Assembly: GCA_949741925.1 (NCBI GenBank)
Contig: CATJOY010000039.1
Coordinates: forward strand, 1 to 64,000
Length of the DNA stretch: 64,000 nt
Direction: 5' to 3'
DNA from: an uncultured Desulfovibrionaceae bacterium
GTDB lineage: Bacteria > Desulfobacterota > Desulfovibrionia > Desulfovibrionales > Desulfovibrionaceae
The position numbers and the translations under genes are program-made. Under the pieces are notes generated by a model. That model did no database searches, was not told the origin of the DNA, and saw only the letters and a list, made by a program, of their open reading frames with translations. Positions 1 to 64,000 of the stretch are shown one piece after another; the first letter of the stretch is position 1, and the number at the start of each line of letters is the position of its first letter.

Positions 1-395
1 AATGTATCCATATGCGTTCGTTCACGCCCGATGACGCCCTTTTGGGATCTGAGGCATACCTCCATACCATCTCAGGCCTTGGCGAATATTTTCTAATCAT
101 CCCCGAGGAACATATTCTGAAGCGCGATTATCTGCCGCTTGACTTTTTTACCCCTAACGGCATCCCACTGCTTCATATCCGCAAAACCGACGATAGGACA
201 GGATTCTTCAAAGGCTATTCCCGAACTCCCGGGATTATCGCCCAAACCAAAGAAAACGCCCAAGCGTTTCTCTGGCGTATACGACACGCCGGGCACGATA
301 CGGGGGCCCCTAGGAGATATGGCCCTATGGAATATTTTGACGCGTTGGCCCAATGGGCCTTCTTTTCAGGGAAAGTTGCTCCCATCCTGAATTAA
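1..395 (+). CDS. C-terminal part of a Stealth-like protein, catalytic motif apparently lost (partial)
   Basis: The reading frame is open to the left edge, so the N-terminus lies outside the window; the ATG at 12 is internal or an alternative start. The visible part aligns by eye with the next gene: EAYLH, the pattern L-x-E-x-F, DFFTxNGxP and a later AFL/SYL block fall in the same order and spacing. The next gene's CNDDFFL block, one of the most conserved parts of Stealth proteins, reads IIPEEHI here. The tail after the shared region is short. Stealth proteins transfer sugar-1-phosphates in capsule or surface-glycan synthesis. This copy may be a degenerate paralogue or a divergent non-catalytic partner. 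The homology rests on manual alignment only. Confidence 0.55.
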   Translation, partial: CIHMRSFTPDDALLGSEAYLHTISGLGEYFLIIPEEHILKRDYLPLDFFTPNGIPLLHIRKTDDRTGFFKGYSRTPGIIAQTKENAQAFLWRIRHAGHDTGAPRRYGPMEYFDALAQWAFFSGKVAPILN

Positions 396-411
396 AGCCG
401 CCAAGGTCGCT

Positions 412-1500
412 ATGCATATCATCGCGTTCCTCTATAAATTCTTGATCAAAAACTACCCCTTGTTCCATGGTTGCGCCGCCTGTCCACACCCCCATATTGA
501 TTGGCGCTCCATAAAAAAGGGGGGGGTGAATCCAAATTTTCCTGTAGATTTTGTCTTTACCTGGGTACAGGGCGCCGATCCCGCCTTTATAGACAAACGC
601 GCTCCGTATCTTCCAGAAAAAGCCGAACGCATTCAGGAATACCAAGGCGACTCCCTCTATCGGGATAGCGAGGAGTTACGCTATGCTCTGCGTTCCCTTG
701 AGTTGTACGCGCCCTGGTTTCGTCGAGTATTTATTCTCACAGACGCGCAAAGGCCCGCATGGCTCCGTGAGGACGAGCCTAAAGCACGTATAGTTGATCA
801 CACAGAGTGCATACCCGCTGAATACCTTCCGACCTTCAATTCCCATGTTATTGAGGCCTACCTCCATCGGATTCCTGACCTGAGCGAGCACTTCGTCTAT
901 TGCAACGACGATTTTTTTCTCTTGGCTCCCTGCGAAAAAACAGACTTCTTTACTCTTAACGGCATGCCTTACGCCTTTATAGACTGGCGCAAAAGCAGAC
1001 GGCGCGGCTATGCCCTCCACAGCCCCCATGCAGCCTCTTTTGCCAATGCCCGCTCGTATCTTGAAGATCACGGCATTGTTCCCGCGCCGGATTTTATAAC
1101 AGCCCACGTCCCCTACCCACTTACCAAAAGTGATATGGCTCGGGCCCATGAATTTTTTGCAGAAGCAATCGCCGCCTTTGGACGGAACAAATTCAGGACG
1201 CTCAACGATATGGCCCTGGTCTGCCATGCCGTCCCCCTGCTCTCTTACGCATTGAAACAGACCGTTCCCCGCGATGTTCCCTATTACTACATCAACGCCA
1301 AGCGTTTTGATAGGTTGACCTATTACCAGGCTATGCTCGCCGAAAAACACAAGGGGACACTTCCACCTTTTCTCTGTCTCAACGATGTCGGCGAAGTTCC
1401 TCAAAGCCATTCCTGGCGGCGGGAAATGAAGGAATTCCTCCAAAAACTCTTTCCCAAGCCATCAATGTTCGAGACAGGATTCGGTACTCCCCCGGAATAA
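412..1500 (+). CDS. Stealth family sugar-phosphate transferase (capsule/surface polysaccharide)
   Basis: The product has 362 residues with the conserved regions of the Stealth family in order. CR1 is DFVFTWVQG at about residues 46-54. CR2 starts with RDSEELRYALRSLE (about 84-97), continues with the RVFILTDAQ.P.WL stretch and ends in FVYCNDDFFL (161-170). A later block carries KFRTLNDMAL, and the C-terminus has the CR4-like FPKPSMFE. Family members (CpsY, the GlcNAc-1-phosphotransferase alpha/beta domain) transfer hexose-1-phosphate from a nucleotide sugar to a glycan. The first ~40 residues have no clear signal peptide, so it is probably cytoplasmic. It starts 16 bases after the preceding Stealth-like gene with only a weak AAGG upstream, suggesting co-transcription. 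The exact donor and acceptor sugars cannot be read from the sequence. Confidence 0.88.
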   Translation: MHIIAFLYKFLIKNYPLFHGCAACPHPHIDWRSIKKGGVNPNFPVDFVFTWVQGADPAFIDKRAPYLPEKAERIQEYQGDSLYRDSEELRYALRSLELYAPWFRRVFILTDAQRPAWLREDEPKARIVDHTECIPAEYLPTFNSHVIEAYLHRIPDLSEHFVYCNDDFFLLAPCEKTDFFTLNGMPYAFIDWRKSRRRGYALHSPHAASFANARSYLEDHGIVPAPDFITAHVPYPLTKSDMARAHEFFAEAIAAFGRNKFRTLNDMALVCHAVPLLSYALKQTVPRDVPYYYINAKRFDRLTYYQAMLAEKHKGTLPPFLCLNDVGEVPQSHSWRREMKEFLQKLFPKPSMFETGFGTPPE

Positions 1501-2074
1501 GCCGCCTACCATACTTCTATGAAAAAGCAGATGGAGGCTCCCTTACCGAGAATTGTGTAAAAATCCTCTGGGAGAGCGCTCTCCTTAGGGAAACGGATAC
1601 CGAGGCAAATTTGTACTCTCTGCCCTGTGAATGGTATTTATGGCGCAGCCTCTGAAAAAGTGTCCCTTTTTGCCGGCAGGCCGCAAAAACAACCAGATAA
1701 AGGTGGTCTTATAAGAAACTCATAGCGAGGAGGGGAGCGTTTTTGCCAATGAGAAACGTCGTCTATCCAAAAACAGCCTACAACGGCGCTTCAGAGAGTG
1801 TGCGGATCGGCCGAATGCCCCAGATCGTGTACATCAATAACAAGGATAGCGTCAGTCTGTTCCGAGAAAGTGGGTAAAAAAAGCTATTCTTGATAAAAAG
1901 ACATGAGGATATTAGACAATCAGTATATACAAAAATTCTCTTATCTCAAAAAGGTATTATAGATATCAAAGCCTTGGAAAGTAAAACATGCTTCGCCATA
2001 GTAAAAATTGAGGGCGGTATATCTAACTGTATACCGGGGGCAAAGACATTAAAGTTCCCTTGGAACATTGTTCG
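1501..2074. other. AT-richer, gene-poor stretch with possible gene remnants
   Basis: This stretch separates the Stealth genes from the ABC-transporter operon and is visibly richer in A and T than its surroundings, especially 1880-2060. A frame that opens inside the end of the Stealth gene stays open to a TGA at 1653-1655 and has plausible protein-like composition (for example ENCVKILWESALL), but it has no start codon of its own. No transposase or terminal inverted repeats were recognised. It may be decayed or horizontally acquired DNA beside a surface-glycan locus. Confidence 0.35.
1749..1877 (+). CDS. possible 42-residue ORF of unknown function
   Basis: An ATG at 1749 opens a 42-codon frame ending in TAA at 1875-1877. 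It begins MRNVVYPKTAYNG and ends with LFRESG. A GAGGAGG-like sequence lies about 15 bases upstream, which is further than ideal. The composition is not obviously that of a shadow frame, but no family is recognised. It may be a small gene or the remnant of a longer one. Confidence 0.2.
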   Translation: MRNVVYPKTAYNGASESVRIGRMPQIVYINNKDSVSLFRESG

Positions 2075-3346
2075 TTATGGGGTGCCGCAGCCGGCGGCGC
2101 ATACGCCTCCTGCCTGGAGATACGCCAGGCGCTCCAGAACCGGCAGCAGGGGTTTGATCAATCCGTACGGAGCCATGCTGCCGGAGCCGAACAGCTCGAG
2201 GCGCTCAGCGTGCAGCTTGGCGAAAAGATCTAGTTCCGGCATAGCCCGGCTGATACTGAGCGCCAGGCGTTCCGCCAACAAATAGCGGATGACCCGATCT
2301 TTGAACACGGAAAAACGCTTCATGAAGACCCGGCGCTCCCCATGCCACAACGCTTCGGCGGCCTTCTCAGGCATGGCGGCGGCAATACTCCGCGCCTGAG
2401 CGCGCAGGCTGCCGAGCTGCATGCCGGGCGCCCCCATGCGCCAGCCGGTCAACCAGGGGGTCCGGGCAAAAAAAAGCCCCGCTGCTCTACCGGCTTCCAT
2501 AATTTCCTCAATGCCCCGGCAGAGCAGGGCTATATCCGGGTCATCCCAGGCCAGCGGCATGGCGGCAACATCCCAATCCGGAATGTTCTCATACCGGGAA
2601 TCCAGCCCGCCCACCCGGCGCAGCAATTTCACAAACCAGGCGTTGGCAAAACCTGAGCCGGGCGTTTCAAGGTGAGAATAGCTCAGCGTATACCAGCCCC
2701 GGCCAAAGGCCCCATGAACCACACCAGGCCGGTTCTTAAGAAATTCCGGGGAAATATCAACGCCATAGCGGGCCTTCCAATCATGAAAAACAGCCATGGG
2801 CAAACCCGCCGCATCCCGATCGGCAATCCGGAAATCCGGACCGGGACCGGCATAGCGAGCCAGAATAACCCGCCCGTCGCCTTCGCCGCCGTGAGGATCA
2901 AAAAGCCCCGGCCACCAAACAGGCAACAGGGCCGCATCCTCTGAGGCTCCCTCCGGGGCCAGATCATGCTCGGCAAAAACGGCCCGCACATGGCCGCTCA
3001 TGAAGTGCTGTAGCCGGGCCGGGTACCCAACGCGTTCCCAAGGGCACAGGGCCAGCCCTTCAGCCGTATCCAGGCCAAGACCGGCCCCGCCGCAAACGCC
3101 GAAATACCAGCCGCCCCGGCGGACATAGGCCCGGATTTCCTCTTTGCCCTGCTCCCCCAGCGCTCTAAACTTATTTCGCGAGAAACCGCCCGGCACAAAA
3201 AGCAAGGCCGGGCTCTCACGCTGCAAAAGGCCCCCGGCAATCTCAGAACCCAACACAGGGCGAAAACCAAGCCCCAGAGAGGAAAACGCCCTGGCAGCCA
3301 AGAGCCCCCAGATATCCGAGGCATCCCATAGCAAATGGATACGCAT
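2075..3346 (-). CDS. BPL_N / class I glutamine-amidotransferase-like protein
   Basis: The product has 423 residues when started at the ATG at 3346; the frame extends 12 bases further only by using TTG. The N-terminal ~230 residues resemble the BPL_N domain, a DJ-1/GATase-like fold. It opens with MRIHLLWDASD, then has the LLFVPGGFS turn, a Gly-rich YVRRGGWYFGVCGGAGLG segment containing the presumed nucleophile Cys (GVCGG), and later an HGAFGRGWY block. The C-terminal ~190 residues are helical and not recognised. BPL_N domains also occur free-standing and are mostly uncharacterised. The gene starts 52 bases after the ABC ATPase on the same strand, so it is probably the last gene of that importer operon and may process or sense the imported ligand. 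That role is inference. Confidence 0.7.
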   Translation of the reverse strand: MRIHLLWDASDIWGLLAARAFSSLGLGFRPVLGSEIAGGLLQRESPALLFVPGGFSRNKFRALGEQGKEEIRAYVRRGGWYFGVCGGAGLGLDTAEGLALCPWERVGYPARLQHFMSGHVRAVFAEHDLAPEGASEDAALLPVWWPGLFDPHGGEGDGRVILARYAGPGPDFRIADRDAAGLPMAVFHDWKARYGVDISPEFLKNRPGVVHGAFGRGWYTLSYSHLETPGSGFANAWFVKLLRRVGGLDSRYENIPDWDVAAMPLAWDDPDIALLCRGIEEIMEAGRAAGLFFARTPWLTGWRMGAPGMQLGSLRAQARSIAAAMPEKAAEALWHGERRVFMKRFSVFKDRVIRYLLAERLALSISRAMPELDLFAKLHAERLELFGSGSMAPYGLIKPLLPVLERLAYLQAGGVCAAGCGTP

Positions 3347-3398
3347 GCGATAGCCCAATCAATGCCGCAGTGTGCGGGCAACCATAGGTTGCGGCGTC

Positions 3399-4496
3399 TC
3401 AGACGCCCGCTTTTTCCTGGAAAAGGACGACCGGGGCATTATCGCTGAAATCAAGGTGAACCCGCTGGCCGGGCTCGAAAAGCGCCATACCGGGGCTGTA
3501 AGGCACAAAGGCCGCAATGACCTGCCCATCGGCAAGGCTCACATCATACTCCATATGGTCTCCGACAAAAAAACGGTGACGCACGGTGGCATCAAGGCGG
3601 CCGCTGCCGTGAGGGGTCAGCACAATATTTTCAGGCCGCAGCACCACGGAGCCGTTTCCGGCGCGTTCGGGACCGGAACCGGGCACAAAACGAAAGGAGA
3701 ACGGCTTGCCAAGCAAATCTATTTCGGCCTTATCGCCGGAGAGGGCCACAATCCGCGCGGGCAGGATATTGGCCTGCCCGATGAAATCGGCCACAAACAA
3801 GGACTTGGGCGCGGCATAAAGATCAAAGGGGGTGCCGATCTGCTCCACCCGGCCCTTATTAACGACCATGACCCGATCTGAAAGGGTGAGGGCTTCCTTT
3901 TGATCATGGGTAACATAAAGACAGGTGATCTCCAGATGCTGTTGGATGCGCCGTATTTCGGTGCGCATGTGCAGGCGGAGCTTGGCGTCAAGGTTGGAAA
4001 GGGGCTCATCCATGAGCAGGAGCTTGGGCTGGAGCACCAGAACCCGAGCTAAGGCAACCCGCTGCTGCTCGCCGCCGGAAAGCTGATTGGGGAAACGGCT
4101 TTCCACCTTGCGCAGGCCTACCAGTTCCAGGGCCTCGGCCACCCGGCGCGTGATCTCGGTCTCATCTGTTTTGGCGGCGCGCAGACCGTACGCCACGTTC
4201 TCAAAGATGCTCATATGCGGGAACAGAGCGTAGTTTTGAAAGACAAAGCCGATGCCGCGCATGTGCACGGGCAGGGTGGTCACATCCCGACCGCCCACAG
4301 TAATGCTGCCTTCGCTGGGCGTTTCAAATCCGGCCACCATCCGCAGGATCGTGGTTTTGCCGCAGCCCGAGGGGCCGAGAAAAGTAACCAGCTCGCCGGC
4401 AGCCACGTGCAGGGAGACGCCGCGCACGGCGGTAAAGGCTTCTTTACCCTTGATAAAGGTCTTGCCCAATCCTTCGATACAGAGATCCACGGTCAT
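3399..4496 (-). CDS. ABC transporter ATP-binding protein (PotA/FbpC type)
   Basis: A 365-residue ATPase of a type I importer. Walker A GPSGCGKTT lies at 41-49, the Q-loop in VFQNYALFP at about 85-93, the signature LSGGEQQR near 139-146, Walker B LLLMDEP at 159-165, the D-loop SNLDAKLR and the switch His in YVTHDQKEAL. The region after residue ~235 matches the TOBE regulatory domain found in spermidine, ferric-ion, phosphonate and sulfate ATPases. It overlaps the permease gene by 4 bases (ATGA), indicating translational coupling. It powers uptake with the permease and binding protein upstream. The subfamily does not fix the substrate. Confidence 0.93.
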   Translation of the reverse strand: MTVDLCIEGLGKTFIKGKEAFTAVRGVSLHVAAGELVTFLGPSGCGKTTILRMVAGFETPSEGSITVGGRDVTTLPVHMRGIGFVFQNYALFPHMSIFENVAYGLRAAKTDETEITRRVAEALELVGLRKVESRFPNQLSGGEQQRVALARVLVLQPKLLLMDEPLSNLDAKLRLHMRTEIRRIQQHLEITCLYVTHDQKEALTLSDRVMVVNKGRVEQIGTPFDLYAAPKSLFVADFIGQANILPARIVALSGDKAEIDLLGKPFSFRFVPGSGPERAGNGSVVLRPENIVLTPHGSGRLDATVRHRFFVGDHMEYDVSLADGQVIAAFVPYSPGMALFEPGQRVHLDFSDNAPVVLFQEKAGV

Positions 4497-6196
4497 GAGG
4501 AAATCTCCTTAACGCCTGCCAGGCGGGAACTGTAGAAACGAACCAGCAGCGTCATGCTGCCGCTGCCGATGAATACCAGGACGATGAGCACTACGGAAAA
4601 AGCGGAAGCCTGGGCAAATTGCAGGCCGGTCATGCTTTCCAGAATGCGGGTGGTCAGCAAGGTCCAGTTGACGGAAACCAAGAAGATGGTAGCGCTGATG
4701 GCGGTCATGGAGTGAATAAAAAGGTATTTCATGCCCGCCAGCACGGCCGGGATAACCAGCGGCAGCGTCACCTTAAAGAAGGTTCGACCCGCTCCCGCGC
4801 CAAGGCTCAAGGAGGCTTCCTCAATATTTTTGTCGATCTGGTGGAGCGAAGCGACCACGGAACGGATGCCTGCCGCGAAATAGCGGAAAATATACGCGGC
4901 CACAAGAATAGTCAGGGTGCCGGTGAGCACAAGGGGCTTCTCGTTAAAGGCCACGATGTAGGCGATGCCGACCACGGTGCCGGGCAAAGCGTAGTTGAGC
5001 ATGCAGGTGAAATCCAGAAAACGGTTGCCCAAAAACTTCTTGCGGTGGGTGATGAAGCCGATGACTACGGCCAGGAGGCCGCCGATGGGCGTGGCCAGGC
5101 AGGCGACAATGAGGGTATCCTTAATGGCCTTGTTGCCGTACTGGAAGACGTAGACAAAGTGTTCCATGGTGAAGGAGTGGTTCACCCCAAAGACCTTCAC
5201 AAAGGAAGCCATGAAAATGATGGCATAGAGAAAGACTACAAAGAGGCTGACGGCGATGCAGATGATGAAAACGGCTGTCTCGCCGATGGAGCCCATGCCC
5301 TTGAGGCTGCTCCGCGCGCCGCTTTTGCCGGTAATGGTCACATAGCTTTTGCGGCTGACCCAGTAGTGCTGGAGCAGGTAGGCGGCTAACGCCGGGACCA
5401 GCAGCAGGAACGAAAGCGCGGCCCCGCCCCGGAGATCATACAGGCCGGTTATCTGGAGATAGGCCTGGGTCGGCAATACCGGGAAGGTATGCCCGGCCAA
5501 GACCAAAGGCGTTGCAAAATCGGCCAGGGAGTTGGCGAACAACAACAGGAGCGAATTGGCCAGCCCCGGCGTGGTCATGGGCAGGGTGATGGTTCTAAAG
5601 ACCCGCCAGGGCGACGAGCCCAAAGAAAGAGCCGCATCCTCCATGCTGGGGTCCAGCGAAACCAGCACGGCGGCCAAGGCCAGAAAGGCCACCGGGAAGT
5701 ATGTCAGGGTCTCGGCGATCCAGGTGCCCCAAAAGCCGTAGAAGCTGACCTGGGGGATGCCTAAAAAGCTGAGAATGATGCCGTTGGGGCCGAGAGCCAG
5801 GGTCAGGGCAACGCTGCTGGTGAAGGGGGGCGAAATGAGCGGCAGCAGGGTCAGGACGCCCACCAGCCATTTAAGAAATGCGGGAACGCGCATCCGTACC
5901 GCGAAATAGGCAAAACAAAAGCCCAGAAAGGTTCCGGAAAGGGCCACACAGACGCCAAGGAACAAGCTGTTCCAGAGAGCCTGGCGGTCATAGGCGCTTT
6001 TCCAGATACCCGAAAAATTTTGTAGGGAAAAGGCTCCATCTACCGAAAAGGTGACGAGCAGCAGCTTTACGGCCGGATAGAGCACAAACAGGATCAAAAT
6101 AATCCAGAGCAGCGTCAACACCGGGACCAAGGTCGGATTTTTGATCAGCGGACCGCCTTGATCACGGGGCGGCGCTGCAAGAGGAGAACGGGCCAT
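4493..6196 (-). CDS. ABC transporter permease, two fused permease domains (FbpB type)
   Basis: At 567 residues this is twice the size of a single permease. It carries two binding-protein-dependent transport domains, each with an EAA-type coupling loop: EDAALSLGSSPWRVF with TLPMTTPG in the first half, and EEASLSLGAGAGRTFF with TLPLVIPA in the second. About twelve hydrophobic segments are visible, beginning with LTLLWIILILFVLYP near residue 25. The fused architecture is typical of ferric-ion (FbpB/SfuB), thiamine (ThiP) and some 2-aminoethylphosphonate importers. AAGGAA lies 5 bases before the ATG at 6196. It follows the binding-protein gene after a 140-base gap holding a set of hairpins, and overlaps the ATPase gene. 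Confidence 0.92.
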   Translation of the reverse strand: MARSPLAAPPRDQGGPLIKNPTLVPVLTLLWIILILFVLYPAVKLLLVTFSVDGAFSLQNFSGIWKSAYDRQALWNSLFLGVCVALSGTFLGFCFAYFAVRMRVPAFLKWLVGVLTLLPLISPPFTSSVALTLALGPNGIILSFLGIPQVSFYGFWGTWIAETLTYFPVAFLALAAVLVSLDPSMEDAALSLGSSPWRVFRTITLPMTTPGLANSLLLLFANSLADFATPLVLAGHTFPVLPTQAYLQITGLYDLRGGAALSFLLLVPALAAYLLQHYWVSRKSYVTITGKSGARSSLKGMGSIGETAVFIICIAVSLFVVFLYAIIFMASFVKVFGVNHSFTMEHFVYVFQYGNKAIKDTLIVACLATPIGGLLAVVIGFITHRKKFLGNRFLDFTCMLNYALPGTVVGIAYIVAFNEKPLVLTGTLTILVAAYIFRYFAAGIRSVVASLHQIDKNIEEASLSLGAGAGRTFFKVTLPLVIPAVLAGMKYLFIHSMTAISATIFLVSVNWTLLTTRILESMTGLQFAQASAFSVVLIVLVFIGSGSMTLLVRFYSSRLAGVKEISS

Positions 6197-6234
6197 GGCT
6201 GTTCCTTATCGCCGTGAAGGTTCTCGCCGGAAAG

Positions 6235-6324
6235 CCATCCCGCGCCGGGCGCGGGATGGCAGTAGGGCGGGCGCTCCGCCCGCCGTCCTGTGCCGCCGCC
6301 CGGCACGGGCGTGCCGGGGCGGCG
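6235..6324. repeat. cluster of three GC-rich hairpins between binding-protein and permease genes
   Basis: Three nearly adjacent inverted repeats fill the gap between the binding-protein gene and the permease gene. One is CCATCCCGCGC/GCGCGGGATGG at 6235-6259 (11-bp stem, 3-base loop), the second GGCGGGCG-type at about 6266-6283, and the third CGGCAC/GTGCCG extended by CCGCC/GGCGG at about 6293-6324. None has a T-run. Such hairpins in binding-protein operons usually stabilise the upstream message or cause partial termination, giving more binding protein than permease. Confidence 0.7.
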
Positions 6325-6336
6325 ACGTATACACCC

Positions 6337-7332
6337 CTATTGAATGACTTCGTTAATCCAGCGATCCACATATTCCTTGCGCTTAGCCCCCTTCCATTCG
6401 GCGTCGGCCGGGAAGAAGGTATGCTTGCTCATATCAAGCACCGGGTCGGTGACCTTGGCATCCTTGTGCACAGGCACGTAGTTAATCTTTTTCTCCATCA
6501 ACAGGTTGGCAAAATCCGCGCTGGAAGACCAATCCACGAACTGCTTGGCCAGATCCATGTTCTTGGCTCCCTTGATGATGCCGATGCCGTCGATGCCGTA
6601 GGTGGTGCCCTCCTTGGGATAGGAGATAACCACGGGGTAGCCCTGCTGTTGCACATCCAGGGCATCCACCAGATAAAAGATGCCCGAGGCGGCCTGACCG
6701 CTGGCAATGGGCACGGCCCCGCCCTGCCCGCTCTTGGTATAGAGCTGGACGTTGTCGTTGAGCTTTTTCTGGTAGGCAAAGGCTTCATCTTCACCATAAC
6801 ACTTAACCAGGGCAAAAATCCGCTCGGTGGCGGTTCCGGAAGTGCGGGCATCCGCCATTTGCAGGCCGTTTTTATAGACGGGATCCAAAAGATCCTGCCA
6901 GGATTCCGGGGCGTTGATATTGTGCTGCTTGAGGAAATTGGTGTTGGTCATGAAAACCAGCGGGATCAAGCCGTAACCGATCCAGTAATTTTCAGAGGAA
7001 CGGAATTCCGGGGGCACGCCCAGGTTGGCCGGGGCATAGGCTTCAAAAAGCCCTTCCTTGACGCCCGCCTCGTAGGTATCAGCCGGGCCGCCCAGGAGGA
7101 TATCCACCTGGGGATTGCCTTTTTCGGCAATCAGCCGGGCCAGGGCCTCGCCCGAGGCAAACCTCACAAAGTTGACCTTAATGCCGGTTTTATCGGTAAA
7201 GGCCTGGGTAATCTGCGAGGCGTACTTTTCCGGCATGATGGTGTAGGCGTTCAGGGTTTTGGCTGCATACGCAGGCGCGGCCGTGAACACCGCCAGAAGA
7301 AGACCGCACAAAACCTTAGTTGCTTTGGACAT
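6337..7332 (-). CDS. periplasmic substrate-binding protein of ABC importer
   Basis: A 331-residue secreted protein with a Sec signal peptide: basic MSKATK, hydrophobic LCGLLLAVF, and likely cleavage after AYA near residue 23. The body resembles the AfuA/FbpA/PotD class of binding proteins: the early LNAYTIMPE strand, ALARLIAEKGNPQVDILLGG (residues ~65-84), PESWQDLLDP, ADARTSGTATERI and IASGQAASGIFYLVDA. Ferric-binding FbpA proteins carry adjacent Tyr ligands in the last segment; only one Tyr (GIFYLV) is present here, so ferric iron by the Tyr-pair mechanism is doubtful. Alternatives include an organophosphonate, thiamine or another small anion. GGAGG lies 9 bases before the ATG. It is the first gene of a minus-strand operon with permease, ATPase and the BPL_N protein. 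Confidence 0.9.
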   Translation of the reverse strand: MSKATKVLCGLLLAVFTAAPAYAAKTLNAYTIMPEKYASQITQAFTDKTGIKVNFVRFASGEALARLIAEKGNPQVDILLGGPADTYEAGVKEGLFEAYAPANLGVPPEFRSSENYWIGYGLIPLVFMTNTNFLKQHNINAPESWQDLLDPVYKNGLQMADARTSGTATERIFALVKCYGEDEAFAYQKKLNDNVQLYTKSGQGGAVPIASGQAASGIFYLVDALDVQQQGYPVVISYPKEGTTYGIDGIGIIKGAKNMDLAKQFVDWSSSADFANLLMEKKINYVPVHKDAKVTDPVLDMSKHTFFPADAEWKGAKRKEYVDRWINEVIQ

Positions 7333-7351
7333 GGGCGCTCGCCTCCAAAAA

Positions 7352-7372
7352 TAAGGTTAAAAATATACCTTA
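7352..7372. promoter_or_regulatory. inverted repeat at the binding-protein promoter (possible operator)
   Basis: TAAGGT at 7352-7357 and its reverse complement ACCTTA at 7367-7372 surround a 9-base A/T-rich centre. The repeat sits where transcription from the proposed minus-strand promoter would begin, a position suited to a repressor site. No known motif (for example a Fur box) is matched well. Confidence 0.4.
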
Positions 7373-7374
7373 AT

Positions 7375-7402
7375 GATATAGCTGAAATTGTACGATACGC
7401 AA
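7375..7402 (-). promoter_or_regulatory. candidate sigma-70 promoter for the ABC importer operon
   Basis: On the minus strand TTGCGT (7402-7397) and TATATC (7380-7375) are separated by 16 bases in a locally AT-rich stretch upstream of the binding-protein gene. The match is moderate (-35 4/6, -10 4/6). Confidence 0.4.
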
Positions 7403-7752
7403 GAACCATATGCCGTCGAAGGCGGTGCGCTCCCTTTCCGCCCGCGGGCTTTCCCTCCGTGAGCTGCCTCGCCCCGGGCCTTCTGCTTCACCGAACAAAT
7501 CGAATATTCACGAGTTGTTACAGGGTGGCTTGTTCCGCTCAAGGCCATAGTACGCGTATTGGAGCGCAAAAGGCAGTATTTTCCACAGCGCAAAGAAAAC
7601 CTGCCGTATTGCTCCGGCCCGGCCGGGATTCCAGGGCAGCGCCGTTCCAACCGCAGAAGGTTGCCCCCGCGTTCGTTTCAAACCGGGATATCAGGGGGCA
7701 CATACGAGGGAAAGCGCAAGTGGACGAGACCAACGCGAATACGTCAAACCCC

Positions 7753-7781
7753 TTGACACAAGGGCTTCCGGCGGCTTATCT
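7753..7781 (+). promoter_or_regulatory. sigma-70 promoter for the ferredoxin gene
   Basis: A consensus TTGACA (7753-7758), a 17-base spacer and TTATCT (7776-7781) lie about 85 bases upstream of the ferredoxin ATG. The rest of 7403-7752 shows no convincing gene. Confidence 0.65.
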
Positions 7782-7865
7782 GCCTTTATACAACGGGCCT
7801 AACGCGGGGGAGGATTTACCTGCCCGCAAGCCCCCGAACGCTTAAACTCAGCATGGGAGGATACC

Positions 7866-8054
7866 ATGGGTTGGAATGTTATCGTAAACGCCGACAAATG
7901 CACCGGCGACGGCGAATGTGTGGATGTATGCCCCACCCAGGTTTATGAACTCAAAGACGGCAAGGCCGACCCCGTGAACGCCGAGGAATGCCTGGGCTGC
8001 GAATCCTGCGTGGAAGTCTGCCCCAGCGACGCCATCACCGTGGAAGAACAATAG
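7866..8054 (+). CDS. ferredoxin III-type (Asp-ligated 3Fe-4S/4Fe-4S plus 4Fe-4S)
   Basis: A 62-residue cytoplasmic electron carrier. The first cluster motif is CTGDGECVDVCP, with Asp where a standard ferredoxin has its second Cys (C-x2-D-x2-C-x3-C-P). The second is a complete CLGCESCVEVCP. This matches Desulfovibrio africanus ferredoxin III, in which the Asp lets one site interconvert between [3Fe-4S] and [4Fe-4S] and take up other metals. Length also agrees (about 61 residues). AGGA lies 5 bases before the ATG, and the gene is monocistronic with its own promoter and terminator. It probably serves redox enzymes such as pyruvate:ferredoxin oxidoreductase; the partner is not visible here. Confidence 0.93.
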   Translation: MGWNVIVNADKCTGDGECVDVCPTQVYELKDGKADPVNAEECLGCESCVEVCPSDAITVEEQ

Positions 8055-8082
8055 GCCTCCAAGACCGAACAGGTCTTGCTTA

Positions 8083-8111
8083 AAAGCCGGGAAGAGCTTC
8101 CCGGCTTTTTT
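8083..8111 (+). terminator. rho-independent terminator of the ferredoxin gene
   Basis: AAAGCCGGGAA at 8083-8093 pairs with TTCCCGGCTTT, followed by a T-run ending near 8111. This closes the ferredoxin transcript 28 bases after its stop. Confidence 0.9.
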
Positions 8112-8466
8112 ATCGTCGTGCCTCGTCCGGCCTGCCGCAGGCTGCATCCCGAGGCCCGGCAACACGAGAGAATTGTTATTTGCCTGCAAGAACGATACGC
8201 CTGCTTTGAGGGAGCGCGCTCTTTGGTGCTCGACCGAAACAGCAGGGGAACCCTAATGCGGCCGGCGGGCCAAACGGCATGGCGTTGCCACGCCCTCGAC
8301 TGCCTTTTCCCCTGCCCTGCTGCATATAAGGAAAGCCAGGGGAAGGAGTTCGCCGCCCCGGCAGCCACTCGCCCGAGCTCCGGCAGGAGAATTGTTCCGC
8401 TGCCCGCCCTCCCGAAAGTCTAAGGAGCGCAAGGGCAGTTCCCCGCCTGCTCTACAAAGCATAGCA

Positions 8467-8506
8467 ACGCACAGGCTGTTCCTTATGGTGGGAGCAGCCT
8501 GTGCGT
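8467..8506. repeat. strong isolated inverted repeat
   Basis: ACGCACAGGCTG (8467-8478) and its exact reverse complement (8495-8506) form a 12-bp stem with a 16-base loop. It lies in the gene-free stretch 8112-8700 between the ferredoxin and the rrf2-type gene. It lacks a clean T-run. It could be a terminator for the convergent minus-strand transcript or part of a small RNA. Nothing else convincing was seen in 8112-8700. Confidence 0.6.
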
Positions 8507-8700
8507 AACTTTATAACCGCGCTTATTTATTGAAAAAAATAAGAACAGTCTGCAAAATGCCCCTCAGTTTCCGGTTGCCTGCCGGCAGCGTTTTTATGGA
8601 TGTTTCCCCACCAGGCGTGAGGCCCGGGGGCGGCGCGCCACGGGAGGAATCGAAAAACAGAGCGCCGGACATTTATCCTGCGAGCGAGGGGCGGCATGCT

Positions 8701-9186
8701 TCAGGCTTTCTCCGCCGTTGCGCTCTTTTCAGGAAGATGCAGCGATAAGGCTATACCGCAATTGTTTTTGGGGCAGAAACAGGCGTCGCGCAGCAAGTCT
8801 TCCAGGGTAATGGCGTTAAGGGTGGTGAACATAGCGTGGATGGCCCGTTTCCAGATGTTTCTGGTTAGGCAGGAATTCAAGCGTTCGCAGCAGGGGGCGT
8901 CTTCAGAGCGGCAAGCCTCATCTGGGTAAATGTTCTCCAAGAGAAAGACCACATCCCCCATGGGAATGGCCGAAGGATGCACTTTAAGGCGGTAGCCGCC
9001 CTGGGCTCCGGCAACGCTTTCAAGATAGCCCCGCTCACGCAGAACCCTGCTTAATTTTTCCAGATACTTTAACGAAATATCGTGACGCAAACCGACATCA
9101 CGCAAGGAGACGGGGCCCTTTTCCTCGTTCATGGCCACATCCATTAACAACGTGGCGCCGTAGCGACTGCGGGTTGTAAATTTCAT
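8701..9186 (-). CDS. Rrf2 family transcriptional regulator
   Basis: A 161-residue regulator that starts MKFTTRSRYGATLL, the classic Rrf2/IscR opening. The winged helix follows: ISLKYLEKLSRVLRERGYLESV (residues ~37-58), then the wing GAQGGYRL. A Cys cluster lies in the middle (ACRSEDAPCCERLNSC, about 92-107), spaced like the Fe-S-ligating cysteines of IscR-type members, and further Cys occur near residue 135-141. It may therefore sense Fe-S or redox state. In D. vulgaris, Rrf2 lies directly behind hmcF and represses the hmc operon; here it is 3 kb beyond hmcF on the same strand. No Shine-Dalgarno sequence is obvious. Confidence 0.9.
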   Translation of the reverse strand: MKFTTRSRYGATLLMDVAMNEEKGPVSLRDVGLRHDISLKYLEKLSRVLRERGYLESVAGAQGGYRLKVHPSAIPMGDVVFLLENIYPDEACRSEDAPCCERLNSCLTRNIWKRAIHAMFTTLNAITLEDLLRDACFCPKNNCGIALSLHLPEKSATAEKA

Positions 9187-9506
9187 GGCCGGACCCCATG
9201 GAAAGCCGTATGCTTAGAGTTTTCCCGCGCCGGCGGAGAAAGCAATATCCTGATTCCGGGTTTACCTCGGGGGAGGAACCGTTCTTGCCCTTGCCGCCTC
9301 TGCCGCCGCTCCCAGCGTAAACACGGTTGCCCTGTGCCAAATACGCTCATGACCGGAATGCTCAAGAAGAAAATATATACGGAAACCAGCCGCCAAGGCA
9401 ATGGCCCCGGCAATGTCCTTTATCCCCTCCGGAAGACCTTGCCCGTTTCCGTGACTTGCTCACAGACGGATAACCAGGTTCCGGCTATAGATGGAATATG
9501 AAAGGG
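9187..9506. other. intergenic region between rrf2-type and crp/fnr-type genes
   Basis: About 320 bases without a convincing gene. A frame on the minus strand could start at a TTG near 9413 and end in an ATGA overlap with the rrf2-type start (9183-9186); it encodes one hydrophobic segment but has no good initiation signal. A weak TTGACC element on the minus strand near 9495 could be part of a promoter for the rrf2-type gene. Confidence 0.3.
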
Positions 9507-10259
9507 TCAACTCCTGGGGAACGTTGCGCCTTCATCGAGAGATGCATTATCATGAACATCTGTCAGCGCCGCATGCCGCAAGGGAGATGCGCCGTGTACC
9601 ACTGCCGTGAGGCCGGACGCGTTCACTATGCGCAGGCCGCCCCGAAAACAAGCGACCAATCCTTCTTCTGAAAAATGACCAAGCATGCGGCTTACCACCT
9701 CTCTTGCGCTGCCCACCTGACGGCTGATCTGCTCGTGAGTCATCCTGAGCGTATCGCTGCCGGTGCGGGAACTCTCGGAAATCAAAAAGGAGGCCAGCCG
9801 GGCGTCAAAGCGCATGAAAAGAATCTGCTGCATGGCCCACATGACCTCAGAAAAGCGTTTGGCGGATTGTTTATAGATAAAGTTCTCAACCAGAAGATTT
9901 TCCTGAACAAGGTGCGCTATAGCGGCAACATCCGCGCTGATGACGTTAGTTTGCTTATCGGCGCTTATAAAAACATCAAACGTTATCTGCTCAAGAATGC
10001 AGGAGGCGGAAAGAACACAAAACTGGCCCGGGAAAACACGATAAAGGCACACTTCGCGGCCCTCCGGCGAAACCAGATAGACCCTCAGTTGGCCCGCTTC
10101 CACGAACAACAAGCCCCGGGATTCCGCAGCGCCTGCCAACCGCGGGTTCCCCGGCCTGAAAATCTTGCGGCGCAGGGATGCGGCCAACAACTCCCTTTCG
10201 GAGGCGGAAAGATGCTCCCAAAAGGGAAATATGCGCTCTGCCGCCTCAAGCATATCCAT
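9507..10259 (-). CDS. Crp/Fnr family transcriptional regulator
   Basis: A 250-residue protein. The N-terminal cyclic-nucleotide-binding-like beta-barrel spans about residues 10-120 (GLLFVEAGQLRVYLVSPEGRE, then VFPGQFCVLSASC). The C-terminal helix-turn-helix is about 160-215 (MTHEQISRQVGSAREVVSRML). The cysteines at CLYR and GQFCVLSASC are typical of one subgroup of anaerobic Crp/Fnr regulators, but the N-terminal Cys set of Fe-S-binding Fnr is absent. A C-terminal tail of ~30 residues follows the HTH. It is divergent from the flavoprotein gene at 10607 and so a natural candidate for its regulation. The effector is unknown. Confidence 0.9.
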   Translation of the reverse strand: MDMLEAAERIFPFWEHLSASERELLAASLRRKIFRPGNPRLAGAAESRGLLFVEAGQLRVYLVSPEGREVCLYRVFPGQFCVLSASCILEQITFDVFISADKQTNVISADVAAIAHLVQENLLVENFIYKQSAKRFSEVMWAMQQILFMRFDARLASFLISESSRTGSDTLRMTHEQISRQVGSAREVVSRMLGHFSEEGLVACFRGGLRIVNASGLTAVVHGASPLRHAALTDVHDNASLDEGATFPRS

Positions 10260-10606
10260 GGGAGCCTCCCTTGTTCCCCTCTCCGGACAAGGCGGTCCGC
10301 GCGCCTCTTCCGCAACGCTCCCGCATCTGCCGTGGCGGCAGGGGGCGCGGCGCCGCGCATGCTTTGGGGAGCACGCCTCCGGCGGCTTCTCTCAGGGCCC
10401 CTGCCCGGGGTAGTGTAAGTAAATTTAGCTTCTGCCTGCACAGACGTCAACAGTGACGGCACGGCGCTGAACCGGCCGCTCCCCGCGGGCTCGGAGGATG
10501 CTCGTAGAAAAATCCGCTTTATGCAGAACCTGCAGGCCGCTCCACGCGGGCCGGAAGGATGCGGGGCAATGCGGCGGGAAATAGAGATAAAGAAAGTGAG
10601 GAAAAT
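10260..10606. other. divergent regulatory region (Crp/Fnr-type gene / flavoprotein gene)
   Basis: No gene is supported in this 347-base gap. On the minus strand TTGACG (10450-10445), a 17-base spacer and TAAATT (10427-10422) form a good sigma-70 promoter for the regulator gene. No clear promoter was seen for the plus-strand flavoprotein. No perfect Crp/Fnr-type TTGAC-N6-GTCAA palindrome was noticed. Confidence 0.45.
10422..10450 (-). promoter_or_regulatory. candidate sigma-70 promoter of the Crp/Fnr-type gene
   Basis: On the minus strand TTGACG and TAAATT are separated by exactly 17 bases, about 165 bases upstream of the regulator ATG. Confidence 0.5.
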
Positions 10607-12037
10607 ATGGCCTATGATTTTGACGTCTTGGTGATTGGTCTCGGCCCGGCGGGCATGGCCGTCGCCGTTATGGCCTCGGAAATGGGGCTTTCCGTCTGCG
10701 CTGTGGAAAAAGAGCACGTGGGGGGAGAATGCATGAATGTCGGTTGCATTCCTTCCAAGGCGCTTTTGCGCATGGCCAAGGCCCGGGCCACAGTCGAACG
10801 CCTCTCCGGCGGTCTGCCCGAAGGCTGCAAAGAAACCACGCCCGCTTCCGCGCTGCCGAGCCCCTTTGCCCGAATCGCGGAGAGCCTGGATTTCATCTCG
10901 CGCCACAAGACTATGGGAATGTTCAATAAAGTGGAATTGGTTTACCGGCAGGGCGCAGCGCGATTCACAGGAAGCCATGAGGTAACGGTGGGCGGCCGCA
11001 GAATCAGCGCGCGACGTATTTTTATCTGTACCGGAACCAGCCCTGCCGTACCGGATATACCGGGCTTGCGCGCCTGCGCGCCATTGACCAATGAAAACCT
11101 TTTTCAGTTGGAAGCAGTTCCCGAAAGCATGCTGGTGCTAGGCAGTGGAGCCATAGCCTGCGAAATGGCCCAAGCCTTTGCTCGCCTTGGCTGCAAGGTG
11201 ACCATGGCTTTCCGGGGGAAAGGATTGCTATGGCGGGAAGATCCTGAGGTAGCGGCCATTTTGGAACAACGCTTTGAACAGGAAGGCGTCACGCTGCTGC
11301 GAAACGCCGCTATGCAGTCTTTTTCCGACGATAACGGCGCCATCCGCCTCACTCTGGAGGATGGACGCAGCGTTACCGCGGAAAAAGTTCTCTGTGCCCT
11401 GGGACGCCGTTTCGACCCGGCCCCCTTGGATCTCGGCGCGGCTGGCGTTGCTTGGAATACCCGGGGAATCCTCGTGGATAAGCACCTGCGCACCTCGCAG
11501 CCGCATATCTACGCCTGCGGCGATGTCAACGGCGAATACCAATTTTCCCATGCTGCCATGCATCAAGGCATGCTGGCGCTGATGAACTGTATGAGCCCCC
11601 TGCCCTTTAAAAGGAATTTCCGCCGCTTCCCGGTGCCGTGGACTGTTTTTACAGAGCCGCAGGTTTCGCGGGTCGGTCTCTCGTTGGAACAACTGGCGGA
11701 AACCGGCCGAAAATACGATCTGGTACAGGCGCGGTACGGCGATTACGGCGCGGCCATTGCCGAAGGCGTGGATACAGGATTCATCAAGGCGGCCGTCACC
11801 GGGCGGGGACATATCCTCGGCGTAACCATCGTCGGCGAAGGCAGCGGGGAAATGATCAACGAATGGGCCATGGCCTTGCAAAACCGCATTTCGCTGTTCC
11901 GCATTATGATGCAGCAACACTCCTTCCCGACCATGGGCTTTCTTAGTAAGCGCGTCGCGGAAACCTGGATGATGCAAAAAATGCGCTCCCCAAAGCTCCA
12001 AAAGCTGTGCCGCTTTCTCTACCGCTTTGGCTCCTGA
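10607..12037 (+). CDS. dihydrolipoamide dehydrogenase-like flavoprotein disulfide oxidoreductase
   Basis: A 476-residue class I pyridine nucleotide-disulfide oxidoreductase. The FAD-binding GLGPAGMAVA lies at residues ~11-20, the redox-active pair in GGECMNVGCIPSK at ~41-53, the NAD(P)-binding GSGAIACEMAQ at ~180-190, and the second FAD motif in IYACGDVNGE at ~303-312. The C-terminal dimerisation domain has QHSFPTMG where lipoamide dehydrogenase has HxHPTxxE, so the catalytic His is shifted or altered. There is no MerA-type terminal CC pair. GTGAGGA precedes the ATG at 10607; a frame upstream to 10559 is unlikely to be translated. No 2-oxoacid dehydrogenase genes are nearby, so the natural disulfide substrate is open. 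Confidence 0.85.
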   Translation: MAYDFDVLVIGLGPAGMAVAVMASEMGLSVCAVEKEHVGGECMNVGCIPSKALLRMAKARATVERLSGGLPEGCKETTPASALPSPFARIAESLDFISRHKTMGMFNKVELVYRQGAARFTGSHEVTVGGRRISARRIFICTGTSPAVPDIPGLRACAPLTNENLFQLEAVPESMLVLGSGAIACEMAQAFARLGCKVTMAFRGKGLLWREDPEVAAILEQRFEQEGVTLLRNAAMQSFSDDNGAIRLTLEDGRSVTAEKVLCALGRRFDPAPLDLGAAGVAWNTRGILVDKHLRTSQPHIYACGDVNGEYQFSHAAMHQGMLALMNCMSPLPFKRNFRRFPVPWTVFTEPQVSRVGLSLEQLAETGRKYDLVQARYGDYGAAIAEGVDTGFIKAAVTGRGHILGVTIVGEGSGEMINEWAMALQNRISLFRIMMQQHSFPTMGFLSKRVAETWMMQKMRSPKLQKLCRFLYRFGS

Positions 12038-12079
12038 GGATGCTTGGACGGGGAGCCGGGAACGCCATGGAAAAAACGG

Positions 12080-12113
12080 GGAGGAAAAACCGCGCGGCGC
12101 CGGTTTTTCCTCC
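12080..12113. terminator. bidirectional terminator between the flavoprotein gene and hmcF
   Basis: GGAGGAAAAACCG (12080-12092) and its perfect reverse complement (12101-12113) enclose an 8-base loop. The A5/T5 within the arms makes it work in both directions between these convergent genes. Confidence 0.85.
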
Positions 12114-12136
12114 TCGGAGTTCATGCCGCTCCGCGG

Positions 12137-13540
12137 CTATGCTTCGTTGACAAAATCCTCGGCAGCCGCTTTTAGGTGATCCGGGATGACAGCCATGCTG
12201 ATAATCAGCGGCTTAAGGAACGACCAACGAATACCGAGCTGGTACTCCTCCTCAAGATCCCGGATAGCGTCCCAGCAATTGTGGCAGGGAGCGATAACCA
12301 GTTGAGCGCCTGTGGCTATAATTTGATCGCGCTTGGTCATCAGGGCCTTGTTGCGTTCCTTCCTATAGCGGCCGATGCCGTTGAGCCCGCCGCCGCCGCC
12401 GCAACAGTAGTTGTTCTCACGGTTAGGCGTCATCTCCCGGAAATCCTCGGCAATGTAGCTCATGATTTCGCGCGTGCAACGGGCCAGGCCGTGGTTGCGC
12501 ACATAATTGCAGGAATCTTGAAGGGTTACCGGTTCCTTGATCTTTTTGGCCGGGTCGATTTTGATCCTGCCTTCACGGAGCATCTTGGCGAGCCACTGCA
12601 CATAGTGGATGTAGGGGGCAGGCGGTTTGCCGTCGGGCCTGCCCACCCAATACGGGCCTTCAACCACAGTGGCCCGGTGGGCGTGGCCACATTCGGTACC
12701 GATAACCAGTTTGGGCCGCAAACGTTCGATGGCGTCATAGACGTTCTGCACCTGAAGGCGGCAGGCCTCCCAATCGCCGGCGAACATGGCTAAAGAGGTC
12801 TGTTCCCATCCCTCACTGGCCATGGTCCAACTCTCTCCGGCCAGATGGAAAAGAATAGCTGCCTGGGCCACATCTTCGGGGTAATGCTTGGGCTCACGGG
12901 CGTTCAGGGTGTACAGCACATCCGCGCCCTTGACATCCATGGGAATTTTCAGATCGGGCCACTCTTCGCAGGTCTCTTCTTCCATCCATTCGCAGGTATC
13001 TACCCAATCCTCGGAAGTGACGTCCATCTGCGCTTTATAGACCCGGTGCATGCCTGAACCGATCTTGAGTTCCCAGGGCACAAAGCCCATGGCAAAAAGG
13101 ATGCCGCGCAAATAGCTGAACATAACCCCGGTATCAATGCCGTGGGGGCAGTACGTGCCGCAGCGGTTGCAGCAGGTGCAGCGGCCCCAGGCGTAATCCA
13201 TGGCCCGACGCATAAAGGCGTTATCAACCCTGCCCTTGCGCCTGATCATCTCGCCAAGGGTGGATTGAATCTTGAAAGCCGGCACTTGCTCTGGATCGCG
13301 CTCATTGACGCGGTAAAAGTGGCAGCTCTCGGCGCACATGCCGCAGCGGGCGCAAATCTCCAGCCAGGTGCGGGTGCGGGATTTGCAAGTTTTTTTGAGC
13401 ATGGACCAGAGCAAGTCGCTATCAACATCCAGCTCTTCCATCTCTTTGTAATATACGACGCCGCCCTTATCGGCCAGCAGGGTCTTGAGGGCTTCCTCGG
13501 TTTTTATGGGCTCACGGTTGCATAAGCTGCCTTGAGGCAT
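12137..13540 (-). CDS. hmcF: Hmc complex subunit F, cytoplasmic Fe-S protein
   Basis: A 467-residue protein of the HdrD/DsrK-like family on the cytoplasmic face of the Hmc complex. Two [4Fe-4S] motifs lie near the N-terminus: [13 protein letters not shown] (about 63-75) and [14 protein letters not shown] (about 117-130). The C-terminal half carries two CCG-type segments: a Cys in [10 protein letters not shown] with [12 protein letters not shown], and the CHNCWDAI motif. This Cys-rich domain in HdrB/D binds a noncubane cluster used for disulfide chemistry. AGGAG lies 7 bases before the ATG. It is the last gene of hmcABCDEF and would take electrons from the membrane subunits. A DsrK assignment was considered, but the neighbours fit Hmc. 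Confidence 0.93.
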
Positions 13541-13570
13541 GGCGTGCTCCTTCTCAACAACGTAAAAATC

Positions 13571-14260
13571 TTACCAGGGGAAGCTGGTCCCCCTGTAATC
13601 GCCGCCGCGTTTGATGCTGTAATCCATGCCGAGCTGGGCGCGGGACATAAAAAACAACGCGATATGCGATAGCTTGGTAAAGGGGGCCAGAATAAGCAGC
13701 GCCTCGGCACTGACCATATGCAGCAGCAGCCAGTAATCATAGCCGGGAAAATGCCTGGCAGCCAAGAAACCGCTGAGCAAGGGCAGCGTGGCCAGCCCCA
13801 ACACGGCGTAATCGCGCCAGGTGCTCAGATGGCGCACTTCAGGGAGCGCAATGCGGCGGGCCAGAATCAGGCCCGCGCCGCCGATGGCGCACAGGGTGAA
13901 GAAATCCGCCGCCGCCGGAGGCAGATGGGGCAACCAAAACCCGAGCAGGTTCTCAGCAATAACCGCATGACCGGCTACCAGCAATGGCAGCACAATGACC
14001 CCGAAATGAAAGGCAAAAAAGCCTACTGTAAAAAAGGGGGATTTGCGCCAGCCATGGGTGCCGAAAGGAATCAGCCAGCGGTAAATGGATTGCGCCGCTC
14101 CCTTAAGGCCCTGCTTGAAATGGGGAATATAGGCCACGCGGTCCAGCTTCCAATCCAGGCCCTGTACATACAACAGCGCCCTGGCGGCCAAACCGCCAAA
14201 AAAGACCAGCAGAGCAACGATCAGGCCGGGGCCGGTCAGGAACATATACAAATCGCGCAT
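13571..14260 (-). CDS. hmcE: Hmc complex subunit E, integral membrane haem b-type protein
   Basis: A 229-residue membrane protein similar to DsrM/NarI-type cytochrome b subunits. Hydrophobic segments include LIVALLVFFGGLAARALLY near the N-terminus, FFAFHFGVIVLPLLVAG (~80-96, with a candidate haem His), FFTLCAIGGAGLILARR and YWLLLHMVSAEALLILAPF (~165-183, with another His). It relays electrons between the periplasmic/membrane part and HmcF. AAGGAG is 8 bases before the ATG at 14260 and only 2 bases before the in-frame ATG at 14266, so 14260 is preferred. It lies between hmcD and hmcF. Confidence 0.92.
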   Translation of the reverse strand: MRDLYMFLTGPGLIVALLVFFGGLAARALLYVQGLDWKLDRVAYIPHFKQGLKGAAQSIYRWLIPFGTHGWRKSPFFTVGFFAFHFGVIVLPLLVAGHAVIAENLLGFWLPHLPPAAADFFTLCAIGGAGLILARRIALPEVRHLSTWRDYAVLGLATLPLLSGFLAARHFPGYDYWLLLHMVSAEALLILAPFTKLSHIALFFMSRAQLGMDYSIKRGGDYRGTSFPW

Positions 14261-14333
14261 GGGCATTTCTCCTTAGGGAAGCGGAGACGCTCCAGGGCCG
14301 AACGACTGCGGCAACGGCACGTCCGGAACAGAG

Positions 14334-14480
14334 CTAAAACTTCCTGATATCCTCATCCCGGCCGCTGAGAAAGACCCAAAAGCAGGCCAAGGCAACAAGC
14401 CCCACCCCCATAAGAATGTAGGTGATGCTCTTGGTGTGGAGCATGAAATCCTGAAGCGAAGTAAAAACTTCGGGCTGCAT
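14334..14480 (-). CDS. hmcD: Hmc complex subunit D, small membrane protein
   Basis: A 48-residue protein beginning MQPEVFTSLQDF with one hydrophobic span (ITYILMGVGLVALACFWVF, residues ~20-38) and the charged tail SGRDEDIRKF. Size and position match the very small HmcD of Desulfovibrio. The ATG at 14480 follows GAGGT with a 5-base gap. A longer frame upstream to 14555 overlaps hmcC and lacks such a signal. It is a structural component of the membrane part of the complex; its precise role is not known. Confidence 0.88.
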   Translation of the reverse strand: MQPEVFTSLQDFMLHTKSITYILMGVGLVALACFWVFLSGRDEDIRKF

Positions 14481-14499
14481 AACCGTACCTCGTTGCGCC

Positions 14500-15744
14500 T
14501 CAGTGGGCGTCTTTATACTCCGGGTGCTCGTGGAGCATCGGCAGGAAATGGGCAAAAATCCGGTATGCGGTGATGATCATGGTCACGATGAACACCGAAA
14601 GGCCGATTTCCATAATGCTCGGGAAATAGCGCTCGTCAGCGGGCAACTGCCAGTTGAAGGCGATCAGGCAAACATTGAGACGGTTGAGCACGATGCCCAA
14701 GACAGCCATCAGCGAGGCCGCGCGAATCAGGCCGAAGCGCTTTTCCCTGACCCCAAAGGCGTAAAGGAGCATGGGCAGGGCTACAAAGCCCAGGAGTTCC
14801 ACCAGATAAAGCAGGCCATAGCCGGTGCCGAGATAGGCCCAGTTGTTGTTCATAGCCAGATCGAAAAGACGCATGCAGAGATACCCGGCCATCACAAAGG
14901 ACGAGGCCTTGGCAAAGCCCAGAGCAATCTCACGGCTGGAATGCAGGTGCGCTTCATCCATCTTGTGGTGCAAAAAGCGGTGGGCCAAGCCCCCCTCAAA
15001 GAGAACCATGGACATGCCCGCGAACATCGAAGACACAAAGAAAAAGACCGGCAAGAAGCTGGAATACCACAAAGGGTGAAGCTTGCCGGGGCTGGTCAGA
15101 AAGAGCGCCCCCAAAGAGGATTGGTGCATGGTGGAGAGGATGACGCCCAAGATAGTCAGCGGCAGAGTCAGTTTGACAACAAAGGAACGTATGGTTTTCA
15201 GGCCGAGCCATTCCAGGCTCGCCGGGGTCCATTCCACCAGCAACACGCAGAGATAGATAAAGACGCACAGGCCAACTTCAAAAAGCACCGAGGTTGTGCC
15301 TTGAGAAACAAAAATAGGATAGACCAGCCGCCAGGGTTGGCCTACATCGTAATGCAGGGCCACAACAACGAAAAGGTAGCCCAAAAAGGCCGTGGTGATG
15401 GCCGGGCGCACCGCTCCATGGTAGCGTTTGAGGCCAAAGAGATAACAGGCGGCTGACGTAGTGTAGCCGCCGGCGGCCAGGGCTACCCCGCAGAGCAGAT
15501 CAAAGCCGATCCAGATGCCCCAGGGATTGACGTTATCCAGGTTGCTGATGCCGCCGATGCCCAGGGTGAACCGCAGCAGCGTAAGGAGCGCCCCCATGGC
15601 CAATATGGCCGCGGTCACGATATTGGCCGGCGTTCTGGGGATAGAAAGAAGAAGTTCCTTGAACGAAGGAAGCCGGGAACGCCACAGGGCCGCCTGGTTC
15701 CGGGCCGAATCCAGGGTTTCTCGGATAACGCTCGGGTATTGCAT
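14500..15744 (-). CDS. hmcC: Hmc complex subunit C, NrfD/PsrC-like membrane protein
   Basis: A 414-residue polytopic protein of the NrfD/PsrC family with about ten hydrophobic segments, from TILAMGALLTLLRF near residue 45 to IGLSVFIVTMIITAYRIF near the C-terminus. Family members bind menaquinone and pair with a four-cluster ferredoxin subunit, here HmcB. The ATG at 15744 shares its A with the stop of hmcB (TGATG), so the two are translationally coupled. A TTG one codon earlier is possible but less likely. It is probably the quinone-interacting or proton-path subunit linking periplasmic HmcA/B to HmcD/E/F. Confidence 0.93.
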   Translation of the reverse strand: MQYPSVIRETLDSARNQAALWRSRLPSFKELLLSIPRTPANIVTAAILAMGALLTLLRFTLGIGGISNLDNVNPWGIWIGFDLLCGVALAAGGYTTSAACYLFGLKRYHGAVRPAITTAFLGYLFVVVALHYDVGQPWRLVYPIFVSQGTTSVLFEVGLCVFIYLCVLLVEWTPASLEWLGLKTIRSFVVKLTLPLTILGVILSTMHQSSLGALFLTSPGKLHPLWYSSFLPVFFFVSSMFAGMSMVLFEGGLAHRFLHHKMDEAHLHSSREIALGFAKASSFVMAGYLCMRLFDLAMNNNWAYLGTGYGLLYLVELLGFVALPMLLYAFGVREKRFGLIRAASLMAVLGIVLNRLNVCLIAFNWQLPADERYFPSIMEIGLSVFIVTMIITAYRIFAHFLPMLHEHPEYKDAH

Positions 15745-16856
15745 CAACGCTCCCCTTTGCCGTCAGGTTCGTGAGCGGCGGCCTCTGTTGCGGCCGTCTT
15801 GGCGGCTTTGGCCTCGGCTTCAGCAAGGGCCTTGGCAACGGCAGCGTCTTTTTCTTGAGCCGCCTTGGCCAAAGCGCTTTCCTTCTCTTTGGCGGCCTTG
15901 GCCAGGGCCTTTTTCAGTTCCTCAGCGGCCTTGCTTTCGGCCTCGGATACGGCCTTGGCAACAGCGGCAGCCTCTTCTTCAGCCGCTATTCTATCCCGAC
16001 GCTTGCTGATGGCGTACGCGCCGGTCAACAGCACCGGCCACAAAGCGGCGACCATGGGCACGGCGCCCAAAGCGCCGGAGGTCAGTTCAGGAATGGAGGT
16101 TGTATCCAGTTCCGGCTGCCCCAGTTCGGCATGGGGCACTGGAGAGAGATACAACCAACTGGTGCCGCCCACTTCCGTTTCGCCGTAAATATGATCTTCG
16201 TAGAGGCCGGGCGTCTTGCGGATACGCTCGCGGGCCAGATCCAAAAGTTCCGTCCGCTTGCCAAAAACCAGAGCGCCGGTGGGGCAGATCTCCACACACC
16301 CCGGGAGTTTCCCCTCAGCCAAACGTGGAGCGCACAGGGTGCACTTATGGACCAAGGGATTGAGCACCTTGTGGTAGTCATAAGCAGGTATGGTAAAGGG
16401 ACAGGCGATCATGCAATAACGGCAACCCACGCATAGGCTGGGATCATACACCACCGGCCCCTCGGGCGTCTTTTTGAAAGCCCGAACAAAACAGGCTGAA
16501 GCGCAGGCCGGTTCCAGGCAGTGGTTGCACTGCATTTTACGGAAAATAGGTTTGCCCGCATTGCGGTCATACCGATTGACCACGGTGTACGCATCAACCT
16601 CGGGGCGTCGTTTGGCGTCGAATACGGCCGCATCCCCAAGATCCTTCGGAGGCGGCAGATTGTTGACCCTAGCGCAGGCCGCCTCGCAACGACGGCAGCC
16701 GATGCATAAGGTGGAATCATGCAGGACGCCTACAGCGTTCCTATCAGGTTCGACCCTGGCTCCGGAAGCGGCAACGGCTTTACGCGCGCCCATGGAAACA
16801 GCAGTAGCCGCGCCGCCGGTAATACCCAAAAGCTGAAGAAATTTTCTCCGGTTCAT
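15744..16856 (-). CDS. hmcB: Hmc complex subunit B, Tat-exported four-cluster Fe-S protein
   Basis: A 370-residue protein that begins MNRRKFLQLLGITGG, a Tat-type signal in which RRKFL replaces RRxFL, so it faces the periplasm. Four [4Fe-4S] motifs follow: CIGCRRCEAAC (~50), CNHCLEPACASAC (~112), CVGCRYCMIAC (~146) and CTLCAPRLAEGKLPGCVEIC (~174). A single membrane segment (VAALWPVLLTGAYAIS) near residue 275 anchors it. The last ~85 residues are an uninterrupted Ala/Lys/Glu-rich helix that is predicted coiled coil and would lie on the cytoplasmic side. It transfers electrons between HmcA haems and HmcC. The start at 16856 is chosen for the Tat motif; the longer upstream frame overlaps hmcA. 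Confidence 0.94.
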   Translation of the reverse strand: MNRRKFLQLLGITGGAATAVSMGARKAVAASGARVEPDRNAVGVLHDSTLCIGCRRCEAACARVNNLPPPKDLGDAAVFDAKRRPEVDAYTVVNRYDRNAGKPIFRKMQCNHCLEPACASACFVRAFKKTPEGPVVYDPSLCVGCRYCMIACPFTIPAYDYHKVLNPLVHKCTLCAPRLAEGKLPGCVEICPTGALVFGKRTELLDLARERIRKTPGLYEDHIYGETEVGGTSWLYLSPVPHAELGQPELDTTSIPELTSGALGAVPMVAALWPVLLTGAYAISKRRDRIAAEEEAAAVAKAVSEAESKAAEELKKALAKAAKEKESALAKAAQEKDAAVAKALAEAEAKAAKTAATEAAAHEPDGKGER

Positions 16857-16866
16857 GCGTCTCTCC

Positions 16867-18735
16867 TCAGGAAGCCGGGCCGATAGCGGCGTGGCAGGCC
16901 TCGCAATCAGTATCGGCGGGCGCGCTGATATCCATACGCTGGTGGCAGCCCATGCACTGCTGGTGGTAGGCGACCTTGAGCGGCGGCAGCTTGCTCGGCC
17001 GGGCCGTCCTCTCCGGTTGCGGGAGGAAGCCGCCCCGGCTGGGCGAAGCCTTGAACGGCTCTTCAGCATGGCAGGAGGCGCAGGCCGGAGGATTGGCCGA
17101 AAGCGGGCTGTTATGGTGGCAGGAGGCGCAGAGCTGCGACGCCCCGGCCGCGCCGGGCACGCCTGTAACGCGTTGCGCGTGCAGCGGCCCGAAGCCCGGA
17201 GCCTTTTCCGCAATCCCCTTGGCCAAGGCTTCGATTATGGCCCGGTGCGGCATGATCGCAGGCGCGTAGGCCTGGGCCAGGCTGCCTATCTCCACGGTTT
17301 CCGGAACCGCGGTAAGATCAGGCATCTTGGGTTGCTCCGCTCTGGCTTTAACCAAATCCGCAGCCACGCCGGCTTCGGATCGGCCCGGCGCCAAGGGCTG
17401 CTTGAGCGCGGTATGGCAGAACGAACACTCCGGCGATGCCGCCACCGGAAGCGTGGCATGACAGCCGGCGCATTCCGTCTCCCGAACAGCCGTTTGCGCA
17501 TGGCAGCCAACACAGGAGGCAGTGGATGCAGGATCATGCAGAGCCGCCATTAAGGAAAGGCTGCTTTTTACAACAAAGGGCTCCGGGGAAGCCTCTTCGC
17601 CTCCATCACGGGGGTTGGCAGGGCTTTCGTGGCACGAAGAACAAGAAGCCAACGTCATATGGTGGCAACTGGCGCAATCGGCAACGGCCTGCTCATGCAG
17701 GGCGTGGTTAAAGGCTACCGGGCTGATCCCCGCGGCAGGGCCTTCAGCGCTGGAAATTCGGGAGCCGGCCGGGTCATCCGCCGCCAGCAAGACGGCGTCG
17801 GGCTGCCCCACCAGAAGTCTAGGCCTTGTGGCCGGTCTGGAATAAGCGGCCTTACGGGCTTCATCATGGCAGCCAGCGCACTCCACCGGACCTGTGGCCT
17901 TAGAAGCAGCGGCCAGGGAAAGATGACAGGGCAGGCAGCTTTCATGGGCAACCTGGTCAAAGCCCACGCCGGCAAAGGGAACGCCGGGTTCGGGCCCTGC
18001 TTGGTGACAAGAGCGGCAGGAATCAGCCGCCAGTTCGGGCGAAGAAAACTGTTCCACCGGATGGTGGCAACCAGCGCAGACCGGAGAGAGCCCTTGGGAA
18101 AGGCTGTCGCCCTGCGCTCTATATTCGGCCGCCTCAAGCATTACCGGCGAATCGATATGGCGGAAGTGCAATCCCGGGTCCAGCCCGCCGTCGGTCCGGG
18201 CTTCCTGAGCCCAGCCCCGGGGAGCGCCGGTATGGCAACTCCGGCATTCCGCCTCTGTGGGTCCGGAGGAAAGCCCCTTCTTTTTCATCCCTTCATGGCA
18301 ACTAAAACAGCCTTCATGAAAAAGGCGTTGCATTGCAGCAACGGAGGCATCGGCCGGAGCATCAGCTAACCCCTTGAACGCAAAGGAAATATGCTTGCCG
18401 CTGCCGCCGGGCTCGGCGGGTTCGGAAGTGGCCGGAACGCCCTCGGCAAAATCATTATGGCAGGAAGCGCAGCTCCCCCCAACCGCAAGCACGGCCTTGG
18501 TGTGGCGATCATGGGCAAAGGGAACCGGAGGAAGCTCCGGAGCATCGGGAGCAGCCACATCCAACACAATGAGATCCGCCTGCTGCCGGGCTTCTCCGGG
18601 AGCGCTTCCGGGCCTGGCCTGAGCTGCAAGGCCCAGCCCGGCGCCCACCAGAATGAGGGCCAGGACAAAGGCCGGCATAATTCCGGAAATCCGGGATCGT
18701 TTTCCTCTAACGCAACAGGGGGGATGTGTGTTCAT
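16867..18735 (-). CDS. hmcA: Hmc complex subunit A, 16-haem high-molecular-weight cytochrome c
   Basis: A 622-residue periplasmic cytochrome with exactly sixteen CxxCH haem-binding motifs by my count, from CASCHND (about residue 85) to CEACHAA at the C-terminus; several are followed by a second His (CAGCHH, CASCHH). Sixteen haems identify the Desulfovibrio HmcA, which accepts electrons from tetrahaem cytochrome c3 and periplasmic hydrogenase. A signal peptide/anchor is visible (IMPAFVLALILVGAGLGLAAQA, residues ~19-40). The ATG at 18735 gives a sensible basic N-region, but its Shine-Dalgarno sequence is weak. An in-frame start at 18795 cannot be excluded. hmcB follows after 10 bases. Confidence 0.95.
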   Translation of the reverse strand: MNTHPPCCVRGKRSRISGIMPAFVLALILVGAGLGLAAQARPGSAPGEARQQADLIVLDVAAPDAPELPPVPFAHDRHTKAVLAVGGSCASCHNDFAEGVPATSEPAEPGGSGKHISFAFKGLADAPADASVAAMQRLFHEGCFSCHEGMKKKGLSSGPTEAECRSCHTGAPRGWAQEARTDGGLDPGLHFRHIDSPVMLEAAEYRAQGDSLSQGLSPVCAGCHHPVEQFSSPELAADSCRSCHQAGPEPGVPFAGVGFDQVAHESCLPCHLSLAAASKATGPVECAGCHDEARKAAYSRPATRPRLLVGQPDAVLLAADDPAGSRISSAEGPAAGISPVAFNHALHEQAVADCASCHHMTLASCSSCHESPANPRDGGEEASPEPFVVKSSLSLMAALHDPASTASCVGCHAQTAVRETECAGCHATLPVAASPECSFCHTALKQPLAPGRSEAGVAADLVKARAEQPKMPDLTAVPETVEIGSLAQAYAPAIMPHRAIIEALAKGIAEKAPGFGPLHAQRVTGVPGAAGASQLCASCHHNSPLSANPPACASCHAEEPFKASPSRGGFLPQPERTARPSKLPPLKVAYHQQCMGCHQRMDISAPADTDCEACHAAIGPAS

Positions 18736-18815
18736 GAATGGTCCCGAGCGTTCAGCTTCGTTTACGCGGCATCCCGCAGCAACGGTACACAACACCTAAA
18801 GGACGGATGTTGAAA

Positions 18816-18833
18816 GAGACAAGCCCTTGTCTC
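18816..18833. promoter_or_regulatory. inverted repeat upstream of hmcA (possible operator)
   Basis: GAGACAA and TTGTCTC separated by GCCC form a perfect 7-bp dyad about 80 bases upstream of the hmcA ATG. Confidence 0.4.
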
Positions 18834-18844
18834 CTCAAGAAAGG

Positions 18845-18857
18845 AGGAATTATTCCT
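18845..18857. promoter_or_regulatory. perfect 13-bp palindrome upstream of hmcA (possible operator)
   Basis: AGGAAT-T-ATTCCT is a perfect dyad. An almost identical 12-bp version, AGGAATATTCCT, occurs at 63466-63477. Confidence 0.4.
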
Positions 18858-19096
18858 TAAGTGGAACACATGGTAAAGTCAAGCAATTTTGGGCCATGGG
18901 CCGGGGCGCAACCCGTCGGCAACGCAGCCCATCCGGCAGGAGAATACTCCTTTATAAAGCAACGCCCGTTGCTCTTCGCCGGGCGGTTTACGAGAGCCAG
19001 GGGGGTGAGGGCCGGGAGGGGTTTCCAGAAGCCGCTCCCCCAAGCAATCCGGGGCCCTTCAGGTCAAAAAGGCGTAACTTCCGGGAGCATCCGGCT

Positions 19097-19444
19097 TCAG
19101 GCATGCCCTCTGCTCTCTCCAAGCAACAGCAGGTCAGGAGCGGAAAAGGCGGCCAGCCGCACAACATGCAAATAAAAATGCGCTTCTCCAGGGCGGCAGA
19201 GAGGGCAACCATCAGAAAGCAGCAGGCAGCGGGCGTCAAAAACGGCGTCGTCTATGCCTGCGGCCTTGACCAGAGAGCGCGTTTTTCCCTGCTCCCAGAC
19301 AACAGGCTTGCCGCAGTAGCGGCATTCCACATAGAGAAGATCCAGATCATACGGTTCGCGCGCGCCCTGCCCCGGGTCGGGGCTCAAGCCACCGCTTTCC
19401 AGGGAGTACGAGAACTGTGTATCCGGAATTTTTCCCATATACAT
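19097..19444 (-). CDS. small Cys-rich (zinc-ribbon-like) protein of unknown function
   Basis: A 115-residue soluble protein beginning MYMGKIPDTQF. It has a CRYCGKPVVW knuckle near residue 51 and a CPLC pair near residue 91 (after LLLSDG), four cysteines that could bind one zinc. The sequence between them holds an AVFDARCLLL segment with one more Cys. AGGAGG lies 5 bases before the ATG at 19444, which decides the start over the ATG two codons later and over upstream in-frame ATGs. It is transcribed toward hmcA but ends 361 bases before it. No family is recognised. Confidence 0.6.
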   Translation of the reverse strand: MYMGKIPDTQFSYSLESGGLSPDPGQGAREPYDLDLLYVECRYCGKPVVWEQGKTRSLVKAAGIDDAVFDARCLLLSDGCPLCRPGEAHFYLHVVRLAAFSAPDLLLLGESRGHA

Positions 19445-20051
19445 GCGTGCCTCCTGCATGAATACAGTGGGTTTTAGAAAATATTTTTCTTTTATATGCC
19501 CGTTTGGCTTAAGAAACAAGCCCCGTCTTTGCCGCGCCGTTGTTTTGCGTTTCCGAAAAATTGGGGATATTCCATGTCCGGGAAAAGGAGGATTTCCGCC
19601 TCGTGCCGCCAGAAGACAAGGCGGCCATTCTCTCTTTTCCTGTTCTGCGGCAACGGCCGCGGGCGGCAGCGCCGCGCGACCTCAAACAAGGGGAGGCCTC
19701 TCCCCGCGGCAGAACTCGGCTCAAGAGCGAGGGCAAGAAGAACCATTTGAGGGCTGATCGGACCCCGGCAGGACATGATTCCCCCTTGTCTCCACGATGC
19801 CGACCGGGGGGCTCTCCCTCGGCAGCATGGAGGCAGCATGAGGTGTCTTCTTCTCTTGGCGCTGCTGACGGTCTCCCCCCTCGGCAGCATGAGGGCAGCC
19901 CCCCCCGGAGGCGCGCGCTCATTTCAAAAGAAGACCATTTCAGCGCTGCCGGGCATTGACCTTGGCGGAAAACTCTGTATCAGATTCCTTGACGCCCGTT
20001 ATTCCAGCCGGGCAGAGTCCTAATTTTTTTATGAAAAGGCGAGGAGCGCGC
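19445..20051. other. 607-base region with little coding evidence
   Basis: Apart from a possible 61-codon ORF at 19838, no convincing gene is visible. The right half contains short direct repeats: CCTCGGCAGCATG occurs at about 19817 and 19879, and GGCAGCATG is repeated twice around 19823-19840. No terminator with a clean T-run was noticed. Confidence 0.3.
19838..20023 (+). CDS. possible 61-residue exported peptide
   Basis: An ATG preceded by GGAGG at 4 bases opens a 61-codon frame. It starts MRCLLLLALLTVSPLGS, which looks like a secretion signal with possible cleavage after SMRA, and ends 28 bases before the gene at 20052. Against it, the signal overlaps local direct repeats and the rest has no recognisable features. 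It could be a leader peptide or chance. Confidence 0.25.
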   Translation: MRCLLLLALLTVSPLGSMRAAPPGGARSFQKKTISALPGIDLGGKLCIRFLDARYSSRAES

Positions 20052-22121
20052 ATGAGCCCGAACACCCCCGGCACGTTGTCCCAGGAGCCCACCCGGACAG
20101 CAAAGGCCCTGGCCCTGGTTTCCGTTCTGCTGGCAGCCTTGACCCTGTTGCTGCTGGTCATTTCTCTTTCCGGTCTGAAAACAAAACCCGCCTGGCAAAA
20201 GGCCCTGCCAACCTCCGCGCTTTCCGCGAATCAGGCGGGGGCGGCTCTGCTCAAGGCCGGCAATCTTTTTGAGGCTGAGGTCCGCCCCCGGTTGATCAAG
20301 GCTGGGCTTGGCTCTCCCGCGGATATGGCGAATCTCCTGGGCGGCGATTCCCCCTCCCTCTCCCAACGCCTCACCGAAAAGTTGTGGACGTTGCGGGCCT
20401 TTCCCGAAGCCCAAGCCATCCTGCTGCAGGGGTTGTTGGAAACCGAACGCGACCCGCGCTACCGGCAGGAACGTTTTTTCGGCATGTACAACGCCCTGGC
20501 TGATGTGGCCCAAGCGATCCTGCCCGAGAGCGATGCTCTTCCTCCTCGGCAGGACAACAGCAAAGCAGACAGCGCCAACCCTTTTGCCGCTTTTACGGTT
20601 GATCCGGCGCTGAAAAACAAGGCCGCGGCCCGGCCTGAACCGGCCTCAGAGGCGGAGCGCCTTGCAGCCATCCGGAAAGACCAGGCCGACCAGGCCCTGA
20701 GAACTGCTCTGGCACGGCGCTTTTTGGCCATTCTGGCTGACGACATGCAGCGGGCTGAAGAGGAGCGGCTGACCCGCCCCGAACCACAAACCGACGCGGA
20801 GAAACTCGCCTATGTGGAATTCGTATATCCTGTCTGGACCCGCAACGATATTTATCGTGATGACGCCGGCCGGGCCCTGGCAACGCTCTATGCCCAGCAA
20901 GATAAACCCTACTTCGCCCCGCTGGCTTTTGCCTTTCTGGAAAGCGGAGAAGGCACGCCCGAAGCCCGGTACCGGATCATTCCGCTGATGGTCAAAAAAC
21001 CGGGTCTGCCCCTGGCTGAATATCTTGCCTGGTCCCGTTTTAAAAGCGATCTGGACGGCATCACCCGTTGCCTCGGCACAGAGCCCGCTTATCTCGGTTA
21101 CCTGATCGGCTGCTGCGATGATTTCGGCACGCTCTTGCAACGGCATCTCAAGGAACGCGGCATACTCCTTCTCGGCGGCAAGAGCGGGCCGGGCATTGCC
21201 GTGGAAAAAACCGACGCGCCCTCCCTGGAAGGCCATGAGGGAGAGAGCGGCTTATATCTCTTGGCCGATATGCGCCACGCCTTGGAAAATGCCCCCGGGG
21301 AAGAGCTGCGCTATGATCTTTCCCGCGCCTATCCTGTTTTTGCAAACTCCCCGTTGCGGCATTTGGAAAACCAGCCGCTTCTCTTGCCTCTGGACCTCAA
21401 GCGTCCTGAAGATGCCGCCCTGTTCGCCTGGTATCGGGATGAAGCCGCCGGGGAGGGCAGGCTTTTGCTCTTTGCCGCTGAGGGGTCGCCTGAAGCCGTT
21501 GCCGGGCACCTAGCCGACCTGCATCTGATGTGGTGGCCCCAATCCCCCGAAGAGCAGGCGCTGTCAGGCAACGACAAGCCCGATCTTTCCCTGATGCATA
21601 TCGAGAGCGGCCCGTTCATGCTGGGCGTTCTGCCCAACATTAAAGGCGAGGCGGCCTCCCGGTTTCTCGGCCCGATTCGGGCCCTCTGGTTTCTCCAGCA
21701 GGGAGCCGAGCAGGATCAATGGTATGAAGCCCGGCCGGAACCGGCTCTGCCGCGTCTCTCCTCTCGGGCCGCCACGCCGGCTTTCCTGATTTCCCGGGAT
21801 ATTGACGAGGCCTTTGACCTCACCACGGCAGACCGCTTTGTAATCGAGCTCTCCCGTCGCCTGTTACAGGAAAACCCTGATCCGGCCATGACCCGCAAGC
21901 AGGCCTTTGATTCTGTAAAAGCGTTGGATCAGGAACTCTACGACTGGGGCCTGGAAAAGCCCGAACACCGCGAAGAAGCCATACTCCTGTTCTGGCGTTT
22001 TCAGAAGGATGACGCGGCCACGGAGACCCTCCGAGGCATTTTGGCCCAACAAGAACTCTCCGTCCGCAAGCGCCTGCACGAGGCGCGCCGCGCCCTGGGC
22101 ATAATGGAGGAGAAGCAATGA
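20052..22121 (+). CDS. uncharacterised membrane-anchored protein, first of a tandem related pair
   Basis: The product has 689 residues. A hydrophobic span near residues 19-38 (ALALVSVLLAALTLLLLVIS) is a signal anchor; the remainder is soluble and probably periplasmic. No catalytic motif or known domain is recognised. The region around residues 170-240 is rich in Ala, Arg and Glu and helical. The C-terminal ~250 residues align by eye with the next protein: LLLFAAEGSPEAVAGHL matches ILLLASPAGPQEVAAHL, and ASRFLGPIRALWF matches AARLMGPITALWR. GAGGAG lies 5 bases before the ATG at 20052; an ATG 12 codons upstream is less well supported. It overlaps the next gene by 4 bases (ATGA), so the two products are made together. 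Confidence 0.75.
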   Translation: MSPNTPGTLSQEPTRTAKALALVSVLLAALTLLLLVISLSGLKTKPAWQKALPTSALSANQAGAALLKAGNLFEAEVRPRLIKAGLGSPADMANLLGGDSPSLSQRLTEKLWTLRAFPEAQAILLQGLLETERDPRYRQERFFGMYNALADVAQAILPESDALPPRQDNSKADSANPFAAFTVDPALKNKAAARPEPASEAERLAAIRKDQADQALRTALARRFLAILADDMQRAEEERLTRPEPQTDAEKLAYVEFVYPVWTRNDIYRDDAGRALATLYAQQDKPYFAPLAFAFLESGEGTPEARYRIIPLMVKKPGLPLAEYLAWSRFKSDLDGITRCLGTEPAYLGYLIGCCDDFGTLLQRHLKERGILLLGGKSGPGIAVEKTDAPSLEGHEGESGLYLLADMRHALENAPGEELRYDLSRAYPVFANSPLRHLENQPLLLPLDLKRPEDAALFAWYRDEAAGEGRLLLFAAEGSPEAVAGHLADLHLMWWPQSPEEQALSGNDKPDLSLMHIESGPFMLGVLPNIKGEAASRFLGPIRALWFLQQGAEQDQWYEARPEPALPRLSSRAATPAFLISRDIDEAFDLTTADRFVIELSRRLLQENPDPAMTRKQAFDSVKALDQELYDWGLEKPEHREEAILLFWRFQKDDAATETLRGILAQQELSVRKRLHEARRALGIMEEKQ

Positions 22122-24112
22122 TCATGATCCGGCCGCATACCGCCCTCTGTTTTCCCGCCGCGCGGCCTTGCCGCGCCCTGGCAGCCCTAGTCGCGCTCGC
22201 TGCCTTGATGAGCCTGGTTTGCTCGATCCTCACAGCCCCGCTCCCGGCGGCGGCAGCGCCGCAAAAAACGCCTCTCTCCCAGCAGGAGGCGGAAAGCCGC
22301 CTGGCCGCAATGCTCGCGGAACAAGCTCAGTTCATCGCAGAGCTTGAACCCATCCTGGCCGAAGCCGGTTTTGAGGCCTCGCCCTTTCTTCCGCCTTGGC
22401 AGCGGCAGGCCCACCAAGCCGCCGAGATCCTCTGGCGGCTCTCGCCTCTGCCGGACCGTTTGCAAGCCGAAAAAGCCGCCCTCCTGGAGGGGAGCGTCCC
22501 CCCAGCCCAGCGGATGCAGGCCCTTGAACAGCGCATCAAATTTTATGACGATATTGCCCGGCAGATGATTACCTTCATGATTTCCGAGAACCCCCAAGCA
22601 TACCGGCGGTATCGCGACAGACCGAAAGGGCTGGCCGGAAGCATGGCCGTGCAGGAGATCTTGGAGCCCTATTTCTTGTTTGTCGCCGCCAATGGCGAGG
22701 CTGTGGAGGCCATACAGCATGCTCTCGGGAATAAAGAAGGACTCACCCTGCTTTGGGCTATGAAAGACGCCCCGGAAGCGCGCAACCTGACTATGGAGAT
22801 CCTGCGCGTCAACGATCTCTCCCCGGTCCGCAAGCGGGCCCTGATCGAGCTTGCCCTCCAAGATATCGAGGCGGCCCGGGAGCGCCTCGCTGATCTGCCG
22901 CGTCTGTTGGCCCTGGAACAGGGGTATGATGATATCCTCTCCTCAGCGGACGATGCCGTTGCCTTTTCGGTCTCCTCGTTGCTGCCCCAAGCCGCTGAGC
23001 GCTTTGCGGAGCTGAAAAAGATTCCCTTAGCCACCAAACCAATGAGCAAACCGGCCGCCTCCCTGACCGTAACCAAACGAGAGAAGCTCTTCTCCGGCCG
23101 GGAACTGGAGGCAATGGAAGAGCTAGAGGCAAAGGCCTTTTCAATCGGCGCGCTCGGTAAGATGGGCCTCCAGCTTTCCTTGCTTCGGCCCGGAGAAACC
23201 CTGTACGCCCTCTCCTGGGGCACCCGGCCCCAAGGGGGCATTCCCCTGTTCACCGGAACGCCCCTGGCGGAAATTGCCGAAGGGGGCCCTTTCCTGATGC
23301 CCTTTACCAAGGAAAATAACTGGATTTTCCTTGCCGCCGGGAACTTTCATGAACCCATACTGCTCCTGGCTTCGCCCGCCGGGCCCCAGGAGGTAGCCGC
23401 CCATCTCGGCAGCCTTGGCGTTGTGTATTCCGACCGGGGCATTTATCTTTTTGATATCTCCAAAACACCGCAAACATCTCGAGAAGATATCGTAGATACC
23501 CCCGGCCCCCGGCCCCGGCTCACTAACGTTGCCTACCCCGGATTTTTGCCGGAACTGCTCCTCATGGCGGACGCCAAGGGAGCGGCCAGGCTTATGGGCC
23601 CTATAACCGCCTTGTGGCGTCCGCTGGGCCCCTGGGGCCGCCCTCAGAACGGAACCAACGGCTGGCAGGAAATCCGCCATGCCCCCCGGGCCGACGCCAA
23701 AGGGCTGGCGCTGGGAGAAGCGCCCTTGCTCTCGCTTTCGCCGCATGATCTGGAACAATTACTGAAAAATGGCGAAGCTGTGATCCGCGAGGGTCTGGCT
23801 GACGCGCTCCTGGAATATAACGACCTTTCCAAGGAAGAAAGCCGCGCCCGAGCCGACGCCGCCATGGCCATAGCCCGGGGCCTGGGCTACCGGCGGCCTG
23901 AACGGTTATCTATAGTGGCCTTTTCCCTCGCCCGCTTGGCGGATTCCCCTCAGGATATGGCGACTCTCGGAGCCATCCTCCTCAATGGCAGCCTGGCGCC
24001 TGACGAGCGTTACCTACGCTTTTCCCAGGAGAGCTACATGCTCCAGGAAAAACGGAACGAGGCCCTGCGGCAAGAACAGCGGGAACACAAGGGAAGCAGG
24101 CCGCAGGAATAA
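22118..24112 (+). CDS. uncharacterised exported protein, second of a tandem related pair
   Basis: A 664-residue protein with an N-terminal signal sequence: residues ~17-47 include LAALVALAALMSLVC and end AAAAPQ, with likely cleavage after PAAAA. The Cys in that hydrophobic stretch does not sit in a good lipobox. The N-terminal half is helical with repeated Glu/Ala-rich stretches. The C-terminal half shares the PxEVAxHLxxL and AARLMGPITALW blocks with the preceding gene, and both end in a helical region with matching hydrophobic spacing. The start overlaps the preceding stop (ATGA), indicating translational coupling. It is probably a periplasmic partner of the anchored paralogue. The function is not known. 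Confidence 0.75.
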   Translation: MIMIRPHTALCFPAARPCRALAALVALAALMSLVCSILTAPLPAAAAPQKTPLSQQEAESRLAAMLAEQAQFIAELEPILAEAGFEASPFLPPWQRQAHQAAEILWRLSPLPDRLQAEKAALLEGSVPPAQRMQALEQRIKFYDDIARQMITFMISENPQAYRRYRDRPKGLAGSMAVQEILEPYFLFVAANGEAVEAIQHALGNKEGLTLLWAMKDAPEARNLTMEILRVNDLSPVRKRALIELALQDIEAARERLADLPRLLALEQGYDDILSSADDAVAFSVSSLLPQAAERFAELKKIPLATKPMSKPAASLTVTKREKLFSGRELEAMEELEAKAFSIGALGKMGLQLSLLRPGETLYALSWGTRPQGGIPLFTGTPLAEIAEGGPFLMPFTKENNWIFLAAGNFHEPILLLASPAGPQEVAAHLGSLGVVYSDRGIYLFDISKTPQTSREDIVDTPGPRPRLTNVAYPGFLPELLLMADAKGAARLMGPITALWRPLGPWGRPQNGTNGWQEIRHAPRADAKGLALGEAPLLSLSPHDLEQLLKNGEAVIREGLADALLEYNDLSKEESRARADAAMAIARGLGYRRPERLSIVAFSLARLADSPQDMATLGAILLNGSLAPDERYLRFSQESYMLQEKRNEALRQEQREHKGSRPQE

Positions 24113-24267
24113 AAAGAGGCCTTGCGGAAAACGCCTTCCGCAGACCGGCAGCCGCTTGCCGTTGCGTCCTTTTTCCCGGGCGTGGCGGCAGGCGGCTTTT
24201 GGTTTTCGGGAAGCCCGCGGCCCGGATTTTACTTTGCTGCCGCGGGCTTTGCTGGTACAGACAAGAC

Positions 24268-25458
24268 ATGGCTCCGAGCGCATCAGAACCAACGCCTTCC
24301 TCACTGCGCAGCGCCCTTCCGGCGGTGCTGTTTGTGGCTGCGGTCTTTTTCATCAACTATACGGATCGGGCCATTCTCGGCCCCCTCCTGGTGCATATGG
24401 AAACGGCTCTCGGGCTGGATCATGTGCAGGCCTCTTCACTTTTGCTCTCTCTTTCCACCGGCATGAGTATTGGGTTGCTGTTTTCCGGAATCGCCGCCTC
24501 GCTCATCCGCCCCCGGCTGCTGATATCCTTCTCTGCCATGGGGTGCGGCATTATGCTGCTGCTCCTGACCCGCGCGGCCTCACTGGCCGAAGCCCGCTTG
24601 CTGATCCTGGGGCTGGGGCTGGCAGCGGGCTTTTATCTCACGGCAGCCATGGCCACGCTGGGAAGCCTGGTCAAAAGCGAAGACTGGAGCCGCACGATTG
24701 CCGTGCATGAGCTTGCTCCCAACATCAGTTTCATCGTCGCGCCCCTGCTTGCGGAATCCGCCGCGGCCCTGTGGGGGTGGCAAAGCGGCTTTTTTATTAT
24801 GGGCTGCCTCTCTCTGGCCGCGGGATTCCTGTTTTTGCTCTTCGGCAAAGGCGGCTTCCGCAAAGCGGATCGACCTTCGGCCTCGGGTCTTCTCCTGGCG
24901 TTAAGGCGTCCGGTCTTCTGGGGCTTTACCTGGCTGTTCGGCCTGTGTGTGGCCGGTGAATTCGCTCCCTTCAGCATCCTGCCCCTCTCCCTCACTGCGG
25001 AGCAGCACCTCAGCAGCGAAACCGCCTCCCGCCTCCTTGCCTTCTCCCGCCTGGCTTCCCCTTTCGTTGTCGTTGCCGGAGGCTGGGCCACTGCGCGCCT
25101 CGGCGCGACCACCTGCCTGATGCTTTTTTTACTCGTCCACGGTCTGGCCCTGTGCGCTCTGGCCCTGCCCGCCCCTATGGTCGGCCTTCCCGGCCTTTTC
25201 GCAGCCATGCTCGGCCAGGCCATGGCTACGGCCTTTGTCTTCCCACCGCTTTTTACCCTTCTGGCTCAGTCCTTTCCCCTTGGTCAACAGCCTCTTTTAC
25301 TCTCCATCGCCGTGCCCCTCGGCACCTGTTTCGGCACCGGCTTTATCCCCTTGCTCCTGGGGGCCAGCGGCCAGTACGCCAGTTTCTCCCTTGGCTACCT
25401 CGTCTTTGGTCTGGTCTGTCTCGCTACGCTCCCTTTTCTACGGGCAATTTCTCGGTAA
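24268..25458 (+). CDS. major facilitator superfamily transporter
   Basis: A 396-residue membrane protein with about twelve hydrophobic segments. TM1 contains VLFVAAVFFINYTDRAILG, with an Asp-Arg pair typical of MFS proteins; a central basic loop near residues 190-210 (FGKGGFRKADRPSA) divides the two six-helix halves. No strong Shine-Dalgarno sequence precedes the ATG at 24268; an in-frame ATG at 24199 would add an unlikely Arg/Gly-rich leader. Symporter or exporter activity for an organic anion or drug is possible; the substrate cannot be read. It stands alone on its transcript as far as can be seen. Confidence 0.85.
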   Translation: MAPSASEPTPSSLRSALPAVLFVAAVFFINYTDRAILGPLLVHMETALGLDHVQASSLLLSLSTGMSIGLLFSGIAASLIRPRLLISFSAMGCGIMLLLLTRAASLAEARLLILGLGLAAGFYLTAAMATLGSLVKSEDWSRTIAVHELAPNISFIVAPLLAESAAALWGWQSGFFIMGCLSLAAGFLFLLFGKGGFRKADRPSASGLLLALRRPVFWGFTWLFGLCVAGEFAPFSILPLSLTAEQHLSSETASRLLAFSRLASPFVVVAGGWATARLGATTCLMLFLLVHGLALCALALPAPMVGLPGLFAAMLGQAMATAFVFPPLFTLLAQSFPLGQQPLLLSIAVPLGTCFGTGFIPLLLGASGQYASFSLGYLVFGLVCLATLPFLRAISR

Positions 25459-25611
25459 CTTTCCTTTACGAAAGGCTGCATTTTCCCCTGATCCGAGAAA
25501 TTGAAAAAGGTACGACGGCCCGAGGCAACCATGTCCCTTTCCGTGTCGAAGGCGTCTTGCTTTGAACCGCGGGCTGTTCTATATAGGGCGGATAACGGAG
25601 AGGTGGACGAT

Positions 25612-26124
25612 ATGGAGTGCCAAGCGCCGGAGAACACACGAACGGTAACCATCACCCGCAAGGAGATGGTGCGGGTCTCTTTGGCCGTTTCCAGAAAATC
25701 CCTTATCGCCGTCCCCGTGATCATGGTCGCCCTTTTTTTCGGCATACAGCTTCTTTATGGCGGCCCTGACCTGCTGGCCAGCCCTGAATATTGGCTTCCC
25801 TATCTGCCGCTCATTATGCTTCTCGTGCTCCTCTTCCTGCTTGCCGCCTATCGCGCTATTCTCAAACGGGCGAAGCAATGCAAAGCCCTGGACAGCACCT
25901 TCCGCATCGGGTTTGACGACACTGTTTTTTTTGAAGAATGCGCTTATTTCACCTCGATCCTCCGCTGGGAATATCTGCAGGGCTGGCAGGAGCTTTCCGA
26001 GCACATCCTCCTCTATGACGGCAGCCATGAATATCTCGTGCCCAAAGCGCCTTGGAGCGAGGCGGAATGTGAAGCCATGCGCGCTTGCCTGCGCGCCAAA
26101 GCCACCCCGGAGAAGACGCTGTGA
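25612..26124 (+). CDS. YcxB-like membrane protein
   Basis: A 170-residue protein beginning MECQAPENTRT. Two closely spaced membrane segments are visible (SLIAVPVIMVALFFGIQLLY, ~29-48, and YLPLIMLLVLLFLLAAY, ~62-78). The C-terminal cytoplasmic domain has the YcxB-type pattern: FRIGFDDTVFFEE, then a Trp-containing helix and a strand (HILLYDGSHEYLVPK) ending in a PxxxW/F turn. GGAGAGG lies 8 bases before the ATG at 25612. The next gene starts with GTG overlapping this stop, suggesting one operon with the permease pair. YcxB-domain proteins have no established function. Confidence 0.7.
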   Translation: MECQAPENTRTVTITRKEMVRVSLAVSRKSLIAVPVIMVALFFGIQLLYGGPDLLASPEYWLPYLPLIMLLVLLFLLAAYRAILKRAKQCKALDSTFRIGFDDTVFFEECAYFTSILRWEYLQGWQELSEHILLYDGSHEYLVPKAPWSEAECEAMRACLRAKATPEKTL

Positions 26125-27350
26125 GCGGCGCACCGGGCGGCAAGGCTTGCCGGAGGACCGGCAAACCGGCCATTGCCGATAATTTGACCGCCTCGGGCAA
26201 CCGAGAACCGGCCGTTGTGCCTGATTCTTCCGGGCGTTCCGCACCGTGCGGCCATGCCACCGACAAACCGCTTTATGCCGCGAGATCCGGCGGCAACGCT
26301 GTTCCCGGCCAAGGCAGGCAGGGCAGCCGACAACGAGGCCGCTTCAAGGCTCTCGGGCTCCGTCTGGCGCGGCGTTTCTGTTTGCTGACGGCTGTCTTTT
26401 TCGGCATCACCCTGGTCAGCTTTACCGTTATCCACCTGGCCCCGGGTTCTCCGGTAGATCTGGAAACCAGCCTTAACCCCCTGGTGGATCCTGAAGCCAA
26501 AGAACATTTTGAAAAGCTTTACGGATTGGATAAGCCCCTGTACGAACGGTACATACTGTGGGTTTCCAAGTTGGTTCGTCTGGATTTCGGCACCTCCTTT
26601 TCCAGCGATCGACGCCCGGTGCTGGAAAAGATCGGCGAACGGCTGCCTTTGACCGTGGGCATGAACGCCATCTCTCTTGTGCTCACTCTGCTCATTGCCA
26701 TTCCCATGGGCTGCATCGCGGCGCGGCGGCGCGGCGGCTGGTTTGACAGATCAACGACCCTGCTGGTCTATATCGGCTTCGCCATGCCCAGCTTTTGGTT
26801 GGCCCTCCTCCTGCTGCTGCATTGCAGCATCGAACTGCGCTGGTTTCCGCTCTCGGGCTTAACCTCGTTGCATTTTGAATCCCTAGACGCCTGGGGCAAA
26901 ATCAAAGATGTAGCCTGGCACCTCGCCCTGCCTATTTTTGTTTACACCTTCGGCGCTCTGGCGGGCATATCCCGCTTTATGCGTTCCTCAATGATCGACG
27001 CGTTACGTCAAGATTACATCGTCACGGCCCGGGCCAAAGGGCTTTCAGACACCGCGATTGTCTTCAAACATGCCTTACGCAACGCGCTTCTTCCGGTTAT
27101 TACGCTGCTGGGCCTCTCCTTGCCCGGGCTTATCGGCGGCAGCGTGATCATTGAATCTATCTTTGGGCTGCCCGGCTTGGGCCAACTTTTCTACACGGCC
27201 GTCATGACCCGGGATTATCCCCTGATTATGGGCAACTTGGTCATCGGAGCCTTCCTGACCCTGGCCGGAACGCTGCTGGCCGATCTCTGCTATGGCCTGG
27301 CCGATCCGCGCATCCGCAGCGGCGGCCCCGACAAAGAGGATGGAGCATGA
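26121..27350 (+). CDS. ABC transporter permease, DppB-type, with long N-terminal tail
   Basis: The GTG at 26121 overlaps the preceding TGA (GTGA) and has GGAG about 9 bases upstream; from there the product is 409 residues. The first ~80 residues are a polar Gly/Arg/Ser-rich tail not found in standard DppB (about 310-340 residues). The body is a typical peptide/nickel permease: RRFCLLTAVFFGITLVSF, the HLAPGSPVD motif, the ARAKGLSDTAIVFKHALRNALLP coupling loop in two parts, and a GLPGLGQLF signature near the end. It forms a heterodimer with the next product. No ATPase or binding protein gene lies beside it, so partners must come from elsewhere. Confidence 0.88.
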   Translation: MSGAPGGKACRRTGKPAIADNLTASGNREPAVVPDSSGRSAPCGHATDKPLYAARSGGNAVPGQGRQGSRQRGRFKALGLRLARRFCLLTAVFFGITLVSFTVIHLAPGSPVDLETSLNPLVDPEAKEHFEKLYGLDKPLYERYILWVSKLVRLDFGTSFSSDRRPVLEKIGERLPLTVGMNAISLVLTLLIAIPMGCIAARRRGGWFDRSTTLLVYIGFAMPSFWLALLLLLHCSIELRWFPLSGLTSLHFESLDAWGKIKDVAWHLALPIFVYTFGALAGISRFMRSSMIDALRQDYIVTARAKGLSDTAIVFKHALRNALLPVITLLGLSLPGLIGGSVIIESIFGLPGLGQLFYTAVMTRDYPLIMGNLVIGAFLTLAGTLLADLCYGLADPRIRSGGPDKEDGA

Positions 27351-28336
27351 ACCCCGTTGCCACGCGCCAGACTCACGATGCCCCCCGCAACGCCGGGGAA
27401 GGCGAAGCTCCCCTCCCTTCGCAGCCTAACGACGGCAAGGCCTGCCGCCCGCGCCGCCGGGGCAATCCGGCTGTAAGAAAAAACGTATCGCCGGCGGTGC
27501 GCGCTTCCGCGCGCTTGCTCCGCAAATACTGGATGCTCTGGTTGGGGCTCTCCCTGGTGGGCTTGGCCTTTCTGGCTGCTCTGCTGGCCCCGGTTATCGC
27601 GCCCTTTGACCCTAATCAACAAAAACTGGCCACCGATCTTTCAACTATCTTCCAGCCGCCTTCGCTGCTGCATCCCATGGGCACCGATTCCCTCGGGCGG
27701 GATGTTTTCTCCCGCCTGCTCTACGGGGCTCGGGTTTCGCTTTGGGTAGGTCTGGTTTCCGTGGGCATTGCCACACTGATTGGGGTCACCCTGGGCCTGG
27801 TGGCAGGCTACTTCGGCGGCCTGGTGGATGAAGCCATTATGCGGGCTGTAGATGTTATGCTCTGTTTTCCCGCCTTTTTCCTGATCTTAGCAGTTATCGC
27901 CTTTCTGGAGCCCAATCTTTTCAACATCATGATCATCATCGGCCTGACATCCTGGATGCGGGTAACCCGCCTGGTGCGGGCCGAAACCCTAAGCGTACGC
28001 CGCCGCGAATACGTGGCCGCTGCCCGTTTGGCAGGAGCCGGAACCGGCCGCATCCTCATCCGGCACATCCTGCCCAACGTTATCGCCCCGGTGCTGGTTT
28101 CCGCCACCTTGGGCATCGCCGGGGCCATTCTCACGGAATCTTCCCTCTCTTTCCTAGGGCTGGGCATCCAGCCTCCGCTATCCAGTTGGGGCAACATGCT
28201 CCTGGAGGGCAAACAATCCTTGGAAATCGCCTGGTGGCTGTCTGTTTTTCCGGGCATGGCCATCCTGTTAACCGTGTTGGGTTATAACCTGCTCGGCGAA
28301 AGTCTGCGCGATTTGTTGGACCCCCGTTCCCGATGA
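27347..28336 (+). CDS. ABC transporter permease, DppC-type
   Basis: A 329-residue inner-membrane protein overlapping the DppB-type gene by 4 bases (ATGA). The first ~60 residues are a polar, Arg/Pro-rich cytoplasmic tail. TM1 is MLWLGLSLVGLAFLAALL; then come the HPMGTDSLGRDVFSRLLYG motif of the family in two parts, and the coupling loop AARLAGAGTGRILIRHILPNV in shortened form. The C-terminal SFLGLGIQPPLSSWG segment is also diagnostic. It is the second half of a dipeptide/oligopeptide/nickel-type permease whose ATPases and binding protein are absent from this window. Confidence 0.9.
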   Translation: MNPVATRQTHDAPRNAGEGEAPLPSQPNDGKACRPRRRGNPAVRKNVSPAVRASARLLRKYWMLWLGLSLVGLAFLAALLAPVIAPFDPNQQKLATDLSTIFQPPSLLHPMGTDSLGRDVFSRLLYGARVSLWVGLVSVGIATLIGVTLGLVAGYFGGLVDEAIMRAVDVMLCFPAFFLILAVIAFLEPNLFNIMIIIGLTSWMRVTRLVRAETLSVRRREYVAAARLAGAGTGRILIRHILPNVIAPVLVSATLGIAGAILTESSLSFLGLGIQPPLSSWGNMLLEGKQSLEIAWWLSVFPGMAILLTVLGYNLLGESLRDLLDPRSR

Positions 28337-28465
28337 ACCCCGGCCGTCACCCGCTCCGTTGCCCCGCCCCTTCTCAAGGGGAGAGGTCAAAGCCATGCGC
28401 ATGCTTGCCGCCTCGTCTTCCCATGCGTATATTGAACCTGAACTTGTGATAGGGATGTAAGGCAC

Positions 28466-30094
28466 ATGCTCGAGTTTCTGCGGATTCAGAACCTGGCGCT
28501 CATTGAGGATATGGAGCTGGAATTTTCCCCGGGCCTTAACGTGTTGACCGGTGAAACCGGCGCCGGGAAAAGCTTTATCCTCAAGGCGCTGACCTTTCTT
28601 GCCGGCGAACGTCTGGGGGCTGATCTGGTGCGGCCGGGCGCGGAAAAAGCTCAGGCCGAGGGCCTTTTCATCATGCCAGATGGAACCGAACATATCCTCC
28701 GCCGAGAACTGACCGCCGAAAGCGGCCGGAGCCGAATTTTTCTCAATGATGCCCTTGTCTCCCAAGAAAAAATCCGGGAACTGCGGCCTTCTCTGTTGCT
28801 GCACAGCAGCCAGCACGGGCAACAGCAGCTTCTTTCGCCGGTCTTCCAGGCGGGCATCCTGGATGCCTTCATGGCCCAACCGGGAGTAATCGAGAAAAAA
28901 GACCGCCTGATCCGAGAACTTAAGGCCATTGCCGCCCGGCGCAGGGAACTTGAGGAACGCGCCGCCCAACTGGCCCAACAGCGGGAAATTCTTGAATTCC
29001 AGCAACAGGAGATCGACAAGGTCAATCCCCTGCCCGGCGAAGAGGAGGAACTGGAAAGCCTGCGCCAAGAACTGCGCCGTGTGGAAGCCCAAAGCAAAAC
29101 CGTGGAAGAAGCCCTGGAAACCCTGCATGGCCGAACCGGCGGCTTTGATGACCCTACAAGCCTGGTCCGCGGCTTGGAAAAAATGGAGCGGTTGTTACAC
29201 GCCCTGGCCGAGGATGATGAATCCTTCCAGCCGGATTACGAGGCTCTAACAGAACTGGCCGCCGGATTGCGCGATCTGGATGGTCGGCTACGCCGCTTGG
29301 CTGCCGCCTCCCCCGAAAAGGAACAGGAACGCATCGAAGCCCGACTGTACACCCTGGCCCAGCTTAAGCGCAAACTCCACCGCCCCATGGAGCACATCTT
29401 GGCCTTGCGCGAGGAAATCGCTGAAAATCTATCTTTTTTGGATTCCTGCGCTCTGGATGCCAAGCAACTGGCCCGGGAAGAAGAAGCCGCCTGCGCCCGC
29501 CTGGCCGCCCACCTGGCCCGGCTCAATCCGGCCCGGCGCGAGGCCGCGGCCCGCCTTGGCCGCGCCTTGGAGGAAGAGCTGCGCGGCCTGGGCTTTTCCG
29601 AGCATGTGGCTGTTGGTTTTGCGTTCAGCCCGCATATCCTGCACCCCGGTCATGACGGCTGCGTTGAAGAACGGGCCCGGCTGCTCTGGCGGCCCAACCC
29701 CGGCCAGCCCGAACAACCCCTGGATAAAATAGCCTCCGGCGGCGAACTCTCCCGCTTCCTCCTGGCCTTGGTCTCGCTTTTAAGCCGGAAATCCGGCGAA
29801 GAAGCCACCCTGATTTTCGATGAAGTGGATGCCGGGGTTGGGGGGCTCACCCTGAACCGCGTCGCGGAAAAATTGGGCCAGCTTGCCGCCGATCGCCAGC
29901 TTTTAGTGATCACCCACTGGCCCCAGCTTGCGGCCCGCTCCTCCCGGCATTTTCGCGTGCGCAAGGAAGTGCGCGGCGGCGATACCTTTACCCTCTGCGA
30001 ACGCCTCAGCCCTGACGAACAGCGCAAAGAACTTGCCCGTATGGCCGGCGGCGGTCCCATGGGCGAAGCCCTGGCCCGCGAGCTGGTCCGATAG
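28466..30094 (+). CDS. recN: DNA repair protein RecN
   Basis: A 542-residue SMC-like ATPase for double-strand-break repair, close to the usual ~550 residues. It starts MLEFLRIQNLALIEDMELEF, the hallmark RecN N-terminus. Walker A is TGETGAGKSFI at about 27-37. The ABC signature region KIASGGELSRFLLAL lies near 420, Walker B is LIFDEVDAGVGG near 450, and the late VITHWPQLA loop carries the switch His. Between them (residues ~150-370) is a shortish coiled-coil arm. GTAAGG lies 3 bases before the ATG. It forms its own transcription unit after the permease pair. Confidence 0.95.
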   Translation: MLEFLRIQNLALIEDMELEFSPGLNVLTGETGAGKSFILKALTFLAGERLGADLVRPGAEKAQAEGLFIMPDGTEHILRRELTAESGRSRIFLNDALVSQEKIRELRPSLLLHSSQHGQQQLLSPVFQAGILDAFMAQPGVIEKKDRLIRELKAIAARRRELEERAAQLAQQREILEFQQQEIDKVNPLPGEEEELESLRQELRRVEAQSKTVEEALETLHGRTGGFDDPTSLVRGLEKMERLLHALAEDDESFQPDYEALTELAAGLRDLDGRLRRLAAASPEKEQERIEARLYTLAQLKRKLHRPMEHILALREEIAENLSFLDSCALDAKQLAREEEAACARLAAHLARLNPARREAAARLGRALEEELRGLGFSEHVAVGFAFSPHILHPGHDGCVEERARLLWRPNPGQPEQPLDKIASGGELSRFLLALVSLLSRKSGEEATLIFDEVDAGVGGLTLNRVAEKLGQLAADRQLLVITHWPQLAARSSRHFRVRKEVRGGDTFTLCERLSPDEQRKELARMAGGGPMGEALARELVR

Positions 30095-30304
30095 TTCGCG
30101 CAACTGCCTGCCCTTTCCGCAAGCCTCGGGCCGTGAACATCTTCCGCCCCATGCCTTCGGCGGCCGGAGCGTTGCCCTTTCCTCTCCCCCCGGGTATACT
30201 CGGCGCATATGGTCTCGGCGTTCCGCATCTTCTTGCGGCCTCTCCTGCCGCGAAGCGGACGCGCCGCCCTCTGTTTCCACCCCAACCCAGCCCAAGGAGG
30301 CAGC

Positions 30305-31714
30305 ATGCGTTACGATCTCCTCATTCGCGGCGGCCGCGTCGTTGATCCCCTCAATACTATTGACACCATCGCGGACCTCGGCGTTGTTGATGGAAAAATC
30401 AGCACTCTGGAAAACGGCATCGACCCGATACACGCTGCCGAAGTCATCGACGCCGCGGGCCTTCTGGTCATGCCCGGCATTGTAGACGCCCACGTTCACG
30501 TTGTGCGGGAAGATGTCAAGGGCGTTGGTTACACGATGCTTCTGCGCAAGGGCGTGACGACCGCCCTGGATATGAGCGGCCCCATTGACGCTGTTATGGA
30601 GGAAACCCTGGCCTACGGCCAGGGCCTGACCGTGCTCTCGCTGCATGCCCTGGGCATTGGCAAGGATATCAAAACCAACGACCCCGGCCGGGAGGAAATT
30701 GCCGCCGCCATCGACGCCGTGTTGGAAAAAGGGGCCTTCGGCATCAAAATCCTGGGCGGGCACTATCCGCTTACCCCCGAAGCCACAGCGTTGATCATTG
30801 AAGAATGCGCCAAGCGGGGCGTCTACATTGCTACCCACGCGGGCACAACCAAAACCGGAAGCAACATCTTGGGGCTGGAAGAAGCCGTGGATCTCTCCCA
30901 GGGCCACCCCTTGCATGTAGCCCACGTGAACGCCTACTGCCGGGGCCAGATCGAGGATCCCATCAGTGAAGCCCGCCGGATGCTCGACAAACTCCGTAAA
31001 AACCCGCACATTGTCTCCGAGGGCTACCTTTCGGTCATGAACGGCACCACCGCCGCCTTTACCGAAAATGATACCCCCAAAAGCAACGTCACCCGAACCT
31101 GGCTTGAGAAAAAAGGCTACACCGCGAATAGGGCGGGCATGGCCAAGGCCATCGAAGAGGGCTGGGCCCTGATCTACGCCAATGGAGGCGGGGAAATGAC
31201 CTACCTCAGTCCGGAACAGGGTATGGCCTACTGGAAAAAGAGCGGCTATACCGCCAACTGCTCCTTCCCCGTCAACAACCCCGTGGCCATGCTGGCTGCC
31301 GCCACCGGCCGCCGCGAAGACGGCTCTTTTGTTGTGAACGCCATCAGCACCGATGGCGGCGGCATCCCCCGCAACGTCATCTTTGAAAACGGCATCCGCC
31401 TGGTGGGGATGCGCTATATGGAACTACGCGACTTCGTCGCCAAAAGCACCCTCTACCCGGCCCGCATGCTCGGCCTGACCAACAAAGGACATTTCAGCCC
31501 GGGCGCTGACGCGGATATCGCCGTCTTCGATATGGCTACGGCGGCGGCCCGCTACACCATCACCGGCGGCAAAATCCGCATGGCGGGCGGCATCTGCAGC
31601 GGCGGCCCCGGAACTCTGGTCACCACGGAACAAGGGCTCCGGGCGGCCAAGGGCATCGGCCTGCCCTGCATCCTTGCGGATATGCACAACAGTACCTTTA
31701 GAAACGGCAACTAG
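30305..31714 (+). CDS. amidohydrolase superfamily enzyme (dihydroorotase/hydantoinase-like)
   Basis: A 469-residue TIM-barrel metallohydrolase with the binuclear site pattern: HVHV in PGIVDAHVHV (~56-65), the probable carboxylated Lys in FGIKILGGH (~150), single His in ATHAG (~177) and HVAHVNAY (~205), and Asp in AISTDGGG (~345). The urease-alpha-like beta-sandwich is built from the N-terminal LLIRGGRVVDPL and C-terminal ADADIAVFD segments. AAGGAGG lies 4 bases before the ATG at 30305. It resembles hydantoinase/dihydroorotase/D-aminoacylase relatives rather than any one named enzyme, so it probably hydrolyses a cyclic amide or N-acyl amino acid. A perfect GC-rich hairpin follows. Confidence 0.8.
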   Translation: MRYDLLIRGGRVVDPLNTIDTIADLGVVDGKISTLENGIDPIHAAEVIDAAGLLVMPGIVDAHVHVVREDVKGVGYTMLLRKGVTTALDMSGPIDAVMEETLAYGQGLTVLSLHALGIGKDIKTNDPGREEIAAAIDAVLEKGAFGIKILGGHYPLTPEATALIIEECAKRGVYIATHAGTTKTGSNILGLEEAVDLSQGHPLHVAHVNAYCRGQIEDPISEARRMLDKLRKNPHIVSEGYLSVMNGTTAAFTENDTPKSNVTRTWLEKKGYTANRAGMAKAIEEGWALIYANGGGEMTYLSPEQGMAYWKKSGYTANCSFPVNNPVAMLAAATGRREDGSFVVNAISTDGGGIPRNVIFENGIRLVGMRYMELRDFVAKSTLYPARMLGLTNKGHFSPGADADIAVFDMATAAARYTITGGKIRMAGGICSGGPGTLVTTEQGLRAAKGIGLPCILADMHNSTFRNGN

Positions 31715-31745
31715 CGTCGTGGAGCATCGTACTCCCTCTTCTTCC

Positions 31746-31772
31746 GAAGGCCGGGGCCTTGCCCCGGCCTTC
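31746..31772. terminator. terminator-like hairpin between convergent genes
   Basis: GAAGGCCGGGGC (31746-31757) and its perfect reverse complement (31761-31772) enclose a 3-base loop, 32 bases after the amidohydrolase stop. No T-run follows, so termination may be partial or factor-dependent. Confidence 0.65.
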
Positions 31773-31923
31773 CCCTAAGGGGCACAGCAGTCTCAAAGGA
31801 ACCGAAAGGCCGTTCCCCTGCCCTGGAAAACCACGAGCGGAGGCGACCGAATCAGCCATATTCCCGCCCCGGGCGGAGGACGTTTTCACGGGGCACAGCC
31901 GGCTCTCGGGCCGCCGGATCGTT

Positions 31924-32382
31924 TCACGCGCTCTCCGGATCGTGGTCTGAGCCTGCCGTGTGAAAACGCAAGGCGGGCACGCCCACGCCCGCGGCTTCGG
32001 CCTCACGGGCCAGTTCGTCGTGCTCGGGACGAACGTAGCCTTGGCCCTCGAGTTCGTAGCGCTTGGCCCGAAGGGGTTTGCCGTTCAGGCGGGTTGTGGT
32101 CGCTTCCCGAGGCAAAACCAGGCGCTCCATGACCTGACGGCGAATGCCCAGGGTGTGGGTGTGGCGAAAAAAGGCGGCCATAACCTCTTCTTCCTTCTCC
32201 GGTCGGCAGATAACTCGAAACGCGCCGCCGGGACGGTTTTTCTTCATAATACCGGGAATCCATAAGGCATCCGCCGCCCCGGCTTCGAGCAGACGGTCAA
32301 AGGCCTGACCGAGTTCCTCGCCGGTGAGGTGGTCGATGTGGGTTTCCAAAACGATGATCTCTTCCCTGATCAATCCGCGCAT
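31924..32382 (-). CDS. stand-alone LarC C-terminal domain (nickel-pincer cofactor chelatase type)
   Basis: A 152-residue protein matching only the C-terminal part (LarC2) of the nickel-insertion protein LarC. Diagnostic stretches are VLETHIDHLTGEELG near residue 10, RLLEAGAADALWIPGIMKKNRPG near 30-52 (written here as overlapping parts), a CRPE turn, and LGIRRQVMERLVLPRE near 90. LarC normally has about 400 residues and uses CTP to load Ni into the lactate-racemase cofactor. GGAGAT lies 3 bases before the ATG at 32382. No LarC N-terminal sequence is visible in any frame in the 400 bases upstream, so this is not a simple frameshift split. It may work with a separate LarC1 elsewhere or have another role. 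Confidence 0.78.
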   Translation of the reverse strand: MRGLIREEIIVLETHIDHLTGEELGQAFDRLLEAGAADALWIPGIMKKNRPGGAFRVICRPEKEEEVMAAFFRHTHTLGIRRQVMERLVLPREATTTRLNGKPLRAKRYELEGQGYVRPEHDELAREAEAAGVGVPALRFHTAGSDHDPESA

Positions 32383-32778
32383 GGGATCTCCTTGCTGCCT
32401 TGTTGCCCGGCCTCGGGGTGTTTTCCCCTTCATTGCCGCCGCTGTGCCTTTTGCGGACCTGCAACGTCAGGCGGAAACAACGAGCGGCGTAGCTCCTTAT
32501 GACGCCGTTGCCGCTTTTTTCCCTCTTTCCTGCCGCAGGAACCAGGGAGCGTTGCGCGGACGCAAGGCAGGCAGCAACAGCCCCTGGAGCCTTGCCGTGA
32601 AAAAAGGGCATCCTCCGGAGACAAAACGCCGTTTCGCCGTAAGGACCGGAAAAGGAACATCAGGCGGGCTGCCTGCTCTCATGCGCTCCCGCTTGCCAAG
32701 CCCCGCAAATGCCCCGGGCGGGAACAGCCTTGCGGGATCACCACAGGCCCGCTCTTAGGGCCACGGCGCGGCAAGGGA
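32383..32778. other. intergenic region, no gene seen
   Basis: Nothing resembling the missing LarC N-terminal domain or another gene is visible. A small hairpin GGCCC-N7-GGGCC at 32746-32762 lies 17 bases beyond the YitT-type stop and could be its weak terminator. Confidence 0.4.
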
Positions 32779-33645
32779 TCAATAGCGTTTGCGTTCGGCA
32801 AACCCCCGCCCAATGACGTTATAGGTATTTTCGATGATCAAAAAAGCTTTGGGGTCGATGCTGTAAACAATCTCTTCAAGGCGTTTGAGCTGGTAGTTCT
32901 GCACAATGGTCATAATGACGTAGCGTTCTTGGTTGGTATAGGCGCCCTTGGCGTAAAGGTAGGTTACCCCCCGGTGCAGGCGTTCTAAAATGGCTTCCGC
33001 GATCTGCTCGGAAATATCCGAGATGATGATAGCCATCTTGCGTTGGTTGACGATATTCATGGAGTAATCCAAAATGCCGCTGTAAATGTAGACGACAACA
33101 ATGGAATACAGGACCTTATCCAGGGGCATAGAGGTCAGCGCAACCAGGAAGAGGACCAGGTTAAAGGCAAAACTGAACCCGCCTACCTTGAGATTGTATT
33201 TCTGGTGCAAAACGATGGAAACGATGGTCAGGCCGCCGTCACTGCCGAGAGAACGAAGCATGATGGCCAGCCCCACGCCGCATATGCTCCCGGCAGCCAC
33301 GGCCGCAAGCAGAGAATCTTCCAACGGGGCGTGGTAGGTGATGAGCTGGGCCGCCAGAGAGGTGACCAACATGCCGTACAGGCTGTAGAAAAAAAACCGT
33401 TTGCTCAGAAAATGCCAGCCGAGCAGCAGCACGGGTATATTGAAAAGCACGTACCAGATGGCCAAAGACAGCAGATTTGTTTCATAGTAAAGCAGCATGG
33501 CCGCGCCGAACAGGCCCCCGGAAATGAATTCGTGGGGTACGGCAAAGGCTTTAAGACCAAAGGAGAAGCAAATGCCTCCAACGGTCAGTAAAAAAATGTT
33601 CCAAGGAATCGACATGGTTATACGGCGGATATCAAAATGAGGCAT
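32779..33645 (-). CDS. YitT family membrane protein
   Basis: A 288-residue protein. Five or six hydrophobic segments occupy residues ~10-195, including the family's FSFGLKAFAVPHEFISGG motif (~26-43) and a SLGSDGGLTIVS segment (~132-143). The soluble C-terminal DUF2179 domain (~200-288) starts KMAIIISDISEQIAEAIL, continues with RGVTYLYAKGAYT and ends with YSIDPKAFLIIENTYNVIG. GGAGGAG lies 7-8 bases before the ATG at 33645, which decides the start over an in-frame ATG 33 bases later. The DUF2179 domain suggests small-ligand control of a transporter. The substrate is not established. It is divergent from dsrC. Confidence 0.88.
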   Translation of the reverse strand: MPHFDIRRITMSIPWNIFLLTVGGICFSFGLKAFAVPHEFISGGLFGAAMLLYYETNLLSLAIWYVLFNIPVLLLGWHFLSKRFFFYSLYGMLVTSLAAQLITYHAPLEDSLLAAVAAGSICGVGLAIMLRSLGSDGGLTIVSIVLHQKYNLKVGGFSFAFNLVLFLVALTSMPLDKVLYSIVVVYIYSGILDYSMNIVNQRKMAIIISDISEQIAEAILERLHRGVTYLYAKGAYTNQERYVIMTIVQNYQLKRLEEIVYSIDPKAFLIIENTYNVIGRGFAERKRY

Positions 33646-34079
33646 ATTCCGGCTCCTCCCGCTTTTTCGACGCGGGGCTACAATGCTGTAAAAATAGCTA
33701 CAGGAGCGCGCTCCGGCGCTGCTGACGCAGCAGGCTATAACGTATCGCGCGACAAAGGTCTATGAGCAAACTATGATTCTCCGGACTGCGTCTTGCCAGA
33801 GACCTGCATCTCCTGTATACAATCCCTTGTGTGTTGACTTTTGCTTTTTTTCCTTTATTTTACAAAGCGTCAGGAAGCCCGCCCCGCCGGATGCGCGCGC
33901 CACAAAATTTTTAGGGAATCCCCGGGGCTGTAGTGGGGATTCTTACGGCATTGACGGTCTTCCGGCTCTCCTGGTTCAGGCGCACGGGAGAATCCGGAAA
34001 GCGTCCTTCCGGTATAAGGCGTCGGAAGGTGGCAACCGCCTTATCAGGCATGGTAAGTAAGCCTAAAAAGGAGAAGCCG
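33646..34079. other. divergent promoter region with a long structured dsrC leader
   Basis: No gene is supported here. Toward yitT there are two palindromes: GGAGCGCGCTCC at 33703-33714 and CTGTA-N8-TACAG at about 33686-33703. Toward dsrC a sigma-70 promoter lies at 33834-33861, followed by about 210 bases of leader with two clear stems: GAATCCCC/GGGGATTC (33916-33942) and ATAAGGCG/CGCCTTAT (about 34014-34046). Confidence 0.5.
33834..33861 (+). promoter_or_regulatory. candidate sigma-70 promoter for dsrC
   Basis: TTGACT (33834-33839) and TATTTT (33856-33861) are separated by 16 bases in the most AT-rich part of the gap, consistent with strong expression of dsrC. Confidence 0.55.
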
Positions 34080-34397
34080 ATGGCTGAAGTATCTTTTAAT
34101 GGAAAAACATTTGAAGTTGACGAAGACGGTTTCCTGCTTCGCTTCGATGACTGGACCCCGGATTGGATGGAATATGTGAAGGAATCCGAAGGGATTACCG
34201 ATATCACCGATGATCACCAAAAGATCCTCGATTTCCTTCAGGATTACTACAAAAAGAACGGCATCGCCCCCATGGTGCGCATCCTTTCCAAAAACACCGG
34301 CTACAAATTGAAGGAAGTGTACGAACTCTTCCCCTCTGGCCCCGGCAAGGGAGCCTGTAAAATGGCCGGTCTGCCCAAACCCACAGGTTGCGTCTGA
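34080..34397 (+). CDS. dsrC: sulfur-relay protein DsrC (TusE/DsrC family)
   Basis: A 105-residue protein with the full DsrC signature: MAEVSFNGKTFEVDEDGFL at the N-terminus, the WTPDWMEYV segment, and the flexible C-terminal arm ending KGACKMAGLPKPTGCV. Both functional cysteines are present, the penultimate residue Cys and the Cys 11 residues before it, so it can form the trisulfide intermediate with DsrAB and pass it to a DsrMKJOP-type complex. TusE-only homologues lack one Cys. AGGAG lies 6 bases before the ATG at 34080. The gene stands alone, as is usual in Desulfovibrio, with its own promoter and terminator. Confidence 0.95.
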   Translation: MAEVSFNGKTFEVDEDGFLLRFDDWTPDWMEYVKESEGITDITDDHQKILDFLQDYYKKNGIAPMVRILSKNTGYKLKEVYELFPSGPGKGACKMAGLPKPTGCV

Positions 34398-34436
34398 TCA
34401 CTGCATTGCATACCGCTCGGCACACAGGTGGTATGG

Positions 34437-34484
34437 TTCCCGTATCCCGGCATTCCATGCTGTCGGGATACGGGAATTTTTTAT
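34437..34484 (+). terminator. rho-independent terminator of dsrC
   Basis: TTCCCGTATCCCG (34437-34449) pairs perfectly with 34464-34476 (13 bp), followed by a run of six T. It lies 40 bases beyond the dsrC stop. Confidence 0.93.
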
Positions 34485-34715
34485 TGTTGCTCTGAGCAAA
34501 TCAGTCTTTTCCCACCTGCGCGGGGAGAACCGGTTTCTGGAGTGAAACCGCGCCTCGAGGAAAAAATCACCCCCCTGCCCCTACATTATTATAGCCGGAT
34601 TGTTTCCCCGGGGATATCGTCTGGGCACCGGTATTCGGTCAGGGCTGCCCGCCGGTTCCGGGAAGTAGGGAGCCGGTCGGCGCGGTCTTTCAACCACACA
34701 ACCAAGGAGCAATCC
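34485..34715. other. upstream region of the DUF533-type gene
   Basis: A 13-bp palindrome, TTGCTC-T-GAGCAA at 34487-34499, follows the dsrC terminator directly. No convincing promoter or gene was seen in the rest. Confidence 0.3.
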
Positions 34716-35414
34716 ATGAGTCTTCTCCAAAACTTACAAAATATGCTCGGACAAAACCTGCAAAGCCTCAAGGGCAATAAGACGCTCGGCGGGCTGGGCG
34801 ATCTTTTGAACCCCTCGTCATCCTCGGGCCTCTTTGGCCCCGCGGCCCTTGGCGGCCTGCTCGGGGCGCTGCTGACCAGCAAAGCAATGCGGGGCGTTGC
34901 CGGAGGAGCCGTTCTGGCCGGCGGCGCGGCAGCGCTGTGGAATAAATATAAAAACGGCTTTTCAAAGCTGGGAGCAGAGACGCGCTCCGATCAGGGCTCC
35001 GACCTCGGGGCCGAATCTTCCGGATCCAGCCCCTACACAGGCGCGCCCGCGCCGCTTCACGACCAGGCCGTTCGTCTGGTCCGGGCCCTGGTCTACGCGG
35101 CCAAAAGCGACGGCCATATTGTTGAAGCCGAACAGGCCGCCATCCACGAAAATATCAAAAAACTGAACCTTGGCGCTGAAGGGGAAGCCCTGGTCAACCA
35201 GGCCCTCAAGGAACCCCTGGATCCCGCCCGCGTCGCTGAAGGCGTAACCAGCGAACAAGAAGCGTTGCAACTGTATATGGTAAGCTGCTCAATCGCCGGT
35301 ATTGACCACTTTATGGAGCGGAGCTACCTTGATGCGCTGGCCGCGGCTCTGAAAATTCCGCCCGAGGTCAAAGAGGATATCGAATCCAAACTCCATGCGC
35401 CTGCGCAGGGCTGA
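34716..35414 (+). CDS. DUF533/TerB-like membrane-associated protein (YebE type)
   Basis: A 232-residue protein beginning MSLLQNLQNMLGQNLQ. A Gly/Ala/Leu-rich segment (GLLGALLTSKAMRGVAGGAVLAGGAAALWNK in two parts, ~48-78) could insert in a membrane. A Ser/Gly/Pro linker (~90-110) leads to a C-terminal TerB-like helical domain with LVRALVYAAKSDGHIVEAE (~120-138), the usual acidic SDG-I/H-xxE site, and a later YLDALAAALKIPPEV block. AAGGAG lies 6 bases before the ATG at 34716; longer upstream frames run into a terminator. The E. coli relative YebE has no firmly known role. Confidence 0.82.
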   Translation: MSLLQNLQNMLGQNLQSLKGNKTLGGLGDLLNPSSSSGLFGPAALGGLLGALLTSKAMRGVAGGAVLAGGAAALWNKYKNGFSKLGAETRSDQGSDLGAESSGSSPYTGAPAPLHDQAVRLVRALVYAAKSDGHIVEAEQAAIHENIKKLNLGAEGEALVNQALKEPLDPARVAEGVTSEQEALQLYMVSCSIAGIDHFMERSYLDALAAALKIPPEVKEDIESKLHAPAQG

Positions 35415-35753
35415 GTTCGAGCACCACGCCGGGTAAGGCCGGGTGGCCTGGAGCGGCCCTGCCCGAAGCCCGGGAATATTTTTGTATGCCTCCGGCGGCC
35501 GGGGATCAAACCGGACCCGCCCGGGGCCTGATTCCCCTAGTCCCCCCCAGGGGAAGAAGCCCGGCGCGCCCGGGCCAAGCCGCCGCTTGCCGCGCGCCAT
35601 AAGGCACAATCTGCCTCCGAAACGCTCGCCGGCCTTGTACCTCAAGGGGTACAAGGCCGGCCATTGCATTGGAAAAAAACGTACAGGCACATGGTCTGCC
35701 AGGCGCCGGATGCCGTCAGACCGGCTCCGCGACAACGCAGACCGTTGGCCCGG
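35415..35753. other. gap between convergent genes, no gene seen
   Basis: A GC-rich 339-base gap between the DUF533-type gene and the M20 gene. A near-repeat dyad, GGCCTTGTACCTC/AGGGGTACAAGGCC around 35629-35659, could act as a terminator. No T-run follows. Confidence 0.35.
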
Positions 35754-36980
35754 CTATTTGGCCAGGCGGTACAAGGTTTCCGTCAGCAGATCCAAGCCGG
35801 CCATGATATCATCGATATCCGCATGCTCTTCGGGATGGTGGCTAAGACCATCCTTGTTGCGAATAAAGATCATGCCCACGTCGGCAATACGAGCAACGTT
35901 CATTGTATCGTGCCCGGCTCCGCTGACCAGGCGCATAACCGGCAGCTCAAGGGCCCGGCAGGATTCCTCCAAAACCTCGAGAATGCGCGGGGTCATGCGC
36001 ACAGGGGTATCGGTGACCAGGCGGCGGAATTTGATAGGCAGACCATGCACCGCGCTGATGCCTTCGGCGGCTTTTTCCACGGCCGCTTCGGCCTCATCCA
36101 TGACAGCCCTATCCGTGCCGCGCAGGTCAAGCCACAGCTCCACCTTGCCCGGGACCACGTTCATGGCTCCAGGGGAGACAACAAGGTTGCCCACGGTGGT
36201 CACGATTTCCTTTTTGGCAAATCGGTTGCCCACGGCGCGGATAGCCAAGACCAGATCCGCCGCGCAGACCAGGGCGTCTTTACGGTTGTTCATCGGCGTG
36301 CCGCCGGAGTGGCTGGCCTTCCCTTCAATGACCACGTGACTGCGGATCGGAGCGGCAATAGCCGTGACCAGCCCTACAGGAATGCCGGCTTCATCCAGGT
36401 TGGCGCTCTGCTCGATGTGCATTTCCACAAAGGCGGCAAGCTCCCCTTTATGCCGGATCGCCCCGGGCAGTTTTTCAAAATCGTAGCCGGCATGGTTCAT
36501 GGCTTCGGGCAGGCTGAGACCTTCCTTATCCTTCTGGCCTCGCGCCACATCCAGGTCTGCCGTGCCGACCATAACCTTGCTGCCGAAGGTAGAGAGTGAG
36601 AAACGGCTGGATTCCTCCATCTGAAAAATGATCAGCTCCAAGGGATGCCGCAGCGGGCCGCGCTCTTTAAGACGCATGAGGGCGGCCAAAGAGGCCGTGC
36701 TGCCGACCATGCCGTCAAAGTGCCCTCCTTCGGGCACGGTATCGATATGCGATCCGGTGCCGATGGCCGGAGCCGCGCTATCCGTGCCTTCCAGCCGCCC
36801 GATGATATTGCCGAAGGCATCCTCACGCACGGCCAGACCGGCCTCTTTCATCAGGCCGGTAAAATACCGCCGCGCCTCCAGATCGGCCGCCGAAAAAGCC
36901 AACCGGCTCGAGCCGCCGCTCTGTGTTCTGCCGATGGTGGAAAGGGTTTCCAGAACGTTGCTGACCCATTGTTTGTTCAT
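35754..36980 (-). CDS. M20 family N-carbamoyl/N-acyl amidase (hydantoinase/carbamoylase type)
   Basis: A 408-residue zinc-dependent amidase of the HyuC/AllC/beta-ureidopropionase branch. Metal and catalytic positions are in GSHIDTVPEGGHFDG (~80-94), the general-base pair in QMEESSRFS (~125), EMHIEQ (~190), and SHHPEEH near the C-terminus. The substrate-binding/dimerisation lid contains the family's GKASHSGGTPM and NVVPGK motifs. Such enzymes remove carbamoyl or acyl groups from L-amino acids, ureidoglycolate or similar compounds. AAGGAAG lies 5 bases before the ATG. Together with the amidohydrolases at 30.3 and 40.3 kb it could form a cyclic-amide degradation route, but it is transcribed separately. 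Confidence 0.88.
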   Translation of the reverse strand: MNKQWVSNVLETLSTIGRTQSGGSSRLAFSAADLEARRYFTGLMKEAGLAVREDAFGNIIGRLEGTDSAAPAIGTGSHIDTVPEGGHFDGMVGSTASLAALMRLKERGPLRHPLELIIFQMEESSRFSLSTFGSKVMVGTADLDVARGQKDKEGLSLPEAMNHAGYDFEKLPGAIRHKGELAAFVEMHIEQSANLDEAGIPVGLVTAIAAPIRSHVVIEGKASHSGGTPMNNRKDALVCAADLVLAIRAVGNRFAKKEIVTTVGNLVVSPGAMNVVPGKVELWLDLRGTDRAVMDEAEAAVEKAAEGISAVHGLPIKFRRLVTDTPVRMTPRILEVLEESCRALELPVMRLVSGAGHDTMNVARIADVGMIFIRNKDGLSHHPEEHADIDDIMAGLDLLTETLYRLAK

Positions 36981-37510
36981 AGTGTCTTCCTTGTCGTAAA
37001 AAGGAGAGGGAAAGATACAGCCTTTTTTCGCTCATAGCACCAGCCGCCGGACAGAGGCAAGGGCGGGGCAGCTTCTTTTCCGCCGGAAAAGCGGCAGCCT
37101 CAGGCAAACCACAGGCCCTCCGCAGCAGGAGGCGTGTTCTCGGAACAGCCGGGGCAGAGCCTGGAGGCGTTCCGCCCCGGGCGGCTGGGTTCCCATCCTT
37201 CCCGGCGCCAAGCGCCCTCTCCCCCCTGGCGGCGTCAGTCGGAAAAACAAAGCGCAGGGTATGCCTCGGCACGCCGGATGCTGCCGAGAAAAACAGAACT
37301 TCTGAAAGAACTCCAATGAATCCAGGCGGTATTCGGGAACAGGCAGAGAGTATGTTGTTTTTTTGTCACAACCATGTGGCATAAAAGCCACTTCGTCTAA
37401 AAAGACACAATGCCTGATCTGCCCGCTTCGGCATTATTTCTTGCGCTGCTTCTTAGAAATCGCGGCTGTTATAGTGGCATAGTCTTTGCTTTTTCCTTGG
37501 CGGAGGGTCT
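36981..37510. other. divergent region between M20 gene and lpxC
   Basis: No gene is supported. Notable elements are a GTGGC-N6-GCCAC dyad at 37376-37391, and about 85 bases further on a -24/-12 promoter-like sequence in front of lpxC. Confidence 0.4.
37475..37490 (+). promoter_or_regulatory. sigma-54-type (-24/-12) promoter in front of lpxC
   Basis: TGGCATAGTCTTTGCT has GG and GC exactly 10 bases apart and agrees with the consensus TGGCAC-N5-TTGCT in most positions. Expected initiation near 37501 leaves only about 10 bases before the lpxC ATG (37511), just enough for the GGAGG. Confidence 0.55.
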
Positions 37511-38446
37511 ATGAACCAAACCACTATCGCGAAATCCATCGAATGCACCGGCATTGGCCTGCACAGCGGGAAGGCTGTTCGCCTTGGCTTGCGCAGCGCC
37601 GCCGAAAATACAGGTATTGTTTTCCATCTTCGTGACGGCAAAACCAAAAAAGCTATCCGGCTCAGCCCTGCTCCTGACGCGGTCATAGCCACGGGGCTGG
37701 CCACAACCCTGGGCGGCCGGGACGGCGCTCGGGTGGCCACGGTGGAGCATCTGCTCGCGGCAGTCCGCGGGTTGGGCATCGACAACATCCATATAGATAC
37801 TGAAGGTGGCGAAATCCCGATCATGGACGGCAGCGCGGCTTCTTTTGTTATGCTGTTGAACAATGCCGGCATCGTGCGCCAGAACGCCCCCCGTCGGGTT
37901 ATGCGCATCAAAAAGCCCATCACCTTCGCCCATGAAGGAAAATCCATCATTGCCCGGCCCTATGCAGGCTTTTTTGTGGATTACAGCATCGATTTCCCCC
38001 ACAAACTCATCGGCAGCCAGCGTAAAGCCATGGAGATAACCCCGCAAAGCTTTGCGGCCATCTCCAGAGCCAGAACCTTCGGCTTTTTGCGCGATGTGGA
38101 AATGATGCGCGAAAAAGGGCTCGCCCTTGGCGGCTCCCTTGATAACGCCGTTGTTCTGGATGAATGCGGCGTGGTCAATCAAGACGGCCTGCGCTTCCCT
38201 GATGAGTTCGTCCGCCACAAAATTTTGGATTTTGTCGGCGATATGGCCAATCTGGGCCTGCCTTTGGAAGGGCACTTTACGGTTTCCCGCTCCGGGCACG
38301 GCCTGAATAATGAATTTCTGCGCACAATCAGCGCCAACGCCTCCATGTATCTGCAGGAGATCATCTACGCGCCCGTGCGCCGAGAAGAAGCCCCCGCGAA
38401 CGACTGCGTGAGCCTCGGCCGGGAACCCGTCTTTTCGCCTCTTTGA
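37511..38446 (+). CDS. lpxC: UDP-3-O-acyl-N-acetylglucosamine deacetylase
   Basis: A 311-residue zinc deacetylase that catalyses the committed step of lipid A synthesis. Visible motifs are GIGLHSGKAV (~13-22), VEHLLAAVRG with the first zinc His (~78), DGSAASF, ISRARTFGFL (~176-185), and the second zinc block HKILDFVGD (~236-244) followed by GHFTVSRSGHGLNN with the catalytic His. The length is normal. CGGAGG lies 4 bases before the ATG. In many bacteria lpxC sits in the cell-division cluster, but here it is alone with a sigma-54-like promoter. A hairpin after the stop closes the transcript. Confidence 0.96.
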   Translation: MNQTTIAKSIECTGIGLHSGKAVRLGLRSAAENTGIVFHLRDGKTKKAIRLSPAPDAVIATGLATTLGGRDGARVATVEHLLAAVRGLGIDNIHIDTEGGEIPIMDGSAASFVMLLNNAGIVRQNAPRRVMRIKKPITFAHEGKSIIARPYAGFFVDYSIDFPHKLIGSQRKAMEITPQSFAAISRARTFGFLRDVEMMREKGLALGGSLDNAVVLDECGVVNQDGLRFPDEFVRHKILDFVGDMANLGLPLEGHFTVSRSGHGLNNEFLRTISANASMYLQEIIYAPVRREEAPANDCVSLGREPVFSPL

Positions 38447-38468
38447 TCACAAGGCGCATCACGCTTTA

Positions 38469-38498
38469 TGTCCCCGGAGCCCTCAGGTTTCGGGGACA
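38469..38498. terminator. terminator between lpxC and the convergent sigma-54 activator gene
   Basis: TGTCCCCG and CGGGGACA form an 8-9 bp stem around a 12-base loop, directly after lpxC and ending one base before the convergent gene's stop. Confidence 0.7.
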
Positions 38499-39962
38499 TT
38501 ATTCATGGGATGCGAGCAAGCCGAGTTTACGCATCTTTTTATAAAGCCCGTTTCTTGATATGCCAAGTTCCTTGGCGGCGCGGCTCTTATTGTTGTTGTT
38601 CCGTTGCAGGGCCGTCAGGATAATCCGCCTTTCCGTGTGGGCACTGGCGTTGACAAGGGAGAGTTCAGGGGCGGAAACTTCGGCCCCCCGGGGCAAAGAC
38701 AAAGAGTTTCCCCTGAGAAAACGAACCGGCAGGTGGTATACTTCCATACAATCTTCCGAACCTTCCATGCTGCAAAGAGCGGAGGTCAGGATATTTTTTA
38801 ATTCGCGGACATTGCCCGGCCAGGCGTTTTGATGGAAAAAACGCATCACCTTCTGGGAAAAACTGATCTCCTTTGCCCGCTGATCGCCCGCGATTTCGTG
38901 AAGCAGATGCTCAGCAAGAAGCGGAATATCGGGCCTTCTCTCGCGCAGAGGAGGGATTCGCAATTCGAGGATGGTCAGACGATGGTAAAGATCTTCACGA
39001 AAAGTTCGTTCCCGCACCAACTGGCCAAGATCTCTATTGGTCGCGGCAATAAGCCGAAAATCCGTGTACACCGGAGCGCCGCTTCCGATTTTTTGCACTT
39101 CTTTGTTTTCCAGAACACGAAGCAATTTGGATTGCACCGGCAAGGGCAGCTCGCTGATTTCATCCAAAAAAATAGTCCCTGTATCGGCCAATTCAAATTT
39201 CCCCTTGAGCCCGCCGGATTTCGATCCGGTAAAAGCTCCATCCGCATAGCCGAAAAGTTCTGATTCGACCAAGTTGGGCGGCAAGGCCGCACAATTGACG
39301 GAAATAAAAGGCTTTCCGGCGCGGGGGCTAGCCATATGCAGGGCTTGGGCCACCAGCTCCTTGCCGGTGCCGCTTTCGCCGACAACCAATATGGAAGCGG
39401 AACTCCTGGCAAAACGGCGTCCGTATTCCTTCATCTCCCGCATGACCGGCGTTTCGCCAATGATAGTATCAAAGGTATAAAGAATACCGTGCGGATCAAA
39501 GCTCTTTTTATCGTAATATGCTATCTTTTCTTTTAAGATCTGGATTGATTCAAGAAGTTTATCAATATTATTTTTTTCAAGGGTTGTCGTAAGCGTTTCT
39601 ACAACACAACAAATAACTTTTTTGGAGTCATCCAGAATAGGAGTTCTCCAGGTGATGCCTTCAACGCCGCTGTGGGATATGGTTGGATGCGTATTCGTTT
39701 TTTTTGAGTTTACAGCAGTAAAAAACCCTGTTTCAGTTGTACTGAACAGCGTATCAAGTTTTTCCCCTATATAATTCTTTCTTTTATCAATATTAAATAT
39801 TTTATATTCTGAATCATTAAAATAAAGAATTGTGCCATCGGGGGCAACAAGCGATATTCCTATAGTAAATGCGTTTATTAGCTGTAAAAAAAGCGGGTTT
39901 TCCAGGAGTTCTGAAAGTTCCTTACAGGCAGTGCCCGCACCGGCGATTTTCTTCCGGGCCAT
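38499..39962 (-). CDS. PAS-containing sigma-54-dependent transcriptional activator
   Basis: A 487-residue enhancer-binding protein. An N-terminal PAS-like sensor spans ~20-130 (IGISLVAPDGTILYFNDSE). The central AAA+ domain has Walker A GESGTGKE (~193-200), the sigma-54-contacting loop GAFTGS in place of the usual GAFTGA, Walker B TIFLDEISELP (~260), and the arginine-finger region EDLYHRLTILELRIPPLRER in shortened form. A C-terminal Fis-type HTH follows (SRAAKELGISRNGLYKKMRKLG, last ~30 residues). AGGAGG lies 6 bases before the ATG at 39962, which decides the start. It is divergent from a sigma-54 promoter at 40258, so it very probably activates the 40.3-47.7 kb operon in response to its substrate. 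Confidence 0.93.
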   Translation of the reverse strand: MARKKIAGAGTACKELSELLENPLFLQLINAFTIGISLVAPDGTILYFNDSEYKIFNIDKRKNYIGEKLDTLFSTTETGFFTAVNSKKTNTHPTISHSGVEGITWRTPILDDSKKVICCVVETLTTTLEKNNIDKLLESIQILKEKIAYYDKKSFDPHGILYTFDTIIGETPVMREMKEYGRRFARSSASILVVGESGTGKELVAQALHMASPRAGKPFISVNCAALPPNLVESELFGYADGAFTGSKSGGLKGKFELADTGTIFLDEISELPLPVQSKLLRVLENKEVQKIGSGAPVYTDFRLIAATNRDLGQLVRERTFREDLYHRLTILELRIPPLRERRPDIPLLAEHLLHEIAGDQRAKEISFSQKVMRFFHQNAWPGNVRELKNILTSALCSMEGSEDCMEVYHLPVRFLRGNSLSLPRGAEVSAPELSLVNASAHTERRIILTALQRNNNNKSRAAKELGISRNGLYKKMRKLGLLASHE

Positions 39963-40059
39963 TCCCCACCTCCTCTCCCTCATGACGCGGCGCTCGGTAA
40001 AAAGCAGCGGAAAACGCGCAGGCTCCCCTGATGCAAAAAAGCAACTTTCTGCAGAGGTA

Positions 40060-40074
40060 TTCCAAAAATTGGAA
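40060..40074. promoter_or_regulatory. palindrome near the activator's own promoter (possible autoregulatory site)
   Basis: TTCCAA-AAA-TTGGAA is a perfect 15-bp dyad located where the -10 region would follow the minus-strand TTGACA at 40092-40087. Its half-sites differ from the two upstream palindromes. Confidence 0.5.
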
Positions 40075-40133
40075 CATGCGCGCCGCTGTCAACCGCAAGT
40101 ATCATTTTTTATGCAATCAGGTTACATGAAATG

Positions 40134-40148
40134 AGTAATAAAATTACT
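40134..40148. promoter_or_regulatory. palindrome, possible sigma-54 enhancer site 1
   Basis: AGTAAT-AAA-ATTACT is a perfect 15-bp dyad centred about 120 bases upstream of the -24/-12 promoter, a usual distance for activator binding. Confidence 0.5.
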
Positions 40149-40163
40149 ATGGTACTTATAAAA

Positions 40164-40192
40164 TGTAAACCCTATGCCAACTGAGGTTTACA
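40164..40192. promoter_or_regulatory. palindrome, possible sigma-54 enhancer site 2
   Basis: TGTAAACC-N13-GGTTTACA is a perfect 8-bp dyad centred about 85 bases upstream of the promoter; flanking AA/TT extend the symmetry partly. A related half-site, GGTTACA, lies at about 40120. Confidence 0.6.
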
Positions 40193-40257
40193 CATTTCCA
40201 GCGGAAAAACCCCTCAATAAAAGAATAACCACTTGAAATTTCATGGAATATAAAGAG

Positions 40258-40273
40258 TGGAATAGTCCTTGCT
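40258..40273 (+). promoter_or_regulatory. sigma-54 promoter of the amidohydrolase-TRAP operon
   Basis: TGGAATAGTCCTTGCT has the required GG-N10-GC spacing and the TTGCT -12 element. Initiation is expected near 40284, giving a ~50-base leader before the ATG at 40333. It lies opposite a sigma-54 activator gene. Confidence 0.8.
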
Positions 40274-40332
40274 CACGCTTTTGCAACGCTGTTGCCCGGG
40301 GTGATGCCGCGGGAGAACGAAGGAGCAGAGCT

Positions 40333-41706
40333 ATGAATCCATATACGCTGGTGGTGCGCGGCAACGTTGTAACGGCCGAGGGAATTCTGGACGATATGCA
40401 AATTGCCGCGCGCGACGGCGTTATTGCATCGCTTCATACGGGAAATGAACGCCTTGCTGCGGAGGAGATCATAGACGCCCGGGGGAAACTTGTTTTTCCC
40501 GGGATTATCGACGCCCATGTTCACTGCTACAGCTATAGCCATGAAGGAGTAACCAACGCGACCCGCTCCGCCGTTGCCGGCGGCGTGACCTCCATTGTGG
40601 ATATGCCCTTTGATGCCGTTGATCCGGTTACCACTGATTCCATCCTGCGGCGCAAGATTATCGCCGTAAACAAAGAAGCGATTATTGATGTGGCGCTTTT
40701 GGGCACGATTCCCAAAACCGGTGAGGCAACGGAACTGCCGGCAATGGTTGCAGATGGAATCTGCGGCTTAAAGCTTTCGGTTACGGAAAGCGATCCGAAA
40801 CGATTTCCGCGCATCAATGACGCCATACTCCACAACATTCTCCCCCAATATGCCGCCTATGGCCTGCCGGTAGGGTTTCATGCGGAAAACGACGAGATCA
40901 TTAGGCACAACACCGAAGTGGCCAAGGCTGCCGGCCGGCGCGGCATCGAACAGCACGGGGCCACCAGACCCCCTCTTAGCGAATATTTGGAAATTGCCAA
41001 GCTGTTGGAATTCGCGGCTTACTCGGGCGTTCCTCTGCATTTGAACCATGTAAGCCTTCCGCGCAGTATTGCGATGGCAACGCGCTATAAAAAAGCCGGA
41101 TGCAATATTACCACGGAAACCTGCCCCCACTATCTCTTGCTTGATGAAGGCGATATGGTCCGTTTGGGAATGCGGTCAAAAATCAATCCTCCCTTGCGCG
41201 AGAACGGCGCCGGAGAAGGCTTGTGGAAATGCCTTCTGGCCGGAGAAATTGATATCCTGGCCTCGGATCATGCCCCCTGGCCCCTCTCCCGCAAGGCTTC
41301 CGATGATGTTTTTGCCAACGCCAGCGGTTCGCCGAGCGTGGAAACCTTGCTGCCCCTCATGTTCTCCGAGGCCGTGGCGCGGCGGGGAGCGCACCCTTCG
41401 TTCCTGGCCCGCCATATGGCGGAAAACCCGGCCCGGCGCTTTGGCCTTGCATCCCGCAAGGGACGGCTTTTTCCCGGAATGGATGCCGACATAACCATTC
41501 TGGACCCGGCAATTTCCTGGGTAATCCATGCCGATGAACTGTTTGCCGCCGCGGGCTGGACTCCTTTCGAGGGGGTTGCTGTGCAGGGCAAAGTTGTTGC
41601 CACCATTGTCAGAGGTCGTCTGCTTTACAACGGCCGGGATGTTTTGGGCCATCCCGGAGACGGCCGGTTTCTGCCCGCCGACCGGCAGCAGGGCCGCGAT
41701 GCGTAA
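40333..41706 (+). CDS. dihydroorotase/hydantoinase/allantoinase-like amidohydrolase
   Basis: A 457-residue cyclic-amidase-type enzyme with a complete binuclear metal site: HVHCYSY (~61-67), the carboxylated Lys in CGLKLSV (~147), His in GFHAEND (~182), His in HLNHVSL (~238), and Asp in ASDHAPW (~314). ETCPHYLLLDE (~256) is also characteristic of this branch. Proteins of this type open cyclic amides such as hydantoins, allantoin or dihydropyrimidines. GGAG lies 7 bases before the ATG at 40333; a longer frame would start before the sigma-54 initiation site and is rejected. It is the first gene of the sigma-54-controlled operon, ahead of a TRAP transporter. Confidence 0.87.
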   Translation: MNPYTLVVRGNVVTAEGILDDMQIAARDGVIASLHTGNERLAAEEIIDARGKLVFPGIIDAHVHCYSYSHEGVTNATRSAVAGGVTSIVDMPFDAVDPVTTDSILRRKIIAVNKEAIIDVALLGTIPKTGEATELPAMVADGICGLKLSVTESDPKRFPRINDAILHNILPQYAAYGLPVGFHAENDEIIRHNTEVAKAAGRRGIEQHGATRPPLSEYLEIAKLLEFAAYSGVPLHLNHVSLPRSIAMATRYKKAGCNITTETCPHYLLLDEGDMVRLGMRSKINPPLRENGAGEGLWKCLLAGEIDILASDHAPWPLSRKASDDVFANASGSPSVETLLPLMFSEAVARRGAHPSFLARHMAENPARRFGLASRKGRLFPGMDADITILDPAISWVIHADELFAAAGWTPFEGVAVQGKVVATIVRGRLLYNGRDVLGHPGDGRFLPADRQQGRDA

Positions 41707-41926
41707 GGCCCCGAGCAGGCTTCAAAAAACCATTTTGTCCGCGAAAAGCCGGCTGGTTTCCCTGGCGAAAAAAACGCGGGCCAAGGCATAGGGGCATACG
41801 CCGCAATCGGTTTTTTCCGGCTGCCGCCGCCAGGGACGCCAAGACGGCTTCACAGCAAAAATGGAGTGGGAAACGCGCCGAACACCGCCTGTCTTTTTCC
41901 GGAACCTTCAAACCAAGGAGTAGTGT

Positions 41927-42943
41927 ATGCGTTCTTTTATCCGCTGTTGCCTTTCGGGATTCCTGGTCCTGGCCTTTCTGACGGTTCCACAGCAGGGGGG
42001 CGCTGCCCCTATTCCGCTGAAAATGTCGGCCACACAGCCGATAACCCATCCCAACTATCTTGCCCTTAAACATCTTGAAAAACTGTTGAACGAAAAAGCG
42101 CCCGGCCGGTTTGCCATTTCCGTGCACGGCGGCATGAGCCTGGGTTCTGATGTTGATGTGGCCCGCCAGGTACGGGCCGGCCTCATTCAAGTAGCCACCA
42201 ACGCCACAGCGAATTTATCCAACCTCTCCCCCGTGATGGCGGTATGCGACCTGCCCTATCTCTTTGAAAGCACCGATGAGGCCCTGGCCGTTCTTGACGG
42301 CCCTTATGGCCAGGAACTCCTCGCTACCTTGCCCAAGGCCGGCATTGTGGGCCTGACCTATATTCCGGCCTCATTCCGCCAGATATTCAACAATAAGCGC
42401 CAGGTGCACAGCCTGGAAGATATCAAAGGCCTCAAGCTGCGCGTGGCTCAATCGGCCATGGATATCGCCGCGGCCAAAGTCATGGGCGCAGCCCCCACCC
42501 CCTTGGCCTTTGGCGATACATACAGCGCTATCGAACAGAAAGTTATCGAAGGGGTTCTGATTCCCGAACTGCTCGGGTATGACATGCGCTTTCATGAAGT
42601 TGCCCCCAATCTGGCCTTTGTGGATTGCCAGGCCTTTATCTTGGTCTGGTTTGCCAACGCCAAGTGGTTTAACGCGCTTCCCGAAGATTTGAAGCCCATT
42701 TTTCTCGCCTGCGTCCGGGAGGCTAGAGATTGGCAGATGCGCGAGACAGCAAAAGAAAGTGAAGCGGTTATCGATAAGCTTGAAAAAGACGGTTGCGTCA
42801 TCACCCGGTTGAGCGAGGAAAACCGGGCCCAACTCGTTGAAGCCGCCAAGGCGGTTTGGACAGAGTTCGATCTCCCCAAGGGGGCTTTGGATGCGATGCT
42901 TGCGGCCAAGGCGGCGGTAAAGAAGGAGGCGGCGCAGCAATGA
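41927..42943 (+). CDS. dctP: TRAP transporter substrate-binding protein (DctP type)
   Basis: A 338-residue periplasmic receptor. The signal peptide runs through LSGFLVLAFLTVPQQGGAA with cleavage near residue 27. DctP features include PITHPNYLALKHLEKLLNE, the carboxylate-binding Arg region GLKLRVAQSAMD (~167-178), and MGAAPTPLAFGDTYSAIEQK in two parts with the usual 'P-x-x-x-x-x-E-x-Y-x-A-L/I' pattern. AAGGAG lies 5 bases before the ATG. It captures the solute, usually an organic acid, for the DctQM proteins encoded next. The 220-base gap from the amidohydrolase contains no gene. Confidence 0.93.
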   Translation: MRSFIRCCLSGFLVLAFLTVPQQGGAAPIPLKMSATQPITHPNYLALKHLEKLLNEKAPGRFAISVHGGMSLGSDVDVARQVRAGLIQVATNATANLSNLSPVMAVCDLPYLFESTDEALAVLDGPYGQELLATLPKAGIVGLTYIPASFRQIFNNKRQVHSLEDIKGLKLRVAQSAMDIAAAKVMGAAPTPLAFGDTYSAIEQKVIEGVLIPELLGYDMRFHEVAPNLAFVDCQAFILVWFANAKWFNALPEDLKPIFLACVREARDWQMRETAKESEAVIDKLEKDGCVITRLSEENRAQLVEAAKAVWTEFDLPKGALDAMLAAKAAVKKEAAQQ

Positions 42944-42967
42944 GGCCTCCCGTCAGCAAGAACCCGG

Positions 42968-43116
42968 CGCGGCGGCAAGGCCGCCGGAATGAGTAGAAAC
43001 CCGGTCTTGCGGCGCGGGAATCCTCACCAGCCGCCCCGTGGCGGCTATGCGCAATGAGGCATCGTTCCACAGCAACGCGGCGTTTCCACAACGGCATACC
43101 GCTGCGGAAACGCCGC
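42968..43116. repeat. hairpin cluster between dctP and dctQ
   Basis: Three inverted repeats fill the dctP-dctQ gap: GGCGGC/GCCGCC near 42972-42986, CCGCC/GGCGG near 43031-43044, and GCGGCGTTTCC (43077-43087) with its perfect 11-bp partner (43106-43116), immediately before the dctQ Shine-Dalgarno sequence. They probably raise dctP expression relative to dctQM by blocking 3'-5' decay, and resemble the arrangement at 6235-6324. Confidence 0.65.
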
Positions 43117-43129
43117 AGGGAGATCTCCC

Positions 43130-43645
43130 ATGGCCGAAAAATTGAGCGCGTATCTTGCCGCGCTTTGTGAATGTTTGGTGGGCATACTGATGACGGTCAT
43201 GACTGTTGTTGTCATCATCGGCGTATTTTACCGCTATGTTCTGGAAGACGCCCTTTCCTGGACCGAAGAGATGGCGCGGTATGTCATGATTTGGATGTGT
43301 TTTTTGGCTGCCAGCGTTCTGGTGCGGGAGGGGGGGCACATCGGTATTTCCATACTGCGCGATATGGCGCCCCCCGCCGGAAAAACAGTATTCCTTGTTG
43401 TTGCCGATATCGCCTCCATCGCCTTTCTCCTCATGTGGGGCGTCATTTCGGTAGAATCGTATGAAATTGTTAAATACGACATCTCGCCCGGGGTGAATAT
43501 CACTTTGGGCTGGGTGTTTGCTTCACAGCCCGTTTGTGCGCTGCTCATGCTTATCCAGGCGGTTCTTGCGCTTATCCGGCGCTTTGGACCAACGGATCAT
43601 GCCGCGCAGGCGGAGCGTTCTATGCAGGAAAAGGTGGATGCATGA
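43130..43645 (+). CDS. dctQ: TRAP transporter small membrane subunit (DctQ type)
   Basis: A 171-residue membrane protein with four hydrophobic segments (GILMTVMTVVVIIGVFYRY near 20-38, MIWMCFLAASVLV, TVFLVVADIASIAFLLMWGV, FASQPVCALLMLIQAVLALI). The DctQ hallmark LSWTEEMARYVMIW sits at ~44-57. AGGGAGA lies 7 bases before the ATG. The stop overlaps the dctM start (ATGA). It joins the large subunit to form the sodium-driven carrier. Confidence 0.93.
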   Translation: MAEKLSAYLAALCECLVGILMTVMTVVVIIGVFYRYVLEDALSWTEEMARYVMIWMCFLAASVLVREGGHIGISILRDMAPPAGKTVFLVVADIASIAFLLMWGVISVESYEIVKYDISPGVNITLGWVFASQPVCALLMLIQAVLALIRRFGPTDHAAQAERSMQEKVDA

Positions 43646-44919
43646 GTGCTCTTTTTCTTTCGTTCATGATTCTCCTCGTCATAGGCGTTCCCATGGCCTT
43701 CAGCTTGGGGCTTTCCGCCTTTGTGTTTTCCTGGAGCCAAGGCGGGCATACGCTGCTGGCCATACCCCTGCAGATGTTTGCCAGCGTCGATCAATTCGTG
43801 TTTATGGCCATTCCCCTGTTTATGCTTTCCGGAGAGCTGATGGTCACCACGGGCATTATGGATCGGCTCCTCAACTTTGCCATGGTGTTTCTTGGAAGAT
43901 TCCGGGGGAGCCTTGCCCTTGTGGCTATCGTGTGCAGCATGGTTTTTGCGGGCATCAGCGGATCGGCTGTTGCCGATGCCGCCGCCATCGGGGCCATTCT
44001 CATTCCCGCAATGGGCAAAAAATACGATGCGGCTTTCGGGGCAGGCGTTGTAACCGCCTCCTCCGTCATCGGTCCTATCCTGCCGCCCTCCATTCCTATG
44101 ATCGTCTATGCCATGGCCACAGGGGGCGTATCCATCGGCGCTCTGTTTATGGCCGGCATCATTCCCGGCCTGCTCATCGGTTGCGGCATGATGGTCATAG
44201 CCTGGCGTCTGGCCGTAAAACGAGGCTACCCGCGTGACGCCGCAACCCATTCCGGAAAAGACATCGCCCGCCTGTTTCTGAAGGTTCTCCCCACCCTGTT
44301 GATGCCGGTTATTATTGTAGGCGGCATCCGGGGAGGCATTGTCACGCCCACGGAAGCCGCCGCTGTGGCCGTCCTCTACGCCGTTATCCTGGGCGCATTT
44401 ATGCGCACCCTCACCCTGCGGGGCATCTGGGGGTGCCTGGTGCGGGCCGCAAAGATTTCTTCTATGGTATTTCTGGTTATTGCCACGGCCAGCGTCATTG
44501 CCTGGATGATGGCCGAAATGCAGCTCCCCGAAAAGATCGCCGCCGGTTTCCGCAACATCACGGATAACCCCTATCTCTTTATCCTTATGCTGAACGTCTT
44601 TCTGCTGGTTGTAGGCTGTTTTATGGAGCCTTCATCCGCCATGATCATGCTTATGCCGCTTATTGCGCCCATTGCTTACAGCTACGGCCTTCATCCGGTC
44701 CATCTCGGCATGATCGTTGTCCTGAATCTGTGCATGGGCATGATCACGCCGCCAGTGGGCACATGTCTTTTTGTCTCCTGCGGCATTGCGCGGCTTCCGG
44801 TTCCCGCGGTGGCTCGGGCCATGATGCCGTTTTTCCTGTACCAGCTTGGGGTTCTGGCCCTCATTTCCTTTGTGCCGGAAGTGGTTCTCTGGCTTCCGCG
44901 CGTGTGCGGCAACCTCTAG
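43642..44919 (+). CDS. dctM: TRAP transporter large membrane subunit (DctM type)
   Basis: A 425-residue inner-membrane carrier subunit with about twelve hydrophobic segments. Family signatures are VPMAFSLGLSAFV (~14-26), FMAIPLFMLSGELM (~52-65), GISGSAVADAAAIGAILIPAM (~94-114, in two parts), IGPILPPSIPMIVYA (~137-151), and late GMITPPVGTCLFVSCGIA. The ATG overlaps the dctQ stop by 4 bases, which fixes the start; a longer frame inside dctQ is rejected. It couples ion flow to solute uptake delivered by DctP. Confidence 0.94.
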   Translation: MSALFLSFMILLVIGVPMAFSLGLSAFVFSWSQGGHTLLAIPLQMFASVDQFVFMAIPLFMLSGELMVTTGIMDRLLNFAMVFLGRFRGSLALVAIVCSMVFAGISGSAVADAAAIGAILIPAMGKKYDAAFGAGVVTASSVIGPILPPSIPMIVYAMATGGVSIGALFMAGIIPGLLIGCGMMVIAWRLAVKRGYPRDAATHSGKDIARLFLKVLPTLLMPVIIVGGIRGGIVTPTEAAAVAVLYAVILGAFMRTLTLRGIWGCLVRAAKISSMVFLVIATASVIAWMMAEMQLPEKIAAGFRNITDNPYLFILMLNVFLLVVGCFMEPSSAMIMLMPLIAPIAYSYGLHPVHLGMIVVLNLCMGMITPPVGTCLFVSCGIARLPVPAVARAMMPFFLYQLGVLALISFVPEVVLWLPRVCGNL

Positions 44920-45138
44920 TCTCAGGGAATGTTCTCCGGTGTATGCCCTCGGCCCTCAATCGAAACGAGCAGGGAGCGATACACCCTATACAGGGTTCAA
45001 ATGGGTCCACGCCGCGCCAGGCGGGCAAAGGCCATCCGCCAAAAAACCCTTTGGCTTTGCTTCCCCATGGTTCACAATACCGGCATGGCGTCCGGAAAAA
45101 AGCGTTTCAACAGTAAAATGCCCTCAAGGGGGATAGGC

Positions 45139-46764
45139 ATGTATGCAATAGTCTTCCGTAACGGTTTTGTTGTGGATGGAACGGGCAAGAAGGGGTTTAA
45201 CGCGGATGTCGCCGTGCACAACGGCCGGATAGCCGCCGTGGGCACGATTCCCCCGGGAGCCGGAGCTGAGGAATATGATATTTCCGGCATGGCGATTACC
45301 CCGGGCTTTATCGATATGCACAGCCATTCCGATATTGTTGCCCTTTCCGAGCCGGAACTTCTGCCCAAAGTCATGCAGGGCATCACCTCTGAACTGCTGG
45401 GGCAAGACGGCATCGGGCCCGCCCCCTTGCCGGATGACCCCGCCGTGATCAGCTCATGGCGAAGCTATCTGGCGGGGCTCGCGGGTAACCCGCCGCTCGA
45501 ATGGACCTGGCGCAGCCTCAACGACTACGCCGAAGCGCTGGAAAAAGCGCCCCGGGGCTGCAATCTTTTGCCGCTGCTGCCCCAAGGCAACGTTCGGATG
45601 CGAATCATGGGGCTGGAGGACCGGGAGGCCGGAGAAGACGATATCCGCGCCATGGAAAAGGAAGTTGATCAGGGTATGGCCGCGGGCGCTTGGGGAATTT
45701 CCCTGGGCATGGTCTACATGCCGTGCATTTTTTCCCGGCATGAAGAATTGGTGAGAATCCTGGCCAGGGCCGCAAAAGCAGGCGGTTTTTTGGTTGTTCA
45801 CATGCGCAACGGCAGCACATTGCTGCTAGAATCTCTGGAGGAGCTCTTCGGAATCAGCGACGAAGCCGGAATACCGCTGCATGTTTCCCATTTCAAGGCG
45901 GCCGGCAAAGCCAACTGGCATAAAATGGGCCAGGCGCTGGCAATGCTGGAGCAACGGCAGGCGGCGGGCGGCGATGTTTCTTTTGATATCTATCCGTACA
46001 CGGCGGCCAGCACCATGTTCACCATTCTCTTGCCCCCATGGGTTCTGGAAGGAGGCATGCAGGCAACCCTTGAACGGTTGCGGCAGCAGGAGATTCGCGA
46101 AAAAATTATTGGAGAATGGACCAACCCGGTTAAGCCGACCATGCAGAGCAAAGGCTGGGATAACCCCGTCCACCTCAACGGCTGGAACAATATTCTTGTT
46201 TCTTCCGCCCGCTCCGGAAATGACCGGATCGTGGGGAAAAGGATGACGGAGATCGCAGCGGAGCGCGCCGTTTCGCCGGAGCTGGCCGCCTTTCAACTGA
46301 TGGAAGAAGAGCAAGGGGATATGGGGGTTATTTACTTCAACATGGATGAAGACCGCGTGGCCGAAGGCATCCGGCATCCTCTCGGGATGCTGTGCACGGA
46401 TGGGTTATTGGGCGGCACGCCGCATCCGCGGGTGTATGGTTCCTTCCCCCGCGTTCTGGCCCGCTATGTCCGTGAACGCGCCGAACTTTCCCTGGAAGAA
46501 GCCGTGCATAAAATGACGGGAAAACCGGCAGCGCGCCTCGGCCTAAAAGCGCGAGGTCTGCTGATGCCGGGGTTTGCCGCTGACCTTGTAGTTTTTGACG
46601 CCGGTTCCATACAGGATACGGCAACCTACGAGGCCCCGCGGCAGTTTCCCCAGGGCATAGCGCATGTTGTGGTAAATGGCGAGCACACGGTCAAGGAGGG
46701 CTCGTTTACCGGAAAGCTTGGGGGAAGAGTGCTGCGGCGTGCTCCCGCCGCGGAACAACAATAA
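45139..46764 (+). CDS. N-acyl-D-amino-acid deacylase (D-aminoacylase)-like amidohydrolase
   Basis: A 541-residue enzyme of the D-aminoacylase branch of amidohydrolases, similar in length to Alcaligenes D-aminoacylase (~480-530). Motifs are MHSHSD (~58-63), ELLGQDGIGP (~84-93), the VVHMRNGS block (~224; usual form HxRxE), LHVSHFKA (~250; usual HHxK), DIYPYTAASTMF, and CTDGLLGGTPHPRVYGSFPRVL in two parts (~420-440). The altered residues around two metal His/Glu positions suggest a specificity different from classical D-aminoacylase. AAGGGG lies 7 bases before the ATG at 45139; the frame upstream of it has no good start. It follows dctM by 219 bases in the same operon. Confidence 0.85.
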   Translation: MYAIVFRNGFVVDGTGKKGFNADVAVHNGRIAAVGTIPPGAGAEEYDISGMAITPGFIDMHSHSDIVALSEPELLPKVMQGITSELLGQDGIGPAPLPDDPAVISSWRSYLAGLAGNPPLEWTWRSLNDYAEALEKAPRGCNLLPLLPQGNVRMRIMGLEDREAGEDDIRAMEKEVDQGMAAGAWGISLGMVYMPCIFSRHEELVRILARAAKAGGFLVVHMRNGSTLLLESLEELFGISDEAGIPLHVSHFKAAGKANWHKMGQALAMLEQRQAAGGDVSFDIYPYTAASTMFTILLPPWVLEGGMQATLERLRQQEIREKIIGEWTNPVKPTMQSKGWDNPVHLNGWNNILVSSARSGNDRIVGKRMTEIAAERAVSPELAAFQLMEEEQGDMGVIYFNMDEDRVAEGIRHPLGMLCTDGLLGGTPHPRVYGSFPRVLARYVRERAELSLEEAVHKMTGKPAARLGLKARGLLMPGFAADLVVFDAGSIQDTATYEAPRQFPQGIAHVVVNGEHTVKEGSFTGKLGGRVLRRAPAAEQQ

Positions 46765-46834
46765 CCAGGCTGCCGCGCCGTTGGGGCGTATTCCGGACGG
46801 AGCGGCAGCAATACTTCCCTTCCGCCGGAGAGTG

Positions 46835-47725
46835 ATGTACTGTATCTGCATGCGTTGCTTTATTAATCTTCCTCTCGCCTGGGCCGTGGCAGACCCCTCT
46901 TGGTTCGAGTGGTTCGCGGCCCAGGCAAAGGCTCCCGAATGGGGACTGGATCAAGAATCGTTGGCCTTGCCGGAATCCGCATACCGAGAAACAGCCCGCC
47001 GCCTGCGCGAATACGGTTTAGCCTGCACGGTGCATCTGCCCTTTATGGGCCTGGACCCGGCCGGTCCTGACCCGGAAAAACGCCGCGAGGCCTTTGAAAC
47101 CATCAAGCGCGGCGCACAATTAGCAGAGCGCTTTGCAGCCCGGCTGATGGTCGGGCACCCCGGCTTTACGAAAAATAGAGACGGTACGGGAGCGTTTTGC
47201 GAAACGCTTAACCAGGCCTGGCTTGAGCGCTCCCGGGTGTTCTGGAATGGCATCCTGGAAGCCTCTGCCACCCCGCTTTGCCTGGAAAATATTTACGAGA
47301 CAAGCCCCGCCGTGCTGCCCGCCATCCTGGAAGGCCTGGCAAGCCCCCGGGCGGGCATCTGCCTGGATATCGGACATTGGCATGTTTTTGCCCTGGGCGT
47401 GGAACGCCGGGATCTGCCCGTGTGGCTCAAGGCCTATGCCCCCCATATACGACACCTGCATCTGCACGATAACCACGGCGCAACGGATGAGCACCTGGGC
47501 CTCGGCCAAGGCGGCGCGGATATCGGCCTGCTTTTGCGCCTCTTGCGGGAACAAGGCCTTTCGCCCACGGCAACCCTTGAAGCGCACTCCATCAAAGCAT
47601 TCACCGATTCCGACGCTTGGTTCCAAGAGCACCCCGAAGAGGCCCGCCAAGTGGGTTGGACCCCGCTGCAACGCAAGGATCTGCCCTTTCCCAAAACCTT
47701 TTTCCAAAAAACGCCTTCGGCATAG
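46835..47725 (+). CDS. TIM-barrel sugar phosphate isomerase/epimerase-like protein
   Basis: A 296-residue protein of the xylose-isomerase-like/AP-endonuclease 2 superfamily. The metal-binding strands are recognisable: HLPFMGLD (~69), VGHPGF, CLENIYE (~153), CLDIGHWH (~177), HLHLHDNHG (~208) followed by DEHLGLGQGGAD, and LEAHS near 250. Relatives include hydroxypyruvate isomerase, sugar epimerases and endonuclease IV. The ATG at 46835 has a close GGAG (4 bases); an ATG at 46850 is the alternative. It is the last gene of the sigma-54 operon and may process the carbon skeleton released by the deacylases. Confidence 0.8.
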   Translation: MYCICMRCFINLPLAWAVADPSWFEWFAAQAKAPEWGLDQESLALPESAYRETARRLREYGLACTVHLPFMGLDPAGPDPEKRREAFETIKRGAQLAERFAARLMVGHPGFTKNRDGTGAFCETLNQAWLERSRVFWNGILEASATPLCLENIYETSPAVLPAILEGLASPRAGICLDIGHWHVFALGVERRDLPVWLKAYAPHIRHLHLHDNHGATDEHLGLGQGGADIGLLLRLLREQGLSPTATLEAHSIKAFTDSDAWFQEHPEEARQVGWTPLQRKDLPFPKTFFQKTPSA

Positions 47726-47934
47726 AGCGCCGCCAGGAGGCGACAAGCAGTTGCTCAGGCCGCCGCAGGGTTTCTGTTCTGCCGCCTTTTTCCGGCAGGA
47801 CAGCCGAACAACCGCTCTGGCGGCCGATCTCGCGGCGCGGCCGGGCATAATCCAGCGGCATTGCCGTTTGAGCCCGGCGCTTCAGGAGATTGTGCCCGCC
47901 ACAACAAAAATTTAATAAAATGTGATTTTTTTGC

Positions 47935-47963
47935 TTGCCTTTTTTTTGAAGCATGCGTAGTAA
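47935..47963 (+). promoter_or_regulatory. candidate promoter for the tRNA-tuf operon
   Basis: TTGCCT (47935-47940), a 17-base spacer and TAGTAA (47958-47963) follow a strongly AT-rich upstream tract, resembling the UP element of stable-RNA promoters. Initiation would be just upstream of tRNA-Thr. The preceding 47726-47934 shows no gene. Confidence 0.5.
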
Positions 47964-47975
47964 ACCACTCGTGTT

Positions 47976-48051
47976 GCTGACGTAGCTCAACTGGCAGAGC
48001 AACTGATTTGTAATCAGTAGGTTGCGGGTTCGAGTCCCATCGTCAGCTCCA
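47976..48051 (+). tRNA. thrU: tRNA-Thr (anticodon TGT)
   Basis: 76 bases with a 7-bp acceptor stem GCTGACG/CGTCAGC, anticodon loop TTTGTAA (TGT), T-loop GGTTCGAGTCC and encoded CCA. First of four tRNAs before tuf, in the same order as E. coli thrU-tyrU-glyT-thrT-tufB. Confidence 0.96.
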
Positions 48052-48056
48052 GGTAT

Positions 48057-48141
<85 letters not shown>

Positions 48142-48200
48142 CTTGACAAGCGACTCAAGCTGTAGGAGACAGGGATACCTGTCGGAGAACTACGGCGAGT

Positions 48201-48276
48201 GCGGGAATAGCTCAATGGCTAGAGCATCAGCCTTCCAAGCTGAGGGTTGCGAGTTCGAGTCTCGTTTCCCGCTCCA
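48201..48276 (+). tRNA. glyT: tRNA-Gly (anticodon TCC)
   Basis: 76 bases with acceptor stem GCGGGAA/TTCCCGC, anticodon loop CTTCCAA (TCC), T-loop GAGTTCGAGTCTC and encoded CCA. Confidence 0.96.
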
Positions 48277-48329
48277 CCAAAGCCCCTCGTTCTCCCGTCA
48301 GACGATACAGCTTCGTTGGTGATTTTGAT

Positions 48330-48364
48330 GGCAGCGCAGGCTGCCCCACCGGAGAGATTCCGGT
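48330..48364. repeat. two small hairpins between tRNA-Gly and tRNA-Thr
   Basis: GGCAGC-GCAG-GCTGCC (48330-48345) and ACCGGA-GAGAT-TCCGGT (48348-48364) are adjacent perfect dyads in the 135-base gap between two tRNAs. They may guide processing of the multi-tRNA precursor. Confidence 0.45.
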
Positions 48365-48411
48365 TACGGTATACTGCGAAGCACTTGTTGTTGTCGTAGG
48401 TAGTATCGAAA

Positions 48412-48487
<76 letters not shown>

Positions 48488-48532
48488 TTTTTTTTGCGTC
48501 CGCAACACAGACAAAACACCAGGGAGAATACC

Positions 48533-49726
48533 ATGGGTAAAGCAAAATTTGAGCGTACGAAACCGCACGTTAACATCGGCACTATCGGCCACATCGACCA
48601 CGGCAAGACCACTCTGACCGCGGCTATTACCAAAATTTCCGGCCTGAAGGGCTCCGGCACCTTTGTGGCTTATGATGAAATCGACAAGGCCCCCGAAGAA
48701 AAAGAACGCGGCATCACCATCGCCACCGCCCACGTTGAATACGAAACCGCTAAGCGTCACTACGCCCACGTGGACTGCCCGGGTCACGCCGACTACATCA
48801 AGAACATGATCACCGGCGCCGCCCAGATGGATGGAGCCATTATCGTTGTGGCCGCAACCGACGGCCCCATGCCGCAAACCCGTGAACACATTCTGCTTGC
48901 CCGTCAGGTTGGCGTGCCCTACCTGGTGGTCTTCCTGAACAAATGCGACATGGTGGATGACGAGGAACTCTTGGAGCTTGTTGAACTGGAAGTGCGCGAA
49001 CTTCTGACCAGCTACGGTTTCCCCGGCGATGATGTGCCGGTGATTCGCGGTTCCGCCCTGAAGGCCCTGGAATCTGATTCCGCCGATACGCCTGAGGCCG
49101 AATGCATTCTCAAGCTGCTGGACGCCTGCGATGAATACATTCCCGATCCCCAGCGCGATATCGAAAAGCCCTTCCTGATGCCGATCGAAGACGTGTTCTC
49201 CATCTCCGGCCGCGGTACCGTGGTAACCGGTCGTGTTGAGCGCGGCGTCATTAAAGTGGGCGATGAAGTGGAAATCGTGGGCATCAAAGACACCATGAAA
49301 TCCACCTGCACCGGCGTTGAAATGTTCCGCAAGCTGCTTGATCAGGGTGAAGCCGGCGACAACATCGGCGCCCTGCTGCGCGGCGTGAAGCGTGATGAAG
49401 TGGAACGCGGCCAGGTGCTTGCGGCGCCCAAATCCATTACGCCGCACAAGAAGTTCAAAGGCGAAGTGTACGTGCTCTCCAAAGAAGAAGGCGGCCGTCA
49501 TACGCCTTTCTTCACCGGCTACCGGCCCCAGTTCTACTTCCGGACCACGGATATCACCGGTTCCATTGCTTTGCCGGAAGGCGTTGAAATGGTTATGCCC
49601 GGCGATAACTCCACCTTTACCGTGGAACTGATTGCCCCCATCGCCATGGAACTGGGTTTGCGCTTCGCTATCCGCGAAGGCGGCCGGACTGTGGGCGCGG
49701 GCGTTGTCTCCGAAATTCTGGAGTAA
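48533..49726 (+). CDS. tuf: translation elongation factor Tu
   Basis: A 397-residue GTPase that delivers aminoacyl-tRNA to the ribosome. The G1 motif GHIDHGKTT is at ~19-27 (His-Ile in place of the usual GHVDHGKT), the switch [10 protein letters not shown] at ~81-88, NKCD (~136-139) and GSALKALE at ~174-181. Domains 2 and 3 follow, ending [23 protein letters not shown] lies 6 bases before the ATG at 48533. Length and order tRNA-tuf-rpmG-tRNA-Trp-secE match the classical bacterial arrangement. Confidence 0.98.
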
Positions 49727-49729
49727 ATC

Positions 49730-49879
49730 ATGCGTGTAAACATTCTGCTTGCGTGCACCGAGTGCAAACGGCGTAACTACGCCACAAGCAAGAACAAAAA
49801 GAATACAACGGGCCGTTTGGAGCTGAAGAAATATTGTCCTTGGGATAAAAAAGCCACGCTCCACCGCGAAACCCGCTAA
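49730..49879 (+). CDS. rpmG: 50S ribosomal protein L33
   Basis: A 49-residue ribosomal protein beginning [17 protein letters not shown] and ending LHRETR. The first zinc knuckle CTEC is intact, while the second pair reads CPWD, so only three Cys remain; the Asp may act as fourth ligand or zinc may be lost. It starts 3 bases after the tuf stop. A stable hairpin GCGGCCGGCT/AGCCGGCCGC lies at 49887-49916 just downstream. Confidence 0.96.
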
Positions 49880-49886
49880 GATTCCT

Positions 49887-49916
49887 GCGGCCGGCTCCGG
49901 GAACGCAGCCGGCCGC
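49887..49916 (+). terminator. hairpin after rpmG
   Basis: A perfect 10-bp GC-rich stem (49887-49896 with 49907-49916) followed by TTT. It may terminate part of the tuf-rpmG transcription or mark a processing point before tRNA-Trp. Confidence 0.6.
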
Positions 49917-49940
49917 TTTCCCTGATACTGTTATTTGCAC

Positions 49941-50017
49941 AGGCCAGTAGCTCTAATTGGCAGAGCGGCGGTCTCCAAAACCGCATGTTGGGGGTTCGAG
50001 TCCCTCCTGGCCTGCCA
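49941..50017 (+). tRNA. trpT: tRNA-Trp (anticodon CCA)
   Basis: 77 bases with acceptor stem AGGCCAG/CTGGCCT, anticodon loop CTCCAAA (CCA), T-loop GGGTTCGAGTCCC and encoded CCA. It sits between rpmG and secE as in many bacteria. Confidence 0.96.
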
Positions 50018-50151
50018 AAAGTATCCGGTGCGTGACACGGCGCCGGAAGCTTAACGGCGCTGATGCGCCGCCGGTCGTCAGGCCCGGTTTCTCTACGAAG
50101 CCGGGCCGTAAACAACGACAGGGCTGACTCCGTGTCGAGGCATGGACTTCT

Positions 50152-50406
50152 ATGGCCGCAAAACAAACCAAAGATCAGGAACTCAGCCAACCTTCAGGCG
50201 GCATATCGGGCAAAATAACCGAAATCAAAGAGTTCTTTGAAGAATCCAAGGCAGAAATCAAAAAGGTTACCTGGCCGACCAAAAAGGAAGCCCGGGTAAC
50301 CAGCATCGCTGTTTTGGTGCTGGTCGTCATCATGTCCGTTTTTCTCGGAGTCGTGGACCTGGGCCTGACCAAAATTATTGAAATTATCTTAACCCCCGGT
50401 GCCTGA
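50152..50406 (+). CDS. secE: preprotein translocase subunit SecE
   Basis: An 84-residue single-span SecE. A polar N-terminal tail leads to the conserved amphipathic helix EESKAEIKKVTWPTKKEA (~30-47; the KVTWPT motif is diagnostic) and one membrane segment (TSIAVLVLVVIMSVFLGVVDL, ~49-70). With SecY it forms the essential protein-conducting channel. The Shine-Dalgarno sequence is weak. nusG starts 3 bases after its stop. Confidence 0.96.
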   Translation: MAAKQTKDQELSQPSGGISGKITEIKEFFEESKAEIKKVTWPTKKEARVTSIAVLVLVVIMSVFLGVVDLGLTKIIEIILTPGA

Positions 50407-50408
50407 CC

Positions 50409-50957
50409 ATGTCCGAAACGCAACTGCCCAAAGCGCACTGGTATATTATCCACACCTATTCCGGTTTTGAGAATCGGGTGGATCAAACTATCCGTGAAAT
50501 GATGCGCAATGGCCAGGATCAGGGCCTTGTTGAAGAGGTAGTGGTTCCCACCGAAAGGGTCATCGAACTCATCAAGGGCGAGAAACGCACTTCCACCCGG
50601 AAGTTTTATCCCGGCTATGTCATGCTGCGCATGGTCATGACCGATTACTCCTGGCATCTGATTCAATCTATTCCCAAGGTTACCGGCTTTGTTGGCGGAA
50701 AAAACCGCCCTACCCCCATGCGGGATTCCGAAGCCGAGCGTATTTTGCAGATGATGGAAACGCGTCAGGAGCAGCCGCGTCCCAAATTCAGCTTTGAGCG
50801 CGGCGATGAAGTTCGCGTTATTGACGGCCCCTTCAGCGGCTTTAACGGCGCTGTGGAAGACGTGAATTATGATAAAGGAAAGCTCAGGGTTTCCGTATCC
50901 ATTTTCGGCAGGCAAACCCCGGTCGAACTTGACTTTGTCCAGGTATCCAAAGGCTGA
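50409..50957 (+). CDS. nusG: transcription termination/antitermination protein NusG
   Basis: A 182-residue factor with an N-terminal NGN domain (WYIIHTYSGFENRV at ~12-25, PGYVMLRMVMTD at ~74-85, GFVGGKNRPTPM at ~97-108) and a C-terminal KOW domain (FERGDEVRVIDGPFSGFNG in parts, ~128-146). It binds RNA polymerase and Rho or the ribosome. It directly follows secE and precedes rplK. Confidence 0.97.
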   Translation: MSETQLPKAHWYIIHTYSGFENRVDQTIREMMRNGQDQGLVEEVVVPTERVIELIKGEKRTSTRKFYPGYVMLRMVMTDYSWHLIQSIPKVTGFVGGKNRPTPMRDSEAERILQMMETRQEQPRPKFSFERGDEVRVIDGPFSGFNGAVEDVNYDKGKLRVSVSIFGRQTPVELDFVQVSKG

Positions 50958-51018
50958 ACACGGATTTATCCCCTGCGGCCCGCGGTATCGGGCAAAGGGC
51001 GCATAAGGAAATATTATC

Positions 51019-51441
51019 ATGGCCAAGAAAGAAGTAGCGAAAATCAAATTGCAGATTCCCGGAGGCCTTGCCAACCCTTCTCCGCCGGTTGGCCCGGCCC
51101 TTGGTCAACATGGTCTGAATATTATGGAATTCTGCAAGGCCTTTAACGCCAAGACCGCCGAAGACAAAGGCATGATTATCCCCGTGGTTATCACGGTTTA
51201 CCATGATCGCTCTTTCACCTTTGTCACCAAAACGCCCCCGGCCTCTGTCTTGCTGGCCAAGGCCGCCAAAATAGAAAAAGGTTCCGGGGAACCCAACCGG
51301 ACCAAGGTTGCCTCCCTGACTGTGGCCCAGATAGACGAAATCGCCAAAATCAAGATGCCCGACCTGACGGCCAAAAATCCTGAGGCCGCCCGCAAGTCTA
51401 TTATGGGCACCGCCCGCAGCATGGGCATTGACGTTAAGTAA
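51019..51441 (+). CDS. rplK: 50S ribosomal protein L11
   Basis: A 140-residue protein with the Pro-rich N-terminal domain ([20 protein letters not shown], ~11-30) and the C-terminal rRNA-binding domain ([13 protein letters not shown], ~74-86, and [12 protein letters not shown] near the end). It is part of the GTPase-associated centre. AAGGAAA precedes the ATG. Confidence 0.97.
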
Positions 51442-51528
51442 GGTTGCATCATTTGTACTGCCGCCCGGATATTCCGGTAGGCTTTGGCCTACGGCAGGAG
51501 ATTCAAACGACGTAAGGAAGGTGGCTCA

Positions 51529-52236
51529 ATGCCCAAACATGGCAAGAAATACCGCAAGGCCGTTGAAGGTCTTGATTTGCAGACCAGATACAGCGTGGAG
51601 GACGCCGTGGCCAAAGCCCTGGCCGCCTCGTATTCCAAGTTTGACGAAACCGTGGATATGGCTATGAACCTTGGCGTGGACCCCAAATACTCTGACCAAA
51701 TGGTCAGGGGCGCTGTGGCCCTGCCCCACGGCCTGGGCAAAACCGTGCGGGTGGCGGTTTTTTGTAAGGGCGATAAGGAATCCGAAGCCAAGGCCGCCGG
51801 AGCGGATATTACCGGGGCTGAAGATCTGGTAGCCCGGATCAAGGAAGGCTTTCTGGAATTTGATACAGCCATTGCCACGCCGGACGTCATGGCGCTGGTA
51901 GGCCAGGTTGGTCGGGTTCTCGGCCCCCGCGGCCTGATGCCCAACGCCAAAACCGGCACAGTTACCTTTGATGTGGCGGCCGCGGTTCGAGAAGTTAAGG
52001 CCGGACGGGTTGAATTCAAGGTTGATAAAGCGGGCGTGTTGCATGCTCCTCTTGGCAAGGTCTCTTTTGGCCCGGAAAAAATCCTGGAGAACCTCAAGGC
52101 GTTGTTGGAGCAAATTAACCGTCTCAAACCTTCGGCCGCTAAGGGCACATATATGAAGACCCTGGCGCTTTCCACGACCATGGGCCCTGGATTCAAGGTT
52201 GATCCGACGTTGATCCGGAAGTTCATCGAAGGCTAG
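51529..52236 (+). CDS. rplA: 50S ribosomal protein L1
   Basis: A 235-residue protein beginning [16 protein letters not shown]. The conserved [12 protein letters not shown] (~128-139) and [13 protein letters not shown] (~170-182) segments are present, as is the terminal [21 protein letters not shown] lies 6 bases before the ATG at 51529; an in-frame start at 51484 would include that site inside the gene and is rejected. L1 binds 23S rRNA in the L1 stalk and can repress its own operon. Confidence 0.97.
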
Positions 52237-52252
52237 AGCGCATATATTTCCG

Positions 52253-52296
52253 CAGCCCCCGTTCAGGGGGCTGACGGTTTTCCCGCACGCGGGAAA
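52253..52296 (+). promoter_or_regulatory. tandem hairpins after rplA
   Basis: CAGCCCCC/GGGGGCTG (52253-52273) and TTTCCCG/CGGGAAA (52279-52296) are consecutive stems in the rplA-rplJ gap. They could be a processing site or attenuator that separates rplKA from rplJL expression. Confidence 0.6.
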
Positions 52297-52405
52297 CGGC
52301 CCTGCCAAGGCAGCGGCCATATGGTAAAGGTACTGGAAATTCGAGTCGAAGAAAGCAGGCGGCTACGGCCTTAATTTCCTGCCGAGATTCGGTCTTTGGA
52401 TTTCC
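52297..52405 (+). promoter_or_regulatory. ribosomal protein L10 leader
   Basis: The segment before rplJ contains GCAGGCGGC and, about 20 bases later, CTTAATTTCCTGCCGAGA, the highly conserved core of bacterial L10 leader RNAs. The L10-L12 complex binds such a leader to repress rplJL when in excess. The boundaries are approximate. Confidence 0.8.
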
Positions 52406-52435
52406 ACCAGGCAACCCCAAACCCGGGAGAGTCGC

Positions 52436-52954
52436 GTGAACAGAACGCAAAAAGCAGCGGTAATCGATAAGCTGAAGGCCCGAGCCGGCAGCGCGACGAT
52501 TGCCGTGGTCAGCGACTTCAAGGGCATGCCGGTGGAAGAGATGACCAGGTTGCGGGTGAAACTCCGCGAAAACGACGCAGAACTCGTTGTCGTGAAGAAC
52601 ACCTTGGCACGGCTGGCCTTTTCCGACGGAGCGCACGACGCTATCAAAGATAAGTTTAAAGAGAACTGCGTTGTGGCCCTCGGCATGAACGACCCCGTAG
52701 CGGTGGCAAAGACCGTTAGCGACTTTGCCCGTACCAGCAAAACGCTGGAACTCCGCCACGGCAGCCTTGAAGGAAAGTTCCTGACCGCAGATCAGGTGGA
52801 AGCGCTGGCAAAGCTGCCTTCCAAGCCCGAACTGTTGGCAAAGGCCCTCGGCACCATGAATGCCGTGCCCACAAACTTTGTTTCTCTCTTCGCGAATATG
52901 ATCCGGCCGCTTCTTTACGCCCTCAAAGCGATCGAAGAAAAGAAAGCCGCCTGA
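52436..52954 (+). CDS. rplJ: 50S ribosomal protein L10
   Basis: A 172-residue protein starting at a GTG preceded by [22 protein letters not shown] and [16 protein letters not shown]-like N-terminal blocks (here [15 protein letters not shown]) and [10 protein letters not shown] (~42-51) identify it. The C-terminal helix ([17 protein letters not shown]) carries the L7/L12-binding region. It forms the base of the ribosomal stalk. Confidence 0.97.
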
Positions 52955-52990
52955 TCCGCGAAGCCAAAGACACCGCAAGGAGATTGCACC

Positions 52991-53377
52991 ATGTCCGTTA
53001 CCAAAGAACAAGTTGTTGAATTTATTTCCAATATGACCGTGCTTGAACTCTCTGAGTTCATCAAGGAACTTGAAGAAAAGTTTGGCGTTTCCGCTGCCGC
53101 TCCCGTGGGCGCTATGATGGCCATGCCCGCCGGCGCCGCCGCTCCCGCCGCTGAAGAGGAAGAAAAGACCGAATTTGATGTTATCCTCAAGAACGCCGGG
53201 GCTAACAAGATCGCCGTCATCAAGGTGGTGCGCGCCCTGACCAGCCTTGGTCTCAAGGAAGCCAAGGATAAAGTGGATGGCGCTCCCTCCCCGATCCTCG
53301 AAGGCGTGGCCAAAGATAAGGCCGAAGACGCCAAGAAGCAATTGCAGGAAGCCGGCGCGGAAGTGGAAATCAAATAA
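52991..53377 (+). CDS. rplL: 50S ribosomal protein L7/L12
   Basis: A 128-residue stalk protein. The N-terminal dimerisation domain ([20 protein letters not shown], ~8-27) is followed by an Ala/Pro-rich hinge (~34-57) and the C-terminal factor-binding domain ([18 protein letters not shown], ~63-80; [13 protein letters not shown], ~90-102). AAGGAGA lies 7 bases before the ATG. A strong terminator follows 23 bases after the stop. Confidence 0.98.
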
Positions 53378-53400
53378 GTTCCGGTTCCCGGAAGGTCTGA

Positions 53401-53430
53401 AGGCGCTGCCACGGCAGCGCCTCTTTTTTT
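53401..53430 (+). terminator. rho-independent terminator after rplL
   Basis: AGGCGCTGC (53401-53409) and GCAGCGCCT (53414-53422) form a perfect 9-bp stem followed by a run of seven T. It closes the ribosomal operon at the point where rpoB would normally follow. Confidence 0.92.
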
Positions 53431-53565
53431 ATCAATCAATCCTCTCTTTCCGTTCCTCGGCGCAGAGCGCCGAGAGGCCGCGCGTTATGAACATTTTTCT
53501 TTGCTCCGACCGCAAAGCGATATATGCTGCCCGTTGTTCCGCTTCTGAAATATAAGGGAATCAGT

Positions 53566-53964
53566 ATGAAAAAAATGGTGTTCGCCCTCTGCCTTCTCTT
53601 TCTCTGCGCCGCTACGGCCTCGGGAACGAGTTCGGAACAGACCGAGCGCTCTTGCCTGTACTGTGGCTTGAATCCCGCAGAAGCAGGGGGCAGCCGGAGC
53701 CATCCGGAGGCCTTGCCCGCGGAGCAGCGCACCCGGAACACTCCCGGCGCTCTGCCCATTCCGGAGCCCAAAGGGCATTGGCCGGCTCCGCGAACAAGCC
53801 GAGCCCAAAGCATGGCGGCAGCCGGCCCTATAGACTGCGGAAAGACGGGCACTTCACAGCATACCGTCAAGGCCACGCTCGGGGCCTCTGTTCTCCGCCT
53901 CAAGAATTCCGGGCTCTCCCGCTTTCTTCTCCGCATTCCCGAAGCAACCTTGAAGCTCTCGTGA
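53566..53964 (+). CDS. possible small exported protein of unknown function
   Basis: A 132-residue frame beginning MKKMVFALCLLFLCAATASG, a good signal peptide, with possible cleavage after ATASG or at the LFLCAAT Cys. The mature part is Pro/Ser/Arg-rich, with four Cys (SCLYCGL near residue 28 and DCGK near 95), and has no recognised domain. The Shine-Dalgarno sequence (GGGAA) is weak. It lies between the rplL terminator and tamA, ending 7 bases before the tamA ATG, which itself lacks a ribosome-binding site, so coupling to tamA is plausible. Low-complexity composition leaves doubt that it is a real protein. Confidence 0.4.
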   Translation: MKKMVFALCLLFLCAATASGTSSEQTERSCLYCGLNPAEAGGSRSHPEALPAEQRTRNTPGALPIPEPKGHWPAPRTSRAQSMAAAGPIDCGKTGTSQHTVKATLGASVLRLKNSGLSRFLLRIPEATLKLS

Positions 53965-53971
53965 TCCGCCG

Positions 53972-56161
53972 ATGTCCAGCATCTTCCAGCGAGTTCCCCG
54001 TTGCCGCCTGAGCCTGGCGCTCCTCTGCGTTCTGCTGCTGGCGGGCTGTGCGGGCAAAGACCCGTTGCTTTCGGTATTAGATTCGCATGTCGGCGAAGAG
54101 ACTACGGCCAGGGAAGCCGATATGCTGGTGGCTGGAGACCCGGCCGGTCCGATTCCCAAACCGCATATTCCCGAAGGCTTGCTGGCCGCGGCAGCGGCCG
54201 AAAAACCCGCTGAGCCGCCAACGGACCAAAAAGCAGCTATCGCCTACACGGTGGAAAGCGTCTCCCGGGATGCTCCCGAAGTTGCCGAACGCTTTTCGGC
54301 GGTCAATTCGCTCTCCCGATTGCGGGACGTGCCCTTGCATACCCTTACCGGCCTGGAACAACGCCTGGAAAATTCTCTTAAAGAAGGCAATGATCTCTTG
54401 CATTCGCTGGGGTTTTATGACGGCACGGTCAACGGGAGAATATTTCTCCCGCCACCAGGGCCCCAAGGGGGGATGTCCCCCCCCGCCTCCGCGGGCGAAG
54501 CCCCTGCGGCAGCCGCAACCGGCGGAACCGGAGGGGAGCCCTCCGCCCCTTCGGCCCCCCCGGTTCGGGTCTTGGTCACCTTCCGGCCGGGCCCCCTCTA
54601 TCACGTAGGGACGAGCGAAATCATCCGCACAACGGGACCGGCGCTGCCCAACGGGACGGGAACGGATCAAGCCCCGGCTGAAGAAGTGGCCGCCGCCGCC
54701 GTGCTGGCCGCCGCCTACGCCGGAGCAGCCCGGAACCTTGCCGGTCCGCAAACGCCTCCGGATGCCCCAAAGCTCCCCACAACCCTGGCTGATGCAGGCC
54801 TGCCCGAGGGAGCGCCGGCCATAGCTCAGGATGTGCTCAATGCCGTGGATAGGGTGCTGCAAGATTTCCGGAACCGGGGATACCCCCATGCCGTTATTGC
54901 CTCTACCCGCTACGTGCTGGATCGAGAAAAAAAACTGCTTGAGTCACAGGTAACCGTCAACTCCGGCCACTATGCCCGCATGGGGAAAATCATCTTACGC
55001 GGTCAGGAGACGGTCAAAGATTCGTATTTACGTAACCTGCGCACCTGGCGCCCCGGAGAGCCCTGGAGCCAGGACAAAGTTGAGGAGTTCCGCGAAGCTC
55101 TCCGCAACAGCGGACTTTTTGCCAGCATCAACCTGGAGCCGGCGGAAACGCTGGATGATCAAGGCCGCCTGGATATCGTTACAACCCTCGAAGCCGGACC
55201 GAGACGGACTCTTGGCGGCGCGCTCAAGTACGACACGGATTTCGGCGTCGGCGTTGTGGGCTTCTGGGAAAATCGGAACCTCACCGGCCGTGGGGATAAC
55301 CTTCGCTTTGATGCCCCTATCTGGCAGGATATGCAACAGGTGACCGCAAAATACCGCCTGCCCTTTTTTCTGCGTAAGGATCAAGATTTTATAGCGCAGG
55401 CAGCGGGCATCAACCAAAAAACCGACGCCTATGATCTCCAGGCCGGCCGCGTTGCCGCCGGTATCGAACGGCGTGTCGGCCGCAACTGGAACATTGCCGT
55501 TCAGGCCATTCTGGAAGGCGGTTCCCTGAAGGATCCGGATAAAAGCCGCACTGAATACTTCATGGCCGGCCTGCCCACAACCGTTACCTACAGTACCGCC
55601 AATAGCCTGCTGAACGCCACGGAAGGCGTTCGGATTTCCGTATCCGTTGCTCCGTATACCGGAGAATACCGAGATTCCTTTACCGTAGCCCGGAGCCGGG
55701 TGGATATAGAGACCTATCTCCCGCTTGTGGGCAAAGACCGCTTGATTCTGGCCCTGCGCGGCTCCGGGGGGCTGCTTGCGGGCGGCTCCTCCTCCCACGT
55801 GCCGCCTTCGGTGCGCTTCTATGCCGGGGGCGGCGGGTCTGTACGCGGGTATGAGTACCAATCTCTCGGCCCGCGCAACAGCAAACGCGATCCTCTGGGC
55901 GGCGGCGCGCTGGCGGAAATAAGCATTGAACCCCGGCTGAGAATCGGTGAAAACTGGGGCCTGGTGGCCTTTCTGGATGGCGGCAATGTCTACGATATGC
56001 CGGATATGGAATACGGCACGGATTTACGCTGGGGGGCCGGGCTCGGCTTCCGCTATTATACCGCCATCGGCCCGGTGCGCTTTGATGTGGCAACGCCCCT
56101 CAACCCCCGCAAGCACGATGAGTCGTTGCAGTTCTATATCAGCATAGGGCAGAGTTTCTAA
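53972..56161 (+). CDS. tamA: Omp85/TamA-like outer-membrane assembly protein with lipoprotein signal
   Basis: A 729-residue Omp85 protein. The N-terminus is a lipoprotein signal: a hydrophobic core LALLCVLLLAG followed by Cys (lipobox LLAGC, about residues 22-26). Residues ~90-440 hold POTRA-like units, broken by Pro/Gly/Ala-rich inserts near 165-200 and 235-285; the last POTRA shows SQVTVNSGHYARMGKI and GQETVKDSYLRNLRTWRPGE. The C-terminal half is a beta-barrel with the GGGGSVRGYEYQSLGPR motif of strand/loop 6 (~626-642) and a terminal FYISIGQSF, an outer-membrane beta-signal. Its stop shares a base with the tamB start (TAATG). With TamB it forms the TAM system for outer-membrane protein and lipid export. 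Confidence 0.9.
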   Translation: MSSIFQRVPRCRLSLALLCVLLLAGCAGKDPLLSVLDSHVGEETTAREADMLVAGDPAGPIPKPHIPEGLLAAAAAEKPAEPPTDQKAAIAYTVESVSRDAPEVAERFSAVNSLSRLRDVPLHTLTGLEQRLENSLKEGNDLLHSLGFYDGTVNGRIFLPPPGPQGGMSPPASAGEAPAAAATGGTGGEPSAPSAPPVRVLVTFRPGPLYHVGTSEIIRTTGPALPNGTGTDQAPAEEVAAAAVLAAAYAGAARNLAGPQTPPDAPKLPTTLADAGLPEGAPAIAQDVLNAVDRVLQDFRNRGYPHAVIASTRYVLDREKKLLESQVTVNSGHYARMGKIILRGQETVKDSYLRNLRTWRPGEPWSQDKVEEFREALRNSGLFASINLEPAETLDDQGRLDIVTTLEAGPRRTLGGALKYDTDFGVGVVGFWENRNLTGRGDNLRFDAPIWQDMQQVTAKYRLPFFLRKDQDFIAQAAGINQKTDAYDLQAGRVAAGIERRVGRNWNIAVQAILEGGSLKDPDKSRTEYFMAGLPTTVTYSTANSLLNATEGVRISVSVAPYTGEYRDSFTVARSRVDIETYLPLVGKDRLILALRGSGGLLAGGSSSHVPPSVRFYAGGGGSVRGYEYQSLGPRNSKRDPLGGGALAEISIEPRLRIGENWGLVAFLDGGNVYDMPDMEYGTDLRWGAGLGFRYYTAIGPVRFDVATPLNPRKHDESLQFYISIGQSF

Positions 56162-59100
56162 TGAGCGAACACGCAGCCCCTTCCATCCCCATTGAAAAAC
56201 AGCGCGCGCCCCGGCGGAAAGTGTGGCGCTGGCTGCTCCGCGGCCTCCTCGTTCTCCTGCTCCTTATTGTGCTTATTCCTCTCGGCGCCCTCCTGGCGCT
56301 GCGCTCCTCCTGGGGCGAGCGGCAGATTGCGGATCTGGCCCAATCCCTGCTGGCGGCGCAGGGCTATGATCTGCGCATCGGCGGCATTGAAGGGCCCCTG
56401 CCCATCCACCTGCTGCTCCGTGACATCAGCCTGAGCGATAGCCAAGGCCTCCTCTTCCGGGCTTCGGAACTGGAGCTTTCTCTTGCATGGCGCTCGCTTC
56501 TGAGCAAAACCCTGCGCCTGGACCTGCTGGCCCTGCGGCAACCGGAACTGTTCCGCCTGCCCTCCACAGCGGGCTCCGGCGAACCGACGCCCCCGCAGAA
56601 TCCGGAGACGCCCTTGAGTTTGCCCTCCCTTCCCCTGGCCCTTGAGGCCGAAGCCCTGCGCATCGAAGGCGGCATTCTGCATCCGGCCGCTCTGGGATTC
56701 AGCCCGCCGGAGAACGCGCCGCCGCTGCTGGCCTCTCTCCACACGCTTACCGTGGATATTCTGGCCGGCGCCGCGCTGCGGCAGGGCGTTGCCACGGCCC
56801 ACGCGGACGCGCACGCCCAAACCAACAATGATATGGCCCTGCACCTGGCGCTCAAGGATCTCCGCTTCAACTTTGATGCCGCCTTGCAAGGGACGGGCGA
56901 GGCCACGGCCCTCTTGGAAGCGCCGTTAGGAGGACGCCGGGAAACGCTTTCCCTGGCGTTGGAAACACGCGTAAACCTCCCGCCGCATGCGCCCTTGAAC
57001 CGGCTTTCTCTTGCCGTGCCCCGCCTTTCGCTCCAGGGCATGGGGCTGGAATGCTCCATGAACGGCCTGCTGGACCTGGCTGCCGGTTCCCTGACGGCGG
57101 CTATCGCTCTGGACAGCCCCCCGGGGGCGGCCTGGCAAACACTGCTGACCGACCTGGGCGGCCTGGACCAGAAGTTACTCGCGGCTCTGGCTGACCCCCT
57201 GCATCTTAAAGGGGATCTTGCCGCAAGCGCCAAAGGCCGTGTTACTCTGGCCCTGGATACTCTGCGGGCGGGCGTTCTGACCGCCTCCGGGGATCTGGCG
57301 GCTCTGCCCGGACCCGGGGAAAGCCTCGGAACCGGTCTGGACCGGCTGCTCCATGACGGCTCCCTGGAAGCCAAGCTGCGCCTCGCGGTTTCCGATCTGG
57401 CGCCGTTGGCCTCAGGTTTTTCCGGGCCGGTCCGGGCCGAGCTGGATGCTTCAGGCAACCTCGGCAAGCTGAGCGGAAAACTGACCGCCTCAAGCCCTCG
57501 CCTCGGCACCCGGGCGGGCGATATACAAGCCCTTCAACTTGACCTGACGGCGGCGCTGACCTCGCTGAACAACGGCGCAGGGCTGCGCGGCAACGGCCGC
57601 TTGCGGGCCTCGGCGGCCGGGGCTCCGGGAGGGCCCGCTCGGGCCGGAGCCATCTGGGAACTTTCTCTGCCGCTCATCGGCGCGCTGCTCCCCCCCGCTA
57701 TGCCGGCGGTTGCAACGGCCGCGCCGCTCCCGGAACAGGGCCCGAACACCACACCGGGCGATGCCTTGCCCAAAGAAACAGGGGATCGCCCCGCTCCGGC
57801 AAGAGCAGCCGCCCGAGGGCCAGAACCGCTTGCCGCGCCGGGAACTGCCCCGGAAACCCGCCCGGCAGGAACACCGGTAGCAGGGGATACAGTGCAGACG
57901 GCCGAAGCCGCCGCCCCGCTTCCTTCCTCCGTTCCTTCCAGCCCGGATATTGCCGCCTTGCGCCGTGATGGCTCCCTTTCGTTGCGCGAGCTGGATATAC
58001 ACGGCTTCGGCCTGGATTTGCGGGGGGATCTGCGGGCCACCGTGGCCGCCGCCCTGCTCGCCCCCACGCCGGAAGAAAAACACAGGATGCAGAGCCGCGA
58101 GACGCATCGCGCGGCCTACGATCTTGGGACTCTCTGGCCCGAGGGCCTGGCTCTCAACGGCACAGCCGCCCTTGCCGTCCGCGACTGGCAGCCCCTTGCC
58201 GATATTTCCGGCCTGGATTTTCAGGGCGAAGATGTCGCGGCAGACCTGCGCTTTGTCCATTCCGGAGGCATCCAAGCCCTGGCCGCAGATCTGCGCCTGG
58301 CCTCCTTCAGCCTGCCGGAACAGGCCAACGGGGAAACGGCCGGGAGGCAATTGCTTTCCCTTAACCGGCTCACGGCGGCTTTGGAAGCGCGGTTGCAACG
58401 GCCTTACCCCAGCATCCACCTGGAGGCGCAGAGTGAGGGCGGCCAAGCCGGACCCGCCGCCTGGAACAGCCTTACCGCCAGCCTGGAGAGCAACGGCCGC
58501 CAGGGCAATTTTGCAGTCGGGCTGACAGCGGATGATCTGCTGGCCTTGCCGGGCGCGGCTGCCGTTGATGCAAGCCCGCGCAACCAACAGATCCGCATTG
58601 TTCAGGCTTCGGAGACGCCGCGCCGCCGCCGGGCAGGAAGTTCCACCCTCGCTCCGGAAGAGCGCCAGGCAGCGCGCCAAGCCCGCCGTCAGCAACGCCT
58701 GGAAAAACGGGCCGCACAGCGCGCCAACGCGCAGCATATTGAAATCAAAGGCGCTTACGATTTGGCGGCCAAGGAGCTGACCGTGGAAACCTTGTCCGCC
58801 CGGGATAGGGCGCGGCAACTGGCTCTCCACCAGCAAGGCGCTCTCCGGGCTTCCTTTGCCGACGGCATCCGGATCTCAGGCCTGAATCTTGCCATGACCC
58901 CGGGCGGCACGCTCACGGCAGACGCCACGTTACGGCCGGGAACGCTGGCGGCGCGGGCCAACCTTTCGGCCCTGCCGCTGGGGCTTGTAGAGAGCTTCAT
59001 CAAGGCCGGGCTTCCCGAAGGCCTGCTCAGCGCCGCCGTGGATATACGGCAGGGGCGGCAAGGCCCTGAAGGCACCCTGCAAGCCCGCTTGGCGCTTGAT

Positions 59101-60678
59101 CATGCCGCGCTGGGGCTCCCCCTCCCGGATCCTTCCGCAACGGCCCCGCCGGATTTTTCCCTGGAAGCAGCCCTGGGACGAAAAAACGGCAAGCTGCTCC
59201 TGGAAGGACACGGCACCCTCGCCCTGCTGCAAGACCTCAGCCCCCGGGCCGAGCTGAACGGAGCCCCGCCAAGCGGGCCGCTGACCTTCAGCCTGCCCTT
59301 GCGGCTGGAGGCAAACGGCCTGCCCCTGCCTGACATGCAGGCTCCCTTCCGGGCCGCCTTCACCTGGACCGGTTCCTTACAGCCTCTCTGGCAGGTTGTG
59401 CCGCTGCCGGATATGGAAGCCTCCGGCCTGGTTTCGGTCAATGCGGCCGTCAGCGGCACTCTTGCCAAACCGGTTTTCAGTGGGGCAGCCTACCTTGTCA
59501 ACGGCCGCTTCACGGATAAAGCCGCCGGCTACATGCTTGCCGATATTGCCTTGGAAGCCACGGTATCTGAAGAAGGAGCCATTGCCATGCTCCTTTCGGC
59601 CACAGACGGCGCCAAGGGCAGCCTGGGGCTGGAAGGCTCCCTTGATCCGCACCGGGATGAACCCCTGAATTTCCGCGGCCAGATCCTGCATCTTGCCCCG
59701 TTGCATCGGGATGACCTCAGCATCACCCTGAGCGGGCTTTTGAGCGCCAAAGGCTCCTTGGCCGCGCCACGAGTGGGCGCGGAGATCATCGTTGAGCGCG
59801 GGGAGCTGCTCTTGACCTCCCTCGGCGGCGGCTCCATCCCCACGCTGGATATCAGCGAGCCCGCCCAGGAAGCCATGGAACGCCGCTACGGCCCGGCGCT
59901 GGATGTAAAGGTGAGCGTGCCTCGCCGCTTCTTTATCCGCGGCCATGGCCTGGATAGCGAGTGGGGCGGAAATCTTGCCGTCACCGGGCGGGCCTCGGAG
60001 CCGATTCTGGTGGGCTCGCTCCATCCGGTTCGCGGCACCTTTGACCTGCTCTCCCGAACCTTTTCCTTTAACGACGGGGAAATCACCTTTGACGGCGGAA
60101 CCCGGATCAATCCGGGCATCAATCTGGAATTGACCTATACAAGCCCCAACCTGGAGGCCATCATTCGGGCCAGGGGCACGGCGGCCAAGCCGCGGCTGAC
60201 CCTGGAAAGCAGGCCGCCGGTGCCTCAAGATGAGGTGCTGGCCCAAGTGCTCTTTGGCAAACGGCTTTCGGAACTCAGCCGCTTCGAGGCCTTGCAGCTT
60301 GCCAACGGCCTGCGCGAACTGGCCGGATTTGGCACAGGAGAATTCAACCCTCTGGCCGATATCCGCAAGGCCACGGGCTTTGACGTGCTGCGCCTGGGAT
60401 CTACCGGAGACGACGGGCAAGCCCGCTCGGATTCCGGCCTTGGGGAAAACCTGACCGGCCCTTCCGCCGGGGCGGATTCCATGGATGCTGCCGGCGACCC
60501 GACCCTTGAAGCAGGCAAATATATCGGGGATGATATCTATATCGGCGTTGAACAGGGGCTAACCCAGGAAGATACCGCCGTGCGCGTGGAAATCGAACTT
60601 ACGCCCAGCATCACCGTGCAGGGGCGCACCGGCACCACCTCCAGCCAGGTGGGCATTGGCTGGAAAAACGATTATTAA
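56161..60678 (+). CDS. tamB: translocation and assembly module protein TamB
   Basis: A 1505-residue AsmA-like protein with a cytoplasmic N-tail rich in Arg/Lys, one membrane anchor (LLRGLLVLLLLIVLIPLGALL, ~27-47, in two parts) and a very long periplasmic beta-taco region. The C-terminal DUF490 domain is clear: RGTFDLLSRTFSFNDGEI (~1283-1300), PQDEVLAQVLFGK (~1356-1368), then ADIRKATGFDVLRL, and the last strands SITVQGRTGTTSSQVGIGW. It forms a lipid- or protein-conducting groove between the membranes with TamA. Unusual features are a Pro/Ala-rich linker near residues 515-595 and an Arg-rich stretch near 817-860 (QAARQARRQQRLEKR). E. coli TamB has 1259 residues. Confidence 0.95.
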   Translation: MSEHAAPSIPIEKQRAPRRKVWRWLLRGLLVLLLLIVLIPLGALLALRSSWGERQIADLAQSLLAAQGYDLRIGGIEGPLPIHLLLRDISLSDSQGLLFRASELELSLAWRSLLSKTLRLDLLALRQPELFRLPSTAGSGEPTPPQNPETPLSLPSLPLALEAEALRIEGGILHPAALGFSPPENAPPLLASLHTLTVDILAGAALRQGVATAHADAHAQTNNDMALHLALKDLRFNFDAALQGTGEATALLEAPLGGRRETLSLALETRVNLPPHAPLNRLSLAVPRLSLQGMGLECSMNGLLDLAAGSLTAAIALDSPPGAAWQTLLTDLGGLDQKLLAALADPLHLKGDLAASAKGRVTLALDTLRAGVLTASGDLAALPGPGESLGTGLDRLLHDGSLEAKLRLAVSDLAPLASGFSGPVRAELDASGNLGKLSGKLTASSPRLGTRAGDIQALQLDLTAALTSLNNGAGLRGNGRLRASAAGAPGGPARAGAIWELSLPLIGALLPPAMPAVATAAPLPEQGPNTTPGDALPKETGDRPAPARAAARGPEPLAAPGTAPETRPAGTPVAGDTVQTAEAAAPLPSSVPSSPDIAALRRDGSLSLRELDIHGFGLDLRGDLRATVAAALLAPTPEEKHRMQSRETHRAAYDLGTLWPEGLALNGTAALAVRDWQPLADISGLDFQGEDVAADLRFVHSGGIQALAADLRLASFSLPEQANGETAGRQLLSLNRLTAALEARLQRPYPSIHLEAQSEGGQAGPAAWNSLTASLESNGRQGNFAVGLTADDLLALPGAAAVDASPRNQQIRIVQASETPRRRRAGSSTLAPEERQAARQARRQQRLEKRAAQRANAQHIEIKGAYDLAAKELTVETLSARDRARQLALHQQGALRASFADGIRISGLNLAMTPGGTLTADATLRPGTLAARANLSALPLGLVESFIKAGLPEGLLSAAVDIRQGRQGPEGTLQARLALDHAALGLPLPDPSATAPPDFSLEAALGRKNGKLLLEGHGTLALLQDLSPRAELNGAPPSGPLTFSLPLRLEANGLPLPDMQAPFRAAFTWTGSLQPLWQVVPLPDMEASGLVSVNAAVSGTLAKPVFSGAAYLVNGRFTDKAAGYMLADIALEATVSEEGAIAMLLSATDGAKGSLGLEGSLDPHRDEPLNFRGQILHLAPLHRDDLSITLSGLLSAKGSLAAPRVGAEIIVERGELLLTSLGGGSIPTLDISEPAQEAMERRYGPALDVKVSVPRRFFIRGHGLDSEWGGNLAVTGRASEPILVGSLHPVRGTFDLLSRTFSFNDGEITFDGGTRINPGINLELTYTSPNLEAIIRARGTAAKPRLTLESRPPVPQDEVLAQVLFGKRLSELSRFEALQLANGLRELAGFGTGEFNPLADIRKATGFDVLRLGSTGDDGQARSDSGLGENLTGPSAGADSMDAAGDPTLEAGKYIGDDIYIGVEQGLTQEDTAVRVEIELTPSITVQGRTGTTSSQVGIGWKNDY

Positions 60679-61134
60679 GGGCTGTTCCCCTGAGCTTGCC
60701 GCTGCTGGGCCGCCCTTTCCCCTGGCGGCTCCGGCCGGAACAATCAAGCTCGGGCCTGCCCGCGGCCTCCATCCGCTTTTTTTCCCTCTTCCCGGCCGGA
60801 GAAAAGCTTTCGGCTTTTCCCGGCTCCCCTGCCGTATGTCCCCCCAGAGCAGGGCCCCGGGCAGGCGCTCTTTCTTAGCCGCCTCATGACCTAGGGCATA
60901 CCCTGGCGCCGCCCCTAAGGCAGAGGCGTGGCCCGGGACACGCCCCAGGGAAGCAGCCTTGGTCCACGGCCGCCGGGTTTCCGTTACCACCGGGTTTCCG
61001 TAGCTGTCGGGCTGTGGCCGCCGGATTTCCGTCGCCTGCCCCCCCACGCCGCCGGTGGCGAGCAGCAACACTCTCCTCGTAAGACAAGGCCGGCCGCCTT
61101 GGCAGCGGACAAAAGCGCCGGGCCTCTCTATATT

Positions 61135-61163
61135 TTGATCGACTTTTCCATAGAATTATTAGA
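61135..61163 (+). promoter_or_regulatory. candidate promoter of fhs
   Basis: TTGATC (61135-61140), a 17-base spacer and ATTAGA (61158-61163) lie in a short AT-rich island about 70 bases upstream of fhs. Confidence 0.45.
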
Positions 61164-61180
61164 TGGTAAACCCTATGGAA
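61146..61180. promoter_or_regulatory. inverted repeat over the fhs promoter (possible operator)
   Basis: TTCCATAG (61146-61153) and CTATGGAA (61173-61180) are perfect complements 19 bases apart, spanning the proposed -10 and initiation site of fhs. Confidence 0.45.
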
Positions 61181-61232
61181 GCGGCTCATTATACCCCGGC
61201 ATGCCGCTTTCCCCATCTATAAGGAGGTCGTT

Positions 61233-63008
61233 ATGGCACTGGACCCCAGGAACCACCCGGATTGGCAGATTGCTCAGGATGCTGAAAGCCGGATGAAAAC
61301 CATTTATGAAATCGGCCGGGAGTTCGGCTTAGAAGAGAAGGAGCTCCTCCCTTACGGCCATGTTATGGGAAAAGTGGATTTCCGCTCTGTGCTCAGCCGT
61401 TGCGCCAACAAAGCCAACGGCAAGTATATCGATGTAACCGCCATTACGCCAACGCCCCTTGGAGAGGGCAAATCCACCACCACCATCGGCTTGGTCCAAG
61501 GGCTGGGCAAACGCGGCTTCAAAACCTCCGCCGCCATCCGCCAGCCTTCAGGAGGGCCGACCATGGGCGCAAAGGGCTCCGCCGCCGGCGGCGGGCTCTC
61601 CCAATGCATTCCGCTCACTCAATATTCCTTGGGCTTCACCGGAGATATCAACGCCATCATGAATGCCCACAACTTGGCCATGGTCGCCCTGACCGCCAGG
61701 ATGCAGCACGAGCGCAACTATTCTGATGAAAAGCTGCTCAAACTCTCCGGCCTGCCCCGTCTGAACATCGATCCCACCAGCGTCTCCATGGGCTGGGTCA
61801 TCGATTTCTGCGCTCAGGCCCTGCGCAACATCATCATCGGCATCGACGGCCCGGGCGGCAAAAACGACGGATACATGATGCGTTCGCGCTTCGATATTGC
61901 TGTTTCCTCCGAAGTCATGGCTATTCTGGCTGTCGCCCGCGATCTCAAAGACCTGCGCGAACGCATCGGCCGCATCATTGTGGCGCTGGATCGCGAGGGC
62001 AAGCCCGTGACAACCGCTGATCTGCGGGTTGACGGAGCCATGACGGCTTGGCTGGTGGAGGCCGTCAACCCCAACCTGATTCAGACCATCGAGGGCCAGC
62101 CCGTGTTGGTCCACGCCGGGCCCTTTGCCAACATTGCCATCGGTCAAAGTTCCGTCATCGCCGACCGGGTCGGCCTCAAGCTCAGCGAGTACCACGTCAC
62201 CGAATCAGGGTTCGGCGCGGACATCGGCTTTGAAAAATTCTGTAACCTCAAATGCCACTATTCCGGGCTTATTCCTGATGCCGCCGTTGTTGTGGCCACG
62301 GTCCGCGCCCTTAAGAGCCACGGCGGCGCGCCGGTCCCGCGTCTGGGCCATCCGCTGCCTGAGGCCTATTCCCAAGAAAACGTTGCCTTTGTGGAAAAAG
62401 GCTGCGCCAACCTGCTTCACCATATCGCCACCGTGAAAAAATTCGGCATCTCCCCGGTGGTTTGCATTAACGCCTTTATCACCGACACCAAGGCGGAAAT
62501 CAAAAAAATCCGCGAACTCTGCGAGGCGGTCGGCGCTCGGGTGGCCGTTTCCCGCCATTGGGAATCAGGCGGCGAAGGCGCGCTTGAACTGGCTGACGCT
62601 GTTATCGAGGCCGCTAACGAGCCCTCGACATTCAAACCGCTCTATGATTGGTCCCTGCCCTACCAGGAACGCATTGAACTGATCGCCCGGGAGGTGTACG
62701 GCGCAGACGGCGTGGACTTTGCCCCCAAGGCCCACGCAGCCCTTGCCAAGCTCAATGAGGAAGGCAAACATCAGGAAATGGGCCTGTGCATGGTCAAAAC
62801 CCACCTCTCCCTTACCGATGATCCGACCATCAAGGGCGCGCCCACGGGCTGGCGGCTCCAGGTTCGCGATATCATGACTTACGGCGGCGCGGGCTTTGTG
62901 GTGCCTTTGGCCGGAGCCATCACCCTCATGCCCGGCACCGGCTCCAAACCCGCATACTACAACGTGGATGTGGATACCGAAACCGGCCGCGTCAGCGGCA
63001 TATTCTAA
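61233..63008 (+). CDS. fhs: formate-tetrahydrofolate ligase
   Basis: A 591-residue enzyme making 10-formyl-tetrahydrofolate from formate, THF and ATP. The ATP-binding loop TPTPLGEGKSTTT is at ~72-84. Other invariants are QPSGGPTMGAKGSAAGGG (~104-121), FTGDINAIMNAHNLA (~131-145), HAGPFANIAIGQSS (~291-304) and FGADIGFEKF (~329-338). The length is slightly above the usual ~555 because of an N-terminal extension of about 40 residues. AAGGAGG lies 5 bases before the ATG. It links formate to one-carbon metabolism. A terminator follows at 63050. Confidence 0.97.
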   Translation: MALDPRNHPDWQIAQDAESRMKTIYEIGREFGLEEKELLPYGHVMGKVDFRSVLSRCANKANGKYIDVTAITPTPLGEGKSTTTIGLVQGLGKRGFKTSAAIRQPSGGPTMGAKGSAAGGGLSQCIPLTQYSLGFTGDINAIMNAHNLAMVALTARMQHERNYSDEKLLKLSGLPRLNIDPTSVSMGWVIDFCAQALRNIIIGIDGPGGKNDGYMMRSRFDIAVSSEVMAILAVARDLKDLRERIGRIIVALDREGKPVTTADLRVDGAMTAWLVEAVNPNLIQTIEGQPVLVHAGPFANIAIGQSSVIADRVGLKLSEYHVTESGFGADIGFEKFCNLKCHYSGLIPDAAVVVATVRALKSHGGAPVPRLGHPLPEAYSQENVAFVEKGCANLLHHIATVKKFGISPVVCINAFITDTKAEIKKIRELCEAVGARVAVSRHWESGGEGALELADAVIEAANEPSTFKPLYDWSLPYQERIELIAREVYGADGVDFAPKAHAALAKLNEEGKHQEMGLCMVKTHLSLTDDPTIKGAPTGWRLQVRDIMTYGGAGFVVPLAGAITLMPGTGSKPAYYNVDVDTETGRVSGIF

Positions 63009-63049
63009 GCCTTTCAAGCCGCATACGGCCGATCGTCAAAAAACCGTCA

Positions 63050-63088
63050 GGCCTTCCGCCCCTCCCGGAGCGGAAGGCCACAATTTTT
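63050..63088 (+). terminator. rho-independent terminator of fhs
   Basis: GGCCTTCCGC (63050-63059) pairs perfectly with GCGGAAGGCC (63070-63079), followed after ACAA by six T. Confidence 0.9.
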
Positions 63089-63798
63089 TCACGGATCACT
63101 TTTTCCGAAGCCTCAGGCCTCGCCGGCCGCAGGGGTTCGCTCGTCTCAAGCCTCACTACGGGCTGCCTCAAAAACAGGCGCGCCGCGCGCAAGGGATCCT
63201 TTTGGCAAAGAAGAAAAAACAAGCGCAGGCCTCGGGCACGGGCTGCGCGCGGTTTTTTCGGCAGCCGCTGCTTGAAGAGCACAGGCGAACCGGCCATAAA
63301 AAGGGCGCGGCTTGCTGCGGGGCTTCCCTTCAAAAAAATGACGCCCTGCAAGCACTGGTGACGCGCCAAAGGGCAGGAGGCCCGCAAAAAAAAAGCAGAA
63401 TGCATCAAGGGACGAGGGCAGGGAACAGCCGCAGGCTCGGCCTTTGAATTGACAACCATAAACTAAGGAATATTCCTAAAAAAAATCTGGAAATTTACCG
63501 CGTAATTGGGTATTGCTCAAAACCGGTTCCAGCAGTGTCGTTTTTTATACTGGCCTCATGGGCAGCGCTTATTCTGACGGAATTGAACAAAGGGCCTCGT
63601 TCCGGCGGAATCAACGCCAAGCAAGCGCCTGGCCTAGAGGCGGAAGGTGAATAACTACGCCAAATCATGATGGTATGGTTTTTGCATAGTTATAAATAAA
63701 CGACGATCTTTTGACGAAACGGCCTTAGCCTCGGCGCAACGAGGCGTGATGCCGTAATAGGTATCAGTTCAGTGTATGTGGTAAGGAGGAGGAGGATA
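63089..63798. other. 710-base region without a recognised gene
   Basis: The left part is GC-rich with Lys/Arg-rich shadow frames and no good initiation signal. From 63447 on it becomes AT-rich and regulatory in appearance: a TTGACA at 63449-63454, the palindrome AGGAATATTCCT at 63466-63477, a sigma-54-type promoter at 63671, and about 100 bases of leader. Confidence 0.4.
63671..63686 (+). promoter_or_regulatory. sigma-54-type (-24/-12) promoter
   Basis: TGGTATGGTTTTTGCA has GG and GC exactly 10 bases apart with the TTTGCA -12 form. Expected initiation is near 63697, about 100 bases before the ATG at 63799. In Desulfovibrio such promoters often serve flagellar, envelope or nitrogen genes. Confidence 0.65.
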
Positions 63799-64000
63799 AT
63801 GGAAGCTGTTGGTAGATTGTCGACACCTTATGCGTATGCAGATAGTCGTCAGTTTTCCCGCAAAGCCCAGGGCAAAGGAACCTCGTTTCAGGAAGCCCTG
63901 AACGCCGCGGGGAAAAGCACCCCTCATGGCGGCGAGATTGAAAAAGTGCCGACCTCGTATTTATCCATGCGGGAAAAATACTACTTCAACACGATGCTGC
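63799..64000 (+). CDS. unrecognised protein, N-terminal part (cut by window edge)
   Basis: An exceptionally strong ribosome-binding region (AAGGAGGAGGAGG) lies 4 bases before an ATG, and the frame is open for 67 codons to the right edge. The visible sequence begins MEAVGRLSTPYAYADSRQF and continues polar and Gly/Ser-rich, without signal peptide or membrane segment, becoming more structured near PTSYLSMREKYYFNTML. No family can be named from this part. The sigma-54 promoter upstream hints at a flagellar or envelope-related function, which is only an inference. Confidence 0.7.
   Translation, partial: MEAVGRLSTPYAYADSRQFSRKAQGKGTSFQEALNAAGKSTPHGGEIEKVPTSYLSMREKYYFNTML

Follow-up and report, generated by a model that had tools for sequence, protein, structure and literature searches.

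What do two large, adjoining and related genes encode in the envelope of an uncultured Desulfovibrionaceae bacterium, and do they belong to an undescribed envelope system, as a preliminary description of the sequence proposed? The window analysed here is a stretch of 64,000 nucleotides (contig CATJOY010000039.1, positions 1 to 64,000), in which gene A (20052..22121, 689 aa) and gene B (22118..24112, 664 aa) each encode a predicted exported protein of DUF4123/Tap fold. All features given below lie on the forward strand.

Organization and paralogy of the gene pair

Both frames are present as first described and overlap by an ATGA stop/start (22118..22121), which is found again in another genus (G257), whereas G011 and G008 have a gap of 1 to about 11 bases instead. 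For A, the ORF finder favours a TTG at 19956, upstream of the ATG at 20052; the latter has a purine-rich GAGGAG site in front of it and agrees with the homologues. A terminator-like hairpin of 20 pairs, called by consensus scan only, lies immediately 3′ of B (24150..24197), and A and B thus appear to constitute their own transcription unit in the window.

The paralogy of A and B, noticed earlier from their C-terminal blocks, is borne out and extended. Pairwise BLASTP aligns the C-terminal parts (E 1e-6), and HHalign comparison of the two family alignments matches 539 columns (probability 99.7, E 3.8e-26) and scores 211, whereas none of 40 column-shuffled controls exceeds 25. The length of this match indicates that the two proteins are paralogous across nearly their full length and not at the C-terminus alone; A and B derive from one old duplication. 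They also share a helical-hairpin motif of ∼45 residues, present in two copies in the N-terminal half of each protein and in one copy in the C-lobe. Homologues of A occur in G011, G008, G257, G003 and, as a fragment, G049, and homologues of B in G011, G008, G049 and G257.

Predicted export signals and domain architecture

Residues 16–39 of A (20097..20168) form a predicted N-terminal membrane segment, helical in the model, that may be an anchor or an uncleaved signal. It is the single strong hydrophobic segment of A, with a mean hydropathy of 3.0 across 19 residues; a scan of both proteins found no later segment with a hydropathy above 1.2. In the A proteins of G257 and G003, the equivalent segment resembles a cleavable signal. 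B begins with a predicted Sec signal peptide (residues 1–46, 22118..22255), cleavage being likely after AAA, and a similar Sec-type signal is present in four B homologues. By eye, none of the cysteines of the B signal forms part of a lipobox where its hydrophobic stretch ends, and B was accordingly not taken as a lipoprotein. A hydrophobic N-terminal segment is found in all nine exported-type proteins with a complete N-terminus and in none of eight adaptors, in agreement with the envelope targeting proposed at the outset; judged by this segment, the cytoplasmic location that is a feature of the Tap/TEC adaptor class would not apply to A and B.

Two copies of the hairpin motif, N1 (residues ∼101–160, 20352..20531) and N2 (∼268–330, 20853..21041), both of approximate limits, follow the membrane segment of A. 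Beyond them lies a cysteine pair, C340 and C354/355 (residues 340–355, 21069..21116), kept in each of the five A proteins that extend over this stretch, at a spacing of 14 residues in three and 17 in two, and possibly forming a disulphide. The DUF4123 alpha/beta lobe of A (∼401–549, 21252..21698), located by Pfam, HHalign and Foldseek to Tap3, contains the blocks LLLFAAEGSPEAVAGHL and RFLGPIRALW and is followed by the helical C-lobe of the Tap fold with repeat copy C (∼573–685, 21768..22106). B is built likewise, with an N-terminal helical region holding copies N1 and N2 (∼100–262, 22415..22903), a DUF4123 alpha/beta lobe placed by Pfam (∼357–502, 23186..23623; blocks ILLLASPAGPQEVAAHL and RLMGPITALW) and a helical C-lobe (∼535–640, 23720..24037). 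The C-terminal blocks quoted in the preliminary description are therefore the DUF4123 blocks. The N-terminal half of B gave profile matches to modules of staphylococcal protein A in the PDB over a short three-helix stretch; the profile of our protein A gave none and the fold match was weak, and this resemblance is taken as convergence.

Assignment to the DUF4123 superfamily

Pfam DUF4123 (PF13503) matches residues 372–438 of B with 27.8 bits, above the cut-off of 25.8, and residues 401–497 of A with 16.6 bits, below it. The cut-off is also passed by the B homologues of G011, G008 and G049 and by the A-like protein of G003, whereas in G257 B reaches 19.7 bits and A has no match; it is thus met by the group as a whole and not by every member. 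HHalign comparison with eight T6SS-type DUF4123 adaptors yields E 4.2e-9 for A and 1.6e-9 for B over 232–256 columns, C-lobe included, with shuffled controls never under an E of 0.06. AlphaFold models of A and B, built on five sequences, have a mean pLDDT of 68 and 61, respectively. In a Foldseek search of the PDB, the sole match of the A model at E <0.001 is Tap3 (9R8G; E 4e-8, probability 1.00); the alignment spans about 311 columns and has a TM-score of 0.65 normalized on Tap3. The B model has the same 9R8G chain as its sole match at that threshold (E 5.9e-4, probability 1.00), although the superposition is poor (TM-score 0.36). Foldseek weighs residues as well as shape, so that its fold matches do not count as evidence independent of the sequence. 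On these profile and model comparisons, A and B belong to the DUF4123 superfamily and are predicted to adopt its two-lobed Tap-like fold.

Within the superfamily, the exported proteins separate from the adaptors in the tree (support 100/99), with A (100/99) and B (85/77) as branches of their own. The RFyDP motif, frequent although not universal among the aligned adaptors, is replaced in A (LMHIESGP), and B retains D/N-P in some homologues only; the mode of client binding used by Taps may therefore not apply to A and B.

The preliminary description had held that the pair matches no recognised family. Such a wholly new family, unrelated to anything known, might be suspected from the lack of any NCBIfam match, of any phmmer match in the PDB for B, and of more than one Pfam match, but Pfam, HHalign and Foldseek concur on DUF4123/Tap. 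As this family is characterized as T6SS effector adaptors, cytoplasmic proteins by which toxins are loaded onto the type VI secretion needle, the claim is refuted as regards homology, and we consider a new family most improbable. A viral origin was also discarded, as no relative was found among the viral contigs scanned and no viral fold matched at E 0.001.

Distribution and genomic context

A and/or B occur in only 6 of 348 genomes of the order, the pair being kept, besides the window, in G011, G008, G257 and, with A as a fragment, G049; its presence in other genomes had been one of the checks first proposed. Among weaker matches considered as further exported pairs, those in G248 and G191 are ordinary T6SS DUF4123 proteins, that in G186 sits in a T6SS locus, and that in G102 adjoins a large repeat protein gene on a contig that lacks the pair. 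A and B are the only DUF4123 proteins of the window's genome (G000), in which T6SS genes are detected, as they are in G003. In G008 (95% complete, three contigs), which has the pair, searches found no TssC, TssK or VgrG, and no DUF4123 protein at E 1e-6. A T6SS in the genome, a feature of the Tap/TEC class, is thus not detected in every carrier and, as G008 illustrates, fails as a requirement for the pair. As carriers other than G000 and G008 are only 54–74% complete, T6SS absence there means little; conversely, T6SS is present in 31 of the 119 family genomes, which makes its co-occurrence with the pair in G000 and G003 unremarkable. Neither vgrG nor a PAAR or effector gene was seen beside the pair in the surroundings of the window copy or in loci L016, L017, L035, L018 and L006, the last three being short contigs.

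Downstream in the window lies a gene for a YcxB-like small membrane protein (25501..26124; Pfam PF14317, 26.7 bits), which adjoins the pair in G008 and G049 and diverges as fast as the pair does: between these two genomes, B is 50% and the YcxB-like protein 49% identical, as against 91% for DppB. It is possibly a third component of the A–B system.

Proposed function of the pair and alternative explanations

We favour, as somewhat the better bet, the reading that A and B are an exported, T6SS-independent branch of the DUF4123/Tap adaptor fold. We infer a periplasmic location, contact between A and B, and protein binding, so that the two would probably make up a periplasmic protein-binding complex; the preliminary view of them as two halves of such a complex is thus plausible. 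A and B would be co-translated and exported through the inner membrane. For the window and for G008, it is probable that the N-terminal helix keeps A attached to the membrane and that B is set free in the periplasm. Each mature protein would comprise a helical N-terminal half around two hairpin copies and then a two-lobed Tap module, and the two modules may form a heteromeric adaptor that grips a protein client, the extra hairpins widening the binding surface. The gripping is modelled by analogy on cytoplasmic Taps, which grip VgrG and an effector. Given exported relatives of adaptors and a near-complete genome, G008, without a detected T6SS, it appears that this fold has taken on a new role beyond the cell membrane.

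That the pair instead serves T6SS within the periplasm of the producing cell, for instance by guarding against or sorting that cell's own effectors, is fairly unlikely. The T6SS genes of G000 and G003 would suit such an accessory, as would the statement in a 2026 structural paper that every characterized DUF4123 protein is an adaptor joining VgrG to effectors (PMC12909789), but G008 and the T6SS frequency in the family speak against it, as does the lack of vgrG, PAAR or effector genes beside any copy. The pair could alternatively provide accessory binding proteins of a DppBC-type ABC transporter, delivering peptides or some other solute to the downstream permease. In G011, G008 and G049 (genera g1 and g9), dppB comes downstream of the pair, with no more than one small gene intervening, and in G008 dppC follows it; in the window, the MFS gene and the YcxB-like gene stand between the pair and dppB (26085) and dppC (27347). 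This synteny is broken in the window by the terminator-like hairpin and the MFS gene and is absent in G257, where the pair adjoins a thioesterase gene; moreover, dppB–dppC, together with recN on contigs long enough to include it, is a conserved arrangement of the family that has other genes upstream, DppB is 77% identical between the window and G011 as against 45% for A and 30% for B, and the Tap fold is not among the known solute-binding folds. An operon partnership was therefore rejected, and we hold the transporter role to be unlikely.

A defensive role, in which A and B act as exported decoys or orphan immunity proteins that capture VgrG or effectors injected by rivals and so blunt T6SS attack, is quite improbable, although it would place a Tap-like fold where injected spikes arrive, would suit a carrier in which no T6SS was detected, and would account for A, B and the YcxB-like gene diverging rapidly beside neighbours that change slowly. 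Such divergence is also compatible with weak constraint, and the key adaptor motif is lost. PADLOC gave no match, which together with the viral comparisons led us to reject a phage or defence origin, though its models describe anti-phage defence, a different kind of immunity from the one considered here. If true, this role would mean that the adaptor fold is used for defence.

Should the pair instead be the exported, T6SS-independent branch that we favour, an enlarged and duplicated branch kept in a genome without a detected T6SS would imply that gripping proteins is a general capacity of the fold, with uses beyond secretion. A DUF4123 match by itself should then not predict T6SS function or nearby effectors. 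The proposal of an undescribed envelope system does not survive in full, the family being known, but it stands in a weaker form: G008 keeps the pair without a detected T6SS, and no exported or T6SS-independent DUF4123 protein was found in the open-access literature, consulted mainly as titles and abstracts.

Comparison with known adaptors

The nearest structural relative is Tap3 of Pseudomonas putida (9R8G chain B), the adaptor of effector Tke5, reported as a novel fold without PDB relatives (PMC12909789). Like A and B, it has a DUF4123 alpha/beta lobe and a helical C-lobe; it is, however, a T6SS adaptor of ∼300 residues encoded with vgrG3 and tke5, whereas A and B each possess a signal as well as ∼300 additional N-terminal residues that extend beyond the adaptors, fewer in the A-like protein of G003. 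The Tap/TEC adaptors of the Desulfovibrionaceae and their relatives in the order, such as that at 9555–10811 of L036, which adjoins vgrG, are homologous to A and B over the entire adaptor (HHalign E about 1e-9), yet the pair differs from them in its separate branch, in the loss of RFyDP from A and in its predicted export. Tla1 (PA3293) of Pseudomonas aeruginosa (PMC13133936) resembles A and B in having a DUF4123 lobe, N-terminal in Tla1, followed by a helical C-terminal domain, but is predicted to be cytoplasmic, binds VgrG4a and Tle1, and is encoded in a wholly different gene context.

Reading frames and family assignment

The two reading frames of the preliminary description lie where it had placed them, A at 20052-22121 (689 residues) and B at 22118-24112 (664 residues) on the + strand with an ATGA overlap, and their products begin with a hydrophobic helix (A) or a Sec-type signal (B). 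The window forms the opening 64 kb of contig C39 in a 2.79 Mb genome whose relatives point to the family Desulfovibrionaceae. Their proposed paralogy is confirmed: BLASTP finds 29% identity in the C-terminal part (E 1e-6), and HHalign comparison of the family alignments gives a probability of 99.7 and E 3.8e-26 over 539 columns, starting just past the signals and reaching nearly to the end, with a score of 211 against a maximum of 25 in 40 column-shuffled controls.

The sole Pfam answer for either protein is DUF4123 (PF13503), the domain of T6SS effector adaptors (Tap/TEC). B scores 27.8 bits, above the curated cut-off of 25.8, which is also passed by its homologues in G011 (a genome of the same genus), G008 and G049 and by an A-like protein of G003; A is under it at 16.6 bits, and in G257 B is under the Pfam cut-off and A gives no match. 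With eight ordinary T6SS-type DUF4123 adaptors of the same order, HHalign yields E 4.2e-9 for A and 1.6e-9 for B over 232-256 columns that include the helical C-terminal lobe (best shuffled control, E 0.06). A search with the B profile retrieved a DUF4123 adaptor adjoining vgrG in G248, which, being one of the eight, does not count as independent within that set; another member, L037, entered the set by sequence motif as a vgrG neighbour. The preliminary description recognised no family for the pair; the shared C-terminal blocks that it noted are the HL-helix and f.GPi..lW blocks of the DUF4123 domain. Homology of A and B to the DUF4123/Tap proteins is well supported, and we regard it as nearly certain.

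Predicted fold

AlphaFold2 models, built from shallow alignments of five sequences, have a mean pLDDT of 68 for A (mostly 65-90 in the C-terminal half) and 61 for B. In a Foldseek search of the whole PDB, the only match to either model at E <0.001 was Tap3 (9R8G chain B), at E 4e-8 and a TM-score on Tap3 of 0.65 for A, and at E 5.9e-4 and 0.36 for B, the Foldseek score taking in residue similarity as well as shape. The match spans both lobes. Tap3 is a Pseudomonas putida DUF4123 adaptor whose horseshoe-like two-domain fold is described as having no significant PDB relatives (PMC12909789).

Phylogeny and occurrence

Tap-module sequences of ten exported proteins and the adaptors, placed in a maximum-likelihood tree, are parted by a branch (100/99) that keeps all the exported proteins together. 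A and B each form their own group (100/99 and 85/77), so their split most likely predates the carrier genera. A and/or B proper occur in 6 of 348 genomes of the order: both in the window genome, G011, G008 and G257, and B with an A fragment at a contig edge in G049. The sixth, G003, encodes an A-like exported DUF4123 protein alone (L018, 488-2110), with a shorter N-terminal half and no B counterpart; T6SS genes are present in this genome too, as is a DUF4123 gene of the ordinary kind adjoining vgrG. Sampling 395 genomes across the phylum brought up no further carriers, scanned genome contigs yielded G011 and G003 again and nothing else, and the viral contigs scanned held no relatives. No exported DUF4123 protein was encountered in the open-access literature searched.

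Relation to T6SS and gene surroundings

T6SS is present in 31 of 119 family genomes. The window genome has two TssC genes, one TssK gene and a weak VgrG match, with no DUF4123 gene beyond A and B. G008 (95% complete, three contigs) carries the pair, and in it TssC, TssK and VgrG were undetected and no DUF4123 match was found at E 1e-6; thus one good genome supports independence from T6SS. TssK and VgrG were likewise not detected in G011, G049 and G257, genomes too incomplete to count. Independence is moderately supported, and we consider it probable.

Downstream of the pair lies dppB in G011, G008 and G049, followed by dppC in G008. We take dpp to be a neighbour and not a partner, since dppB-dppC is kept across the family without the pair, a 20-pair terminator-like hairpin lies directly 3' of B in the window, and the pair adjoins a thioesterase in G257. 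A small YcxB-like membrane protein gene, situated between the pair and dppB in G008 and G049, is a possible third component: it diverges fast, as do A and B (G008 versus G049 identity: B 50%, YcxB-like 49%, DppB 91%), although G011 has no space for it. In the window the order after the pair is an MFS transporter gene (24199-25458; in this position only here among the carriers seen), the YcxB-like gene (25501-26124) and dppB.

Upstream of A, the window encodes a small cysteine-rich, possibly zinc-ribbon protein without Pfam match (19097-19519, minus) and an Hmc-like transmembrane redox complex of multihaem cytochrome c, Fe-S, NrfD and CCG genes (12137-18795, minus). In G008, an exported protein with weak TPR matches (L017, 6930-7730) immediately precedes A; no counterpart was seen in the window. 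Farther along the window, an Omp85-family (BamA/TamA-like) gene is directly followed by a TamB gene (53972-60678).

Comparison with T6SS adaptors

All nine exported-type proteins with complete N-termini carry a signal or membrane segment, whereas none of the eight T6SS adaptors does. Judged from these sequences, export of A and B is well supported and very likely; A looks anchored in the window genome and G008, and the equivalent segment looks cleavable in G257 and G003. A cysteine pair, present in all five A proteins spanning the region with a spacing of 14 residues in three of them and 17 in the other two, is what a disulphide formed in oxidising surroundings would call for; the B homologues compared have no conserved cysteine. 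Unlike the adaptors, A and B have ∼300 residues ahead of the Tap module (fewer in the G003 protein). In this half a helical hairpin (LW.lr..Pe....lL.....p..R) occurs twice, the copies resembling one another as well as the last C-lobe hairpin; 14 of 15 segment comparisons exceed the shuffled maximum (15 shuffles each), and that of A_N1 with A_N2 does not. The RFyDP hallmark of the adaptors is gone in A and mostly gone in B. The family profile of a three-helix stretch of B (residues ∼205-262; 22730-22903) picks out modules of staphylococcal protein A among PDB entries, the best constructs scoring E 1e-10 to 5e-5, probably through convergence.

That the pair combines a distinct branch, export and T6SS independence seems to us somewhat favoured when the three are taken jointly. 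Fast divergence leaves room for a role in conflict, such as catching proteins injected by rivals. The leading but unproven reading, to which we give tentative preference, is an adaptor role. In known Taps the DUF4123 lobe grips the VgrG C-terminus and the C-lobe grips the effector (PMC13133936); most economically, A paired with B would be an exported, duplicated and enlarged Tap that acts as a periplasmic protein-binding adaptor.
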